From assembly GCA_947650285.1 (NCBI GenBank), contig CANTFL010000073.1, forward strand, positions 285,753-349,752: a stretch of DNA of 64,000 nt, in the 5' to 3' direction. The notes below the pieces were generated by a model. The model did no database searches and was not told the DNA's origin. It saw nothing but the letters and a program-made list of their open reading frames with translations. Origin of the DNA: Hyaloperonospora brassicae. Lineage: Eukaryota; Oomycota; Peronosporomycetes; Peronosporales; Peronosporaceae. The translations under genes were made by a program, and so were the position numbers. This document shows, one piece after another, positions 1-64,000 of the stretch; positions within the stretch are counted from its first letter, which is position 1, and each line of letters begins with the position of its first letter.

Positions 1-1123
1 AGCCAAAATGGTTTTTGCTCGAGCGAGTCCCTCCCCCCCTTATCCAAGAGTCACACTCTATAAGGGTGGGCACTCGTGGATAGCGTAGGCCATTCACGTA
101 AAACGGTGTGTGCTGTGTTGAAGCATGCACCGAATTATTGATGGCGAATTCCACCAGAGGTAAGAATTCGCTCCAACTCGGAAACGAGTGGACAAATCCT
201 TGAAGGATCTCTTCGAGGACACGGTTCGCACGTTCCGCCTGACCATCTGTTTCGGGATGGTCAGAAGTGGACATCTTCAATCGTGTTCCGAGAGTACGGA
301 ACACGGTTTGCCAAAATTCCGCCGTGAACCGAGGGTCACGGTCGGATACGAGTTCACGGGGTAACCCGTGGAGTCTAACTACCGTGTCTAGAAAGACACG
401 AGCACAACCTTGAGCCTTGATCGACTCAGGGACTGCAGCAAGATGGACTATCTTGCTGAATCGGTCAACAAACACAAGAATACCATTATTCTTGTGAGCG
501 TCTTCGGGTAAAATCCAAAGACGAAGTCCATTGGAAACGGACTGCCAGCACTCTGCCGGAACAGGCAGAGGCTGCAATGGCGCACGGGATGAAGGACTAG
601 GCTTCACCCGTTGACAAACCTCGCAAGCACGTATGTACTTGCGCAAACTGATATTGGCGTGTCCACTAAAAGTCACGACTTACCGTGAGGTAAGTCTTTT
701 CTCTACCACGATGGCCGCTTGTTGGGGCATCGTGACACTCATACATGATGCGCAATCGCAAATCATGATGAGCGGGTACGACGACACGAGGCGTGTCGTC
801 GGCAACGACTGTATAGTATGGCAATCCGTTGCGTGTACTATACCGATCCGATGAGGATCGGTACAAAGCCGGTAAATCCCTCATGGATTTACTGGATGGA
901 TTCACCAGATGATCCATCAATCGCAGAAGATCCTTATCTTCCGCGTATGCCTTTCGTACGTCGTCAAGTAAACTTGACGACGGGACACTGACTGACAGTG
1001 TCGCAACAATGGGCTTATCCTCACTGTTAATTGTGCGTCCGGATCGAAATCGGGCCAGCGCGAAAGCGCATCAGCGACGACATTAAGTCGTCCTGGCTTA
1101 TATTTGACGGAAAGGTGATACAC
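1..1123 (-). pseudogene. Integrase, element A (partial, frameshifted)
   Basis: Residues from the RNase H end (YKPGRLNVVADALSR) lead into the integrase HHCC domain (ECHDAPTSGHRG, then CEVCQRVKP) and the DDE core, visible in translation as VSDRDPRF and [13 protein letters not shown]. Frames change near 920, 660 and 510-540, the last within the first catalytic Asp region. The C-terminal side reaches the G-run at about plus 33-39 (seven C on plus), where D has lost one G. The chromodomain lies off the window. Confidence 0.8.
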
Positions 1124-1165
1124 CGTGAAAAATTACAGCCACTTCGCCATTCTTTGCGAAATGTG

Positions 1166-2392
1166 TCAACTATTTAAGGCCGTGTGAAATGATGTATGGT
1201 TCGTATACGCAACAAACGGACTATCTCCGCAGAGATAGACACAAAAATTTGCGAGTGCATAATTAATGGCAAGACTTTCCTTGACATTTTCTGGGTAGTT
1301 ACGCTCATATGCTTTTAGCTGACGCGATTGATATGAGATGAAGCACTCTGCGCCGTCTGTGTCGTATTGCATCGCCACTCAGCCCATCGCAAAATCTATG
1401 GTGACAAAGACCACATGGAACGTTCTGCCGTGATCTACAATCTCCAGTATGGGCGATTGGATCAAGCTTTGCTTGATACCTTCAAAGGAACGCTGACAGT
1501 CAGCGTTCCATGACCACTTCACATTTTTCTTTAGTAAACAAGAAAGATGCACGGTCATCTCGGCGTAGTTGCTCAAGTACTTGTGCAAGTACGCCGCTAG
1601 ACCAAGAAACTTACGAACTCTCTTGGTATCGACTGGCACAGGCCAGTCGGTGATCGCCTTGATCTTTTCGGGATCAGGGCGTACGCCGTGTTTACCCAAA
1701 ATTCACCCAAGAAGTGGTATTTCGCTAGCCGCGAATATACACTTCTTGAGGTTGGCGTACAACTCATACTTGCGCATAAGTTGAAGAACCTGACGAACGT
1801 GAGTTCTGTGAATTTCCACGTCCGTCTTTCCGTCCATAGCCCGGCTATGGACGAACACATCGTCGAAGTAACTCGGTGCGAAATAGCGCACCGGTCTCAA
1901 CAGATTTGTAACACATCTGTTGAATGTTGCAGAGGCGTTGCTCAGCCCCTGTGGCATCACTAGCCACTCACACAGCATACCGCTGGGGGTACTCACTGCC
2001 GTGAACGGCATGTCCTGTTCACGCATGAAGATCTGATAGAATCCATCCATCAGATCCATGGACGAAGAGATGGTACTCTTTGAAATACCATCTATAATTA
2101 CGTCCTTCCTCGGTGTCGGCGTCTGAGCCGGTACCGTTGCAGCATTCAACTTGTTGAATGCGTGCACTATCCGCCATACTCCTGTGGTCTTTCGTATACA
2201 GGAGGTCGAAGAGCTGTGAGAAGAAGTTAGTTCCCTCACATGACCCGCGGCAGAGCGATCGGCAAAGAACTTGTCGATCGCTAGTACTTGTTCACGAGGC
2301 AGTGGCCACTGCTTCATGACACAATACTTCGAGCCAGGTCTGAGCTCGATCTCGTGTCGAGTGCCTTTGTCCTTAGACAGCTCGCAAGGCAC
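1166..2392 (-). pseudogene. Reverse transcriptase and RNase H, element A
   Basis: RT core motifs run in order: CELSKDKGTRHEIEL, WRIVHAFNKLNAAT, SSMDLMDGFYQI, MPQGLSNASATFNR and the catalytic box YFDDVFVHS. In-frame TGA codons occur at 1705-1703 (LLG-stop-ILGKHG, where D has TGC Cys) and at about 1381-1379 (DFAMG-stop-VAMQ, where B and F have TGT Cys). RNase H starts with a degenerate first Asp region and decays after 1378, with H and D changes in the YTDHASL motif (here YTNHTSF). Not expected to be active. Confidence 0.87.
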
Positions 2393-2544
2393 GGATTCAG
2401 GGAATACATCCTTGAATTAGATCAATCCTTAAACAGAGGATTTGCCTGAAGTGACTCTCAGGATTGAGACGTGTATCGCTCAATCCGAGTCTTCTCATCG
2501 AGGACACTTTCGTCCATCGATGAGCTGCTGAGAACCCGTTCGTT

Positions 2545-3657
2545 CTAAGCAAATACTGTTGCCGACCGAATATCGGCCACATACTTATCCTCCGTGACGA
2601 GTATGCAGATCTGCTTGACTTTGCCACTACGCAGATCACGCAAGAACCGTTTCGGTTCTAGCGTTAGCAACTGAGTTATCACCGAATTTAACTTCGGAGG
2701 CACAAGCAGATCAAGCGTATAAGCGCCTACGCTTGACCCGTCACTAACCAAGACGTTCAACGTCTCGGTTTCTTCCTGGGAACTTTCTTCCTCAGGTTGC
2801 TGATGGCCTGATCCCTCACCAAGTGACTCTTGAGGAATTCCTATCTCAAGTACGTGGGGACTTATTCCCTCGACTTCTTCCGACTGTGGCTGTACAACCA
2901 CGGTCAGTCACCGATCCTCTACGGTCGACCCTCCAGTCGACCTAGGATTTCCATGTTGCCCCTTGGGGGCAACAGGTTTCTTTCTTCGAAGGTGCTGCCC
3001 GCTAGGCATGCATCCATGTCCCGGTCCACTCGACTTATTCGAGTGGTGGACCTTCGGCGCAGCCTGTACTTCTGTACAGCCGCCGGGAGCTTGCTCCACA
3101 GTGTAGTGATCAACTACACTGTGATCTTGTGCAGTCGTGCTAACGACCGTACCGCAAGTGAGGCCATCGCACTCACTCGCAGAACATCCACACGCTTGTG
3201 GACGCTCCAAGATGTTCATCAGATGGCCATCTGATAAACAAGCGGCAGGCATCTTCACGGATCGATGCTGCCAGCTCACCCTTGGCTCGTACTTTCTGAG
3301 CCAAGGTAATCCCAGGATGACATCAAATTTGTCATCCAGATCGAGTACGATGAAGTCATCATCGTACTGGTCGCCCTCTAACCGTTAGTGGATTCCGACT
3401 ACACGTTTCTTCACATTAATCGATGCGCCTGTTGCAAGGCGCACCGTCATCCTTGTGAGGGGAATTTCGCGCTCAACGAACTTGAGCGCACGACCCTCTA
3501 GTGACTGGCGACGAACAAAGTTGTTCGACGCCCCACAGTCTACTAGGGCACGAAGCGACAAATCATTTGTCGCTTCCAACTTCAAGGTGATGAGCGAAAC
3601 GTCATCACCAAGTGCAGAGACACACAATGATTGTGTATCTGGAGCAACTTTCGTCAA
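2545..3657 (-). pseudogene. Protease and long linker of Pol, element A
   Basis: Start of Pol in the -1 frame to Gag. The retropepsin active-site motif reads LVDCGASNNF, with Cys where most families have Ser or Thr, followed by the conserved RMTVRLATG segment. A TAA at 3385-3387 interrupts it; the frame then continues through the flap region (DLDDKFDVILGLPWL) into a roughly 250-residue linker with a C-rich segment (QACGCSASECDG) and an E/S/Q-rich tail. TGA at 2910-2908 and TAG at 2547-2545 break the linker. The linker role is unknown to me; it is conserved in A, B, D, F and in the relic at 17740. Confidence 0.85.
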
Positions 3658-3688
3658 GAGATTTGCAAATTCTCTTGAGGTTGCTGGA

Positions 3689-3729
3689 TCAGTAGGGCGC
3701 TCCGCCCCTACTGACCCCGACCATTTTTT
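3689..3729 (-). promoter_or_regulatory. -1 ribosomal frameshift signal, element A
   Basis: The sense-strand heptamer A AAA AAT (plus 3723-3729) lies in Gag phase just before the gag stop, with an 8-nt spacer and a 9-bp stem TCAGTAGGG/CCCTACTGA (3689-3714). Pol follows in the -1 frame. Identical to the signal in element D. Confidence 0.75.
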
Positions 3730-4862
3730 GATGGTCCGTCTCGCTGTTGCGGCTTCGCAACAGCGCTGGACCCACGCCCATTGCCCTTTCTGGCGAATGG
3801 TCGTCCATTTCGCTCAGTACTGTTTGGTACTGGGCGTGGAGCACTACACTCGTATGCGTAGTGCCCTAACTTCTGACAGCGATTGCACCTCTGCAATCGC
3901 TTGTTGTTCGAAGAGCGAGGTCTCTCGCTCTCAACATAGCAGAGGTCCATTGGTTCTGGACCTCCGATCTCTTGTCGTCTCGGTGGACGATAAGAGTTTG
4001 AGCTAGCATGAGCCTGTCTTATGCTAAAGTCTTCCTGTTCCGCGGCTGATATCGCATCTTCCAGCGTATTCAGCTCAAGGCGGAACAGGTGGCTCCTGAC
4101 GGGCCCTTCTGCGAACCCTTGCATGAACACCGTAATCAACGTGTGTTCATGGACTGGGTTAGCAGTTATATTACTCGCAAGGAGTCGTATATGTTGTGCG
4201 TAAGCGTGCACATCACGCTTACCCTGCTTGAGTTTCAGGAGCTCTGAACGAGCCCTGAACTCAGCTCGTGGCGGCTCAAACGTTTGTCTGAGCCGGGACT
4301 TGAAGTCATCTAGCGACCTAAGCACGTTTGGGTCGCTACGCTCGAGTCCCAGGGACCAAGTTTTGGCACGCCCTGCCAAGTGGGTCTGAGCAAATGTGAG
4401 TTTCATTTGCTCATCTTCGACGCGACGAGCCCTTAGGGCTCTGTCGAGTTCGACAAACCACAGTAACAGGGAGTCCTCCGGGACTCCACTGTACTTGGAG
4501 ATGCCAACTTTTATGACTTCGGGACGACGCGCATGTGCCGTCCCGCCCACAGCAGCATGGAATTGCTGCTGTCTCAACAGCTCCGTCTGTTGAGAACCGA
4601 GTTCTCTCAACTGCTCGGCCTGTTGAGAGCCTTGCTGGTGAAGCAAGGCTACTTTCTCCCTCTCGATGGCAAGTTCATTCTGAAAGAACTTGGCGATAGC
4701 GGCATGTTGTTGGTCTTTGTCTAGAGACTCTAACATGGCGCTAACGACGAGTTCGCCTACGGTAGAACTCATTCGTTCTACCGCACCTCATTCGATGTCA
4801 CTCAAATGGGTAAACCCTTCACGCGTGGCGTGAAAGGTATCTTCTTCATCCAACATGAACAT
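3708..4862 (-). pseudogene. gag: Gag polyprotein, element A (one nonsense codon)
   Basis: Structural capsid/nucleocapsid protein that would package element RNA in cytoplasmic particles. The frame opens at ATG 4862 (homologous to the D start), meets TGA at 4790-4788 where D has TGG, and is then open from Met 4772 to the stop at 3708. It has a Q/E/L-rich probable coiled coil near the N-terminus, a Retrotrans_gag-type capsid core and a zinc knuckle CNRCQKLGHYAYEC (CX2CX4HX4C). The protein is nearly identical to Gag of D. Translation from the internal Met would lose about 30 residues, so partial function is possible. Confidence 0.88.
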
Positions 4863-4888
4863 ATTGGATGATGTTGTCCTTGGAAGGA

Positions 4889-4904
4889 CTACAAAGTGCT
4901 ACCA
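4889..4904 (-). other. Primer binding site of element A
   Basis: In element sense TGGTAGCACTTTGTAG lies 2 nt downstream of the 5' LTR. It would pair with a tRNA 3' end reading GUGCUACCA. The same site is present in B, D and F, and with one base less in C. I could not assign the tRNA. Confidence 0.7.
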
Positions 4905-4906
4905 GG

Positions 4907-5297
4907 TGTAACGGGGCACACCCTTGCGTAACTTAACGCAAGGGTTTTGGGTGCCCCGACAGACGTACACGTGGCAAGCGAGGAAGCGTAGGTAGGGTAT
5001 AAGCAGAATGGTTATATTAATATAATTAAGTCTTTAAACTACTGTCTCTCTGTTTGACTTAGCTTAACTATACTAATATAACTGCATGTATGGTGACGTC
5101 TCGTCACCACTCATTGCGCGCGTCTTGTGGCGATTGGTGGGTTGATATCATCACGATATCAACCAATGAACAGACTCTTTGGTCGACCCTTCAATATCAC
5201 CACTTTGGTGATATTGCTCAAAGAATATCCATCTTTATATTCTTTATCGTCACTTTCCTCAAAGTGACAATTCCATGTAACGGGCTGCCCCGTTACA
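4907..5297 (-). repeat. 5' LTR of element A
   Basis: 391 bp starting TGTAACGGGGCA and ending GCCCCGTTACA in plus orientation. It matches the two LTRs of element D in reverse complement and abuts the PBS on its left. It contains several perfect hairpins, for example around 5206-5217 and 5258-5272. Confidence 0.92.
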
Positions 5298-5460
5298 ACC
5301 CTCACATACATCAAGACAACTGCGACAGGGCGCAGAAAGAAAGCACGATATATCAAGACCTCGAGACAGCTCAAGTGGTCAGAAGGTCAAGCAGATCAAG
5401 ATCCACATAATAACAAGGCGATCTCGTTGAGATCTAGCCAGCTTATTTCGAGTACCTACG
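5298..5460 (+). repeat. Short relic matching the GATC-rich block at 53650-54430
   Basis: Around 5350-5400 the plus strand encodes a short peptide containing RQLKWSE. The minus strand of 54180-54220 encodes KIARQLKWSEDLD, and the nucleotides match over about 35 bp (GACAGCTCAAGTGGTCAGAAG against GGCAGCTCAAGTGGTCAGAAG). It is a fragment of the same unclassified retroelement-like sequence. Confidence 0.45.
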
Positions 5461-7899
5461 AGTGCCTTTTGACTGTGTGAAGATTTTTATCAAATATCAC
5501 CCTTATAATTTACGGTCAAGTTTGCGTTGACCCGAGTCTACGTAAAAGAGTGCAGCCCGCTCTACGATAGAGTACAAAGGTGAGGAAGTATTAAAGTACG
5601 AGAATGGAGTACCCCCCCCCCTTCGATAGTCGGTCGTTTAAATGCCAGTGTAGAAGCGTGATCACATTAGCACTTTTATGAGCCCGCTCCACCACGCTAT
5701 CGCGCCATTTTTTTGCGAGAGGTATAGACCATTAACGGCCTAAATTAATGAAGTATGGTCAGTGTGGAGGGTTTAAGATCGAATAATAGCTGATGCAAAC
5801 GGCGACATTCCATATATTTGGACCTGCAGAATTCCGAAGGCGTTATCTGATCATTGTAATTGGTAAAGTTTGTTATTAACTTACGCACCGGTCTGATGAG
5901 CTGTCTTGAGCTATTCGTAATAGACTAGAAATATTTCAGATTCCCTTTGATTATGGATTCACATAGGCGATAGCTGCGTGGAAAGGTATGTCGATTTGCG
6001 TATGCGTTTTTAATTTCGAGTTCGGTCAATGTGATTTTGCAGCTTCTTGGGACCACTTGATCTGGTCTTATATTTACTTGACATGATTTTCTGATCACTT
6101 CTGACGCCTAGATATTTGTTAGGCCAAATCAAATCAATTTTGCTGCACGAATAAATTGATTTATATGCGCTTAGTCCCACTAGACTGACCCTAACTTTTC
6201 GCTTCTATATGCTTATTACCAACGTTGTGATCTCACGGATTACTTAGATCCGTCTTTTCGATATCGGCTTTCCAGAAACTGAATCGATGTCTGATCGCTA
6301 TCGATGCAGTTTGAGAGAGATCTTGAACACTTTTGTTCAGAACTTCCATGGAATCAACTCGATTTGCCTTGCGTCGCGATCCTCATTTTATGGGAAAGCA
6401 AATGAATCTTTATTGAGAGGAGATACGCGTCTCGTTATCAAAATCGTGCAAGTATATGCATATATTCTGCGGAGCCAATCTTTTACCAGCTATATTAATA
6501 GCAATCTTCAATCTGCAATCTGCCCACCCTTTTTCTAATATATTCTGAAAGGATGGATTGAATTTTGGTGTATAAAATTTGCTCGGAGCTTATGTTGTCA
6601 AATGTCGTGTTCCGGGCTATGTGTCAAACGTACTTGTCCTGTACACCAACACGAACGCCAGTATTCATAGACTAACATTCATATCATACATGCAATTATA
6701 AAATATCACCAATATGTATCCGGATCAACTTTCGACGTCCAACGAGGCGACTTCCAATGAATCTGAGAATTAAAATTTCAAATTTTTTTGTTCCCGATCA
6801 AAGTTAAGTACATTGATTATCAATCGATGGTAGCATCCTGCACATTTATAATCATTTTAGACAGAACGGCTGACCTCATACTAACAGGACGTTGTGTAAA
6901 GGTTATATAGACACTTCGACGAGTGGTACTAATTCAGGCAATACGGTATCGAACTTAATTATTATAGATACATCATATAAGCGGTAATCATACGCCGGCG
7001 TACTCGCGTTGAACGTCTAGTGGCTTAACTTTGACTTCATGATCCAAATCGATCACCACAGTTCATTGTCAACAGCTATACCACCAAATTGACATTTTCC
7101 ATTTTTGGTCTATCTTGAATCAAATTAATCTAATCTGTTCACTCATAATCGATGCAGTCACTCGTATAAAGACGTACCACCGTCATGTCCTACGACTATA
7201 GCCATTATCGCACACTCGTTGGGCTTGTATAGATATGCGCATTGATTCTAGTAAATTTTCACGAGCGACAACCTCCACTTTTCTTAGATCAAGGTCGTCA
7301 ACCATCAATTATTGTCTAATGTTTTTTTTATATATTTGGACCCGACCAGCGTGACAAATCGAACGATATTGCGAATCTGATTTAACAGGTACGATAAGCC
7401 GAATTTGCTAAGACCTAATGTTGACTACCAATTTCAACTTCGCCGGACAGATTTTAGTTGTCGTACACTTTTTAATTATACAGCGTGGACCCGCGAAATC
7501 GTGACTCGTTCCCATATCCAGTTTACATCAGTCCCTTTTAGCAGTCTTTTTAACACAAAATTCTTTAAAAAAACAATGGTCAACAGTTGAAGGATAGCTG
7601 CGACTGAGCCATGCATTCTTTGTGGTCTGTAAAATGTATTCAGATACTGGTTGATGCGTCAAGGTTATAAAAATTGACGGACCGACGAAAGACGACTAAC
7701 TCTGCTCCGTCAATGTAGTCAATTCTCATCGCACAGACTATCTTTATATTGCTGAACTAACACATCATATAAAAAATTCTGATCTGATGAAATTCGCCAA
7801 TAATAGCGAGATTTAGTCTATCTATCTAGTTTTTTTTTAATTTTTTGCGATGCCTGAGCACTCATGATATATTTTGCGATATTCCTTAGCAATCAGACT
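5461..7899. other. AT-rich stretch without recognisable genes
   Basis: Open frames are short with no recognisable motifs, and the composition is AT-rich with homopolymer runs. I take it as heavily mutated transposon-derived DNA because it is continuous with the RT relic at 7900-8290. Confidence 0.5.
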
Positions 7900-8290
7900 G
7901 TGCGAACGGTCGTACTGAACTATTTACGCAAAAAATGATGCAAGTACACCACTAGGGCATAGACCCTTTTCGTTGCCATCCACCTCTATTTAAAACAAGA
8001 CAGATATTATTCTTGCTGGATCAGGTTCTTGCAGTCTCACTGAATTCATGCGCTTAAACAAGAATCATTCAGCCAACTAGAAACTTGCCCTTTTTCGGTC
8101 GCCGTACAGCTAATGACCGAGCCATAGTAATGAAATCTAACAGGCGTAAAGTCGGTGGACTTACATATTTGTTTCACATGCAAATTCTCGCCTAGAGAGA
8201 AACACATCGTCGAAGTATATTGGTGCTATATTTAGAGTCGTAATACCTATATATTTATGAAATTATAAAATTAAAAGGAAAGTCGCTTGG
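7900..8290 (-). pseudogene. Old gypsy RT relic
   Basis: Plus 8208-8228 reads CACATCGTCGAAGTA plus flanks, matching the reverse complement of the YFDDVF box of family 1 (compare 1858-1875). Upstream, 7945-7975 resembles the LAAYLHKY segment and 8085-8110 the KLYANLKK segment, in the right order for a minus-strand RT. No open frame remains. Element B inserted next to or into it. Confidence 0.5.
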
Positions 8291-8726
8291 TGCAACAGGG
8301 TACACCTTGTGTCGACACGACACAAGGCGAGGTGCACCTGGCGTGACGTGCACGTGCGAGGAAGCGCACTCAAGTTGCGGAACCCGAAGAATTTTGTCAA
8401 AGGAAAAAGTAGAACTGGTATTTAATATAGTTACGTTTTCCTATCTAAAACATCTTTGACTTGCTCTGACTATATTAAACTACCATCTCTTATGTGGGAC
8501 TCGTGCTCACCACCCATTGCGCGCGTCTAGCAGCGATTGGTGGTCAATCTGGTTGATGTGACGTATACATCAACCAAGTGGAGCACCCACGAATATTACC
8601 CTTGGGGGTAATATTCTGACAACGTCACCTCTTCGAGTGATGTTGATTTGAGTATCATCTAAAATAGATACTACCCAACAATTAATATTTTCTATCAACT
8701 TTTATGTAAAGTGCTCACCCGTTACA
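8291..8726 (-). repeat. 3' LTR of element B
   Basis: 436 bp from TGCAACAGGG to CCGTTACA, the first base triplet being a mutated TGT. It matches 15764-16198 and, inverted, 19404-19836. Confidence 0.9.
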
Positions 8727-8745
8727 TCACCCCCCCTCCTCCTTA
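8727..8745 (-). other. Polypurine tract of element B
   Basis: In element sense a purine run ends GGAGGGGGGGTGA immediately before the 3' LTR, the expected plus-strand primer site. Confidence 0.7.
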
Positions 8746-8859
8746 ACCATCAGTAACAATAGTGAGTGGACTTGATTGGCGACAGAGCGACTACCGTCGT
8801 GTCGCCCTTGGGACAGGGAGTACGTGTTGTTCTCTCCTCTCATTTCAGCTTCTCAGCGC

Positions 8860-10644
8860 ATGACAAGACCGTCTATGCGCTGTGTAACTAAGGCCGAGAC
8901 TGAAGCGGCTGCATGGATGCGTGCAGACGGAGAACAAGCTGTCCAAGGCTCAACAGCAGGTATTAAGTCACCTGCTGCGGCTAACACGCAGTCTGCAATT
9001 CCCATATATTGCAGGAGCACGTGGCCAACCACGTGCAGCTCCTTCACTCGCAGCCAAAGCTGTGGGTGGTAATTCCTTGGGCCAAGATCCCGAAATAGAG
9101 GTGATCTGTTCGAGCAAGTCGGATGATCCGTCCTACTCGCAATCATGCGCAAAGCCCAACCGTAAGGTTGCGGGATTGACGACTGCCGCGCCTCGCGGCA
9201 GTCTTGATAGGGACTTGCGCTATGAGATGTTTGGTTCATCCGACGAGTCGATTAACTCGTCTCCGAGATCGAATTGACCGCGCTCGTATTCATACGAGGC
9301 GAGTGCGAAGCATGAGGGCGTGATTACTCATGAAAGTGTCGATGACTCCTCGCGGAGTCATCGTAGCCGGAGCCGCGGCAATACTGGGTATTGCGGCAAT
9401 CGTGGTGCGAGCTCTCATGTTGGCACCACGCAGGAAGAGCAGGATCGCAACGCGTTGCGAACTGCTCCTGAGATTAAGCCATGGATCCTTCGGTGAGTGA
9501 GTTGATAGAGAGGTATGGATTTACCGTTGGGAACTTTCAAATCCCACTCTTTGACTCGTCGAGGATCCACGGTCTTGACTCCAGTGCGAAAAACTATCGC
9601 ACTGAGCGTGATTTCTTCATCGATGTTTTTTCAGACATCGATGGTATCACGGCAAATACAAGAGAGACGAATTATCGTTATCTCAGGCGTGGAACTCTTT
9701 CATTGGTAACATTGAAAGAGGTGGCCGTGATACTTGGTTAGAAAAACTTAACACGGCGCGCATTATGTTTGAGCGAAAGTCCGTGACCGGTGCTTGGTTC
9801 AGATTGCACCGATTGTCTCGAGAGGCAGGTTTAACTTGCCTCTCGCGGGGAGAAAAGTGTCAGAGTTGTGTTGACAACTCTGTTCGCGCCCTTAGGGAGG
9901 CATACCTCCGTAATCAACCCTCTGGAGCGCGCGGATCTCTTCCGAGATGAACCAAGGAATTGAGACTTTGCAATTCCTTTACGAATGCTCCGGGCGTTCG
10001 TTCGAAGATAGGCCTCCGCCAAAGGGCGGGTCTCGTAATGCTCGACGAGACCGGGCAAATACATCATCAGCTGGGAGCGGGAGTCCCAGCTGTTCCACGT
10101 GGGTGGATGTCCCCTCCACTTGACGAGGTAACTCGTCCTTGATCCTAAATCGTCACAGTGGTTCAAGATACGCTCTACAATGAAGCGTTGACCACCGTGT
10201 GAGTCCACCAAGGGATGTGGAGGAGGAGGGAAAACGTCCTCCAAGTCGTTCGACTTACCATCTTGATTCACACCAGATGGGTCGCGCAATTGATTAATTG
10301 CGCAAAGATTTGGAGCTCGAGCGAGACAGATGCTACGCTCTGACCTATTCTGTGCGGAAACACCGCAAGGATCTCGAGACCGATCGTGCGAAGGACCGTG
10401 CTGAGTACGCGGTCGCGCAGCTTCAGGTCGAGCGCGATGTCCGCTCCCTTGTCGGTGAGCTGTCGACAGCTCGCGGAGAGATCCTTTGTTTGAAGGAGAG
10501 ATCTCTTCGGTGCGCGACCAGGTTGAACGCCTGGAGCGCGAGCGCAAGAACTTGATGGAGTTTCTTAAACGTAAGGGCTATCTTCATCGTCGGAAGAAGC
10601 CTCGTACTGACAGTACGGGCGGAGACGCCCCACTTAGAACGTAG
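8860..10644 (+). pseudogene. Antisense gene of element B (aORF), broken
   Basis: Opposite strand to gag-pol, starting at ATG 8860 near the 3' LTR. Fragments in different frames align with the aORF of D: PEIEVICSSKSD, DRDLRYEMFGSSDES, KPWIL, FDSSRIHGLDSSAKNYRTERDFF, CQSCVDNSVRALREAYL, and a coiled coil from about 10298 (LERDRCYALTYSVRKHRKD, AQLQVERDVRSL, ERLERERKNLMEFLK, GYLHRRKKPRTDST) to TAG at 10642-10644. Frame breaks and stops lie near 9072, 9277, 9495, 9741 and 9950. Function unknown; the conserved C-x6-C-x2-C suggests metal binding and the coiled coil oligomerisation. Confidence 0.7.
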
Positions 10645-11240
10645 GGTGCGTGCGCATCCTACGCGGCAGCTCGATCGTGTATGCGTTGCCTTGTCGATAT
10701 AGTACACGAAAGGGGCCGATGTACTTCGGCAGTAGTTTACTACTGCCCACATTAGTCACTACGTTTCTAGGTAGATTTGCCGTAGATAGTAGTACTAAGT
10801 CGCCTTCAATAAATGAAAGAACATTTGCTCTTCCATTCTTGTCAGCGTTCCATTTCTGTCGGTCCACCGCGTGAGCGATGAAGTCCTGCACGAAACGGAC
10901 CACTGTTTCATGAGCCAGCAGAAATCTTTCTGCTGACTCGGCATTGTTTTGTTCAGTTCGCCTTGTGCAAACTGAACAAAGAGTCCTTTCCTCTTTCTGC
11001 TCATCAGCGAGGGTGTCATCATCCTCGCTGGTATAGTCGTTGGAGGTGCTGAAAATAACAGCATCGTCTTCATCATCTGACTCAATATTAGCGTCATCGC
11101 TAATATTTAGATGGTCGTCGTCGACGTCTACATGATCGACATCGGCATCATAAGTGTCGACGTTAACGTCGACACGTGATGAGCAAGAGTCAGAACGGTT
11201 TTTGCTCGAGCGATTCCGTACCCCACTTAACCAAGAGTCA
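9831..11240 (-). pseudogene. Pol C-terminus of element B: acidic insert, GPF module, chromodomain
   Basis: After the integrase core come an acidic segment (in broken frames, about 10990-11180), the GPY/F-like module (LLPKYIGPFRVLYRQGNAYTIELP, about 10640-10760), an R/P/S-rich linker and a chromodomain (QRFIVERILNH, SYLVKWRGHPPTWNSW). The chromodomain would direct integration to particular chromatin. The ORF 9831-10547 reads past the stop position of D (after its HPMSPVAHR), so the original stop is lost. Antisense to the aORF. Confidence 0.75.
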
Positions 11241-11857
11241 CACTCTAATAGATGGGCAGACGTGGATGGCGTAATCCATTCACGAAGAACGGGGTATGCT
11301 AGGTCGATGTATGCTCCGAATAATTGATGTCGAATTACACCAGAGGTAAGAATTCACTCCAACTCGAGAACGAGTGGACGTATCCTCGAAGGATCTCTTC
11401 GAGGACACGGTTCGCACGTTCCGTCTGACCATCTGTTTCGGGATGGTCAAATGTCGACATCTCCAACCGCGTTCCGAGTGATCGGAACACGGATGCCAAA
11501 ATTCTGCGGTGAACCGAGGGTACGGTCGGATACGAGTTCACGGGGTAACCCGTGAAGTCGAAAGATCGTGTTGATAAAGACACGAGCACATCCCTGAGCC
11601 GTGATTTACTCGGGTACCGCAGCAAGATGCACCATCTTGCTTAACCGATCGACGAACACAAGAATGCCGTTACTCTTGTAGGCGTCTTCGGGGAGCCCGA
11701 AGACAAAGTCCATTGAAACGGATTGCCAGCACTTTTCCGGGACAAGAAGAGGTTGTAGAGGTGCACGGGAAGGAGGACTAGGCTTCACCCGTTGACAAAC
11801 CTCGCAGGCACGAATGTACTTGCGCAAACTGATATTGGCGTGGCCAGTAAAAGTCAC
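11241..11857 (-). pseudogene. Integrase core, element B
   Basis: Frames 11606-11857 ([47 protein letters not shown]) and 11335-11625 ([32 protein letters not shown]) together carry the second half of the HHCC finger and the first and third catalytic residues of the DDE triad. The SDRDPRF region is frame-shifted around 11520. Confidence 0.8.
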
Positions 11858-13607
11858 GACTTACCGTGAGGTAAGTCTTTTCTCTCCCACGATGCCCGCC
11901 TGTCGGGGCATCGTGACACTCAAACATGATGCGCAGGCGCAAATCATTATTAGTGGGAACAACGACGCGATGCGTGTCGCCGACAACAACTGTGTAGTAC
12001 AGCAACCCGTTGCTAGTCGTGTACCGACCCTCCTCGGATCGGTAAAAAGCCGGCAAACCTTTCAAAGATTTCCGTGATGGGTTCATCATATCATCTATCA
12101 AGCGCAGAAGATCCTTGTCTTTTGCGTAAGCCTTTCTCACGTCTTCAAGCAGTGTTGACGGCGGGACACTGACCGATAGCGCTGCAACTGTAGGCTTTTC
12201 CGCACTGTTACATTGCGCGCCCGGCCCGAAATCGGGTTGGCGCGATAGCACATCAGCGACGACGTTGAGTCGTCCTGGTTTATACGCGACGGAGAAGTTA
12301 TACTCCGCAAATAAAGACAGCCATCCCGCCATTCTCTGCGAGAGGTGGAGACTGTTGACGGCCGTGCGTAGTGACGCATGGTCCGTATCGACAATGAACG
12401 GTCTATCTCCCAATAGATAGACGCGAAACTTGGCCAGTGCGTACTTCATGGCAAGACGTTCCTTGTCATGGACTGAGTATTTGTGTTTATCTGCTTGCAG
12501 CTGACTCGATTGATAGCAGATGACGCGCTCTGAGCCATCTGTGTCAAATTGCATTAACGCACAGCCGATCGCAAAATCGCTGGCATCACATACCACATGA
12601 AATGGCCTGTCCTGATCTGCAATCGCCAGTATGGTCGATTGCATCAAGCTCTGCTAGATACCTTCAAAGGAACGCTGACAGTCAGCGTTCCATGACCACT
12701 TCACATTTTTCTTTAGTAAACAAGAAAGATGAACAGTCATCTCGGCGTAGTTACGCGAGTACTTGTGCAAGCACGCCGCTAGACCAAGGAACTTCCTTAG
12801 TCCCTTGACATCGACTGGCACTGGCCAGTCGGTGATCGCCTTGATCTTTTCGGGATCAGGGCGTACGCCGTGTTTACCCACGATGCACCCAAGAAGCGGT
12901 ATTTCGCTAGCCGCGAATATACACTTCTTGAGGTTGGTGTACAACTTATACTTGCGCATAAGTTGAAGAACCTGACGAACGTGTGTTCTGTGAACTTCCA
13001 CGTCCGTCTTTCCGTCCATAGCCCGGCTATGGTCGAACACATCGTCGAAGTAACTCGGTGCGAAATAGCGCACCGGTCTCAACAGATTTATGACACATCT
13101 ATTAAATGTTGCAGAGGCGTTGCCCAGCCCCTGTAGCAGCACTAGCCACTCACACAGCATACCGCTGGGGGTGCTCGCTGCTGTGAACGGCATGTCCCAT
13201 TCACGCATGAAGATCTGATAGAATCCATCCATCAGATCCATGGACGAAAAGATGGTACTCTTAGACATACCATCTATAATTACGTCCTTCCTCGGTGTCG
13301 GCGTCTGAGCCGGTACCGTTGCAGCATTCAACTTGTTGAATGCGTGCACTATCCGCCATCCTCCTGTGGTCTTTCGTATACAGGAGGTCGAAGAGCTGTG
13401 AGAAGAAGTTAGTTCCCTCACATGACCCGCGGCAGAGCGATCGGCAAAGAACTTGTCGATCGCTAGTACTTGTTCACGAGGCAGTGGCCACTGCTTCATG
13501 ACACAATACTTCGAGCCCGGTCTGAGCTCGATCTCGTGTCGAGTGCCTTTGTCCTTAGACAGCTCGCAAGGCACGGATTCAGGAAATACTTCCTTGAATT
13601 CGATCAA
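11778..13607 (-). pseudogene. RT, RNase H and integrase N-terminus, element B
   Basis: One reading frame with a single TAG at 12656-12654 (FEGI-stop-QSLMQ, Lys in relatives). RT motifs run through YFDDVFDHS (the second His-side residue changed from V to D). RNase H is well kept: DASDFAIGCALMQ, ERLAMKYALAKF, DTDHASL. The Cys in FAIGC is TGT here, but TGA in A and D. The integrase HH half (ECHDAPTGGHRG) follows and the frame breaks at about 11800. Confidence 0.87.
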
Positions 13608-14540
13608 TCCTTAAACAGAGGATTTGCCTGAAGCGACTCCCAGGATTGAGACGTATATCGCTCAATCCGAATCTTCTCATCAAGGACACTTTTGTCCATC
13701 GATGGGATGATGAGAACCCTTTCGTTCTCAGCAAAAACCATCGCCGATAGAATATCGGTGACGTACTCTTCCTCCGCGGAGAGTACAAGGATATGCTTAA
13801 TTTTGCCACTACGCAGATAATGTAAGAACAATTTTGGTTTTAACGTTGGCAAATGAGTTATATCCGTCGTTAACTTCGGAGGCGGAACCTGATCAAGCGT
13901 GTAATCGCCTACTCTTGATCCGTCATTGTCCAAGACATCCAATGTCACGATTACTTTGGGAAATTACATCTACATTGCGGTCTTGTACAGTCGTGCTAAC
14001 GATCGTACCACGAGTGAGGCCATCGCACTCACTCGCAGAACATCCACACGCTTGTGGACGCTCAAAGATGTTCATGAGATGGTCGTCTGATGAACAAGCG
14101 ACAGTCATCGTTACTGATTGATGCTTCCAGCTCACCCTTGGCTCGTATCTTTTGAGCCAAGGTAGTCCTAGGATGACATCAAACTTGTCATCCAGATCGA
14201 GTACGATGAAATCATCATCGTACTGCTCGTCTTTCAACGTGTTGTAGATTCCGGCTACACGTTTCTTCACATTAATCGATGCGCCTGTCACTATGCGTAC
14301 CGTCATTCTCGTTGGAAAGGTGTCCCACTCCACGAAGTTAAAACTTCCGACCTATAGTGACTGGTTACGAACAAAATTGTTCGACGCCCCACAGTCATCT
14401 AGGGCGCAAAGTGACAACTACTTTTTCTCCTCCAACGCAAGGTGATGAGGGACAACTCCTCACCATGTTCAGAGCATACACACAATGATTGTGTGTCTGG
14501 AGCAACCTTCGTCAAGAGATTTGCAAATTCTCTTGAGGTT
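13604..14540 (-). pseudogene. Protease and linker, element B
   Basis: Protease fragments (TRMTVRIVTGASINVKKR, DLDDKFDVILGLPWLKRYEPRVSW) and linker fragments (QACGCSASECDGLTRG; DVLDNDGSRVGDYTLDQ). The linker is shorter than in D: the piece corresponding to D 32270-32590 is deleted. The DCGA active-site region near 14340-14400 is frame-shifted. Confidence 0.78.
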
Positions 14541-15711
14541 GCTGGATCTAAGGGGGCTCTGTACCTACCCCCGTCCATGTTTTTATGGTCCGCTGCGCTT
14601 TTGCGAAACCGCGACAGCGCTGGACCCACGCCCATTGCCCTTTCTGGCAAAAGGTCGTACATTTCGCTCAGTACTGTTTGGTACTGGGCGTGGAGCACTA
14701 CACTCGTATGCGTAGTGCCCTAACTTCTGACAGCGATTGCACCTCTGCAATCGCTTGTTGTTCGAAGAGCGAGGTCTCTCGCTCTCAACATAACAGAGGT
14801 CCATTGGTTCTGGACCTCCGGTCTCCTGTCGTATCGGTGGACGATAAGAGCTCGAGCTTGTATGAGCCTATCTCATATTGTAATCTTCCTGTTCCGCTGC
14901 TGCGATCGCTTGTTCAAGCGTATCCAGCTCTAAACGGAACGGTGGTTCCTGACAGGCCCGTCTGCGAGCCCTTGCATGAACACAGTAATCAACGTGTATT
15001 CATTTACCGGGTTGGCAATTATACTACTCGCAAGGAGTCGTATATGCTGAGCGTAAGCGTGTACATCACGCGTACCCTGTTTAAGTTTCAAGAGCTCAGA
15101 TTAAGACCTGAACTCAGACCGTGGTGGCTCAAACGTTTGTTTGAGCCAATTCTTGAAGGACTCAAGCGACTCAAAGGCACATGGGTCGCTCATCTCAAGC
15201 CCCAAGACCCAAGTCTTGGCACGTCCTGCCAAGTGGGCTTGAGCAAATGTGAGTTTCATTTGCTCATCTTCGATACGACGTGCCCGTATGGCTCTGTCAA
15301 GTTCGACGAACCACAGTAACAGGGAGTCTTCTTCGACTCCTCTGTACTTAGAGATGTCAACCTTCAAGGTTTTAGGACGACGTGTGCTCGTCGTCCCGTT
15401 CACAGCAGCATTCAATCGCTGCTGTCTCAACAGTTCTGTCTGTTAATCACCGAGTTCATTCAACTGCTCGGCCTGTCGAGAGCCTTGCTGGTGAAGCAAG
15501 GAAATTTTTCGCGTTCGTCGATAAGTTCATTCTGAATGAACTTGGCTATAGCGCCATGTTGGAGTCCCTTTACAGGGGCTCCAACATGCTGCTAATGGCT
15601 GTTTTGCCGACGGTAGAACTCATTCGTTCTACCGCCCTCCATTCGATGTCACTCAAATGGTCAAAGCCTTCACGAGTTGCGTAAAAGATCTCCTTCTCAT
15701 TCAACATTTTC
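14541..15711 (-). pseudogene. gag: Gag, element B
   Basis: ATG at about 15711 (MKMLNEKEIFYATREG), N-terminal coiled-coil region broken near 15440-15530, capsid core at 15101-15430 (KVDISKYRGVEEDSLLLWFVELDRAIRARR) and a zinc knuckle at about 14690-14740 (CNRCQKLGHYAYEC). Downstream, the slippery run has changed to ATAAAAACAT, so the frameshift heptamer is not intact. Confidence 0.8.
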
Positions 15712-15745
15712 ATGTCGGATGAGGTGGTTTTGGTCGCTGGAAGGA

Positions 15746-15761
15746 CTACAAAGTGCTACCA
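15746..15761 (-). other. Primer binding site of element B
   Basis: Sense TGGTAGCACTTTGTAG, identical to A, D and F. Confidence 0.7.
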
Positions 15762-15763
15762 GG

Positions 15764-16198
15764 TGTAACAAGGCACACCTTGTGTCGACACGACACAAGT
15801 CGAGGTGCACCTGACGTGACGTGCACGTGCGAGGAAGCGCACTCAAGTTGCGGAACCCGAAGACTTTCGTCAAAGGAAAAAGTAGAACTGGTATTTAATA
15901 TAGTTACGTTTTCCTATCTAAAACATCTTTGACTTGCTCTGACTATATTAAACTACCATCTCTTATGTGGGACTCGTGCTCACCACCCATTGCGCGCGTC
16001 TAGCAGCGATTGGTGGTCAATCTGGTTGATGTAACGTGTACATCAACCAAGTGGAGCACCCACGAATATTACCCTTGGGGGTAATATTCTGACAACGTCA
16101 CCTCTTCGAGTGATGTTGATTTGAGTATCATCTAAAATAGATACTACCCAAAAATTAATACTTTCTATCCCTTTTATGTAACGGGCTCACCCCGTTAT
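15764..16198 (-). repeat. 5' LTR of element B
   Basis: 435 bp from TGTAACAAGG to CCCGTTAT, the last bases replacing the expected TTACA. The PBS (15746-15761) adjoins on the left. Confidence 0.88.
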
Positions 16199-16224
16199 TT
16201 TAAAAGTGTGAGCCCGAAAGCTCA

Positions 16225-17320
16225 AGCAGTCCTCTCGTCCGGGCTGAAAGTTTTCGGCTCGCGACGACCGAGGTCCGTGTGTATACACTCTACTCCTTAC
16301 TTGCTCAGCCAGACCAAGCTAGACGTATACGACGAGGCGCGTCGATCGGACGCAAAATACGAGTTGAGTATTGAATAGGCAGGATGACAAGATGTCTATA
16401 CGGGCGGCAACTGTGCAAGCGTCACCAGGCTAGATATGTCGTAGGTACGCGTCGACTGCACCGAACGATCAGTAGAAACACACATCGCGATTGAAATAAC
16501 ACGTGACAGAGACTTTGACGCGATCATCAGATTGGTGCACTCGTTGACAATATCCAACGACCGTCGCGAAAATGTCTACGTGCGACGTTTCCGTACCCAT
16601 TACACAGCCGCAAACAATGCAATACATCTCCTGATGCCACTATTACGAGTTCGGGTCGCCCAAAACAAGGGCCTACATGGTGAGCTGCAGACCTACAAGA
16701 ATCAGACGGGATAAAAGTCCTTCTTCATCGATTCGGCGATTCAGGTAACGCGAAAAAATTCCTCGATCAAGTTAGCAATGTCAAGACCGCAATTTTGAAC
16801 TCAATGCGCAAACTTATAGGTTCCCGGTCATTTTGCGCCCGCCATTTCGATTATGCTTCATTTTCAGGTGTAGTCTACCTATCTGCATCAACTGTTGGTG
16901 TAGAATTGCCGCTTGTGCGCCGAATAAGTTCATGTCTGCATCGGATCTTGCATTAATAATACCGGAAATGGCTGGGCGCATATTGTTGATATTATAACTA
17001 CCGCGCTTACCTCCGATACATTTCATCGACATTAAATATATTAATAAACCTTCAAAGGTAGTATTTGATTTATTGGAATTTGCCAAACTAAGTAAATATT
17101 GATGGAATGTTACCCTTGACGATAGTGCACGGCACTGCACCGCTCATTGGTCTGAAAATACGCTCTTCAGATTTAGAGTAGAACACAATCGCTGCTAGAC
17201 GGGACCAAAGTGTGGCGATTGGGTTGCTACATTTTACGCTTGTAGTAAATTTTAAAAGTAAGATCGTAGGGTTCATGCTATGCAGCATAACTCTATTATA
17301 ATCAATTTTACTCCTCATAT
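16225..17320 (-). repeat. Unclassified repeat X, copy 1
   Basis: Plus 16234-16880 is nearly identical, in reverse complement, to 20655-21300 (X2). Beyond 16880 the two diverge although protein similarity continues. No terminal repeats or target duplication were found. Confidence 0.75.
16814..17318 (-). pseudogene. Degraded unknown gene inside repeat X1
   Basis: Two overlapping minus frames (17318-17088 and 17140-16814) read as one broken protein, with segments such as NSNKSNTTFEGLLIYLMSMK, MNLFGAQAAILHQQLMQ and MKHNRNGGRKMTGNL. The block ending in GGRKMTGNL is conserved in X2 and X3, which fixes the coding sense. I do not recognise the family. The region 17321-17740 to its right shows nothing. 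Confidence 0.5.
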
Positions 17321-17739
17321 TACCAGTAAATCAATTTTTAATAATAACGTTATCCTCTGAACGAAATAGTTAGTGGTCATTCGGGGTAACCGCTCACATG
17401 GTGTCAGTGCAAGAAGTTTGTACTGGCTCATTTCAGGCGCATGATGACCGTTACAAGTGGTAGATCTTCTTTTCCGTCTAATGATTAAGATAACGGTATT
17501 TCACCACCCATGAATATATATGAAGGATGAATGAGAGGATAGCTCTTACACCACACGTAAAGACTGCTCCCATGTTGGTGAAATTGATTGATCTGCACCC
17601 TTAAGCATTAATTTCAACGTCGGTGAACCTGCCATCATGCCACTATGATTGATTTGAAAGGAGACAATAAACAGGTCGTAAATTTCATATTTGTACAGCA
17701 TGCACTTCACGATTTTCATAGAAAATTAACTTTGCTCGT

Positions 17740-19403
17740 TAGCAGAGTGCTCGGTGGTGACGTATTCGTCAAAGCCGGTGATCGAAGTGACAAAAAATGC
17801 TTCGTCAAGACTTAGTTGACTGTGGGTCATCAAAAAAACTTTATACACCGTTTAATTGAGGATGAAGGCCGAACTTCATTACGTCTACAATTCTATTAAG
17901 GGGATATAGGAGCGCCTTGGAGCATGAGGCATTGCTTAGGGTCATTCAGAGTGTATCAATGTGAAGTTCGGATTGTCTACACGCTTAAAATATAGACAGT
18001 TAAATGATGACTTCATTGTAATGTATCTAAACGAAAGTTCCGATTTCACGTAGGTCAACGTGGCTTATAAAATTGGATCCATCGATGATCTGGCAGCAGC
18101 AAGACGTAATGATGCCTGCCACTTGTTTGTCAGATGGTCATCCGATGAACTTCTTGGAGCTTATAAAAACGTGTGAATGTTTAAAGAGTAAAAAATTTGG
18201 CCTCACTTGTAGTTCGATCGTTTGCACTATTGCATAAGACCTCATTGTAGTCAATGTTACGCTGTGGAGCAAGCTGCCGGTGGCTATTTTAAAACTTAAA
18301 CAGCGCCGGAGATTTACCACTTAAATGAGTCGAGTGGGCTGGGGACACGAATGTGTTCCTAGCGAAAAAATATTCTAGGGAGAATAGACATGTTGCCTGG
18401 AGCGGCAATACGGGAATTCTAGGTCGACTGGATAGTCGATCGCAGACGGTCTCGCTCTTGTCGCGATAATACATAAATAGAACGTTAAGGGGGCCGTACA
18501 CTCAGTTTATTAAAATTAAAATCTCGTCAATTTACTACGTTTAACACAAGTAAGAGGCAACCGGTGCTTTCACAAAAAATGATCGAGCCGTTACATAACT
18601 TGTATGACGATAAAGCAAGTGTAGACTCAGATACACCTGATCTGATAGCGCCTTTAAACATTGAGTTAGAAGATAGCTCAGACCTAACGCTATAATGAAA
18701 ACGGCTACATGCAAAAGATGTGTTGTAGCTAAGCAAGCTAATTTTTGTACCCGTAGCCGAGGATGAGAAAGTTTCTCACATTAAGTTGGCGGTGAGGTTC
18801 GCTGATAACTTTTGGGCTTTATCCAGCTCAATCATGGAATATAAGCTTTGTATGGAAAATCGCGGATTGAGCGATTTACTTTTTGTCGCGGAAGTCGTTG
18901 CAGGAATTTCTATATTAAATTTTTTACGAGTTTGGATTGCTATTCCCTATTTTAAGTGCCGTGCGAGTTGCCTGAGTACGAAATCACTTGTCACGAAACC
19001 AAACTATCCCACAGTTCAAAGTACTATTTAGGAAGCAGTGGCAAAGATCTCGTTCATATTTTACTAGCCATCTTTATTATCTTTGCCGATCGTTTAACAG
19101 CGGACCAGGTGAGGGAAGCAACATCCTCACATAGTGCTCTGAAGACTGTGTGCGTAAGGAAACATTTGGATGGCGTATAGTGTACGCGTATAAAACGTTT
19201 AATGATGCATCGGTATCGTTTGAAACGCTTACAACAAGGATAAACTTAATCATAAATATTATACCAAAGAGCACATTTGATATGCAAGAATCTCATGAAT
19301 TTCTGCTGTACAATTCTTATTCACGAATGCTGCATCTTCTGCGCGTCAGGCAATGCTTTTCAATGTGTGCTACCCAAGTGTTTGTAACGCAACAAGGGTC
19401 AAG
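17740..19403 (+). pseudogene. Old gypsy relic (family 1-like protease, linker, RT)
   Basis: Plus-strand, heavily mutated. It retains the protease site LVDCGSSKNF (about 17815), linker block CLSDGHPMNFLE (about 18120-18160) and RT start CELPEYEITCHE with FADRLTADQVREATSSHS (about 18956-19140), all in family 1 order. Many stops and indels. Compared with younger copies the local hairpins are largely lost. Confidence 0.7.
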
Positions 19404-19836
19404 TATAACGTGTGAGAACGTTACATAAAAGGGATAGAAAGTATTAATTTTTGGGTAGTATCTATTTTAGATGATACTCAAATCAACATCACTCGAAGAG
19501 GTGACGTTGTCAGAATATTACCCCCAAGGGTAATATTCGTGGGTGCTCCTCTTGGTTGATGTACACGTTACATCAACCAGATTGACCACCAATCGCTGCT
19601 AGACGCGCGCAATGGGTGGTGAGCACGAGTCCCACATAAGAGATGGTAGTTTAATATAGTCAGAGCAAGTCAAAGATGTTTTAGATAGGAAAACGTAACT
19701 ATATTAAATACCAGTTCTACTTTTTCCTTTGACGAAAGTCTTCGGGTTCCGCAACTTGAGTGCGCTTCCTCGCACGTGCACGTCACGTCAGGTGCACCTC
19801 GACTTGTGTCGTGTCGACACAAGGTGTGCCCTGTCA
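19404..19836 (+). repeat. LTR of element-B type, inverted
   Basis: Matches 15764-16198 in reverse complement with mutated ends (TATAACG start, CTGTCA end). Flanks TCAAG and TTGGC are not a duplication. It is either the 3' LTR of the relic to its left after an internal deletion, or a solo LTR. Confidence 0.8.
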
Positions 19837-19850
19837 TTGGCAACGTGAAA

Positions 19851-21312
19851 ATTAGGCAGGAGGGGTTGGGTAGTCACGTGGTTTATCTCTCTTGCTCAAC
19901 GTCGGGCTGGCAACTTCAGTAACTACAAGGGGTTAGTAGCGAATAGGGAATGAGCAAGAGGCTTTCTACTGTCGAAGAGGCATAATACCCTGCGCTTTCT
20001 GAACGAACGAAACCGGATGGGACGGTTCACACAATGCCATGTTTATTGGTACGTTCAACGGCATGCACTGCTACACGTGGCAATGTGTAGACAACATGCG
20101 TCAATCATGTTCAGACTGAATGGAAGCGCTATAAGAGAGCCACCATGAAAGCTGAGAAAAGTGGTTGCTGTCTTGGCCTGATGCTTGGAAATCGAGCAAT
20201 CTCCCATCAGCTGAAAACGATCGTAGAATAAAAGTGTCCGATGTCTGGAATGTAGAACGTGACCTGGAAACGTATATGGCGCGACTTGCACCTCACGGCA
20301 TTACTCAGCCGTTTGAAGTTGATGTATTGAGAAATTAGGGCCTGTCGTAGAAACGTAACTGCGCGAGATGTCTGGTGTTATTTGGACAGTAACCATGTGA
20401 AAGCCCTGCGAATCGGCGTTACCACAGCTACTTTATTTTTGCACTTGATAAAGTTGAGCTTTGTATCATACAGCAGACTGTACGAAAAAAGAATGCCCCG
20501 AACACGGTCCGCGAATGCTGTAAAACCCGTCGGAAACAAGCAAGCCGTGCGTTGGCGGACAAAGTATATTGGCACAATGCGGTTTTATAGCCACGAATGA
20601 TGCAGCCAACGTAGACGTGCACTTGTTCGGCGCACAGCCGCAATTCTGCACCAGTAGTTGATGCAGATAGATAGACTACACGTGAAAATGAAGCATAATC
20701 GAAATGGCGGGCGCAAAATGACCGGGAACCTATAAGTTTGCGCATTGAGTTCAAAATTGCGGTCTTGACATTGCTAACTTGATCGAGGAATTTTTTCGCG
20801 TTACCTGAATCGCCGAATCGATGAAGAAGGACTTTTATCCCGTCTGATTCTTGTAGGTCTGCAGCTCACCATGTAGGCCCTTGTTTTGGGCGACCCGAAC
20901 TCGTAATAGTGGCATCAGGAGATGTATTGCATTGTTTGGGGCTGTGTAATGGGTACGGAAACGTCGCACGTAGACATTTTCGCGACGGTCGTTGGATATT
21001 GTCAACGAGTGCACCAATCTGATGATCGCGTCAAAGTCTCTGTCACGTGTTATTTCAATCGCGATGTGTGTTTCTACTGATCGTTCGGTGCAGTCGACGC
21101 GTACCTACGACATATCTAGCCTGGTGACGCTTGCACAGTTGCCGCCCGTATAGACATCTTGTCATCCTGCCTATTCAATACTCAACTCGTATTTTGCGTC
21201 CGATCGACTCGCCTCGTCGTATACGTCTAGCTTGGTCTGGCTGAGCAAGTAAGGAGTAGAGTGTATACACACGGACCTCGGTCGTCGCGAGCCGAAAACT
21301 TTCAGCCGGGAC
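19851..21312 (+). repeat. Unclassified repeat X, copy 2
   Basis: Its left two thirds (19851 to about 20826) are nearly identical to X3 (43070 to about 44036) and its right part (20655-21300) to X1 inverted, so X2 links the other copies. Plus-sense coding fragments include WNVERDLETYMARLAPHGI (about 20250-20330), RMPRTRSANAVKPVGNKQ (about 20490-20545) and MKHNRNGGRKMTGNL (about 20690). All frames are broken. Family unknown. Element C inserted just beyond its right end. Confidence 0.7.
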
Positions 21313-21327
21313 GAAAGTACCTCAGGT

Positions 21328-21860
21328 GTAGCAAAGCTACACAGCTCCTTAAGTCAGAGGAAGACTTAACTCTCTTACGAGAAACTTTGGTTCTACGAAA
21401 CCGACTCATAGAGTCATCAGCTCAGAGAGCTAAGATTTGGTTCTACGAACCCGACTCCGAGAGTCAACAGCTCATCGAGCTTACGGTCCCCGTTCCTGAG
21501 CGACCAAACGATTCAAAAGAATCACAGCATAGAGTTCTCAGGAGCAGCTACCTTCACAGATATTGCTAGCTCCTACCGATCAAAGACGCCTCGTAAGGCA
21601 CGTATCTTTCAGTGATCAAAAGGGGAACTGAACTTTATTTCGTCTTTAAACCTAAAAGAACACTATAGAACAACGTACTTAACCTAGTCACTAAGGTACT
21701 AAATATAACCTCTCAAAAGATTTCGCAATCAATTGTTAAAAGACATCAGTCTTCAACAATTGATACACGTGTTCTAATATCACTTTACAGGGTACCCCCT
21801 CTCTCTCTTGTGTGCACCACACCTATCGTGGACTACTAGTCGACGTGTAACCCCGTTACA
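21328..21860 (-). repeat. 3' LTR of element C
   Basis: 533 bp, TGTAGCAAAG to CCCCGTTACA, preceded in element sense by the polypurine tract TTGGAGGAGGG. It is about 49 bp longer than the 5' LTR because a unit containing TTTGGTTCTACGAA is present twice (about 21380-21480) instead of once. A strong hairpin with arms CAATTGTT and AACAATTG spans 21730-21762. Confidence 0.93.
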
Positions 21861-21966
21861 CCCTCCTCCAATAGACTGACGTTACCACAAAACGTCAATC
21901 GGTTTCTTTCCTCGAAGAGGACGGTGTGTGTGCGCTTAACCTCACGGTTGCAAAACACGAAACACC

Positions 21967-23265
21967 ATGGCATCACCACCCAACGAGTCTCGGACTCTTT
22001 CCTCCTACCTCGATTTTGATGAGGATGTGGACTACGGTAATGATACCAGTGTCCCTGGAGATGACGGGAGATCGTCCCACTCCGCTGTATTTGAGGCTCG
22101 ACCTTTAACAGCACAAATTCTTTCGCTAAACGTGGTGTGACCATAGCGCCAGGGGCGCAGCATCATACACTGGATGCAGATGAGAACATCATCACGAACC
22201 CGCTCGACGACCAACAGGAGCTTATCCGTCAGCGAGAGGAGCGTGCTCTAAGTCGCACTCATACCCAAACGGTTATTCGAAACCGGAGTGGTTACGTGTT
22301 TACAACACCTGACGTGGAGCAACGCCTTTGTCAAACGGAAGGCCGTAGCCTGTCAACATGGGCCATTGTCCCAGAGGCTACGTCGCCAGAAGATATCGCC
22401 CATCGCAAGGCTCTAAATGAGAGATATATCGAACCGTACTTGACCACTCAAGGTCAGTACCGCATGCATCTTGAGAGCTAATCTCGTGGTGTTTCGGTTC
22501 TACCGATAAAGGGCGTGCCCATCTTGTTGTTCGCTGGCGAACTGCCCGAGGAGGAGGACAATCAGTTCATCTGTTGGGTATACCGCAAGAGGCATCTTAG
22601 CAGTGTTCCAGCGCTGCGGGCCAGCGCCGATTTGGCTGACGTTCCTTTGGAACGCAAGCTCCGCTTCAAGTACTCCAAGATCAAGGCGAGAGGCCAGTTG
22701 CGTACTCGTACGCGTTATGCTCCGGCTACGATGATAACCACGGGTCACGACCCTAAGGTGCGGAGCAACACGCTACCTCCCACCACTATTGGTGAAAAGC
22801 GTTCTCGTTCGCAAGGCGACCCTGGCCACGATGCTCAAAAACATCCACGGCGTAAGGGCAGTCCTGCCGAACGGGTATCTCATACTTCCACGAGTTCTCC
22901 GACTCCGAGTACCATCGCCACTTCACCAGATACTGGTTTGGCCACGACAACGACGCCGCTGAAGGATTTTCTCCACATGGAACTGTGGTTCCCTTGATCA
23001 TCGAGCTGCGTCGGTGGTGGTCGGGTTACCGAAGGAGGAGAATGAGAAGGTGCTCCGTGAGCTGAGTGGTCTCCAAGAGACATTGGGTAAGACCCAGAGT
23101 AATTTTGACGCGATGCAAGCCCGTGTCCAGGCGTTGGAGTTGGTCCGAACCCGGACGGAGGCCCAGCTCGACCTCCTGGTACGAATTCAGCAACCGATGG
23201 CGAGGCCAACCTACCCGGCGCAAGCGCCTCCAGGTTCACTTGGGACGGATCCCGATACGGCTTAA
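21967..23265 (+). pseudogene. Antisense gene of element C (aORF), broken
   Basis: Opposite to pol, starting at ATG 21967 about 100 bp inside the 3' LTR. Pieces: 21967-22140 (MASPPNESRTLSSYLDFDED, acidic N-terminus), then a frame from 22137 to 22997 with one TAA at 22479-22481 (DDQQELIRQREERALSRTHT; LPEEEDNQFICWVYRKRHL; an S/T/P-rich stretch), then 23014-23265 with a clear coiled coil (KEENEKVLRELSGLQETLGK to AQLDLLVRIQQ). Two frame changes near 22130 and 23000. The sequence is unlike the family 1 aORF, but position, orientation, acidic start and coiled-coil end are the same. Function unknown. Confidence 0.6.
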
Positions 23266-23590
23266 GCAAGCCAGTATAAAACACGGGGTGTGTGCGCAGT
23301 TTGCGCGGAAGGTTTAGCGTGTACGCAAGTCCCTTCTTGGCACGACCGTGAATGGCCCAATGAAGCGCGGACGCAACTTTGTCTTGAAGACGGTAGACAC
23401 TACATGTGTAGGTATGTTTTTAGCATTTAGTATAACTTGGTGTCCGACCTCATAACGTTCAATACATCCTATGCCTTTAGCATCAGCTTGTTCCCTTTGT
23501 TCATCTTGGTTATCAGCCAGTGCATCACGCACGTGTCGTAACACATCCAATCGCGTAGCGAGAAACTCGCTTGCCTGTTTTGAACAGTAG
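22786..23590 (-). pseudogene. Pol C-terminus of element C: GPF module and chromodomain
   Basis: GPY/F-like segment KLRPRFIGPFTVV (about 23350), the typical VFYTGLLKPYRDP block (about 23240-23284), a P/S/G-rich linker and a chromodomain core QYLVKWRWYSESENSWKYE (about 22880-22940). Frame changes occur at about 23300 and 22990. The linker and chromodomain overlap the aORF in antisense. Confidence 0.78.
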
Positions 23591-24434
23591 CAGGGACGAT
23601 ATCAGCAAGCAGATCGGCCATCTCTCCCCCACCAAGCTCTAAACCAGGCAGTGGTAGCGTTAACGGAACGCGAGGGTGTGTGAGTCCGTTCACGTAGAAC
23701 GGGGTAAATCCTGTAGAGGCGTGAACAGCGTTATCTAACGCAAACTCAACAACAGGAAGCATTGAACTCCAACGTGTTGGTGTATTAGCGCAAACACTGC
23801 GTAATATGTCACCGATAACACGATTGACTAGCTCGGTTTGACCATCGGTCTGCGGATGATCCTTCGTGGACATGCCCGAACGTGTACCGAGCACCTTGAA
23901 GATGGACCTTCAAAACTTATGAGTGAAGCGAGGATCTCTATCAGAGACAATGGCCAACGGCAAGCCGTGTTGTCGAAACACGCGATCGATAAACAGCGTC
24001 GCTGTACCCTCACCATCAATGGTATTTGGCACCGCTGCTAAGTGAGCCATCTTGCTCAAACGGTCAACAAAGACCAAAATACCCGTATTTCTATACGAAT
24101 CCTTCGGTAAACCGAACAGGAAGTCCATACTGATGGACTCCCAACACCCTTTAGATATCAGCAAATTAGCCAGCGGCGCCGCCGCGTGAGGTGAGGGTTT
24201 CGCCCCTTGACACGTTTCACACGTACGCACATATGTGCTCACCCATTTGTATAGTTTAGGCCACCAATTGTATAGGCTAACTGAGCCGTAGGCCTTCTCT
24301 AGACCGAGATGACCACTCAACGTAGTATCATGCGCCTCATTGAGGATCCGATATTTCAACTCCTCATCATGAGGGACAACGATGCGAGGAGTATCCTCCA
24401 ACATCCGTGCTATATCACAACAGGTCTTAATCAA
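23469..24434 (-). pseudogene. Integrase, element C
   Basis: HHCC finger (NEAHDTTLSGHLG, CETCQGAKP), DDE residues in SISMDFLFGLPKD, VSDRDPRF and DGQTELVNRVIGD. A break between 23894 and 23910 separates the second and third catalytic residues; otherwise the core is well preserved. Confidence 0.87.
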
Positions 24435-25959
24435 TGAAATATCGATGTAGCCTCACACGTAATTGTGCCGACAATTCTATATCCGAGTCCTTGAACTCCT
24501 CGCTCTCTAGAGCACGTAGCAAAGCTACACAATGTTCATCCTTGGCGTATGCCGTACGGATTAGGTCAATGACCGATGACGACAAAGTCGTAACATAAGC
24601 AAGCTCATAGTCAGGCCTGGGTGACAACGCATCAGCCAAAGTATTCTGCGTTCCCGGCTTATACTCTACCTCGAAGTTGTATTCAGCAAAGAATAAAAGC
24701 CAACGAGCCATTCCCTGAGAGAGGTGGGGCGACTGGGTCGCAGTGCGTAATGACGCATGATCTGTATAGATCACAAAAGGCTCAGAGCCGAGCAGATGAG
24801 CTCTGAATTTGACTAAAGCATACTTCATCGCAAGTAGCTCTTTGTCATGAACTGGATAGTTCTTCTCAGCTGTCTTGAGCTGTCGGTACTCAAACGCAAT
24901 GACGCGTTTCTGTCCATCATCATCTATATGTAACAGAGCACTGCCGATGGCAAAGTCAGATGCGTCACAGACGACACTGAAAGGCCGATCAGGATCGAAC
25001 AAAGTCAAAATTGGCGCATGAAGAAGACTCTCTTTTACAGCCGTAAAGGCTTCATGCTCGGTGTTAGTCCAACACCATTCCGTATCCTTTTTAAGGAGAT
25101 TGGATAATGGCCGAGCCATGTCCGCATAGTTTGCACTATATTTGTGTAAGTAATTGGCAATACAAAGCCACTTACGTAAGTCCTTTTGGTTCTTAGCAAC
25201 CGGCCAATCGACTATGGCTATAATCTTAGCGGGATCCGCTCTAAGACCACGCTTCCCAATAAAGCACCCTAAAAAGGGAATCTCTTCTGCACCAAAGATG
25301 CACTTAGACGCGTTGGAGTACAACTTATTCGTGCGCGTGAACTCGAGCACCGCTCGTAAATGGTCAATGTGATTGTCCACATCAGACCGACCGTTCATAG
25401 CACGACTATGGACAAAGATGTCGTCAAAGTACGTCTGTGCATAACCTCTATGAGGTCTGAACAATTGTGTCACAAGACGATTGAATGTATCTGGGGCGTT
25501 TGACAAGCCCTGTGGCATAACTAGCCACTCCCAGAGCATACCGCTCGGGGTGCTAACCGCTGTCAGCGGAATATCATTCTCGCGCATGAGAAGTTGGTAA
25601 TAACCATCGACTAAGTCGAGCGCAATGTACATTGTACATCCCACCATGTTGTTCTGAATAACATCTTTCCTAGGGTTTGGTTTCTGAGCCGGGATCGTGG
25701 CAGCATTAAGCTTATTGTAAGCATGAACAATGCGCCACTTCCCGTTGGGCTTTCGGACACAAAATGTGGGCGTGGAATGAGGAGATTTGCTCTCACGAAC
25801 CATGCCCGCTGCGTGCTCTGTACTAAAGAAGTCGTCTATGACATCACACTGCTCCTTTGGTAAAGGCCACTGCCGTGTTACGCAGTATTTAGTTCCAGGA
25901 ACCAAGTCAATTTCGCGACGCCCACCTCTGTCAGGAGGTAAGACGGCGGGTCGTGACAC
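24427..25959 (-). CDS. RT and RNase H of element C (open 510-codon frame)
   Basis: An uninterrupted frame covers the whole RT and RNase H: REIDLVPGTKYCVTRQWPLP, WRIVHAYNKLNAAT, ALDLVDGYYQLLM, MPQGLSNAPDTFNR, catalytic box YFDDIFVHS (about residue 168), thumb, and RNase H residues in CDASDFAIGSALL, KELLAMKYALVKF, YTDHASLRTA and the end motif NTLADALS. All catalytic Asp/Glu seem present. It is part of a Gag-Pol polyprotein, so the annotated start is only the first Met in frame. The Cys that is TGA in A and D is Ser here. Confidence 0.88.
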   Translation of the reverse strand: MSRPAVLPPDRGGRREIDLVPGTKYCVTRQWPLPKEQCDVIDDFFSTEHAAGMVRESKSPHSTPTFCVRKPNGKWRIVHAYNKLNAATIPAQKPNPRKDVIQNNMVGCTMYIALDLVDGYYQLLMRENDIPLTAVSTPSGMLWEWLVMPQGLSNAPDTFNRLVTQLFRPHRGYAQTYFDDIFVHSRAMNGRSDVDNHIDHLRAVLEFTRTNKLYSNASKCIFGAEEIPFLGCFIGKRGLRADPAKIIAIVDWPVAKNQKDLRKWLCIANYLHKYSANYADMARPLSNLLKKDTEWCWTNTEHEAFTAVKESLLHAPILTLFDPDRPFSVVCDASDFAIGSALLHIDDDGQKRVIAFEYRQLKTAEKNYPVHDKELLAMKYALVKFRAHLLGSEPFVIYTDHASLRTATQSPHLSQGMARWLLFFAEYNFEVEYKPGTQNTLADALSPRPDYELAYVTTLSSSVIDLIRTAYAKDEHCVALLRALESEEFKDSDIELSAQLRVRLHRYFID

Positions 25960-25967
25960 ACCACGTC

Positions 25968-27073
25968 CTATAATTCCTTAACCAAAGGATAAAACGGATC
26001 AAGAGGATCCTTAAGGATCGAAGACCCAATACGCGCACTAAGTGCAGCCTTTGTGTCCTCCTGGACTGATTCCTTCAATAACGAGGATGAGTTCAACTCA
26101 TTATCCGGCCGAATGACCACTAATTTTGATAACTCTCCTGCCTTTAAGGCTTGGATAAATTCGCCGTCAGACATTTCATCTAGTTCAAAGCGAGTATCAA
26201 AAGATGGAAGAGTCTCAAGACTAATGTTGCCAAAAACATGGCCGGTCGTTCCATTGACAAGTGTATATAGTGTATTATCACTATTATCGCTCCTTAAGAC
26301 TTCGTACGCCTGGCTCTTAACAGTTACACCCGACGTCTAAATTGTGTCCTCAAAGAAACTATACGCCTCCTAGAGGCCGGGACAGTAGGGTCTCTGTAGT
26401 TGCTATTCGGTAAAGCACGCTCTATACGAGACCTCATGTCTAGAACGACATCTGGTGAAGTGTCAAACTCGGACACTTCACCCAGTGGGTTTACACGTAC
26501 CACTTCACGTTCATCCCGCGGGCCTAGCCCTGCATACTCTGGCGCTTCGCCAACAATGTCATTACCGACATTCAGTGAGGTGTCATCCCGGCCGCCCTCA
26601 CTCAGTGGAATTTCACGTGCCACTTCACGTACAGCATTTGGGCCTAGCCCTGAATGCTCTGGCTTTTCACCAACAATGTCATTACCGATATTCAGTGAGG
26701 TGCCAACTCGGCCGCCCTCACTCGGTGAAATTTCACGTGCCTCCCCACGCACATCAGAGGAATTACATTCTTGATGTCTTGGCCCTTGACATTCCATGCT
26801 AGTAGCATGCAGTGACTCATTATCACAACGAGTATCACTCAAAGGAGTACAAGTCTCTTCAAATACGTTAGAAGAGCTCCGCTCAATATTCATGTCGTAG
26901 ACATTCGAGTTAATTAGCTCCGACACACCAATGTCCAGCACATTGACATCTTTCGTCAATGGCTCGCGCCAATAGCGCTTTTGTTGCCTAGCGAAGGTGG
27001 ATTCATGACTCTCCAAAGTTTCACTAGGAACATTGCGCGTTGCGCCTAAGGTCTTAGACTTCCAATATTCCAT
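25968..27073 (-). pseudogene. Pol linker between protease and RT, element C
   Basis: Two frames (27073-26324 and 26174-25968) encode an acidic, low-complexity linker without a recognised domain, about 330 residues in all. It contains the internal tandem repeat at 26450-26770. It occupies the same place as the equally long family 1 linker but is unrelated in sequence. Confidence 0.65.
26450..26770 (-). repeat. 120-bp tandem repeat in the element C linker
   Basis: About 2.5 imperfect copies of a 40-residue unit, each with the pattern EGGR-x-x-TSLN-x-GNDIVGE followed by LGP. Period 120 bp, so the frame is kept. Confidence 0.75.
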
Positions 27074-27456
27074 GGCTCATGGCTTTCTAGCCAAGCCATA
27101 CCTAGGATGAGATCATATCTCGAATCCAAATCGAGGACAAGACAGCGTTCAATGCTGTCAAAGTCCAAAAACTTTACACCCAAGTTCAGCGGAACTTTAG
27201 GCACAGTAACGCGACTACCCGTCGCTAACCGAACAGTGATGGAATCACCGTCGTGCGCTTTGAGCGCTTCAGCGTATCGCTGACTTCCCTCAAGGGAACG
27301 ACGTCGAGCATAATTGCATGATGCTCCTGAGTCGATCGAAATCGACCACGGCTTCTCAAAGCATTTCACTGTCGCCTCGGCGACTAACAATCCAGGCTTG
27401 TATCCACGCTCTGTTCTTGTTGGCACGGATCTCTGTGAGGCTAAGCCCTGTTTCAC
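27046..27456 (-). CDS. Aspartic protease of element C
   Basis: Retropepsin-like domain: active site SIDSGASCNYARR, then DSITVRLATGSRVTVP, and the second conserved hydrophobic-G motif YDLILGMAWL. It lies in the -1 frame relative to gag. The stretch between the frameshift site and 27456 contains one TAA (about 27490), which would stop Gag-Pol here. Confidence 0.82.
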   Translation of the reverse strand: MKQGLASQRSVPTRTERGYKPGLLVAEATVKCFEKPWSISIDSGASCNYARRRSLEGSQRYAEALKAHDGDSITVRLATGSRVTVPKVPLNLGVKFLDFDSIERCLVLDLDSRYDLILGMAWLESHEPWNIGSLRP

Positions 27457-27509
27457 TCTACCTCGTAGAGAAGTGACAGAATTTGGTTATACCGCAGTAG
27501 GGAGCCTCA

Positions 27510-27534
27510 CACCTACAGGGTGTCGACGTTTCCC
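27510..27534 (-). promoter_or_regulatory. -1 ribosomal frameshift site, element C
   Basis: Sense heptamer G GGA AAC (plus 27528-27534), in Gag phase, five codons before the gag TAG. A small hairpin ACACC/GGTGT follows. Slipping by -1 enters the protease frame. GGGAAAC fits the X XXY YYZ consensus. Confidence 0.65.
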
Positions 27535-28547
27535 CGTGCCATACCAGGTTTCTGGTTGAGGCTGGGGTTTTGACTCGTAGGAGTTGGTCGTTGCTTACGC
27601 AAAGGACCAGTGGGACGCAAGTGTCTAGTGCTTCCGCACATGTAACAGTGTGTCACGTCCTGCCTTTGCTCCGCAACATGAAGCTCCGGTTCTCCTTCAT
27701 CTTCAGCATGGATGAGATCCATCGGTTCTGGCTTACCGTAAGCCGAAGTGCTCGTAGAGGTTGCCCTCGCAAAGCTTGGGTTGTACCCATTCCAACCAAG
27801 TCTGGCCGAGTTGAAGTTGTGCTCAGCGTTTTGAGCGACGCTTACAGCTTCCGTAAAAGTAGAAGGATGGACCCAAAAAACCTTGGTTCTGTCCACGCCA
27901 GTGCGGAGACCTTCCATGAAGACTGTCACGTAGACAGTCCCAAGGAGAGGGTCAGACTACATAGCAGCCATCAGAGATCTCAACTCTTGGACATAGTCCG
28001 TTAACTCACTCTTACCCTGACGGGTAGATAATAAGCGTGATCGCACGCGGTATGACTGGTTAGGCGGCGAGAAAACTCGCAAGAGGTCCAACTTGAGCGA
28101 CTCCCACGTGGGGAACGCCAAGTTGACCGACGTGCCACACGTCAAAGCCCACTCTCTCGCTCTTCCATCGAGCTTAAAGATAGCCAACGAGACCCGCTGG
28201 TTCTCAAATGAGTTGAGACCAGAGTCCATGGCCATCTTAATCTCACGAATCCAGAGGGTAGGGTTTTCCCCCTCCTTCCCAAAGTAATGTTTCACGTCCA
28301 CCCGAAGGGGACGAGGCTTAGCCTCTTATGGTGGCATAGCCACGTAGCGTGTCGGCATAGCCGACCATACTTGTTTTTGAACCTGGCCCAACATGGCCGT
28401 TTCGTACTGCATGAAGGTCTCGACTCGTGCATTAAGCACATCGGGACCTTGTGCAGCTAGAAAATCCACGTACTCATGGCCAACGGCCGCGGTCAGCTTA
28501 TCAAGCGCGACCTTTTGAGCCTCAGAGAGGGGTGTGGATTGCTTCAT
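27513..28547 (-). pseudogene. gag: Gag, element C
   Basis: One frame of 345 codons from ATG 28547 with nonsense codons at 28328-28326 (TAA) and 27959-27957 (TAG). Capsid core with WIREIKMAMDSGLNSF, FKLDGRAREWALTCG, LLSTRQGKSELTDYVQELRSL and VFMEGLRTG. The zinc knuckle reads CYMCGSTRHLRPTGP, with Gly where the last Cys is expected, so nucleic-acid binding is probably impaired. Confidence 0.85.
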
Positions 28548-28606
28548 CCTTACAGAGGATCAGTCGTTACCGACTCAGGCGTAGATTGACTACAAGTGCT
28601 ACCAAG

Positions 28607-29090
28607 TGTAGCGGAGCTACACAGCTCCTTAAGTCAGAGGAAGACTTAACGCTCTTACGAACAACTTTGGTTCTACGAACCCGAATCAGAGAGTCAATAG
28701 CTCATCGAGCTTACGGTCCCCGTTCCTGAGCGACCAAACGATTCAAAAGAATCACAGCATAGAGTTCTCAGGAGCAGCTACCTTCACAGATATTGCTAGC
28801 TCCTACCGATCAAAGACGCCTCGTAAGGCACGTATCTTTCAGTGATCAAAAGGGGAACTGAACTTTATTTCGTCTTTAAACCTAAAAGAACACTATAGAA
28901 CAACGTACTTAACCTAGTCACTAAGGTACTAAATATAACCTCTCAAAAGATTTCGCAATCAATTGTTGAAAGACATCAGTCTTCAACAATTGATACACGA
29001 GTTCTAATATCACTTTACAGGGTACCCCCTCTCTCTCTTGTGTGCACCACACCTATCGTGGACTACCAGTCGACGTGTAACCCCGCTACA
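28607..29090 (-). repeat. 5' LTR of element C
   Basis: 484 bp, TGTAGCGGAG to CCCCGCTACA. Apart from the single-copy internal unit it is very close to the 3' LTR, suggesting a fairly young insertion. Confidence 0.93.
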
Positions 29091-29095
29091 TCAGG

Positions 29096-29470
29096 GGCGT
29101 TTGGGCCCACACGTTGAACGATATCTGAGCGAGAAAACGTTTTTAACTTTTATAGCGTTCACTTGCCCAACAACTCATAGTAGTACGACAAGTTTTTGGT
29201 CGACAGGACACATCGCGCGAGAACAGCAGTATCTCCTCATGCCACACCGCGAATTACGAAACAAACCCTCAGCTTCTCACCACGAACGAGTGAGAGCGGC
29301 TATACACACCCACAGGTCCGATTCCCAGCGCCCCGTTTGCTGAGCTGATAATCATAATTTCAACTCCGTTTGCACGAGGCAAAAGCGACGCAAAGCCATT
29401 GTATACCCAGCGACCCAATGAGTGCTTCGTCGCAATCCATTGCTTGCATTGTATCGTGTCGGATCTTCGC
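29096..29470. other. Upstream flank of the disrupted host gene
   Basis: No ORF with recognisable content. GC content rises toward 29471; a promoter is expected here by position, but I see no clear element. Confidence 0.35.
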
Positions 29471-30067
29471 ATGGCGGGCGTCGGCGCTCGGGCGGCGGGT
29501 GCTGCTCCGCCACACGTAAGTGGAGATCGGGCCCTGTGGCAACTCGTGGACTCGCTGTATCCAGCGTGAAGCTTTGCCCACTCGCTCGGCCTCGAAGCTG
29601 CCGCGCAGGAAGGACTCGTGAGCGCGCGATCGCTCCCTGCGTTCCTTTCGGCGTCGCTGCATCAGGCTGCCGACTTTGCGCTGCCGCTGGTGTTTTCCTT
29701 GCATCAGACACTCGTGACTGCCCCGGACATTGTCGAGTCAGTGCGGCGGCTCAACAGTCGCGCCATTGCGCCCGATTCGAACAACGTTGCGCGCAAGGCC
29801 TCGTTCGCCCAGGGCGCGGCACTGCTGCGACTGGAGCTGTCCACCTATGCGTCTGCTAACCCACGCACGCACGTGTTGCTGCTGCTGGACATCCGGAAAG
29901 CGGTCAAGCAGCGAACGCAAGAGGGCGTTCACGATGCTGTGCTCTTTCGCGCAGGATGTGCGTTGCTGGATCTGTGGCGGTCAAGTCGATGCAGCGCATG
30001 TTTGTGTATGTGACGACGCGCGACGTATTGCGTGCGGCCACGAGATGAAATCTCATACGACCGTTTG
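29471..30067 (+). pseudogene. Host gene, 5' part, split by element D
   Basis: Frame from ATG 29471 (MAGVGARAAGAAPPHVSG) with one TGA at 29567-29569, then open to 30013 (SLPAFLSASLHQAADFALPL, KASFAQGAALLRLELSTYA, HVLLLLDIRKAVKQR). GC-rich third positions and helix-like Leu/Ala composition contrast with the transposons. A neighbouring frame (SMQRMFVYVTTRDVLRAAT) continues to the insertion and is in register with the part at 38052, after one further stop. I do not recognise the family. It is already degraded besides the insertion. Confidence 0.6.
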
Positions 30068-30459
30068 TGTAACGGGGCAGCCCGTTACATGAAATTGTCA
30101 CTTTAAGGAAAGTGACAATAAAGAATATAAAGATGGATATTCTTTAAACAATATCACCAAAGTGGTGATATTGAAGGGTCGACCAAAGGGTCTGTTCATT
30201 GGTCGATATCGTGATGATATCAACCCACCAATCGCCGCAAGACGCGCGCAATGAGTGGTGACGAGACGTCACCATACATGCAGTTATATTAGTATAGTTA
30301 AGCTAAGTCAAACAGAGAGACAGTAGTTAAAAGACTTAATTATATTAATATAACCAGTTCTGCTTATACCCTACCTACGCTTCCTCGCTTGCCACGTGTA
30401 CGTCTGTCGGGGCACCGAATACCCTTGCGTTAAGTTACGCAAGGGTGTGCCCCGTTACA
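30068..30459 (+). repeat. 5' LTR of element D
   Basis: 392 bp from TGTAACGGGGCAG to TGTGCCCCGTTACA. Its two ends form an inverted repeat of about 12 bp, much longer than the usual TG...CA. Inside are hairpins at 30068-30089, 30121-30144, 30149-30173 and near the 3' end (CTTGCGT/ACGCAAG). A TATA-like stretch lies at about 30341-30353. Confidence 0.95.
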
Positions 30460-30461
30460 CC

Positions 30462-30477
30462 TGGTAGCACTTTGTAG
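30462..30477 (+). other. Primer binding site of element D
   Basis: TGGTAGCACTTTGTAG two bases after the LTR; primer tRNA unassigned. Confidence 0.72.
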
Positions 30478-30503
30478 TCCTTCCAAGGACCACATCATCC
30501 AAC

Positions 30504-31658
30504 ATGAACATGTTGGATGAAGAAGACACCTTTCACGCCACGCGTGAAGGGTTTACCCATTTGAGTGACATCGAATGGGGTGCGGTAGAACGAATGAGTT
30601 CTACCGTAGGCGAACTCGTCGTCAGCACCATGTTGGAGTCTCTAGACAGAGACCAACAACATGCTGCTATCGCCAAGTTCATTCACAATAAACTTGCTCT
30701 CGAGAGGGAGAAAGTAGCCTTGCTTCACCAGCAAGGCTCTCAACAGGCCGAGCAGTTGAGAGAACTCGGTGCTCAACAGACAGAGCTGTTGAGACAGCAG
30801 CAATTCCATGCTGCTGTGGGCGGGACGGCGCATGCGCGTCGTCCCGAAGTCATGAAAGTTGACATCTCCAAGCACAGTGGAGTCCCGGAGGACTCCCTGT
30901 TACTGTGGTTTGTCGAACTCGACAGAGCCCTAAGGGCTCGTCGCGTCGAAGATGAGCAAATGAAACTCACATTTGCTCAGACCCACTTGGCAGGGCGTGC
31001 CAAAACTTGGTCCCTGGGACTCGAGCGTAGCGACCCAAACGTGCTTAGGTCGCTAGATGACTTCAAGTCCCGGCTCAGACAAACGTTTGAGCCGCCACGT
31101 GCTGAGTTCAGGGCTCGTTCAGAGCTCCTGAAACTCAAGCAGGGTAAGCGTGATGTGCACGCTTACGCACAACATATACGACTCCTTGCGAGTAGTATAA
31201 CTGCAAACCCAGTTCATGAACACACGTTGATTACGGTGTTCATGCAAGGGCTCGCAGAGGGGCCCGTCAGGAGCCACCTGTTCCGCCTTGAGCTGAATAC
31301 GCTTGAAGAAGCGATATCAGCCGCGGAACAGGAAGACTTTAGCATGAGACAGGCTCATGCTAGCTCAAACTCTTACCGTCCACCGAGACGACAAGAGATC
31401 GGAGGTCCAGAACCAATGGACCTCTGTTATGTTGAGAGCGAGAGACCTCGCTCTACAAGCAACAAGCGATTGCAGAGGTGCAATCGCTGTCAGAAGTTAG
31501 GGCACTACGCATACGAGTGTAGTGCTCCACGCCCAGTACCAAACAGTACTGAGCGAAATGGACGACCATTCGCCAGAAAGGGCAATGGGCGTGGGTCCAG
31601 CGCTGTTGCGAAGCCGCAACAGCGAGACGGACCATCAAAAAATGGTCGGGGTCAGTAG
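30504..31658 (+). CDS. gag: Gag polyprotein, element D
   Basis: 384 residues, intact. Residues about 50-110 are rich in Q, E, L and R and predicted coiled coil (ALEREKVALLHQQGSQQAEQ). The capsid-like core spans about 125-260 (ISKHSGVPEDSLLLWFVELD, LTFAQTHLAGRAKTWSLGLE, LLKLKQGKRDVHAYAQHIRL). CCHC zinc knuckle CNRCQKLGHYAYEC at 326-339, followed by a basic tail. The start ATG 30504 lies 26 bp after the PBS; Met 506-equivalents in A and B support a start here or two codons later. The gag stop sits inside the frameshift stem-loop. It is the only fully open gag in family 1 in this window. Confidence 0.93.
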   Translation: MNMLDEEDTFHATREGFTHLSDIEWGAVERMSSTVGELVVSTMLESLDRDQQHAAIAKFIHNKLALEREKVALLHQQGSQQAEQLRELGAQQTELLRQQQFHAAVGGTAHARRPEVMKVDISKHSGVPEDSLLLWFVELDRALRARRVEDEQMKLTFAQTHLAGRAKTWSLGLERSDPNVLRSLDDFKSRLRQTFEPPRAEFRARSELLKLKQGKRDVHAYAQHIRLLASSITANPVHEHTLITVFMQGLAEGPVRSHLFRLELNTLEEAISAAEQEDFSMRQAHASSNSYRPPRRQEIGGPEPMDLCYVESERPRSTSNKRLQRCNRCQKLGHYAYECSAPRPVPNSTERNGRPFARKGNGRGSSAVAKPQQRDGPSKNGRGQ

Positions 31659-31677
31659 GGGCGGAGCGCCCTACTGA
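31637..31677 (+). promoter_or_regulatory. -1 ribosomal frameshift signal, element D
   Basis: Heptamer A AAA AAT at 31637-31643 in Gag phase, 8-nt spacer, then a stem TCAGTAGGG (31652-31660) / CCCTACTGA (31669-31677) with loop GCGGAGCG. The gag TAG is at 31656-31658, within the stem. Slipping by -1 gives the protease frame, open through LLTKVAPD. Confidence 0.8.
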
Positions 31678-32937
31678 TCCAGCAACCTCAAGAGAATTTG
31701 CAAATCTCTTGACGAAAGTTGCTCCAGATACACAATCATTGTGTGTCTCTGCACCTGGTGATGACGTTTCGCTCATCACCTTGAAGTTGGAAGCGACAAA
31801 TGATTTGTCGCTTCGTGCCCTAGTAGACTGTGGGGCGTCGAACAACTTTGTTCGTCGCCAGTCACTAGAGGGTCGTAGGCTCAAGTTCGTTGAGCGCGAC
31901 ATTCCCCTCACAAGGATGACAGTGCGCCTTGCAACAGGCGAATCGATCACTGTGAAGAAACGTGTAGTAGGAATCCACTACGCGTTAGAGGGCGAGCAGT
32001 ACGATGATGATTTCATCGTATTAGATCTGGATGACAAATTGATGTCATCCTGGGATTACCTTGGCTCAGAAAATACGAGCCAAGGGTGAGCTGGCAGCAT
32101 CGATCCGTGAAGATGCCTGCTGCTTGTTCATCAGATGGCCATCTGATGAACATCTTGGAGCGTCCACAAGCGTGTGGATGTTCTGCGAGTGAGTGCGATG
32201 GCCTCACTTGCGGTACGGTCGTTAGCACGACTGCACAAGATCACAGTGTAGTTGATCACTACACTGTGGAGCAAGCTCCCGGCGGCTGTACAGAAGTACA
32301 GGATGCGCCGAAGGTCCACCACTCGAATAAGTCGAGTGGACCGGGACATGGATGCATGCCTAGCGGGCAGCATCTTAGAAGAAAGAAATCTGTTGCCCCC
32401 AAGGGGCAACATGAAAATCCTAGGTCGACTGGAGAGTCGACCGTAGAGAATCGGTTCCTGACTGTGGTTGCACAGCCACAGTCGGAAGACGTCGAGGGAA
32501 TAAGTCCCCACGTACTTGAGGAAGGAATTCCTCAAGAGTCGCTTGCTGAGGGATCAGGCCCTCAGCAACCTGTGGAAGCAAGTTCCCAGGAAGAAACCGA
32601 GACGTTGAACGTCTTGGTTAATGACGGATCAAGCGTAGGCGCTTATACGCTTGATCTGATTGTGCTTCCGAAGTTGACTTCGGAGATAACTCAGTTGCCG
32701 ACGCTAGAACCGAAACGGTTCTTGCGTGATCTGCGTAGTGGCAAAGTCAAGCAGATCTGCATACTCGTCACAGAGGACGAGTATGTGACCGACATTCGGT
32801 CGGCAACAGTATTTGCTGAGAACGAACGGGTTCTCAGCAGCTCATCGATGGACGAAAGTGTCCTCGATGAGAAGACTCGGATTGAGCGATACAGCGTCCC
32901 AATCCTGGGAGTCACTTCAGGCAAATCCTTTGTATAA
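31643..32937 (+). pseudogene. Protease and linker of Pol, element D (two compensating 1-nt indels)
   Basis: Protease site ALVDCGASNNFVRRQ with Cys in the D-T/S-G position, then RMTVRLATGESITVKKR and VLDLDDK. One T is missing near 32040 relative to B (AAATTGATG against AAGTTTGATG), moving translation to the next frame, which encodes the linker 32086-32937: a C-rich motif QACGCSASECDG, a KSSGPGHGC block, an E/S/Q-rich stretch and KRFLRDLRSGKVKQICILV. An extra base near 32892 (IERYSVPIL instead of IERYTSQSW) restores the RT frame. The linker is as long as a domain, but I know no family for it. Confidence 0.85.
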
Positions 32938-35340
32938 GGATTTGATTGAATTCAGGGATGTGTTTCCTGAATCCGTACCTTGCGAGTTGCCTAAGGACAA
33001 AGGCACTCGACACGAGATCGAGCTCAAACCGGGCTCGAAATACTGTGTCATGAAGCAGTGGCCACTGCCTCGTGAACAAGTGATAGCGATCGACAAGTTC
33101 TTTGCCGATCGCTTAGCAGCGGGCCATGTGAGGGAATCAACATCCCCTCACAGCTCTCCGACCTTCTGTGTGCGAAAGGCCACAGGAGGGTGGCGGATAG
33201 TGCACGCATTCAACAAATTGAATGCTGCAACGGTACCGGCTCAGACGCCGATACCGAGGAAGGACGTAATCATAGATGGTATGTCTAAGAGTACCATCTT
33301 TTCGTCCATGGATCTGATGGATGGATTCTATCAGATCCTGATGCGTGAACGGGACGTCCCGTTCACGGCAGTGAGTACCCCTTGCGGGATGCTGTGGGAG
33401 TGGCTAGTGATGCCACAGGGGCTGAGCAATGCCCCTGCAACATCCAACAGATGTGTCACAAATCTGTTGAGACCGGTGCGAGACTTCGCACCGAGTTACT
33501 TCGACGATGTGTTCGTCCATAGCCGGGCTATGGACGGAAAGACGGACGTGGAAGTTCACAGAACTCACGTTCGTCAGGTTCTTCAACTTATGCGCAAGTA
33601 TAAGTTGTACACCAACCTCAAGAAGTGTATATTCGCGGCTAGCGAAATACCGCTTCTTGGGTGCATCGTGGGTAAACACGGCGTACGCCCTGATCCCGAA
33701 AAGATCAAGGCGATCACCGACTGGCCAGTGCCAGTCGATGTCAAGGGACTAAGGAAGTTCCTTGGTCTAGCGGCGTGCTTGCACAAGTACTCGCGCAACT
33801 ACGCCGAGATGACTGTTCATCTTTCTTGATTGCTCAAGAAAAATGTCAAGTGGTCATGGAACGCTGAGTGCCAGCGTTACTTTGAAGGTATCAAGCAAAG
33901 CTTGATGCAATCGCCGATCTTGGCGATTGCAGATCAGGACAGACCATTTCATGTGGTCTGTGACGCCAGCGATTTTGCAATCGGCTGAGCGTTAATGCAG
34001 TTCGATGCAGATGGCGCGGAGCGCGTCATCTGTTATCAGTCGCGTCAGCTGCAAGCAGCTGAGCGTAATTACCCAGTTCATGACAAGGAACTCCTTGCCA
34101 TGAAATACGCACTGGCTAAGTTTCGCGTCTATCTCCTGGAAGATAGACCGTTTGTTGTCTACACGGACCATGCGTCACTACGCACGGCCGTAAACAGCCC
34201 ACACCTCTCGCAAAGAATGGCGAGGTGGCTGTCTTTCTTCGCGGAGTATAACTTCTCCGTGGAGTATAAACCGGGACGACTCAATGTCGTCGCGGATGCT
34301 CTTTCGCGCCGGCCCGATTTCGAGCCGGACGCACAATCCAACAGTGAGGATAAGCCCACTGTTGCGACACTGTCAGTCAGTGTCCCGTCGTCAAGTCTAC
34401 TTGACGACGTACGAAAGGCATACGCGGAAGATAAGGATCTTCTGCGATTGATGGATCATCTGGTGAATCCATCTAGTAAATCCATGAGGGATTTACCGGC
34501 TTTGTACCGATCCTCATCGGATCGGTATAGTACACGCAACGGATTGCTTTACTATACAGCTGTTGCCGACGACACGCCTCGTGTCGTCGTACCCGCTCAT
34601 CATGATTTGCGATTGCGCATCATGTATGAGTGTCACGATGCCCCAACAAGCGGCCATCGTGGTAGAGAAAAGACTTATCTCACGGTAAGTCGCGACTTTT
34701 ACTGGCCCCGCCAGTATCAGTTTGTTCGCAAGTACATCCGTGCTTGCGAAGTTTGTCAACGGGTGAAGCCTAGTCCTTCATCCCGTGCGCCATTGCAGCC
34801 TCTGCCTGTTCCGACAGAGTGCTGGCAGTCCGTTTCAAATGACTTCGTCTTCGGGAAACCCGAAGACGCTCACAAGAATAATGGTATTCTTGTGTTTGTG
34901 GACCGATTCAGCAAGATAGTCCATCTTGCTGCAGTCCCTGAGTCAATCAAGGCTCAAGGTTGTGCTCGTGTCTTTCTAGACACGGTCTTTAGACTCCACG
35001 GGTTACCCCGTGAACTCGTATCCGACCGTGACCCTCGGTTCACGGCGGAATTTTGGCAAACCGTGTTCCGTACTCTCGGAACACGATTGAAGATGTCCAC
35101 TTCTGACCATCCAGAAACAGATGGTCAGACGGAACGTGCGAACCGTGTCCTCGAAGAGATCCTTCAAGGATTTGTCCACTCGTTTCCGAGTTGGAGCGAA
35201 TTCCTACCCATGGTGGAATTCGCCATCAATAATTTGGTGCATGCTTCAGCACAGCACACACCGTTTTACGTGAATGGCCTACGCCATCCACGAGTGCCCA
35301 CCCTTATAGAGTGTGACTCTTGGATAAGGGGGGAGGGACT
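32813..35340 (+). pseudogene. RT, RNase H and integrase, element D (two in-frame TGA)
   Basis: RT: CELPKDKGTRHEIEL, WRIVHAFNKLNAAT, SSMDLMDGFYQILM, MPQGLSNAPATSNR, YFDDVFVHS (33495-33521). TGA at 33827-33829 replaces Cys in LSCLLKK. RNase H: DASDFAIG, then TGA at about 33986-33988 replacing Cys, ALMQ, KELLAMKYALAKF, YTDHASLRTA, NVVADALSR. Integrase: HHCC (ECHDAPTSGHRG, CEVCQRVKP), DDE in [32 protein letters not shown], and FYVNGLRHPRVP. Apart from the two TGA codons all catalytic residues are present. The frame ends in a G-run at about 35327. Confidence 0.9.
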
Positions 35341-36552
35341 CGCTCGAGCAAAAACCGTTTTGGTTCTTGCTTATCACGTGTCGACGCTAACGTCGTCACG
35401 TATGATGCCGATGTCGATCAAGTCGACATCGATGAAGAAGATCATCTCAATAATAGCGAAGACGCTATTATTGATTCGGATGATGATGACGATGCTGGTA
35501 TATTCATCATCGCCAACGATTATGTCAGCGAGGAAGAAGACAACCTCGCTGAAGAAGAGAACAATCTCTTAGCAGTGCGCACGAAGCGCACTGAAAGACA
35601 AAACAAAGAGTCAGCAGAGACCTTCCTGCTGACTCGAGAGGCGGTAGTCCGTTTTGTTCAGGACTCCATCGCAAATGCGGTGGACCGTCAGAAACGGAAC
35701 GCAGACAAGAATGGAAGAGCAAATGTTCTTTCATTTAAGGTTAATGACCTAGTACTACTGTCAACGGTAAACCTACCTGGACATGCAGTCACTAGTGTCG
35801 GCAGTAGTAAACTACTGCCGAAATACATTGGGCCATTTCGAGTGTTGCATCGCAAGGGCAATGCATACACACTCGAACTGCCACGTAGGATGCGCACGCA
35901 TCCTACGTTTTACGTGGGGAGGCTTAGGTCGTACTGTCAGTACGAGCCTTCTTCTTCCGATGAAGATAGCCCCCACGTTCAAGAACATCCATCAAGTTCT
36001 TGCGTTCGCGCTCCAGACGATCCGTCTGGTCGCGCAGATATGATACCTCGGTATTCAACCGAGATATCTCCCCGCGAGCTGTCGCCAGCTCGCCGAATAG
36101 GGAGCAGACATCCCGCTCGACCTGAAGCTGCGCCGTGGCATAATCGGCGCGATCCCTCGCCCGATCAGCCTCGTGACCCTTGCGGTTCTTCCGCACGGTG
36201 TCGGTCAAAGCGTAGCGTCGGTCGCGCTCGTGCTTCAAGTCATCGCGCAATTCATCGATTGCGCGATCCATCTCGTAAGGGTCGAGATGGTGGGCCTGGG
36301 GTTCTGGAGGAGGTCTTTCCTCCTCCACCACATCCTTTGGTGGATGCTCACGGTGATCAACGCTTTCTAGTGGAGCGTATCTTGAATCACCGTGACGATT
36401 CAGGATCAAGGACGAGCTACCTCGTCCAGTGGCGGGGGTATCCACCCTCTTGGAACAGCTGGGAGCCCCGCTCTCAGCTGTTAATGGATGTTGAAGGTCT
36501 CGTCCACCAGTATGACGAGACCCATCCGATGAGTCCTGTGGCCCATCGGTAA
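35320..36552 (+). CDS. Pol C-terminus of element D: acidic insert, GPF module, chromodomain
   Basis: Frame +1 to the integrase frame because a run of seven G (as in A) is six here. It encodes an Asp/Glu-rich insert (about 35390-35570), a basic/helical stretch (TKRTERQNKESAETFLLTRE), GPY/F-like KYIGPFRVLHRKGNAYTLELP (35820-35882), an R/P/S-rich linker, and a chromodomain about 36357-36520 (QRFLVERILNH, SYLVQWRGYPPSWNSWEP). The stop is at 36550-36552. From 35924 on it overlaps the antisense gene; the compositionally odd linker lies opposite its coiled coil. Confidence 0.88.
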   Translation: MDKGGGTRSSKNRFGSCLSRVDANVVTYDADVDQVDIDEEDHLNNSEDAIIDSDDDDDAGIFIIANDYVSEEEDNLAEEENNLLAVRTKRTERQNKESAETFLLTREAVVRFVQDSIANAVDRQKRNADKNGRANVLSFKVNDLVLLSTVNLPGHAVTSVGSSKLLPKYIGPFRVLHRKGNAYTLELPRRMRTHPTFYVGRLRSYCQYEPSSSDEDSPHVQEHPSSSCVRAPDDPSGRADMIPRYSTEISPRELSPARRIGSRHPARPEAAPWHNRRDPSPDQPRDPCGSSARCRSKRSVGRARASSHRAIHRLRDPSRKGRDGGPGVLEEVFPPPPHPLVDAHGDQRFLVERILNHRDDSGSRTSYLVQWRGYPPSWNSWEPRSQLLMDVEGLVHQYDETHPMSPVAHR

Positions 36553-37531
36553 ACACGCGCCCTAGGCGCTTGTAGACGGATTGCAAGTTTGCAATCGCGT
36601 CACGCATCTCGTCCGAGAGATGTGCCCTTCCCCAGGGCGAATTTAGGGAGTACACATCCCTATGTGCACGCTGCGAGTTGTCAACACAACTCGCACAAGG
36701 GTCTCCCCATGTGAGGCAAGGAATGCCTGCCTCACTAGATAAACAATGCAACCGGTACCTAGCACCGGTTGGCGTTCGCCGTTCGAACCTGAGGCGTGTT
36801 GCCTCAAGTTTCTTGAGCCACCCTTCTCGTCCAAAATTCTTTACGTTTTGGACGAACGCGTTCCACGCAGCCAAAAGCGATGCTTTGTCACGCTTTTGAT
36901 TGCTGTTGTACCATCGATGTCTAAGAAAGACATCGAGATAAAAGTCTTCTTCAGCGCGAAAGTTACTCGCGCTGGAACTCAAGCCGTGAAGCTCGGTTGC
37001 ATCGAATAAGGGTATTCGATGGTGTTGGCCTGTCTCGTGAGACAGGCTATTGATAAGTTGTTCGGGCAAACGCCACGGCTTCAACTCATCACGCTTCACA
37101 GTGGTACCCTTGTCGGAACCACGGCTTCCAGATTGACGACGGCTCGCGCCATCGTCATCACGCTCGTGCGTAGACGCACGAGCCGGCGGTGGTGAAGAAT
37201 AGAACTCACCACCCTGATCATCATCATCATCACTGCCGAACAGACTGTGATGCAAATCACGAGTCCGTTCGTTCGGCAGTGGTCTTGGCGAATACTAAGG
37301 CGTCGCTGGTGAGCGAGACGCCTCTGGAGCATTGCCCGAGTCAGACACGTCTGACTCGCCAGAGTAGATGACCTCCACATCGGGGTCATCGTGCGCACGC
37401 GGCGTGATACCGCGTGCACCTGCAGCACCTGTTGCTGCAGGCGAAGAAGGGGCGGCAGACGACGAAGCGTCTGCCGCAGAGGCTTGCACAGCACCAGGCT
37501 GTGTGGGTCTTGAGTCACCTCGCATAGACAT
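35924..37531 (-). CDS. Antisense gene (aORF) of element D, one TAG
   Basis: A minus-strand frame of 535 codons from ATG 37531, 130 bp inside the 3' LTR, interrupted only by TAG at 37297-37295 (F has a sense codon). Order: Ala/Ser-rich acidic start (DDPDVEVIYSGESD), motif RDLHHSLFGSDDDDD, a K/R/S-rich stretch, a central domain (KRDELKPWRLPEQLINSLSH, IPLFDATELHGLSSSASNF, RHRWYNSNQKRDKASLLAAW), C-x6-C-x2-C (PCLTWGDPCASCVDNSQRAH), a P/E-rich hinge, and a long C-terminal coiled coil (ERDRRYALTDTVRKNRKG, YATAQLQVERDVCSLFGEL, TDRLERERKNLMDVLERG) with a basic tail. Homologues occur in B and F. Function unknown; a regulator or particle component made from an antisense promoter in the 3' LTR is inference. 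Confidence 0.75.
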
Positions 37532-37649
37532 GTTAACTATGCGAGGTCAAGCGGAAAGTGAATGGAACGGACCCAACAAGTGCTCCCTGTCCCAATGGTG
37601 GCCAACGGGTGGCCTCCATATTTCGATAGTCACACGGTGACTATCAGTT

Positions 37650-37661
37650 AAGGGGGGGTGA
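37650..37661 (+). other. Polypurine tract of element D
   Basis: AAGGGGGGGTGA immediately before the 3' LTR. The TGA trinucleotide between the G-run and the LTR is also present in B and F. Confidence 0.75.
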
Positions 37662-38051
37662 TGTAACGGGGCAGCCCGTTACATGAAATTGTCACTTTAA
37701 GGAAAGTGACAATAAAGAATATAAAGATGGATATTCTTTAAACAATATCACCAAAGTGGTGATATTGAAGGGTCGACCAAAGGGTCTGTTCATTGGTTGA
37801 TATCGTGATGATATCAACCCACCAATCGCCGCAAGACGCGCGCAATGAGTGGTGACGAGACGTCACCATACATGCAGTTATATTAGTATAATTGAATTAA
37901 GTCAAACGAAGAGACAGTAGTTTAAAGACTTAATTTATTAATATAACAGTTCTACTTTTACCCTACCTACGCTTCCTCGCTTGCCACGTGTACGTCCGTC
38001 GGGGCACCCAAATCCCTTGCGTTAAGTTACGCAAGGGTGTGCCCCGTTACA
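37662..38051 (+). repeat. 3' LTR of element D
   Basis: 390 bp, near-identical to the 5' LTR with scattered substitutions and two or three 1-bp indels, concentrated at positions equivalent to 30290-30360. Confidence 0.95.
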
Positions 38052-38214
38052 GTTTTACGGTGCAAAGCTGCAGTTTAAGCTGACGCTATTGCTGGAAAAG
38101 GTGGTTCGGGACAAGAAGGACCGCGAGGTGGAAGACTCGTACTCGTCGGCACCCATATTAGGCCTCGTGCAGGCCATGCACGATCAGCTCTACACGCACA
38201 TCTTCAATGTCTGA
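38052..38214 (+). pseudogene. Host gene, 3' part, split by element D
   Basis: Directly after the 3' LTR an open frame (FYGAKLQFKLTLLLEKVV, DREVEDSYSSAPILGLV, ending MHDQLYTHIFNV) runs to TGA 38212-38214. Dropping the element and one copy of the duplicated target joins it in frame with the RPF codons before 30067. Together they form an unidentified, probably helical protein. Confidence 0.6.
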
Positions 38215-39740
38215 GGTGAATCATAGGGAAGTAGATTCGATGCTGGCGATGCCAAGTGCTGCATGCCCTCAGCACTGCCACGCTGCACAAACACGCGTAG
38301 AACCACATACCTCCGATCCCGGTGCCAGTGCCTTTTTAATCGGCCACCGGTGGTCGGATAGAAAGCTTGCTGGAGAGAGCAACAGCGTCAAGTGGCCTGA
38401 AGACCAGACGCAAAGGTGGCCGCCGACCCGTTGACCACAGTGCGCAGGACGACGAGTACACGGTAAAATGAACGAGGAGCACGTCTGAGACGAGGACGGC
38501 ACAGACAGTGAAGAAACGAACGAGAACGAACGAGGATGTGTCCGTTTTCCCAGCAGTTGTACTAGCGGTGGGCTACTCACTTGGTTCAGCCAACGTCGCA
38601 GACGTGGCCGACGGAAGCTGGAAGAAGGACGATAGAGGGACGACAGAAGGACGACAGGAGGACTGGTAGACGCTTGCGCTCGTGTAGATCGTGTTCTTGC
38701 AGGCAGCCCGAGGCGATTGGCGTCGAGGGTTGAGATCGGAATGAGCTCCTAGAGCTTCCACTTTGTTGAAGTGGCCCTTGCAGGCCTTTCATCGGGTGAG
38801 AGCTGAAGCCATCCGGATAGAGCTGTCCACACTGTGACAAGGCGACGAAGCAGAAGCGACGGAAAACGGCAGCAATCGACCGGTGCGTGAATGCCTCCGA
38901 GTCCACGCAGTGTTGAAAGGCCCGAAGGCGAGCAGCAACGAGGTGGCGAGCACATGGCTACACGCACGATCACGCACCCGCGCGGCCCCGAGGACGAGAC
39001 GCTATGGGACGAGGGACGTCATCTGTTGCGCATGGACCCGTGTCTCATGATGGAGTCGCAAGACGTGGCAGTAGCGTCTTTGAGGTCTTCACAGAAGCAC
39101 CGACGACATCAGCAGCGCACGGCGAGCGGCCGCTTGTGTCCGCGCACGAAGAGCACGGGGTACAAGAAGGGACCACGTGCGGTGGACTGGAAGCGGCAAG
39201 GGACGGCACGACAGGATGCGTCGCGGTACGACGAGAAGGTTGAGGTGTCGGGGCCGGAGGATGATGTGTCGGGGCCGGAGGATGATGTGTCGCGGTTGTA
39301 GGCAACGGGTCGGCCCTGTGGAGACAGCGAGCCACGCTTTGCGTGCCTCGATGTGCACGTCGAGCAGATGCTTTCATCTACAGTACAATCGAGAATGGGT
39401 CACTTTCGACAAATGCTCGTACACGACGGCAAGGACGAATCTCCGAGAATTGACTCAATTCGCCTTTGCCGCGGCAGTGACGCGCGCTTGCACGACCTAT
39501 TTTCCGCGCCAGCGATGCGATGTCTACTCCATCCGTCGAGTGTGCAAGTTGAAGGGAGACGAATGCCTGTGAAGGTCGAAGCTGCGACACGCTGTACCAT
39601 GGCCTCAATGTACGAGGCTTCAGTTACAAGCAGAATCGATAAAAGTGCAGGCGAAGACAACATGCCAAGACCATGTACTCTATTGTATGAACCAGCACAA
39701 CAAAGAACAGCAAAAGTCATTCACGTCTTGTGGTCACTAG
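38215..39740. other. GC-rich host DNA, no confident gene
   Basis: Open frames occur on both strands (for example plus 38891-39301, 39177-39572 and 39353-39748), as expected from GC-rich DNA. None has a convincing domain or start context. Plus 39177-39572 (YNREWVTFDKCSYTTARTNL) or 39353-39748 might be exon remnants. A tandem repeat lies at 39245-39292. Confidence 0.4.
39245..39292 (+). repeat. 21-bp tandem repeat
   Basis: Two identical copies of a GTGTCGGGGCCGGAGGATGA-type unit plus a 6-bp partial third; in one plus frame it encodes VSGPEDD twice. Confidence 0.85.
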
Positions 39741-39749
39741 CACGCTAGC

Positions 39750-39949
39750 CTACTGGTTCTTCTCAGGAGCTCCTTCCGGCTTGTCAAAGTACTCGCTGTC
39801 GTCTGCTCTAATGGCGTCTTGGGTGGATCCTTCGTGAGAACGAATGGTAGAATTGTCCGATCCCAACCGAAGCATGCACAGGTCTTCAGCAGTTGTAGTA
39901 TCCTTGAAGAACATGCCGAACTGCTCCTCGTCGACGAGTTCAATCCCAC
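39750..39949 (-). other. Open frame continuing the effector gene after its stop
   Basis: Immediately after TAA 39952-39950 another minus frame is open for about 65 codons to TAG 39752-39750, acidic and protein-like (SGIELVDEEQFGMFFKD, DAIRADDSEYFDKPEGAPEK). A GTAAGT lies at the junction. Either a frameshift truncated a longer protein, or there is an intron, or this is chance. Confidence 0.35.
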
Positions 39950-40465
39950 TTACTGATGATAGAGTTCAGCGTCAAGATTGGAAACGACTTTACCGTTTTT
40001 ATCAAATATGACCGTCAAACGGCTTGTGGGAGATTCCAGCTCTACTGCGTAAAGCGGGGAAGTGTATCCAAACTTCACTAAATCCTTAAATTCTCTAGCA
40101 TGTTTAGCACGGGCGTCGGCTTCACGAGAAATGTATCCGGAGATAGAGAGGTCCTCCAGTTGATTCCCGATGCCTTCCACCTCATTTGAGTTGTGTGTCG
40201 ACGTTAGTATGTGCTTCATGTCATGCTTGCCCAAACTTTTCGCAAAATCAAACGCGAGATCCAAGGCTCTCGATGGATCAATCATGCGCTCGTCACCCGT
40301 GTTTTTGTCCGCAGCTTCGGCTACCCGCAGTCGTTGAGATGGGGCTTTTTCGGGATCAGCAGCGTCAGGTGACGAGACCTTCGTCCCGGGCAGGTCCGCG
40401 GCGCACACCGCACTGAAGAGCAGTGCGGCACTGACGCAGAGTGCACGGAGGCAGGCGATCCGCAT
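39950..40465 (-). CDS. Secreted RXLR-like (QRLR) effector candidate
   Basis: 171 residues from ATG 40465; a further upstream in-frame ATG at 40534 would put 23 residues before the signal peptide, so 40465 is preferred. Signal peptide MRIACLRALCVSAALLFSAV with cleavage likely after AVCA (about residue 22). Then SSPDAADPEKAPSQRLRVAE (QRLR at about 43-46) and GDER about 12 residues later, a variant RXLR-dEER arrangement; QXLR variants are reported in Pseudoperonospora. The C-terminal half is helical then strand-like (SRALDLAFDFAKSLGKHDMK; SRLTVIFDKNGKVVSNL), without a clear WY motif. It would be secreted and perhaps enter host plant cells; this is by analogy. An alternative is a secreted protein of other function. 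Confidence 0.6.
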   Translation of the reverse strand: MRIACLRALCVSAALLFSAVCAADLPGTKVSSPDAADPEKAPSQRLRVAEAADKNTGDERMIDPSRALDLAFDFAKSLGKHDMKHILTSTHNSNEVEGIGNQLEDLSISGYISREADARAKHAREFKDLVKFGYTSPLYAVELESPTSRLTVIFDKNGKVVSNLDAELYHQ

Positions 40466-40992
40466 GGTAGAGCTAGGAAGGAATGGTCGACGTGGGACAG
40501 GAGCTTGTGGCGCGCAAATTGAATAATGAATCAAGCGGCGTGGCAGCGACCCAGACGAAATGCTTCGATGCAGCTGCTGCCGCAGATAGTCTGCATCACG
40601 TCAGCCGACACCACGAGGAGTCCAAACGAGACGGTCTGCGTCGCGGTTGTAGAACAGGTCGCTCACTGCCAGTCATTGTCCTGGCGACGTTTTGACCAGA
40701 CGCGTGGTCACTCATTGAAATGGTCGTTCCATCATGTTACGCCAATGTGAGTGGACATAAGTGTGAGCGCAGAAAGCCCGCGGGAAACTCCTGTCCGAAT
40801 ACTGCTTCTGTGCAGCTATGCGCATCCTTCGCTCGGGCGAGAACGCTGTAGAAAGATTTCGAGCAACTGTCTCTTATGCAAGTAGCCAGCTCCTCATTCC
40901 TTACGGAGGCCAAGTCAATATTGCCGCTCCGAATGTAGCTCTCTCACCTGTATTGTAGCCCATGATATTTGGTCTCTACATTGCGACATATA

Positions 40993-41191
40993 GATTGGTG
41001 CATTCGATGACACAGCTACTACCGACCAGCCATCACTGGCACAAAGTCGTGCGCGGCAAATGGTGTCACACACGCTGGATGTTTTTGTGGAACTCGACCC
41101 AACCCAGGATCAGCGATTCCTCGAGTCGTTGCTGTCCAGGAATCTGGTGCGGCGTCAGACGGCGACGATTTGCGCTGAAACTGTCCAGTGA
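40993..41191 (+). CDS. Probable terminal exon of an unidentified host gene
   Basis: The frame GAFDDTATTDQPSLAQSRAR, then VSHTLDVFVELDPTQDQRFL and SLLSRNLVRRQTATICAETV ends at TGA 41189-41191. It is preceded by CGACATATAG, a plausible 3' splice site, and the upstream frame closes with TAG there. Composition is that of ordinary soluble protein. The family is unknown and I found no convincing upstream exon. Confidence 0.4.
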
Positions 41192-41914
41192 GAGAGGATG
41201 GATGGTCGATGGGGCGTCAACGAAGCAGCGAGAGAGAAGCAGACGTGTCTATGTAACCTTTTACTGGCTGCAGGATATCTGACATGGGTTTGGCCTGGTT
41301 TGCAACACCGGTAGCCCGTTCGAATCTGGTGGTTGTCCGGCACTGGGCACCGTTGACGACGGCTCTCTTGGTTGCCTACGTAGTTGTCGCAGACGTAGCA
41401 GCAGGCGTAGGGCGTCATTGAAGAGGGTGACGACGTCTGAAATGTCATGATCCACTTAAGTAACATCGGTGTCGAATGACCTGCTGGTATAAGTTGACTA
41501 CCACATGGTGTGACAAACTCGAAGGTGGATGTCAAACAACCCAAAGCATTGCGTCAGACGTATACTTTGCACCCACGCATGTATCTCTCTGCACCCTGAA
41601 GGCGACGACGCTCGTACTCGACGCACCACATATCTTACTGGTCAACAAATCCTTCGGGTATCACCTCATCTCCTGATGAACGACTCCGTTTCTCTGCATC
41701 CGTAGTGTCGTTGTGCCGACAGAGCACAACTATATGATCGAATGTGGTCCCATTGAGAGACATGCGCCCCTGTGGTATTGCCAACCGTAAGAGGGTAAGC
41801 TTGTGGCAGAACGTTGAGATCCAAGTACAGTGTCAAATACGAAAATTATCTTGGCAGATGATGGTGTAAAAACTGCGGCAAAATGCGATTAGTTGTCACG
41901 ACAATTTTGTCTCA
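41192..41914. other. No supported gene
   Basis: Mixed-composition DNA with short ORFs only. The minus ORF at 41155-41544 is Cys- and Pro-rich without recognisable domains and is antisense to the exon at 40993. Confidence 0.4.
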
Positions 41915-42235
41915 GTGGGTGATATTGTGGAAACTCACCTTTGAAGTTAACATTCGACAACAGTTGACAACGAACTGCTCATTGGCTCATTCAGACTAAA
42001 CTTTGCGCCACTGTAACCACCAACCAATGCTGGACGCTCGCAACGGGTGCTGAGCAAGAACTCAACAGGCACGTTCGCAGTTGACGATAGTTAGAGGTAA
42101 GCTTAGGAAAGAGTAATATTAAGACAAAATTACATGAGTACCGATGCCTTTTTCCTATCGATCTGAGTTTGTCCAGACAGTTGACTGCACTTCCTCTGCA
42201 CGTCACTAAAAGCGGAGATCGGGTGCTCCGGAACA
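41915..42235 (+). repeat. Degraded family 1-type LTR
   Basis: Conserved LTR landmarks in order: GTGATATTG (41920), CTCATTGG (41972), ACCACCAACCAATGCTGGACG with GGGTGCTGAGCA (42014-42055) and GCACTTCCTCTGCACGTCAC (42187-42207), matching the central and 3' blocks of the D and B LTRs. Ends not defined. Confidence 0.5.
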
Positions 42236-42276
42236 TCACGTCACTGCAAACATGGTATTTCAGGGCACCCGATCTC
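42215..42276. repeat. 12-bp perfect inverted repeat
   Basis: Arms GAGATCGGGTGC (42215-42226) and GCACCCGATCTC (42265-42276) with a 38-bp spacer, just after the LTR relic. Confidence 0.85.
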
Positions 42277-43069
42277 TGCGTTCACCGCCGTAGGGGATTA
42301 TGCTGTCATCAGTATAAACGTGTGGCGTCCTGCTTTATCGTGTGGTGGGTCTGCGCAAGCGGATGGCTATCAGTACGGTTGACATGTGAACGTATTGTGT
42401 GATACCAGTATGTACAATTCGCAATTCGATTAGCACGGGTCCAAATAACATTCGTGCGCGCATGCCAAGCAATCGCACGTCACTACCTTGTGTTGGACGA
42501 CAACCATTGGGACGACTATTTTTCGTGTGATTGGGGAATGATGAACATGGCAAATGACGTTGTCCGATAGATGTACCAGCCATGCGTGGTTAGCGTGTAA
42601 AGTAAGCTCTGTTATAGCACGACTGCACATGGAAGGAAAGAATTGAAATGGTATCAAGATCAGATGCTAACTTAGTAATAAACAAAATCGAACCTTTCGT
42701 TTACACCCCGCTCGTCACCTTTCTCCCAGCTGATGACGTAGAATGACAACCTATACGTGCACCAGCTGAGACGTTTGGTGCTAAAAGAGACCGACGCCGA
42801 ATCGCATTACGGATCTTAAGCCACATGGTGTCATTGAATCCTTTCTTGGTGACTGCATCGGCATCGTACTAACCGACATAGGTTCAAAGTTATCATCAGA
42901 TAAAACAAATCGACCAGTGTTTTTGTGCGTGCGTGCGTGTGCGTGTGCCATACACCCTCTACGTGCCCGGCCGAGACGGCTTGCATTAGCATGGGTGCGA
43001 ACTGCATACATCAGAACCCCTCTTAGCTAGTACGATTTGGCGGATGAAACAATACGAGGCAACGAGGAT
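42277..43069. other. No supported gene
   Basis: Intergenic. A short GT/GC simple run lies at 42923-42951 (alternating GTGCGTGCGTGTGCGTGTG type). No coding evidence. Confidence 0.45.
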
Positions 43070-44165
43070 ATTAGGTAGGAGGGGTTGGGTAGTCACGTGG
43101 TTTATCTCTCTTGCTCAACGTCGGGCCGGCAACTTCAGTAACTACAAGGGGTTAGTAGCGAATAGGGAATGAGCAAGAGGCTTTCTACTGTCGAAGAGGC
43201 ATAAGACCCTGCGCTTTCTGAACGAACGAAACCGGATGGGACGGTTCACACAATGCCATGTTTATTGCTACGTTCAACGGCATGCACTGCTACATGTGGC
43301 AATGTGTAGACAACATGCGTCAATCATGTTCAGACTGAATGGAAGCGCTATAAGAGAGCCACCATGAAAGCTGAGAAAAGTGGTTGCTGTCTTGGCCTGA
43401 TGCTTGGAAATCGAGCAATCTCCCATCAGCTGAAAACGATCGTAGAATAAAAGTGTCCGATGTCTGGAATGTAGAACGTGACCTGGAAACGTATATGGCG
43501 CGACTTGCACCTCACGGCATTACTCAGCCGTTTGAAGTTGATGTATTGAGAAATTAGGGCCTGTCGTAGAAACGTAACTGCGCGAGATGTCTGGTGTTAT
43601 TTGGACAGTAACCATGTGAAAGCCCTGCGAATCGGCGTTACCACAGCTACTTTATTTTTGCACTTGATAAAGTTGAGCTTTGTATCATACAGCAGACTGT
43701 ACGAAAAAAGAATGCCCCGAACACGGTCCGCGAATGCTGTAAAACCCGTCGGAAACAAGCAAGCCGTGCGTTGGCGGACAAAGTATATTGGCACAATGCG
43801 GTTTTATAGCCACGAATGATGCAGCCAACGTAGACGTGCACTTGTTCGGCGCACAGCCGCAATTCTGCACCAGTAGTTGATGCAGATAGATAGACTACAC
43901 GTGAAAATGAAGCATAATCGAAATGGCGGGCGCAAAATGGCCAGGAACCTTAAAGTTTGCGCACTGAGTTCAAAATTGCGGTCTTGACATTGCTAACTTG
44001 ATCGAGGAATTTTTTCGCGTTACCTGAATCGCCGAATTTATGAAGAAGGGCTTATATACTGATTTGTTTTTCAGCGTCTGAAGCTCACCATGTAACTTCG
44101 TCTTTTTGGGTTAACCCAACACTAAACAGTGGCATCAGGAGATGTATCGTAATGTTTGGGGCTGT
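43070..44165 (+). repeat. Unclassified repeat X, copy 3
   Basis: Nearly identical to X2 (19851-20826) from 43070 to about 44036, then similar only in patches (CTCACCATGTA, GTGGCATCAGGAGATGTAT) to about 44165. It carries the same broken plus-sense coding fragments. 44166-44479 shows nothing further. Confidence 0.75.
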
Positions 44166-44479
44166 ATTGACATAAGTGAAATGCTTCGCTTCTAAGCTTC
44201 TCGAGGAGAGAATCCAGCGTCATATCAATATTTATAAATGCGGATTTATAAATATCGCATGTATATGTCTCTGCGACATTCGCTAAAGCCTATTTTTATA
44301 AATATGAATGGGGGTGTTGGTGCGTGCTCCGTCACATACTTAGGGAACAACTCTATAGTCATTTCTCAAAATTTTAGAAATACTGCTGGTGCAAAGAGAG
44401 AAAAGTCTCAAAAATAACTTGCTCCGTACAAGGTAAAAACGAGCTGTTTTTATTTACAGCGAAGGTCACGATGATATGC

Positions 44480-44835
44480 ACATTGTGTTGGGTACTGCTT
44501 TATGTATATTAACTACAAATACGTAATGTAGCTACTCGCTCGCCACCCATCGTAGCTTCTAGTAGTGATTGGTGATTAATTCATTTTACCTAATAACATA
44601 TATCGACCAATGAGTGGGGCAATGCCGTATATATCCTTCGATGGTAATAGTATTCAATATTTACTTAGCAAGGTCAATATAAAGAAATAACATTAGATCA
44701 GATAATATTCCCATTGACCGATATAGGTGTTAATAGCATGCTATGGAATTATTTCTCTACACCAACCCCTTGATAATCAGTCACTTCAGTGACCCATTCA
44801 AAACGTTTGAATGACCGAGTCACCCCGTTAAAGAT
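44480..44835 (-). repeat. Degraded family 1-type solo LTR
   Basis: Plus 44530-44600 (CTCGCCACCCATCG, AGTGATTGGTG) matches the CACCACCCATTGCGCGC / AGCGATTGGTGG block of minus-oriented LTRs; it ends in ACCCCGTTAA near 44832. Two small hairpins near the end (GTCACT/AGTGAC; CATTCAAA/TTTGAATG) survive. Confidence 0.6.
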
Positions 44836-47800
44836 CGAAATAGGAAGTATGGAACATGTTAATCGAACCCTATAAATCAACGATCACCATCGCATGATGA
44901 ATTAGTGCATGCCGTGTGCAAGCAAAGTTTTGACTACTACTCGTCTGAGCATATGCTTCCGGATATTGATGTGATTTTAAAAGACATATCAGCTGGATGT
45001 GGTATTTTTTATCCAATACCGGGTATCCCACAACAGCCCATTTGCTGTCGTAAGTGGAAATAAATCATGTGTAGCTAGACCGGCCGCTGCATCAATTGCG
45101 GACCAAGTAATAAGAGCAACAATATATACGAGCTAAAGGTAACCTGTTCTTGTGGATGATGATTAGTCGGAGTCAGAGTCGTCTGCTAACAATTAAAGTA
45201 AACTTGGGTTTCCGAGGCGATGACTCAAAATTCTTGTCGTGGTGGCGATTGTAGCACTATGAACGAGCAGATGTTCGGGCCGTCTGACTAATTAAATGAC
45301 TCTTCTTTTGGCTCCAGTCGTTCTTACTCATTCGAGCGCAGCCCAAATGACCAGTACGGTGACAGTGATTCTTGAAATGATGGGTGGATTCGAATCTAGT
45401 TTTCTTGAATCGAAGCGATTCGATGATTGCGATGATCGCAATGTGTAAAACTACATCGACATCACGCAGAAGAATATACGTCCTAGAATTCTGCGTGTAC
45501 CTCATTTCAAAACACTATGTGGGTGCCACTACAGTGGGATGTTAATAAATGATTTAATTGAATATTGAACGAGACGTAATAAGGAGAAAATAGGGATTGC
45601 ACTGAGCTCGCCTAAATCAACAAATATTACTTAGGCATCAAGGATACAACAACAACCGTCATTGTATTTGTAATATATATAAGATAAGCGTGCATGCAAT
45701 ATTGAATGCATAGGATGTGGAGCATTGATTAATTAATCAGCTAGAGAAGGCCGTGGAATTCAGAAACGTACCCGACCAAGTTCGCAGTAAAAAATTGAGC
45801 CAGCCGCCTGAGGAAATAAATCCAACCTATATACCATTGGCTTAATGCTGTCAGACATTTGTTGATTACTTTATTCGGTCCTAGGGAGGACTACCTCCCA
45901 AATTAGCCGTGTCGACGCGCTCAAAAGTCTTTTGATATGTAATAAGACTTGTCGAAGACGCGTCTCGACCAGAAAAAATAATTTAAATGCGCGTTTTGAC
46001 AATAGTAATATGGAACGTAGCGATTGATTACGCGCCACTATAGGACGCGTGACGCGCGACGTAGCGATTACTGGAGGAATCACTAAATAGTCAGTGATGA
46101 TCGATATTTCAATACCCCCAACGCGCCTAATCGATCCGTAAATGCGATTTGTCAATTGAACATGAATCATAAAATACAGTAGAATTAAATTGGGAATCGG
46201 GTATTGCCAATTTAGTACCGAATGAGGTTCACTTTTGATCTTATTATCAAGTGCTCAGCTTAAGGGTATGACCTCGAATCCCGCTTTTGCAGGTGATGAC
46301 GTACACTTTACTTTTAGGCTAGACGCCTCTTTGAAAAAATGTGGTTGCATCGACAAGTTGTAAGGAACGGACTTTCACGAATGCGAATTTGATTTTGAAT
46401 GTGCTGCAATAGTTCGACCAATGAGAAGTAACAAGTGCTGAGGTCAAGCTGGATCACTACACCAAAGAGACGTTTTAAAGGAAGTCGCGCAGAGCGCGAA
46501 TAATATCATTTGTCGCGATGGAAGATTATCAGCTTCCATTGGTATATTTGGTAATTGGAACGCTACAATGCGTGGTAAAGATCATAAGATTTTTCCAATG
46601 GAAAGCCCTGGAAAATATTTCATACCTTCGTCGACACTTTTTCACGACGAAGATGGGCGTAGGTGAGGACGTTTCAATCAACATTAAAAAATCAAGACTA
46701 TGATGAAGCATCTCGATGCGGTTAACAATCTACCTAGACAGTACTACTTGTTTATCACGCTTCTTAATTACCTGAGCAAGTCGTACTATCACGGTGTCGG
46801 ATTAGCATGCCGACTCGTTTTCGCAAATATTTGTGAGGTTCGGATAACGCATGAAGATGTGGAGAGCAATTAAATAATTAAAAGGAACTACGAATCTGCG
46901 CGCGGTTAAGGCCTAGCGTTCATGACAAGCATTCGCACCAATCGCAATGGAGGGCGACATGCGCGGAAGGCAAAATCGTGTCACAATACTGAATCCACAG
47001 GTCACTAAATTGTCATGTTTAGGTGCGAAAATAATAAAGCGAAGTGAAAGAGACCGCTACGAAAATGCGTCGCGCAGGTTGAAGATAATTCGGACAATAC
47101 CAGTTTTTTGATAGTAAATGAAAAAGCAAAAAAGAAGTATGACTAGTTGACTCAGTATCGACGCAGCACACGACGTTTACAATAGATCAAATGATGGGTT
47201 TTGAGTCATTTTTTCGATTGGATATGCATCTTGCAAATAACGTCGTGGTGCAAGCGGTGGTAGCCGGGTACTTTTACATGGCTATAGATACTGAGCTTGG
47301 CTTCAAGAGGGGTGTCCTTTATAACATATGGCACATTCAAAAAAACACGCAACTTGTTTTCTATAAAGAGCTTATGAAGGGCATTAGCCCCATTTCAAAA
47401 TTATGAGGGACGGGTGCTTTACGCTATCAAATAGGGTGAAGTGCCAGTTGGATGCGCGCATGTACAAGGTTAAATTGAAGTTTTGCATGAATTTTATTAT
47501 ACCAGACGAGTCAGATGTGTCAAGCTCAAAAAGCTGCAATAGAGATTGACTCTGGCATCGTCAAATTCGTCGCATTGACCATGATGGTCTCAAAGACGTC
47601 GTCAGAAAGGAACACGCGGTCGGCATTGATGTCTCATCATTGTAGAATTAGGTAGTGGTTGATGGATGCGGTCTTAAAGAATTAAGGCCAGTAAGATGTA
47701 TGCAAATGTCAACAATTTAAAAAATGAGCTACCAGATGACAATCTTAGCGACTTCTTTGGACCTTTCGTAACAACTTTTGTACTTTTGTAATATCTTTTC

Positions 47801-50800
47801 TCTCAAAAACAAGTCGAAATTGGCTTCAAAGTTTGCCGATATCCTCGCATTAGCTACGAAAAAGACCAAAACCGCGTCACGGCACTTTGCAGAGACATTG
47901 GCGGTTATTACAAATTGCATAAGATAACCAAGCTGTGCTGAGATCCTGATTAAGCTCATACGTTCACGCTACGCTTCCACTTAATTCAGAGAATTAGCAC
48001 AACGGATAAAAAATAAGATGGTGGAATGCGCTCACGGCATAATATGAAATGCTGGGTTTTATTTAAATGTAATGAACAGAAGCAGTCCTATCATCTGTAT
48101 TTTGCCGCAACTAATGTCATACGTGTGTCATCAATTAAAGATGCCTATCCATAACAATCCTGTACCGGACAAAAAATGACTGTGTCTGTGAGACTTATAG
48201 TGTACCGCTGACACGCAAATGTGACAGTCTCGCAGCAGAAAAAACGCACTAATTTTGCGTGCGAGCAGTGCGGTGAAAGCCGACGCTTTAAGCACTTATA
48301 CAGGTCACCAGGTGTAGTTCGTACCCACTTAGATATATTTAGATGCCCTCAATTGAGTACTACCGGCTTTTCGCTCTACAAGCCTTAAACGGGTCCGTCT
48401 ATTGGGTAACCGACTTGCCTTTAGACAAGTCTTAATGTGCGCTGGTAGCGAGTAAACACTTTGGGACGACTTTTACCGCTAAATATATAGAATATAAAAC
48501 TCTGCGGTATCAATCTCAATTGCATCCATTTTGCTGAGGTCCTTACTAAACTTTATGTCAAGGTCGCTCACTATTTCTTTGTATACAAATGTTTGGCGAA
48601 AATCAGTACAAAAAGTATTTAACCTTTATGCTGTATCGAATTGAATTTAGGCTTTCGGTCTCCTTTATCGCGGACGAATCGAAAAAGATCTTTGGTGCCC
48701 TGTAATGAAGCCTTAACGCAAATTATTAGATGTAATTAAAAGTAGTTCTCGGGATTGGAACAATCGACTGATGGTAAGAAACATCGATCTTTAAGCACAA
48801 ACACGCAATGCTGACTATTTCAAATGTCGGTAAAGAAATGAATGTATGTGGGGTCATTAGTGGACGTTGGAACTGATATGGTAAAGAGTTCGTGGGTTCA
48901 ATCGAAGAGATGTAGCACACGAACGCGGTTTATCTAATGGCGCCTGAATTATTTATTGTGATTAGCTTTGGTATGGACTTCGTCTGAATGTGCATTATTG
49001 ATAAATCACATGGTTTTTTATCACCTTAGACGTCTCGGACAACTAATTTCCGACAAGCATCATGTGAAGGCGTAAAATTAATATCGATACAGATTTCTTT
49101 CGCGATCGTGTGGAATTGGGTCGCGTCATTGCGCAATGTCCTCATTGTCCTACTATGTATATAATGCATCGCCTGTTGGCCAACTGAGAATAGAGAAGGA
49201 AAATGTTGCTACACTTGTTATAACCCTTGACCTCGTTTTAGTTTGTGAGAAACTCATGTTGAGACATGATTACTGAATTTGTTAGTCGTAGTGAACTCAT
49301 TTTCGCACCCAGGTTCAAAAAATTTACTGAATGCTACTTATCAGATATAACCTTTCTTGACATGAATTTTAAGTCACATAGTAATCCCGTCGATAAACTT
49401 CGTCGAGAGATTATGTTAACATATCGAAGTTTTGTCAAGATCTTTCTCATTATCAAGATCTCTTTATATCAGCTGATATGAGGTTATGGTGCAAGGCCGG
49501 TTCTCTAAACTAATTTTTTCCATTGCGAATCCTGGTAGACCGAATTGTGTCGGCACGTCGTCGTCTCGCTTATATTCGGACACTAGTGTTACGAGGCGGA
49601 TGCTGTGCAAAGGCACATGCATACAAGCGGCATTGAATTGGGCAAACCGTGCATATCGGTCATTAGATGGGTCAACAGATCAGATGTTCTAGCTTTTAAG
49701 CTCAAACGTCGATTAATTGTGTACAGCAATCTATATGTATATGAAGGATGATACGCCACGGAGTGTCATTTGATAAATGGTGTGTGTACGTGCATATTTA
49801 TCATATTCGTCATAAATAATGAGGATACTGATTACACGTACTTTGTGCATCGAGAAATCTACGGTGGAAGAGTCGTCAAACTCGGCAATTACGTCACTTT
49901 GATTCGCTCGTGGTACATAAACACGATACCTACAAGCCGTATTCCATTATGCACATAGAAATTTAAATGTAATGAAGCACGAAAGGTAAAGAGCAATCTG
50001 TATTGACCCAGGGGTTTTCTGGCGGCATCGATACCAAAGCATAAATAATTTACATTTAATCGTTTTTCAGTAATCGACGATATTGTGCTCCTGTGGAAGA
50101 CTTAGGATTTTTGCATTCCCTGACGGCTGTCTACAATCGTCTCTCGCCAAAATTGATTCTGAGTTAAGGATGTATAGTAGACGTGGTCAATGATCACATA
50201 CGATAAAAATAGAGTATTTAACGGCCTACGAAAACAATATTTGATCTCTTCTAAACAAAGATGCCGGTTATGATGTGGAATGAGGACCGGGTTACACACA
50301 TTAAACGAATCTTTGTATATAATAATGACATGATTAATGTCACAGAAGTTGACGTCGAGCATAAAATCATAAAATGGTTGTTTTAGGTACATCAGCTTGT
50401 ATGCTTGACGGCGGGTAAGCTTCTAGAACCATGCCACACTGCTTAAGCATATAGAAGGTGAATGTTACCAATTAGGCAAGGAGATCATATAAAATACATC
50501 AAGGCAATCGACAGGACATTAAGTAATCTTATCATGTTGTCGTTGCTGATTTGCTTTGCTGAACTACCTATAATTTATGGAAGCAACAGTACACTATATA
50601 TTGTAAGTGTTAGGCCTAGACGGTCAATTGAGCTACGTACGATAGTACGGTATATGACCGATGAAGAAGTGAGATATCATATAAAACTGAAATATCTATG
50701 ATAATCAAAAACATGTAAATGAATCTAATGAGTTTACTGTTGTCAATTACTAAAAGCAGGTTGATATCTTTTGTTGCAAAAAAATCCCGATGGTGCTGTG

Positions 50801-53640
50801 GACAAACGTTATACAATTAATTATGCAGACGTAATATGCCAAATTTGCATTACGCACATTGAGGTCAAATCATATGCGCCTTAGCCAAATCTGGTGGAGT
50901 CGACTTATTAGACACTCATTTTAACGACTTCCACCGTGACTCGTCAGTTATCAAATTTAGATTTATTATTCGAATGACGTTTGGGTGTACATGATAGCAG
51001 ATGATGATAGTTGAGAACAGACTACATTGCGATAGTTTACGATCTACGACATATAAACAGATTTTAAGTCAATTTACAACATTCATTACGTTAATTTTTT
51101 TCTCCTTAGGACATATATCATGTGACATCACTTTCATTCTTTGTAATGTACTGTGTGGTTTATCAGTGAACTGAAGAGAAATGAGCTTGGTTTGAGATAA
51201 AGAAATTTTGACAGGCTATCTAAATGACAATTTTTGTTGGCACGTGCAATTTTCTACTAAAATTGACATATGTTCGTATCGAACTTGAATATATAAATTG
51301 AAATGCGATTCGATTAACACGTGAATTAAACGACGAAAGATACGGAAGGATCTGTTTTGAACATGGATGTATATACAAAAGAACTATACGAGGATTCTAC
51401 GTGAGTCTATATTTTACGAAGGTCAATCAGTTGCCAAAACTCATTTAGTGGGAGCATATGTTTGATAATGTTAACAATAAGTATGAAGTAAGCAGCCTAT
51501 TGACAACAAATTATTACGACTATCACTACGCTGTATAGATATCAGACGATGATGGACCTATACAGAACAAATTGCATTAATAAATATCGATACAAAGTCG
51601 GCTTAACGAAGTTAACATGAAACATCCCAGGCACGAACTGAAGGCTGTCTAACAGCAACATTGATCGAAAGCGGAATGAAAAATGCAATCGACGGATATT
51701 ATACGAGGATAAGAGACCGAAATGTGAAAACGAGTCTAATAAAGTCCTTGCAGTCAAAGATACAGAGCTTTACGAATACAGACGGATGTTTCTCAGAAGA
51801 CGACGAAGGTCTTTTTTGTAAAAAGACTATGTGTTAATGTGAACATTGAATAATCGACTTGGACAAATGTGCTCATGAAAAAACAGCAAAGTATTGCATC
51901 ATAAATGTTGAAGATTGCTAGTGATAGAGACGGTGTCGCACACCATATCATGACCGACCTTAGCAGCAAAAATTACATTGTTTTAATCTTTACACATCAT
52001 GTAAAATGAAGGACTAGTAAGTGAAATAAGCATACATGAACAGTATGGGACGTAAAATCAAACTTAGTAGGTCGCGTCACGGATCTGATCACATAAATGA
52101 CGATACATACGGCTTTGTTTTAGCGTATAAACAAAAAGGGAAACTATGTGCTACATATGATGGCGGTCAAACTTACGACTGTCAAGTAAACGAGGAGTAG
52201 TTGTCAATAATTTATTTATCTGTAAGATGCATAGCATGAACGATAGCGTGACAACAAAGGTTTAACGTATAAAAAGGGGTCGATGTTTCCTGCAATGTGA
52301 CGTAGAAGTATTCGAAATGAGGAGGAGCAATATCCGCCTATAATCTAGAGATGAAGGTGGTAATGAAGCACCTAATCCGTGACGAATTTAAAGTGCGTGA
52401 CACAATTATTAAGCACTTGAAATTATATGTAACGTATGCGTTGTGTGGTGCGAAAAATGATCGTAATTAATACCAGGTATCACACACTAAAAAGAATTTG
52501 CGGTATAAAACGGTCAGCAAGCTATCAACACGAATTAACATTCGACGTGACCAGAAATCATTCAAATCATAGATATATTTGGCACGCGTTGCTGCATAAT
52601 TGCGGTCAATTCTATACTATTTAAACACTTTCATGTCTGAGGCACGCATCTCTTCGTTACATTTATTCGTGAAGGTCTGCTTGACCGGGGGCATGATTTT
52701 TGTCAAGGCGAATTATAAAAGCCTATCTCAATGCACAATAATGCATTGAATTGGTTATGAAGAAGTTGAGTGATATCTGTGTAGGCAGGAGGATAATTTA
52801 CGTTTTCGGCAAGGTATTGCACTGACTAAGTCAGATGGGACGAGAGTCCAATACGTAGACGAAAATCGGGCATCGCTAATATATATATAAGTACCTATAT
52901 GGCGATCCGCGCCTTTATCTATATGGCCGAAATTCCGATATTTTAAACCGTCCTTGTTGTACGTGGCATTTGCGCGCAATCACGAGCGTGGAGTTCAAGG
53001 ATAGAATTATCGAGATGCTGATATAAATAATGGGCTCAATTATGCAGATACCTTACACGAATATGTTGAAAACATCGACCTAGATAGCGATAGTACCGAT
53101 TAGTTCATTATATTATACAAATTTCAAATTGTCCGTATTCTGGGGGAAATACGTATATGTATAGGCGGAAGCGCGGTCCTACAAACGACAAATTGTGTTT
53201 TATATCGTAAGACTGTCGCTTTTTTACTGTATACATGATGATTAGCCTACGACGTGGTATATCTTACAAATTCCGTTCGACAGTTCATCCGCTGAATGAG
53301 AAGTCCAACGCAGCAGCAAATTGGCACTGGAAAAAAACACAGGCGTATATTGGTCCTTTAAGTCGAGGAGATGTATACATTCGAATCAAGATAGCTGGTA
53401 TAAATCAATGCACATATGATATGGCGATTTTCTCCCTATTCGGAGATACGATCTTTAACGCGAACCTAGATTACTGTTAAGCGCACTTACTTGCTGGGGG
53501 TCCGAACGTGAGGTCCCATAGTCTAATTTATTTACATACAAATGATTGAAAGATATAAAATGCCGCCGCATCGAAGATTGTAGGTATTTCCGGAATCTTT
53601 GTATTGGTCGCACACAAGAGTTTTGTGGTGAAGTCGATCT
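44836..53640. other. About 8.8 kb AT-rich DNA without recognisable genes
   Basis: Strongly AT-rich, with homopolymers and stop codons in all frames; the longest ORFs (about 100 codons) show no motifs. No RNA gene, LTR pair or tandem array was noticed. Probably old decayed transposon DNA. Confidence 0.55.
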
Positions 53641-53649
53641 CACAAAATT

Positions 53650-54430
53650 ACTTTAGTGAGAGTCAATCTTCCACTTGCCCAGACTTACCGACTCACGGAG
53701 GGGGTACTCCGATCCGTGCCTTGCTGTATAACCTTGTGCTCACCTTGTGTACCCGTCGGTTGGGCTGGCTTGAGCTCTTCGTAACGGCCTTGGGAGATGT
53801 CGATCTCGCTGAGGGTTTGGGGTTGAGCGTTCGCTTCCGGTGCGGAAATCTTCACACCACGAACGGGGTTCTGCGATCTTGATCTTGAGTCGCGGCAGTC
53901 ACTCTTGGGCGATGTCGCGATCTCGATCTTGAATCACACCGATCTCGATTTATCTTCGGGATCGGGGTCTTCGCTGTGCGGAAATCTTCACTCAGCAAAT
54001 AGTTGTCTTGCGTCGATCTTGCGTTGGGATCGGTCCGATCTAGTCTCGGGATCGGCCGATCTTGCCGGAAGTGCGCAATATGGGTGGATCGGTTGCTTGT
54101 TTCGCCAAAATGAAACGTGCCGATCTGCCCTGTAGATCGCTTCGGTCTTGCTCGGTCTTGTCTTGAACTCCTTGTCCAGATCTTCTGACCACTTGAGCTG
54201 CCTCGCGATCTTGTAACCAATGTCCTTTTCCTTTTCCTGATGTTGCTGCTACCCTAGCAGTTGAGTTGAGTGTGAGTACTTGATCGATCCGGGCCAAATA
54301 TCCCGAGATAGCTCTTCTCGATCTTGGCCAACAATCCAAGATCGGTCTTCTGTGTCCTTGTAACACGCGCGCCTTGACCCGCCGGGGAAGCCAAATCAAT
54401 CTTGCCCGGAGAAGAGGGGAGGGGAACGTG
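53650..54430 (-). pseudogene. GATC-rich block with degraded retroelement-like coding
   Basis: A GC-richer island in AT-rich DNA, crowded with GATC/GATCTTG words. On the minus strand one broken frame reads KIARQLKWSEDLDKEFKTR and later SEIDISQGRYEELKPAQPTG. A second copy of the RQLKWSE segment is at 5350-5400, so it is dispersed. It resembles the leader/gag portion of an LTR element, but I cannot name the family. Confidence 0.4.
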
Positions 54431-55907
54431 CGTCGTGAGCAGAAGAAGTAGAGTTCAAGTCTGTTTATTAACCAACCAAATTAATATCCGACCTATCATT
54501 AAGACTATTCCCAACCGTAGGTCACTGTCCAAGTCGATATCACCTTTAAGCTTGACCGCCCCCTTGAACACGTGTCGAAATTTCGTGACCTGTGCTCCAA
54601 AGATAGCACCAATACTCCCGATATCGTACCTAGACACCAAAAAGGACCAAATTCCAAATACGGTACCAAATACCCAATTTTGATACCGAAAAGTCCAAAA
54701 TAGTATCCAAATGCCGAATGTGTCTAAATCCATTTTGCGACGTCCATTCGACCGGCTTCCACTGGCTCTTTCGGTCTGAACTTTTGGGACATCTCTCATA
54801 GACCTTCAACGAGCATGTACATCATCATACGATAGCTCCATCATCGATATATCCATAACCAGCAGGGAACATGACCGATCTGACGTCCAATTCGAGATCG
54901 AGTAGGCTCGACACAGTGCGATCCGGCCCTATATGTCGTTTCCGTTCATTGTGTGTACTCCAATACCATTCCCAAGGGTCTATCTGCTCAATGGGACCAT
55001 CCATAGTTCATACAACGGTCCCACGGACTCCCACAAACATCCACAATTCCAGATCGGTCCATAATTAACCTAAATCAGTACTTCTTTTGGGAGCCCGGTA
55101 TAGAATGTCACCGATCTCATAGACTTCAACACCGTTGTCACAGAGTCACTTCGCATCGTCTGGTCCCAGATGCACCTTTCCCAGAGTAATTCTGCTTCAG
55201 ATCCGCCGTTTAGTACAATCCAGTCCCTTGTCCCAGATCGCACCGTTACAATCATTCCTTGTCCCAGATCGCAGCATGGGAATCATCCCTTTTCACGCCC
55301 CGTCTCAGATCGTTCCATACCCGTCAGTCTGACGACAGTTGGATCGTATAGTCTTTCTCCTTCGGGATCGCCTCCCATCTCTCATTGGATCGCCAGGTCC
55401 CGTGGTCTAATTCTCCACCAGTAAGTGGCGCCTCAAATATGTGGTCACCGATCCTCGTAGAAAATTTGATTAGTGACTTTGCCACAGTTTAATATACTAA
55501 AAATGTTCTTTGCACGCATATCAAACATAAAGTCGTCCTTGACAGGGCGACAAATCCTACTTACATCCGCAGAACAAGGCGCTAACAACTTCTCGGCCGC
55601 TGCGTTTCTGATAAAGTGACGAAAACATTTTGAAAGATCAAAAACGAGAAAACCGATTTCAGCGTACCCTTTCTTTTTATAATTTTTTTAGTAAAATGCA
55701 TATCACTATTGGAATGGTTACTCGGTAACTTCGTTGATTGGCGTTACAGCTGGGAAGTAAAAGTGCTTGAAAATGCTAGGTCTTTGGATACAGAGACATC
55801 ATTTCATATAAGACTTTTGATATCAGCAATGAATAATTATTATAGGAATGGATGTAAAGTAAAAGAAAAGTATCCCCGGCGATGTGTAATCGTACCTCCC
55901 CTGCGCG
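54431..55907. other. No supported gene; short degenerate repeats
   Basis: 54590-54740 holds degenerate ACCAAAT/CCAAATA words; 55160-55330 holds several copies of TCCCAGATCG-like words. No ORF is convincing. Confidence 0.4.
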
Positions 55908-56331
55908 TGTAACGGGGCACTGACCAGGACGAAGATTACTATCACTGACTGCAATGGAGGTCAGTGCCCAGCGAGGTGTAGGGTTATACAGAGGAAGATA
56001 GAACGACTAAGGCACAGACTCTAGTCGTGGTAAAAGTAAAACTCTCCCTAAGTAATAAAGTCCTATAACTCTTGTGTCTCTGTTTGTCCTGACTTAATTA
56101 TACTAATATAACTAAACGTATGATGACGTCTAATCACCACCCATTACGCGCTTCTAGCAGCAATTGGTGGGTTGATATCATCACGATATCAACCAATGAG
56201 TAGTGGACCCTTTGGTCATCACAAGAAAATTACCATGCTTTGTGATATTGTTGAAAGAGTGTTCAACGTAATATTCGTCATTGTGATTTTATCCTTAATG
56301 ACAATTTCATGTAATGGAGTACCTCTTTACA
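55908..56331 (-). repeat. 3' LTR of element F
   Basis: 424 bp, TGTAACGGGG to CTCTTTACA; polypurine tract sense AAGGGGGTGA adjoins on the right. Confidence 0.92.
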
Positions 56332-56456
56332 TCACCCCCTTACTGAATCAAATCGTGTGACTATCAAAACTTTGTGGCCGGCCGTTGGATACCAACGGAA
56401 CGAAGAACATTTGTTGGTTAGATCCATTCATTCTGACTTTGCCTCGCATACTTAAC

Positions 56457-58030
56457 ATGTCAATACGGGGTGACCCAAATACGACACATTCTGCTACTGT
56501 GCCAGTATCTGCGGCTGACGACTCATCGTCGGCTGCTCGTTCTCTGCCTGCAGCAAGTTTTGCTGCAGGCGCACGTGGTATCGCCCTTCATGCATACAGT
56601 GTCCCCGTGTTTGGGGCCAGCTACTCTGCGATTCATATGTGTGTGATTCGGGAAAACCTTCAGAGGCATCGCGCTCACATGTGATGCCTCGTTCTTCAAG
56701 AGACCTGCAGAACGAACGGAGTCGTGACATGCGTCACAGTCTTTTCGGCAGCGATGATGAGTCCAGTGATGAGCATAATGACTCATCACAACATTCAACT
56801 CGTGCGCCTTCGCACGAGCGCGTCAAAAATAGAGCAAGCCGTCGTTATAATGAAGACCGTGGTATCGGCAAAGGAGCTACGCCGAAGCGTGATGAGCTGA
56901 AGCCGTGGCGTTTTCCTGAACACCACATCAATAACTTGTCTCACGAGACAAGTCAACACCATCGAATTCCCTTCTTCAATTCTAGTGAGCTTCATGGTCT
57001 GAGTTCCAGCGCTAAAAACGTTTGCGCTGATGAAAAGTTTAATTCTAATTGCTTCTTCAAGCATCGATGGTACCATGACAACCAAAAGCGCGACAAGGCC
57101 TCGCTTTTGGCGGCGTGGAACGAGTTCGTCCGAAACGTCAAGAATCTCCGGCAGAGAAGGATGACTCGAAAAACACGAATCAGTACACATCAAGTTTAAA
57201 AAGCGAACGCCAACCATTGCAAGGTACCGGCTGCATCGTTTGTCGCGTGAGGCATGAATTCCTTGTTCCAATTGAGGTGACCCTTGTGCTAGTTGTATTG
57301 ACAACTCGCAACGTGCACATAGGGCGCACTGGGAAAGGGCATTCATCTCGGCTACGATGCGGGACGCGATTGCAAACTTGCAATCCGTCCACAAGCGCTT
57401 GAAGCGCGTGTTTACCGATGGGCCCTCGGATTAATAGGATGAGGCTTGTTGTACTGGCGGACGCGACCCTCAACATCAGCCATCAGCTGGGATCGAGTTT
57501 TCCAGCTGTCATACGATGGTGGATACCCCCGCCAGCGGACAAGGTAACTTGTCCGTTTCCCGTTCTTCACGCGGTGGCTCAAGATACGCCCCACCTGAAA
57601 GCGTCGACCACCGTGGGAATCCAACAGTGGCTTCAATGGTGGTGGAAAGACAATGTACGGCTCAGATGCCAGGCCTGCATGATGATTTGGGTAACAATGA
57701 ACGTTACCTGACCGAGTTGAGGGAGTACTTCAATTACGAGTACGATCTTCGGCACGACTTGCTGACGACCGTACGACGTCTCCGTAATGATTGGTAAAGG
57801 GACCGATCGGATTTCGCGTTCGAATAGCTCAAAAACGAGCGCGAGAAGAGTCACTTGCGCGACGAGCTTGAGTCGGATCGTCGCAAGACTGCGTTGCTGA
57901 AGGACCAACTTGAGAGTTTGGTCCGTGATCACAAGAATCTGTGTATATTATTGAGCGTGGTGGCTATCTCCATTCTTTGAAGAGGCATCATACTGATAGT
58001 ACGGACAGAGACAACCAACATAGAACATAG
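56457..58030 (+). pseudogene. Antisense gene (aORF) of element F, broken
   Basis: Starts at ATG 56457 (MSIRGD, matching MSMRGD of D). Long frame 56639-57199: SGKPSEASRSHVMPRSSRDL, RHSLFGSDDESS, KRDELKPWRFPEHHINNLSH, IPFFNSSELHGLSSSAKN, HRWYHDNQKRDKASLLAAWN. Then broken frames: GDPCASCIDNSQRAHRA (about 57284), MRDAIANLQSVHKRLKRVFT (about 57359), RYAPPESVDHRGN, and a diverged coiled coil (YLTELREYFNYEYDLRHDLL; LESLVRDHKNL) ending IERGGYLH with TAG 58028-58030. The central domain and Cys motif are conserved with D, the coiled coil less so. Confidence 0.68.
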
Positions 58031-58800
58031 GGGACGTGCGCATCATACGAGGCAGCTCAATCGTGTACGCATTGCCCTTGCGGTGCAACACACGAAAGAG
58101 ACCAATGTATTTTGGCAGTAGTTTACTACTGCCGAAATCCGTGACTGCATATCCAGGTAAGTCTTTCGTAGACAGCAACACTAGGTCGTTAACCTTAATT
58201 GAAAGAACATTAACCCTTCCATTCTTGTCTGCGTTCCGTGGTTGGAGGTCCACCGCATTTGCGATGGAGTCCTAAACAAAACGGACTACCGCATATCGAG
58301 TCAGCAGGAAGTTCTCTGCTGACTCTTTGTTTTGTCTTTCAGTGCGCTTCGTGCGCACTGCTAAGAGATTGCTCCCTTCTTCATCGAGATTTTCCTCTTC
58401 CTCTCTGGCATAATCGTTGAAGATGCTGAATATTCCAGCATCGTCACCTCTGTCTGGTGTACCAGCAGCGTCATTGCTACTGCTAAGGTCAATTGCGTCG
58501 ATGTCGACATTATCGACATCGATATCGAACGTATCGGCATTTGCGATGATACGTGATAAGCAAGAGCCAAAACGGTTTTTGCTTGAGCGAGTTCCCCCCC
58601 TCTTAACCCTGCGTCCCTGTATGAGGGCGGGAATACGTGGTTGGCGTAAGACATTCAAGTAGAGCGGTGCATGCGTCGTGGACGCATGCAAGGAGTTGTT
58701 GATGGCGACTTCGACTATTGGAAAGAACTTAATCGAACTCGGAAAGGAGTGCACGTGCCCTCGAAGCATCTCCTCGAGGAAACGGTTTTCACGTTCTGTC
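57412..58800 (-). pseudogene. Pol C-terminus of element F with chromodomain
   Basis: Acidic insert and helical stretch (58272-58769: TKRTERQNKESAENFLLTRY), GPF-like KYIGLFRVLHRKGNAYTIELP (57948-58253; G-L-F instead of G-P-F), and chromodomain 57412-57636 (RRFQVGRILSH, SYLVRWRGYPPSYDSWKTR) with a stop at the same place as D. Frames broken between modules. Confidence 0.8.
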
Positions 58801-59558
58801 TTACCATCTGTTTCGGATGTCAGAGGTGGACATCTTCAATCCTGTTATCAAATTGCGGAATACAAATTGCCAAAACTGGGTCACGGTCGGATACGAGTTC
58901 ACGGGGTAACCCGTGAAGTCGAAATTCGTGTCGATAAAGACACGAGCACATCCCTGATTCGTGATTGACTCGGGTACCGCAGCAAGATGCACCATCTTGC
59001 TGAACCGATCGACGAACACAAGAATGCCACTATTCTTGTGAGTGTCTTCGGGAAATTCGAAGACAAATTTCATAAAACCGGACTTCTAACACTCTGCCGA
59101 TACCGAAGAAGATTGCAACGGTGCACGGGATAAGGTACTAGGATTCACGCGTAGGCAGACCTCGCAAGAACGAATATACTTGCAGACAAAAGGATACTGT
59201 CGAGGACAGTAAAAGGCACGACTACCGTGAGGTAAGTCTTTTCCTTACCTCGATTCCCGCCTGGTGGCGCGTCGTGACATTTGAACATGATGCGCAGGCG
59301 CAAATCATAACGAGTGGGAACGACGACACGAGGAGTGTAGCCGACAACTACTGTGTAGAATAGCAGACCATCGCGAGTTGTAGACCGATCCGAAGAGGAA
59401 CAGTATAGAGCCGGCAAATCCGACAAGGATTTCCGAGATGGGTTCCCAAGGTGACCATTTAAAACGGAGGAGATTCGTGTCTCTTGCGTGAACTCCCGCA
59501 CGTCGTCGAGTAAAGACGACGACGGCGCACTGATTGACAGCGCCGCAATATGAGGCAA
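58801..59558 (-). pseudogene. Integrase, element F
   Basis: HHCC first half KCHDAPPGGNRG (second His replaced by Asn) at about 59260-59300, VNQRV-like remnants, core KFVFEFPEDTHKNSGILVFVD at 59073 onward and [11 protein letters not shown] near 58900; the DDE core is broken and the third catalytic region is frame-shifted. Confidence 0.72.
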
Positions 59559-59559
59559 G

Positions 59560-61096
59560 GCCTCACTGTTGACTCGTATAGTCGGCTCGAAATCGGGCAG
59601 ATGTGATAGCGCATCAGCGACGACGTAAAGTCATCCTGGTTTGTACTCCACGTAGAAATTGTACTTCTCGTAGAAAAACAACCACCTCGCCAGTCTTTGC
59701 GAGAGGTAAGGACTGTTTACGGCCGTGCGTAGTGACGCATGGTCCGTATGGACGATGAACTGTCCATCTTCCAAGAGATAGACGCGAAACTTAGCCAGTG
59801 CATACTTCATGGCAAGGCTTTAATTGCCATACACTGGGTAATTGCGTTTGGCTGGTTGCAGCTGACGCAGTTGATAGCAGATGACGCGCTCCGCGCCGTC
59901 TGTGTCTTACTGCATCAACACACAGCCGATTACAAAACTGCTGGCGTCACAGACCATATGCGATGGTATGTTCTGATCTGCAATCGCCAAGATACGCGAT
60001 TGTATCAAGCCTTTATTGATGCTTTCAAAGGAACGCTGACAATCAGTGTTTCATTTCACATTTAACTTGAGCAAGCGTGAAAGGTGAACAGTCATCTCGG
60101 CGTAGTTGCGCGAGTAATTGTGCAAGTACGCCGCTATATGAAGTAAGTTTCGCGTTCCCTTGACATTTACTGGCACAGGCCAGTCGGTGATCGCTTTGAT
60201 CTTTCCGGGATCAGAAATTACTCCGTGTTTACCCACAATGCTTCCAAGAAGGGGTATTTCGCTAGCCGCGAATATACACTTCGTGAGGTTGGCATACAAC
60301 TTATCCTTGCGCATAGGTTGAAGAACCCGACAAACGTGAGTTCTGTGAGCTCAAACGTCCGTCTTCCCATCCATATCTCTGATATGGGCGAACACATCGT
60401 CAAAGTAACAAGTTGCGAAATATCGGACCGGTCGCAACAGATTCGTAACACTTTTTTGCATGTTGCAGGGGCGTTACTCAGCCCCTGTGGCATCACTAGC
60501 CACTCCCACAGCATCCCGCTGGGGGTATTCACTGCCGTGAACGGGATGTCCCGTTCACGCATGAGGATCTGATAGAATCCATCCATCAGATCCATGGACG
60601 AAAAGATGGTACTCTTTGACATACCATCTATGATTACGTCCTTCCTCGGTATCGGCGTCTGAGCCGGTACCATTCCAGCATTCAACTTGTTAAATGCGTT
60701 CACTATCCGCCACCCTCCTGTGGCCTTTCGCACACAGGAGGTCGGAGAGCTGTGAGGAGAAGTTGATTTCCTCACATGGCCCGCTGCTAAGCGATCGGCA
60801 AAGAACTTGTCGATCGCTTGCACCTGTTCACGATGCAGTGGCCACTGCTCCATGACACAGTACTTTGAGCCCAATTTGAGCTCGATCTCATGTCGAGTGT
60901 ATTTGTCCTTAGGCAACTTGCAAGGCACGGATCTAGGGAATTCGTCCTTGAATTCGATCGAATCCTTATACAAAGGATTTGCCTGAAGCGACTTCCAGGA
61001 TTGAGATTTATGCCTCCCAATTTGATCCTTCTTTTCGATGACGCTTTCGTCTATCGATGAACTGCTGAGAACCCGTTCGGTATTAGTAAAAACCAT
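59560..61096 (-). pseudogene. RT and RNase H, element F
   Basis: RT frame 61096 to about 60450: CKLPKDKYTRHEIEL, WRIVNAFNKLNAGM, SSMDLMDGFYQILM, MPQGLSNAPATC, then a frameshift so that the YFDD box (plus about 60390-60405) lies in another frame; thumb at 60314-60051. RNase H remnants at 59560-59950 (IGCVLMQ with TGT Cys, KYALAKFRVYLL). Confidence 0.82.
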
Positions 61097-61126
61097 TTCC
61101 GATCGAATATCGATGAAGTACTCGTC

Positions 61127-61905
61127 TTACGCGACGAGTACACATATTTGCTTGGATTTGCCACTGCGCAGATCACGCGAGAACCGTTTCGGTTCTAGCG
61201 CTGGTAATTGAGTTATTTCTGAAGTTAACTTCGGAGGCACAACCAAATCAATCTTGTAAGTGCCTAAGCTGTATCCGTCATTAACCAAGACATTCACTGT
61301 CTCGCTTATGCCTGGAAAATCCCATACACAGGATCCGAAGATCTTTTTTCTCAATGTAGTGAACATCTACACTGTGTTATTGTAAAGTCGTGCTAACGAC
61401 CGTACCGCAAGTGAGGCCATCGCACTCACTCGCAGTACACCCACACGAATTTGGGCGTTCCAAGATATTCTTCAGATGGTCATTTGATGAACAAGTTTCA
61501 GGCATTGTTACCGATCGATGCTGCCATCTCACGCTTGGTTTATATCTCCTAATCAAAGATAGTCATAGGATGACATCAAACTTGTCATCTTGGTCCAGTA
61601 CGATGAAATCATCATCGTTCTCGTGTTTCAACGCATACTGTATTCCGACTACGCGTTTCTTTACAGTGATCGATTCGCCTGTCGCTAGGCGCACCGTCAT
61701 TCTCGTTGGAGGGATCTCTAGCTCCACGAAGCTAACACTTCCAACCTCTAGTGACTGGCGACGAACAAAGTTGTTCGACGCCCCACTTTCAACTAGGGCG
61801 CGAAGTGACAAGTCCTTTGTCACTTCCAATGTCAATGTGATGAGAGACACCTCATCACCAGTTGCAGAGACCCACAGAGACGTTATGTCGGGAGCAACCT
61901 TCGTC
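61127..61905 (-). pseudogene. Protease and linker, element F
   Basis: The protease site reads ALVESGASNNFVRRQ: the catalytic Asp is Glu, so it is inactive as read. RMTVRLATGESITVKKR and DQDDKFDVIL follow. The linker is truncated: the segment corresponding to D 32270-32590 is missing, as in B. Confidence 0.8.
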
Positions 61906-61957
61906 TAGAGATTTTTACATTCTGTCAATGTTGCCGGATCAGTAGGGCGCTCCGCCC

Positions 61958-62992
61958 CTACTGACCCCGACTATTTTTATGGTCCGCCTCGCTGAGGTTC
62001 TGAGCGGGGATACTGCATTCGTATGCATAGTGTCCCAATTTATGACAGCGATTGCATCTCAACAATCGCTTGTCATTCACAGGGCCAGTTTTCTTGCTCT
62101 CGACATACCAGAGGTCAATTCGTTCTAGGTATCCGACCGTCGATCGTCTCTGTGGACGATTGGCGGCCAGCGTAGTGTGATCCTGTCTCACACTAAGGTC
62201 TTCCTGCTCCGCAGCGTAGATCGCTCCGGAGAGCGTCTTGACCTCCCCGCGAAACAGGTGGTCCCTGACAATACCATCTGCATGACTTTGAATAAATATT
62301 GTGATCTATACAAACTAACTCACAGGGTTCACGACCATGCAACTTTCAAGGTAGCGTACATGCTGAGCGTAAGCGTAAACCTTACGCTTACCCTGTTTGA
62401 TCTCGAGGAGCTCAGAGAGAGTCCTGAACTCTGCTCTGGGAGGCTCAAACGTCTCACTGAGCAGGGTCTTGAAGATGTCTAACGACCCAAACACGTTCGT
62501 TTCGTGTAACTTGAGATTCAGGTCCCAATTCCTGGCGCCCCCTGCCAAGCACGACTGAGCAAATGCGACTTGCATTCTCTCATCGTCGATGCGACGGGTC
62601 TCGATGGCACCATCTATCTCTATGAACCATTTCAGCAGAGATTCTTCCTCGACTCCCCAATACTTTAAGATATCTAGCTTTACAGATTCCCGTTGACGCT
62701 CACGCGTCGACTTGGCGGACTGAGACTGTTGTTGTCTCAGTATTTCAGCCCGCTGGTGATCTTGTTGTTGCAACAAGGTCACCTGCGCTCGCGACTCATC
62801 AAGTTCTCGTTGCAAGAACTTTATAATGACAGAAGGCTGCTGGACTCTATCCCTTGTAGATAGCATGGCCCAGATAGCCTCTTCGCCATCGGTCGAACTC
62901 ATTCGTTCGATCGCACTCCATTCGACGTCGCTCAAATGGGAGTAGCTTTCACGAGTTCCGTGAAATCTGTCGCCTTCGACTTCGTCCAACAT
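61958..62992 (-). pseudogene. gag: Gag, element F
   Basis: ATG 62992 (MLDEVEGDRFHGTRESYSHL), coiled-coil-like N-terminus (LLQQQDHQRAEILRQQQSQS), capsid core (KYWGVEEESLLKWFIEIDGA), frame broken at about 62315, then C-terminal part 62191-61958 with knuckle CNRCHKLGHYAYEC. The frameshift heptamer is changed to T AAA AAT and the stem-loop TCAGTAGGG/CCCTACTGA survives (61938-61965). Confidence 0.83.
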
Positions 62993-63049
62993 TTTTATGT
63001 CGGGCGATGAGAGTGTGGTCCTTGGGCGGGCTACAAAGTGCTACCAGGT

Positions 63050-63490
63050 GTAACGAGGCACCGATTACTCCGTACTGGTCAGCCAGTACGAAGTTTACTA
63101 TCACTGACTGCAGTGGAGGTCAGTGCTCAGCGAGGTATAGGATTACACAGAGGAAGATAGAACGACTAAGGCACAGACTCTAGTCGTGGTAAAAGTAAAA
63201 CTCTCCCTAAGTAATAAAGTCCTATAACTCTTGTGTCTCTGTTTGTCCTGACTTAATTATACTAATATAACTAAACGTATGATGACTTCTACTCACCACC
63301 CATTACGCGCTTCTAGCAGCAATTGGTGGGTTGATATCATCACGATATCAACCAATGAGTAGTGGACCCTTTGGTCATCACAAGAAAATTACCATGCTTT
63401 GTGATATTGTTGAAAGAGTGTTCAACGTAATATTCGTCATTGTGATTTTATCCTTAATGACAATTTCATGTAACGGGCTGCCCCGTTACA
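63050..63490 (-). repeat. 5' LTR of element F
   Basis: 441 bp, TGTAACGAGG to GCCCCGTTACA. Near-identical to the 3' LTR except for its first 60 bp, where a hairpin GTACTGG/CCAGTAC (63078-63100) is present here and absent from the other copy. Confidence 0.92.
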
Positions 63491-63495
63491 GCGCG

Positions 63496-63570
63496 GTTAT
63501 CAATCCACATACCTCACGGTCCCAGTGCCAGTGCTTATCCAATCGGCCACCAGGGTCGGTCATTACCCGA
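63496..63570. repeat. Host segment similar to 38303-38358
   Basis: About 55 bp around CCACATACCTC, CCAGTGC and AATCGGCCACC align with the region downstream of the disrupted host gene, about 80% by eye. Confidence 0.45.
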
Positions 63571-63812
63571 ATTACCAATCCATCATCATCTCGTGGCAGG
63601 TACTCTAGCGAATGTTAGATTCGACAAAATGCATAAGAAATGGTTCACATAACATCCTGACAGGCGTGCAGGAAGGTTTGGGTGAATAAACCTGTGATAC
63701 TCTCGTCTACTTGCTCCGTAGACGTTGTGACTTTCGATAACTGCGTAGTGGTAGCATTGATAGCAGTTTATGCTGATGGTGGGATGATCCGTGCCGCAAG
63801 ACTCGAGTGTTC

Positions 63813-64000
63813 TTAAAATAGCCATTTCACGTTGTCTTCCACGGAAGATACAAGATCACGTACAAGATTACCGAACTTTACGCAGCGCATATCTACAAAC
63901 ACTCGATTGGCGCGTAGTTGGACGACATGGAGCAAAAAATTGTTGAACCCAAAGGTGTTTTCAGATGCACAAGTGATAGCAAATTTGCCCTCGTACACAA
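63813..64000 (-). CDS. Partial host ORF at the window edge
   Basis: A minus frame open from the window end to a stop at 63813 (GKFAITCASENTFGFNNFLL, VVQLRANRVFVDMRCVKFGN, LVRDLVSSVEDNVKWLF). Amino-acid composition is protein-like. Upstream part outside the window; not recognised. 63571-63812 holds nothing convincing. Confidence 0.35.
   Translation of the reverse strand, partial: VYEGKFAITCASENTFGFNNFLLHVVQLRANRVFVDMRCVKFGNLVRDLVSSVEDNVKWLF

Follow-up and report, generated by a model that had tools for sequence, protein, structure and literature searches.

Within the window, the whole 64,000-nucleotide stretch of Hyaloperonospora brassicae DNA that was analysed, the element designated D occupies positions 30068–38051 of the forward strand. 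Judged by its gag, its reverse transcriptase (RT)–RNase H–integrase order, its chromodomain and its long terminal repeats (LTRs), it is a chromovirus-like Ty3/Gypsy LTR retrotransposon, with Pfam matches to Retrotrans_gag, RVT_1, RT_RNaseH, Integrase_H2C2, rve and Chromo. The 5' LTR (30068–30459, forward, 392 bp, TG...CA) and the 3' LTR (37662–38051, forward, 390 bp), which is immediately preceded by a purine-rich tract, are 95.9% identical. The gag frame (30504–31658, forward) matches Retrotrans_gag and Ty3_capsid, with a zinc-knuckle match under the Pfam cut-off, and is followed by pol (32789–36552, forward), in which Pfam matches identify RT, RNase H, integrase and the chromodomain. The pol of this copy is broken by in-frame stops and one frame break; elsewhere in the genome, dozens of relatives among the 148 matches listed retain a frame of at least 1339 aa. 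On the reverse strand, an antisense ORF of 456 aa (35924–37294), with relatives in other downy mildews, is tiled with hairpins as well.

Four further elements lie on the reverse strand of the window. Three are relatives of D, namely A (1–5169, 93% to D pol), B (8289–16061, 82–87%) and F (55924–63382, 80–82%), carrying 9.2, 8.1 and 4.8 hairpins per kb with arms of at least 8 bp, respectively. The remaining one, C (21436–28965), belongs to a separate Gypsy family (64–67% to D where alignable) with a shorter hairpin unit of 5-bp arms and a 3-nt loop. A search for PF14529 (LINE endonuclease) gave one weak match.

Hairpin tiling of element D

Perfect, non-overlapping inverted repeats with loops of up to 15 nt were counted in D and in 30 dinucleotide shuffles of it. 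With arms of at least 7 bp, 133 were found against a shuffle mean of 6.7; the corresponding values were 108 against 1.7 (maximum 5) for at least 8 bp, 37 against 0.03 for at least 10 bp, and 6 against 0 for at least 12 bp. The sequence-only reading had described D as tiled with perfect hairpins, and the effect is stronger than it claimed; its chance estimate, one 8-bp hairpin in roughly 4 kb, is matched by the 1.7 per 8 kb of the shuffles. Of the 13 hairpins it listed, several of which lie in the 5' LTR, 12 are perfect to within 1 base at either end, including a 24-bp palindrome within the RT coding sequence (33344–33367, forward) and a directly abutting pair (36242–36290, forward), while the one placed at 30631–30658 proved nested and interrupted, the hairpin found there being 30638–30653. 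When mismatches are permitted, 223 hairpins cover 66% of D with centres a median of 34 nt apart, compared with 96–109 hairpins and 28–33% coverage in three shuffles.

The excess runs evenly along the element (z 13.7–17.3 in all eight of the 1-kb blocks between 30001 and 38000) and is present in each frame tested. Hairpin spans fall between 17 and 31 nt in 108 of 116 cases, with a peak at 23–26 nt and a sharp upper limit, and clear enrichment is limited to loops of up to about 15 nt. These hairpins are local, and the single long terminal inverted-repeat pair that defines Foldback elements and MITEs is absent from D. A search for a regular period of hairpin centres revealed no strong one, and a search for a common motif at the closing pairs revealed none.

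Synonymous-codon shuffling, the check proposed by the earlier reading, was performed with 100 shuffles per frame and arms of at least 8 bp. The pol of the sister copy L011, whose frame is uninterrupted, contains 51 hairpins against 1.2 in the shuffles, with 13 against 0.6 in D gag, 18 against 0.7 in the RNase H–integrase frame and 18 against 0.4 in the antisense ORF. In D stems, pairing of third with third codon positions is disfavoured (7 of 51; P=0.003 when compared with the registers seen in shuffles); no such bias was found in C stems (30 of 85, P=0.30). The hairpins of D are fitted through synonymous codon choice under protein constraint. Across 38 D-family loci, some representing one copy twice, density is 12.5–14.3 hairpins per kb, compared with 0–0.45 in 30 C-family loci.

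Hairpin size and turnover among families

The sequence-only reading had taken C as a hairpin-free control, which was wrong and led to its rejection in that role: C carries 44 hairpins of 5-bp arm and 3-nt loop against 5.1 expected, without long arms, most arms ending at 5–6 bp. Its triloops prefer a 5' pyrimidine as closing base (0.78 versus 0.58 in shuffles), and at the third base of the stem, counted from the loop, they prefer G (0.51 versus 0.29); these preferences are not enough for a recognition site. Hairpin size differs among Gypsy families, at about 13 nt in C, about 19–22 nt in the L078 family and about 23–26 nt in D. The four Gypsy families tested in the genome are all tiled with small hairpins, most of them perfect (z 4.7 to 26.6), with locus values of 9.3 for L078, 4.7 for L079, 7.0 for L080, 10.2 for C and 26.6 for D, whereas five Copia loci of the same genome, possibly representing fewer than five families, show little or no tiling (z 0.2, -0.9, 0.2, 1.2 and 2.6). 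Within the sampled loci of this one genome, tiling is therefore confined to Gypsy. Among viral contigs no relative was confirmed, in a search that may omit records closely related to the window's genome; one distant Gypsy-like contig (31%) was found among prokaryote contigs, and four N-free pieces of its matching frame gave z 0.4–3.7.

Hairpin centres are shared within the D clade (27 between D and B, 20 between D and F in D pol, 17 between B and F, with about 0.2 expected each), and few D hairpins recur in other families (3 of 20 in C, 1 of 22 in L078, 0 of 12 in L079 and 0 of 19 in L080). Between F and D, 13 compensatory double changes were counted against about 0.7 expected. Variants were additionally compared among copies, leaving out 3 of 34 in the D family (identical or short alignment) and 0 of 29 in the C family. 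Synonymous variants common to several D copies break a hairpin in only 2 of 71 cases against 22.9 expected, and because of this something must maintain the hairpins, which apparently stay intact through replication of the element. Among private synonymous variants, 15 of 68 are breakers (Fisher P=0.0005 against the shared ones), and shared non-synonymous variants show no depletion (9 of 34). In C, private synonymous variants are as frequent in stems as outside them (ratio 1.02), and those present in at least 3 copies are rarer in stems (ratio 0.65, P=0.04).

Maintenance of the hairpins and its possible causes

The preferred reading, to which we assign a probability of roughly 0.42, is that selection may act on single-stranded replication intermediates to favour small hairpins whose size is specific to the family. 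It draws on the excess over synonymous shuffles, the register bias, the span limit and the different unit of C, and further on the Gypsy-only sample, the centres shared within the clade, the compensatory changes, the depletion of shared synonymous breakers and the antisense folding described below. The undepleted shared non-synonymous breakers count against it, as they are not expected from simple purifying selection, and a process of repair by copying could mimic purifying selection.

Such a process is the main rival to selection. A nascent strand that folds back during reverse transcription or repair would use one arm as the template for the other, so that quasi-palindromes become perfect and broken ones are restored, with protein selection retaining the harmless products and hairpin size reflecting the RT of the element. 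This template-switch conversion, which the sequence-only reading had offered as one of two causes, would account for strand-symmetric pairing without wobble preference, for non-coding tiling and for turnover between families, and it would fit the Copia result if the Copia RT does not do it. Template switching is described as able to create and maintain hairpins (PMC8794818), and repeat conversion has been proposed for hairworm mitochondrial DNA (PMC6649704). Clusters of at least 2 substitutions within 8 nt better a hairpin in 9 of 39 events against 2.2 expected (P=0.0002), although two of the nine lie at one site and such clusters include synonymous changes at adjacent codons, which are also expected from recombination between subfamilies. 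The templated signature itself is weak: differences confined to one arm number 9 of 26 against 5.2 expected between D and F (10 of 51 against 7.7 for the window copies) and 6 of 19 against 4.3 between B and F, but 4 of 19 against 5.9 between D and B (7 of 34 against 9.7 for the window copies). Private variants better hairpins in 14 of 160 cases (8.7%) against 6.0% for random changes, and the arms of C mostly end at 5–6 bp. On balance, conversion is a somewhat unlikely origin.

The other proposed cause, a stem-rich genomic RNA, corresponds to sense-strand structure on a genome scale, of the kind known from structured RNA viruses and phages; its selective advantage would lie in packaging or in hiding the RNA from host sensing and RNAi. 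In its favour, the folding excess of D over dinucleotide shuffles averages 46.1%, all 22 fragments of 350 nt being positive (26–70%), and the other families share hardly any of the hairpin positions of D, much as is reported for the poorly conserved structure of coronaviruses (PMC7642675). The antisense excess matches the sense excess; since three of four RNA-phage genes likewise fold about as strongly in antisense as in sense, strand equality alone is weak evidence. Wobble pairs are scarce, G-U making up 5.9% of predicted pairs in D, compared with 12.7% in its shuffles and 10–13% in MS2 and Qbeta, and one-mismatch stems in D contain G.T 12 times and A.C 17 times, against 11 and 5 in the four phage genes taken together. 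The D-family totals (A.C 91, G.T 37, over 36 copies) were set aside because copies share variants. In C, synonymous stem changes present in at least 3 copies comprise 22 G.T and 7 A.C, a hint of sense-RNA wobble tolerance that also counts against a cDNA target. Private synonymous changes there divide 15 to 17, non-synonymous ones 4 to 11 and differences between two C subfamilies 25 to 18, and in 5-bp stems one G.T is slightly enriched (z 2.1), with z 0.9 for one A.C and 5.5 for one other mismatch. Because D lacks a G.T preference and folds equally on both strands, simple folding of the sense RNA does not stand out as the target; together with the restriction to short loops, this leaves it doubtful. 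The hairpins are maintained, and neither cause named by the earlier reading is proved.

Small interfering RNAs arise from both strands, which would fit the strand symmetry if self-complementary stretches of 25–26 nt made poor siRNAs or hidden targets on either strand. The D spans peak near this size, and the transposon siRNAs of Phytophthora are of 25/26 nt (PMC3804510). In the same host, however, the units of C measure 13 nt and those of L078 about 19–22 nt, and the Copia loci, presumably under the same pathway, are hardly tiled, which weakens the RNAi cause raised earlier and makes escape from silencing very improbable. Chance, base composition, codon bias or assembly artefact can be dismissed almost entirely, given both kinds of shuffle and the like density across the D-family loci.

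Under selection for hairpins in replication intermediates, the target would be a folded single strand of the replication cycle of the element. Single-stranded cDNA of either polarity, as formed in reverse transcription, is the leading candidate and is ranked before genomic RNA, since D pairs without wobble preference and to an equal degree on both strands. Hairpin size would be set by an element-encoded partner, whether Gag/nucleocapsid, RT or integrase, individual positions would be irrelevant, and the likely benefit would be compaction or protection of the strand within the particle. As a broader and more tentative possibility, Ty3/Gypsy elements might carry a second, non-protein layer of genome-wide local hairpins, whose size is read by their own machinery on single-stranded cDNA (or both strands) and which evolves as a counted property rather than as fixed sites, families differing by a heritable size setting.

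Comparison with known systems

Among the titles and abstract openings listed from open-licence PubMed Central papers, no description of hairpin-tiled LTR retrotransposons was found. Among coding genomes rich in local self-complementarity D is an extreme, and its folding excess is roughly double the maximum that PMC7642675 gives for vertebrate RNA viruses (23.4%, with about 15% for SARS-CoV-2). The genome provides built-in controls, including tiled and untiled retrotransposon classes, differing Gypsy hairpin sizes and many near-identical copies that permit the pressure on synonymous sites to be measured; the purpose of genome-wide structure, and its origin by selection or copying error, are therefore directly testable. 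Synonymous sites of such elements should not be used as neutral clocks.

D shares with the genome-scale ordered structure of RNA viruses an excess throughout its length, many consecutive stem-loops and poorly conserved positions, and departs from it in the magnitude of the excess, the few G-U pairs and the concentration in hairpins no longer than about 31 nt (PMC7642675). The leviviruses MS2 and Qbeta, four genes of which were run as controls, are likewise coding genomes with a folding excess (28–34% over synonymous shuffles), but their short-hairpin tiling reaches z 2.6–6.7 compared with 34 for D, and their G-U share is higher. Perfect stems and compensatory changes are known to arise by template-switch mutation (PMC8794818), although the present comparisons give no clear one-arm signature of it.

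D also resembles the coding palindromes of nematomorph mitochondria, whose arms are 43 bp long on average and reach 142 bp, with 110 repeats of at least 15 bp in four genomes (PMC6649704). Both systems place perfect inverted repeats in conserved coding sequence with a bias against third-third register (in longer repeats there), few long repeats are imperfect, and positions are gained and lost between the nematomorph species (PMC6649704). The longest arm in D, at 14 bp, stays below that 15-bp threshold; unlike the organelle palindromes, the present hairpins have capped arms of 5–14 bp, number hundreds per element, reside in nuclear LTR retrotransposons and take a size specific to each family.

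Element D and its hairpin excess

Element D (30068..38051, forward strand), located in an assembly of 100.56 Mb in 898 contigs, is a Ty3/Gypsy element with Pfam matches to gag, RT, RNase H, integrase and chromodomain, and its two LTRs are 95.9% identical. Its pol is broken in the window copy; dozens of the 148 genomic matches listed retain a frame of at least 1339 aa. Among named relatives of D pol, those of Peronospora show the highest identity (89% and 82%), and others occur in Globisporangium and Phytophthora, while A, B, D and F, at about 80-93% to D pol, form a single clade. An antisense ORF of 456 aa (35924-37294, reverse strand), overlapping the end of D pol, returned no match in a Pfam search; in its part outside pol, divergence from B and F peaks at its own third codon positions, and its 21 related proteins, where the organism is named, belong to Hyaloperonospora and Peronospora. 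Taken together, the relatives of D pol and of this ORF mark the host as downy-mildew-like. Two segments 23 kb apart and 97% identical (19839-20138 and 43058-43357) are perhaps the LTRs of an element E enclosing D and C, a separate Gypsy family.

The sequence-only reading had described D as tiled with perfect inverted repeats, which was borne out: 108 such repeats had arms of at least 8 bp (loops up to 15), where dinucleotide shuffles gave 1.7. When mismatches were tolerated, the count rose to 223 hairpins covering 66% of the element at a median spacing of 34 nt, and the excess was spread evenly over its length. The codon shuffle proposed in the same reading, which keeps the protein, abolished the excess: the open pol frame of L011, a D-family copy, contained 51 hairpins against 1.2 expected. 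Pairing between third codon positions was disfavoured in D (7/51, P = 0.003), as expected if hairpins were fitted into the protein under constraint. Measured with dinucleotide shuffles, D as a whole had a folding-energy excess of 46%; by synonymous shuffles the value was 46.5% for D pol (44.1% with other fragments), against 28-34% for four genes of MS2 and Qbeta.

Distribution, size and turnover among families

Within the sampled loci, tiling is restricted to Gypsy elements. By synonymous shuffles, z reached 26.6 in D, 10.2 in C, and 9.3, 4.7 and 7.0 in the loci L078, L079 and L080; because L078 and L080 are 99% alike, the sample counts as four Gypsy families. In five Copia loci from this genome z was 0.2, -0.9, 0.2, 1.2 and 2.6, and in the window's 1-kb blocks from 38 to 56 kb it ranged from -1.5 to 2.8. 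A weak excess (z 1.9-4.6 per kb) was observed at 16001-20000, a stretch without assigned element that is perhaps an old Gypsy remnant. Mild excess (z up to 3.7) also accompanied a Ty3/Gypsy-like pol frame on PAFA01000096.1; this contig was assigned to the bin of a marine bacterium of the Phycisphaerae and probably represents eukaryotic contamination there.

The size limit of the hairpins differs between families. D spans show a cut-off, with 108 of 116 stems (arms of at least 8 bp, loops up to 60 allowed) within 17-31 nt and a mode of 23-26, and 16 of the 19 stems found in the L078 family (arms of at least 7 bp, loops up to 30) span 17-26 nt, most commonly 19-22. C, proposed earlier as a hairpin-free control, cannot serve as one: its copy L045 (tiling z = 9.9) has 44 hairpins of 5 bp with 3-nt loops against 5.1 expected. 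Arms of 8-12 bp enclosing loops of 2-9 are absent from this copy, and one 11-bp arm encloses a longer loop. C-family pol was also tallied site by site over L045 plus 29 further loci within L039-L068. Among 51 hairpins with 3-nt loops, 78% had a 5' pyrimidine in the pair closing the loop (shuffles, 58%), and 51% had G as the third base of the stem counted from the loop (shuffles, 29%).

The tiling property persists and its sites turn over. Within the D clade, common hairpin centres numbered 27 (D-B), 20 (D-F) and 17 (B-F), with about 0.2 expected each, and compensatory double changes numbered 13 from F to D (about 0.7 expected) and 10 from B to D (0.6). At about 67% identity to other families, D shared 3/20 centres with C (0.25 expected), 1/22 with L078, 0/12 with L079 and 0/19 with L080; L079, 71-75% identical to L078 and L080, shared 2/11 and 3/5 with them, respectively. 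Two C subfamilies 10% apart held 60/87 and 60/78 centres in common.

Selection, copying and the level of action

Of 34 pol copies of the D family, 3 were removed because they were identical or too short, leaving 31. Among their synonymous variants, 2 of 71 shared ones broke hairpins, where draws matched for change type predict 22.9 (lowest value in 500 draws, 11). Of 68 private ones, 15 did so, again against 22.9, a count this low turning up in 7 of 500 draws; shared and private differed at P = 0.0005. Shared non-synonymous variants showed no depletion of breakers (9/34), which speaks against a simple account. Across 29 copies of the C family, the stem-to-outside ratio was 1.02 for private synonymous variants and 0.65 (P = 0.04) for those in at least three copies, which were scarcer in stems.

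Selection is ranked first, with fold-back copying, in which one arm is templated from the other, a close second. Copying predicts multi-base changes confined to a single arm; such cases numbered 9/26 versus 5.2 expected between D and F (window comparison 10/51 versus 7.7) and 4/19 versus 5.9 between D and B (window comparison 7/34 versus 9.7). Clusters of nearby changes favoured hairpin improvement (9/39 versus 2.2), although subfamily recombination or selection could yield the same result, and private variants showed no clear preference for improvement (14/160, 8.7% versus 6.0%).

We conclude that sense-RNA stability is not by itself enough to account for D, and that a target at the level of DNA or of both strands, or else arm-to-arm copying, fits better. 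One-mismatch stems of D held 12 G.T, 17 A.C and 12 other mismatches, and its tiling 26 G.T and 26 A.C in 1919 pairs, both scored as mismatches. G-U made up 5.9% of predicted pairs against 12.7% in D shuffles, compared with 10-13% against 13-15% in RNA phage controls, where G.T outnumbered A.C by 11 to 5. Antisense and sense folding excesses were 48.7% and 46.5% in D, 18.1% and 14.6% in C, and 13.8% and 14.7% in L078; such strand equality was also seen in three of four phage genes. C is less clear-cut on wobble preference: G.T versus A.C was 22 to 7 for synonymous stem changes in at least three copies, 4 to 11 for non-synonymous ones and 25 to 18 between subfamilies.

Comparison with known systems

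Titles and abstract openings of the open-licence literature searched held no account of hairpin tiling in LTR retrotransposons. The nearest published cases found are the coding palindromes of hairworm mitochondria (PMC6649704), which have a register bias in common with D, and the genome-scale ordered RNA structure described for RNA viruses (PMC7642675), which has whole-genome folding in common with it; the latter source gives a folding excess of about 15% for SARS-CoV-2 and a vertebrate RNA virus maximum of 23.4%. D differs from these cases in host element, unit size, the family-specific size limit and the scarcity of wobble pairs.
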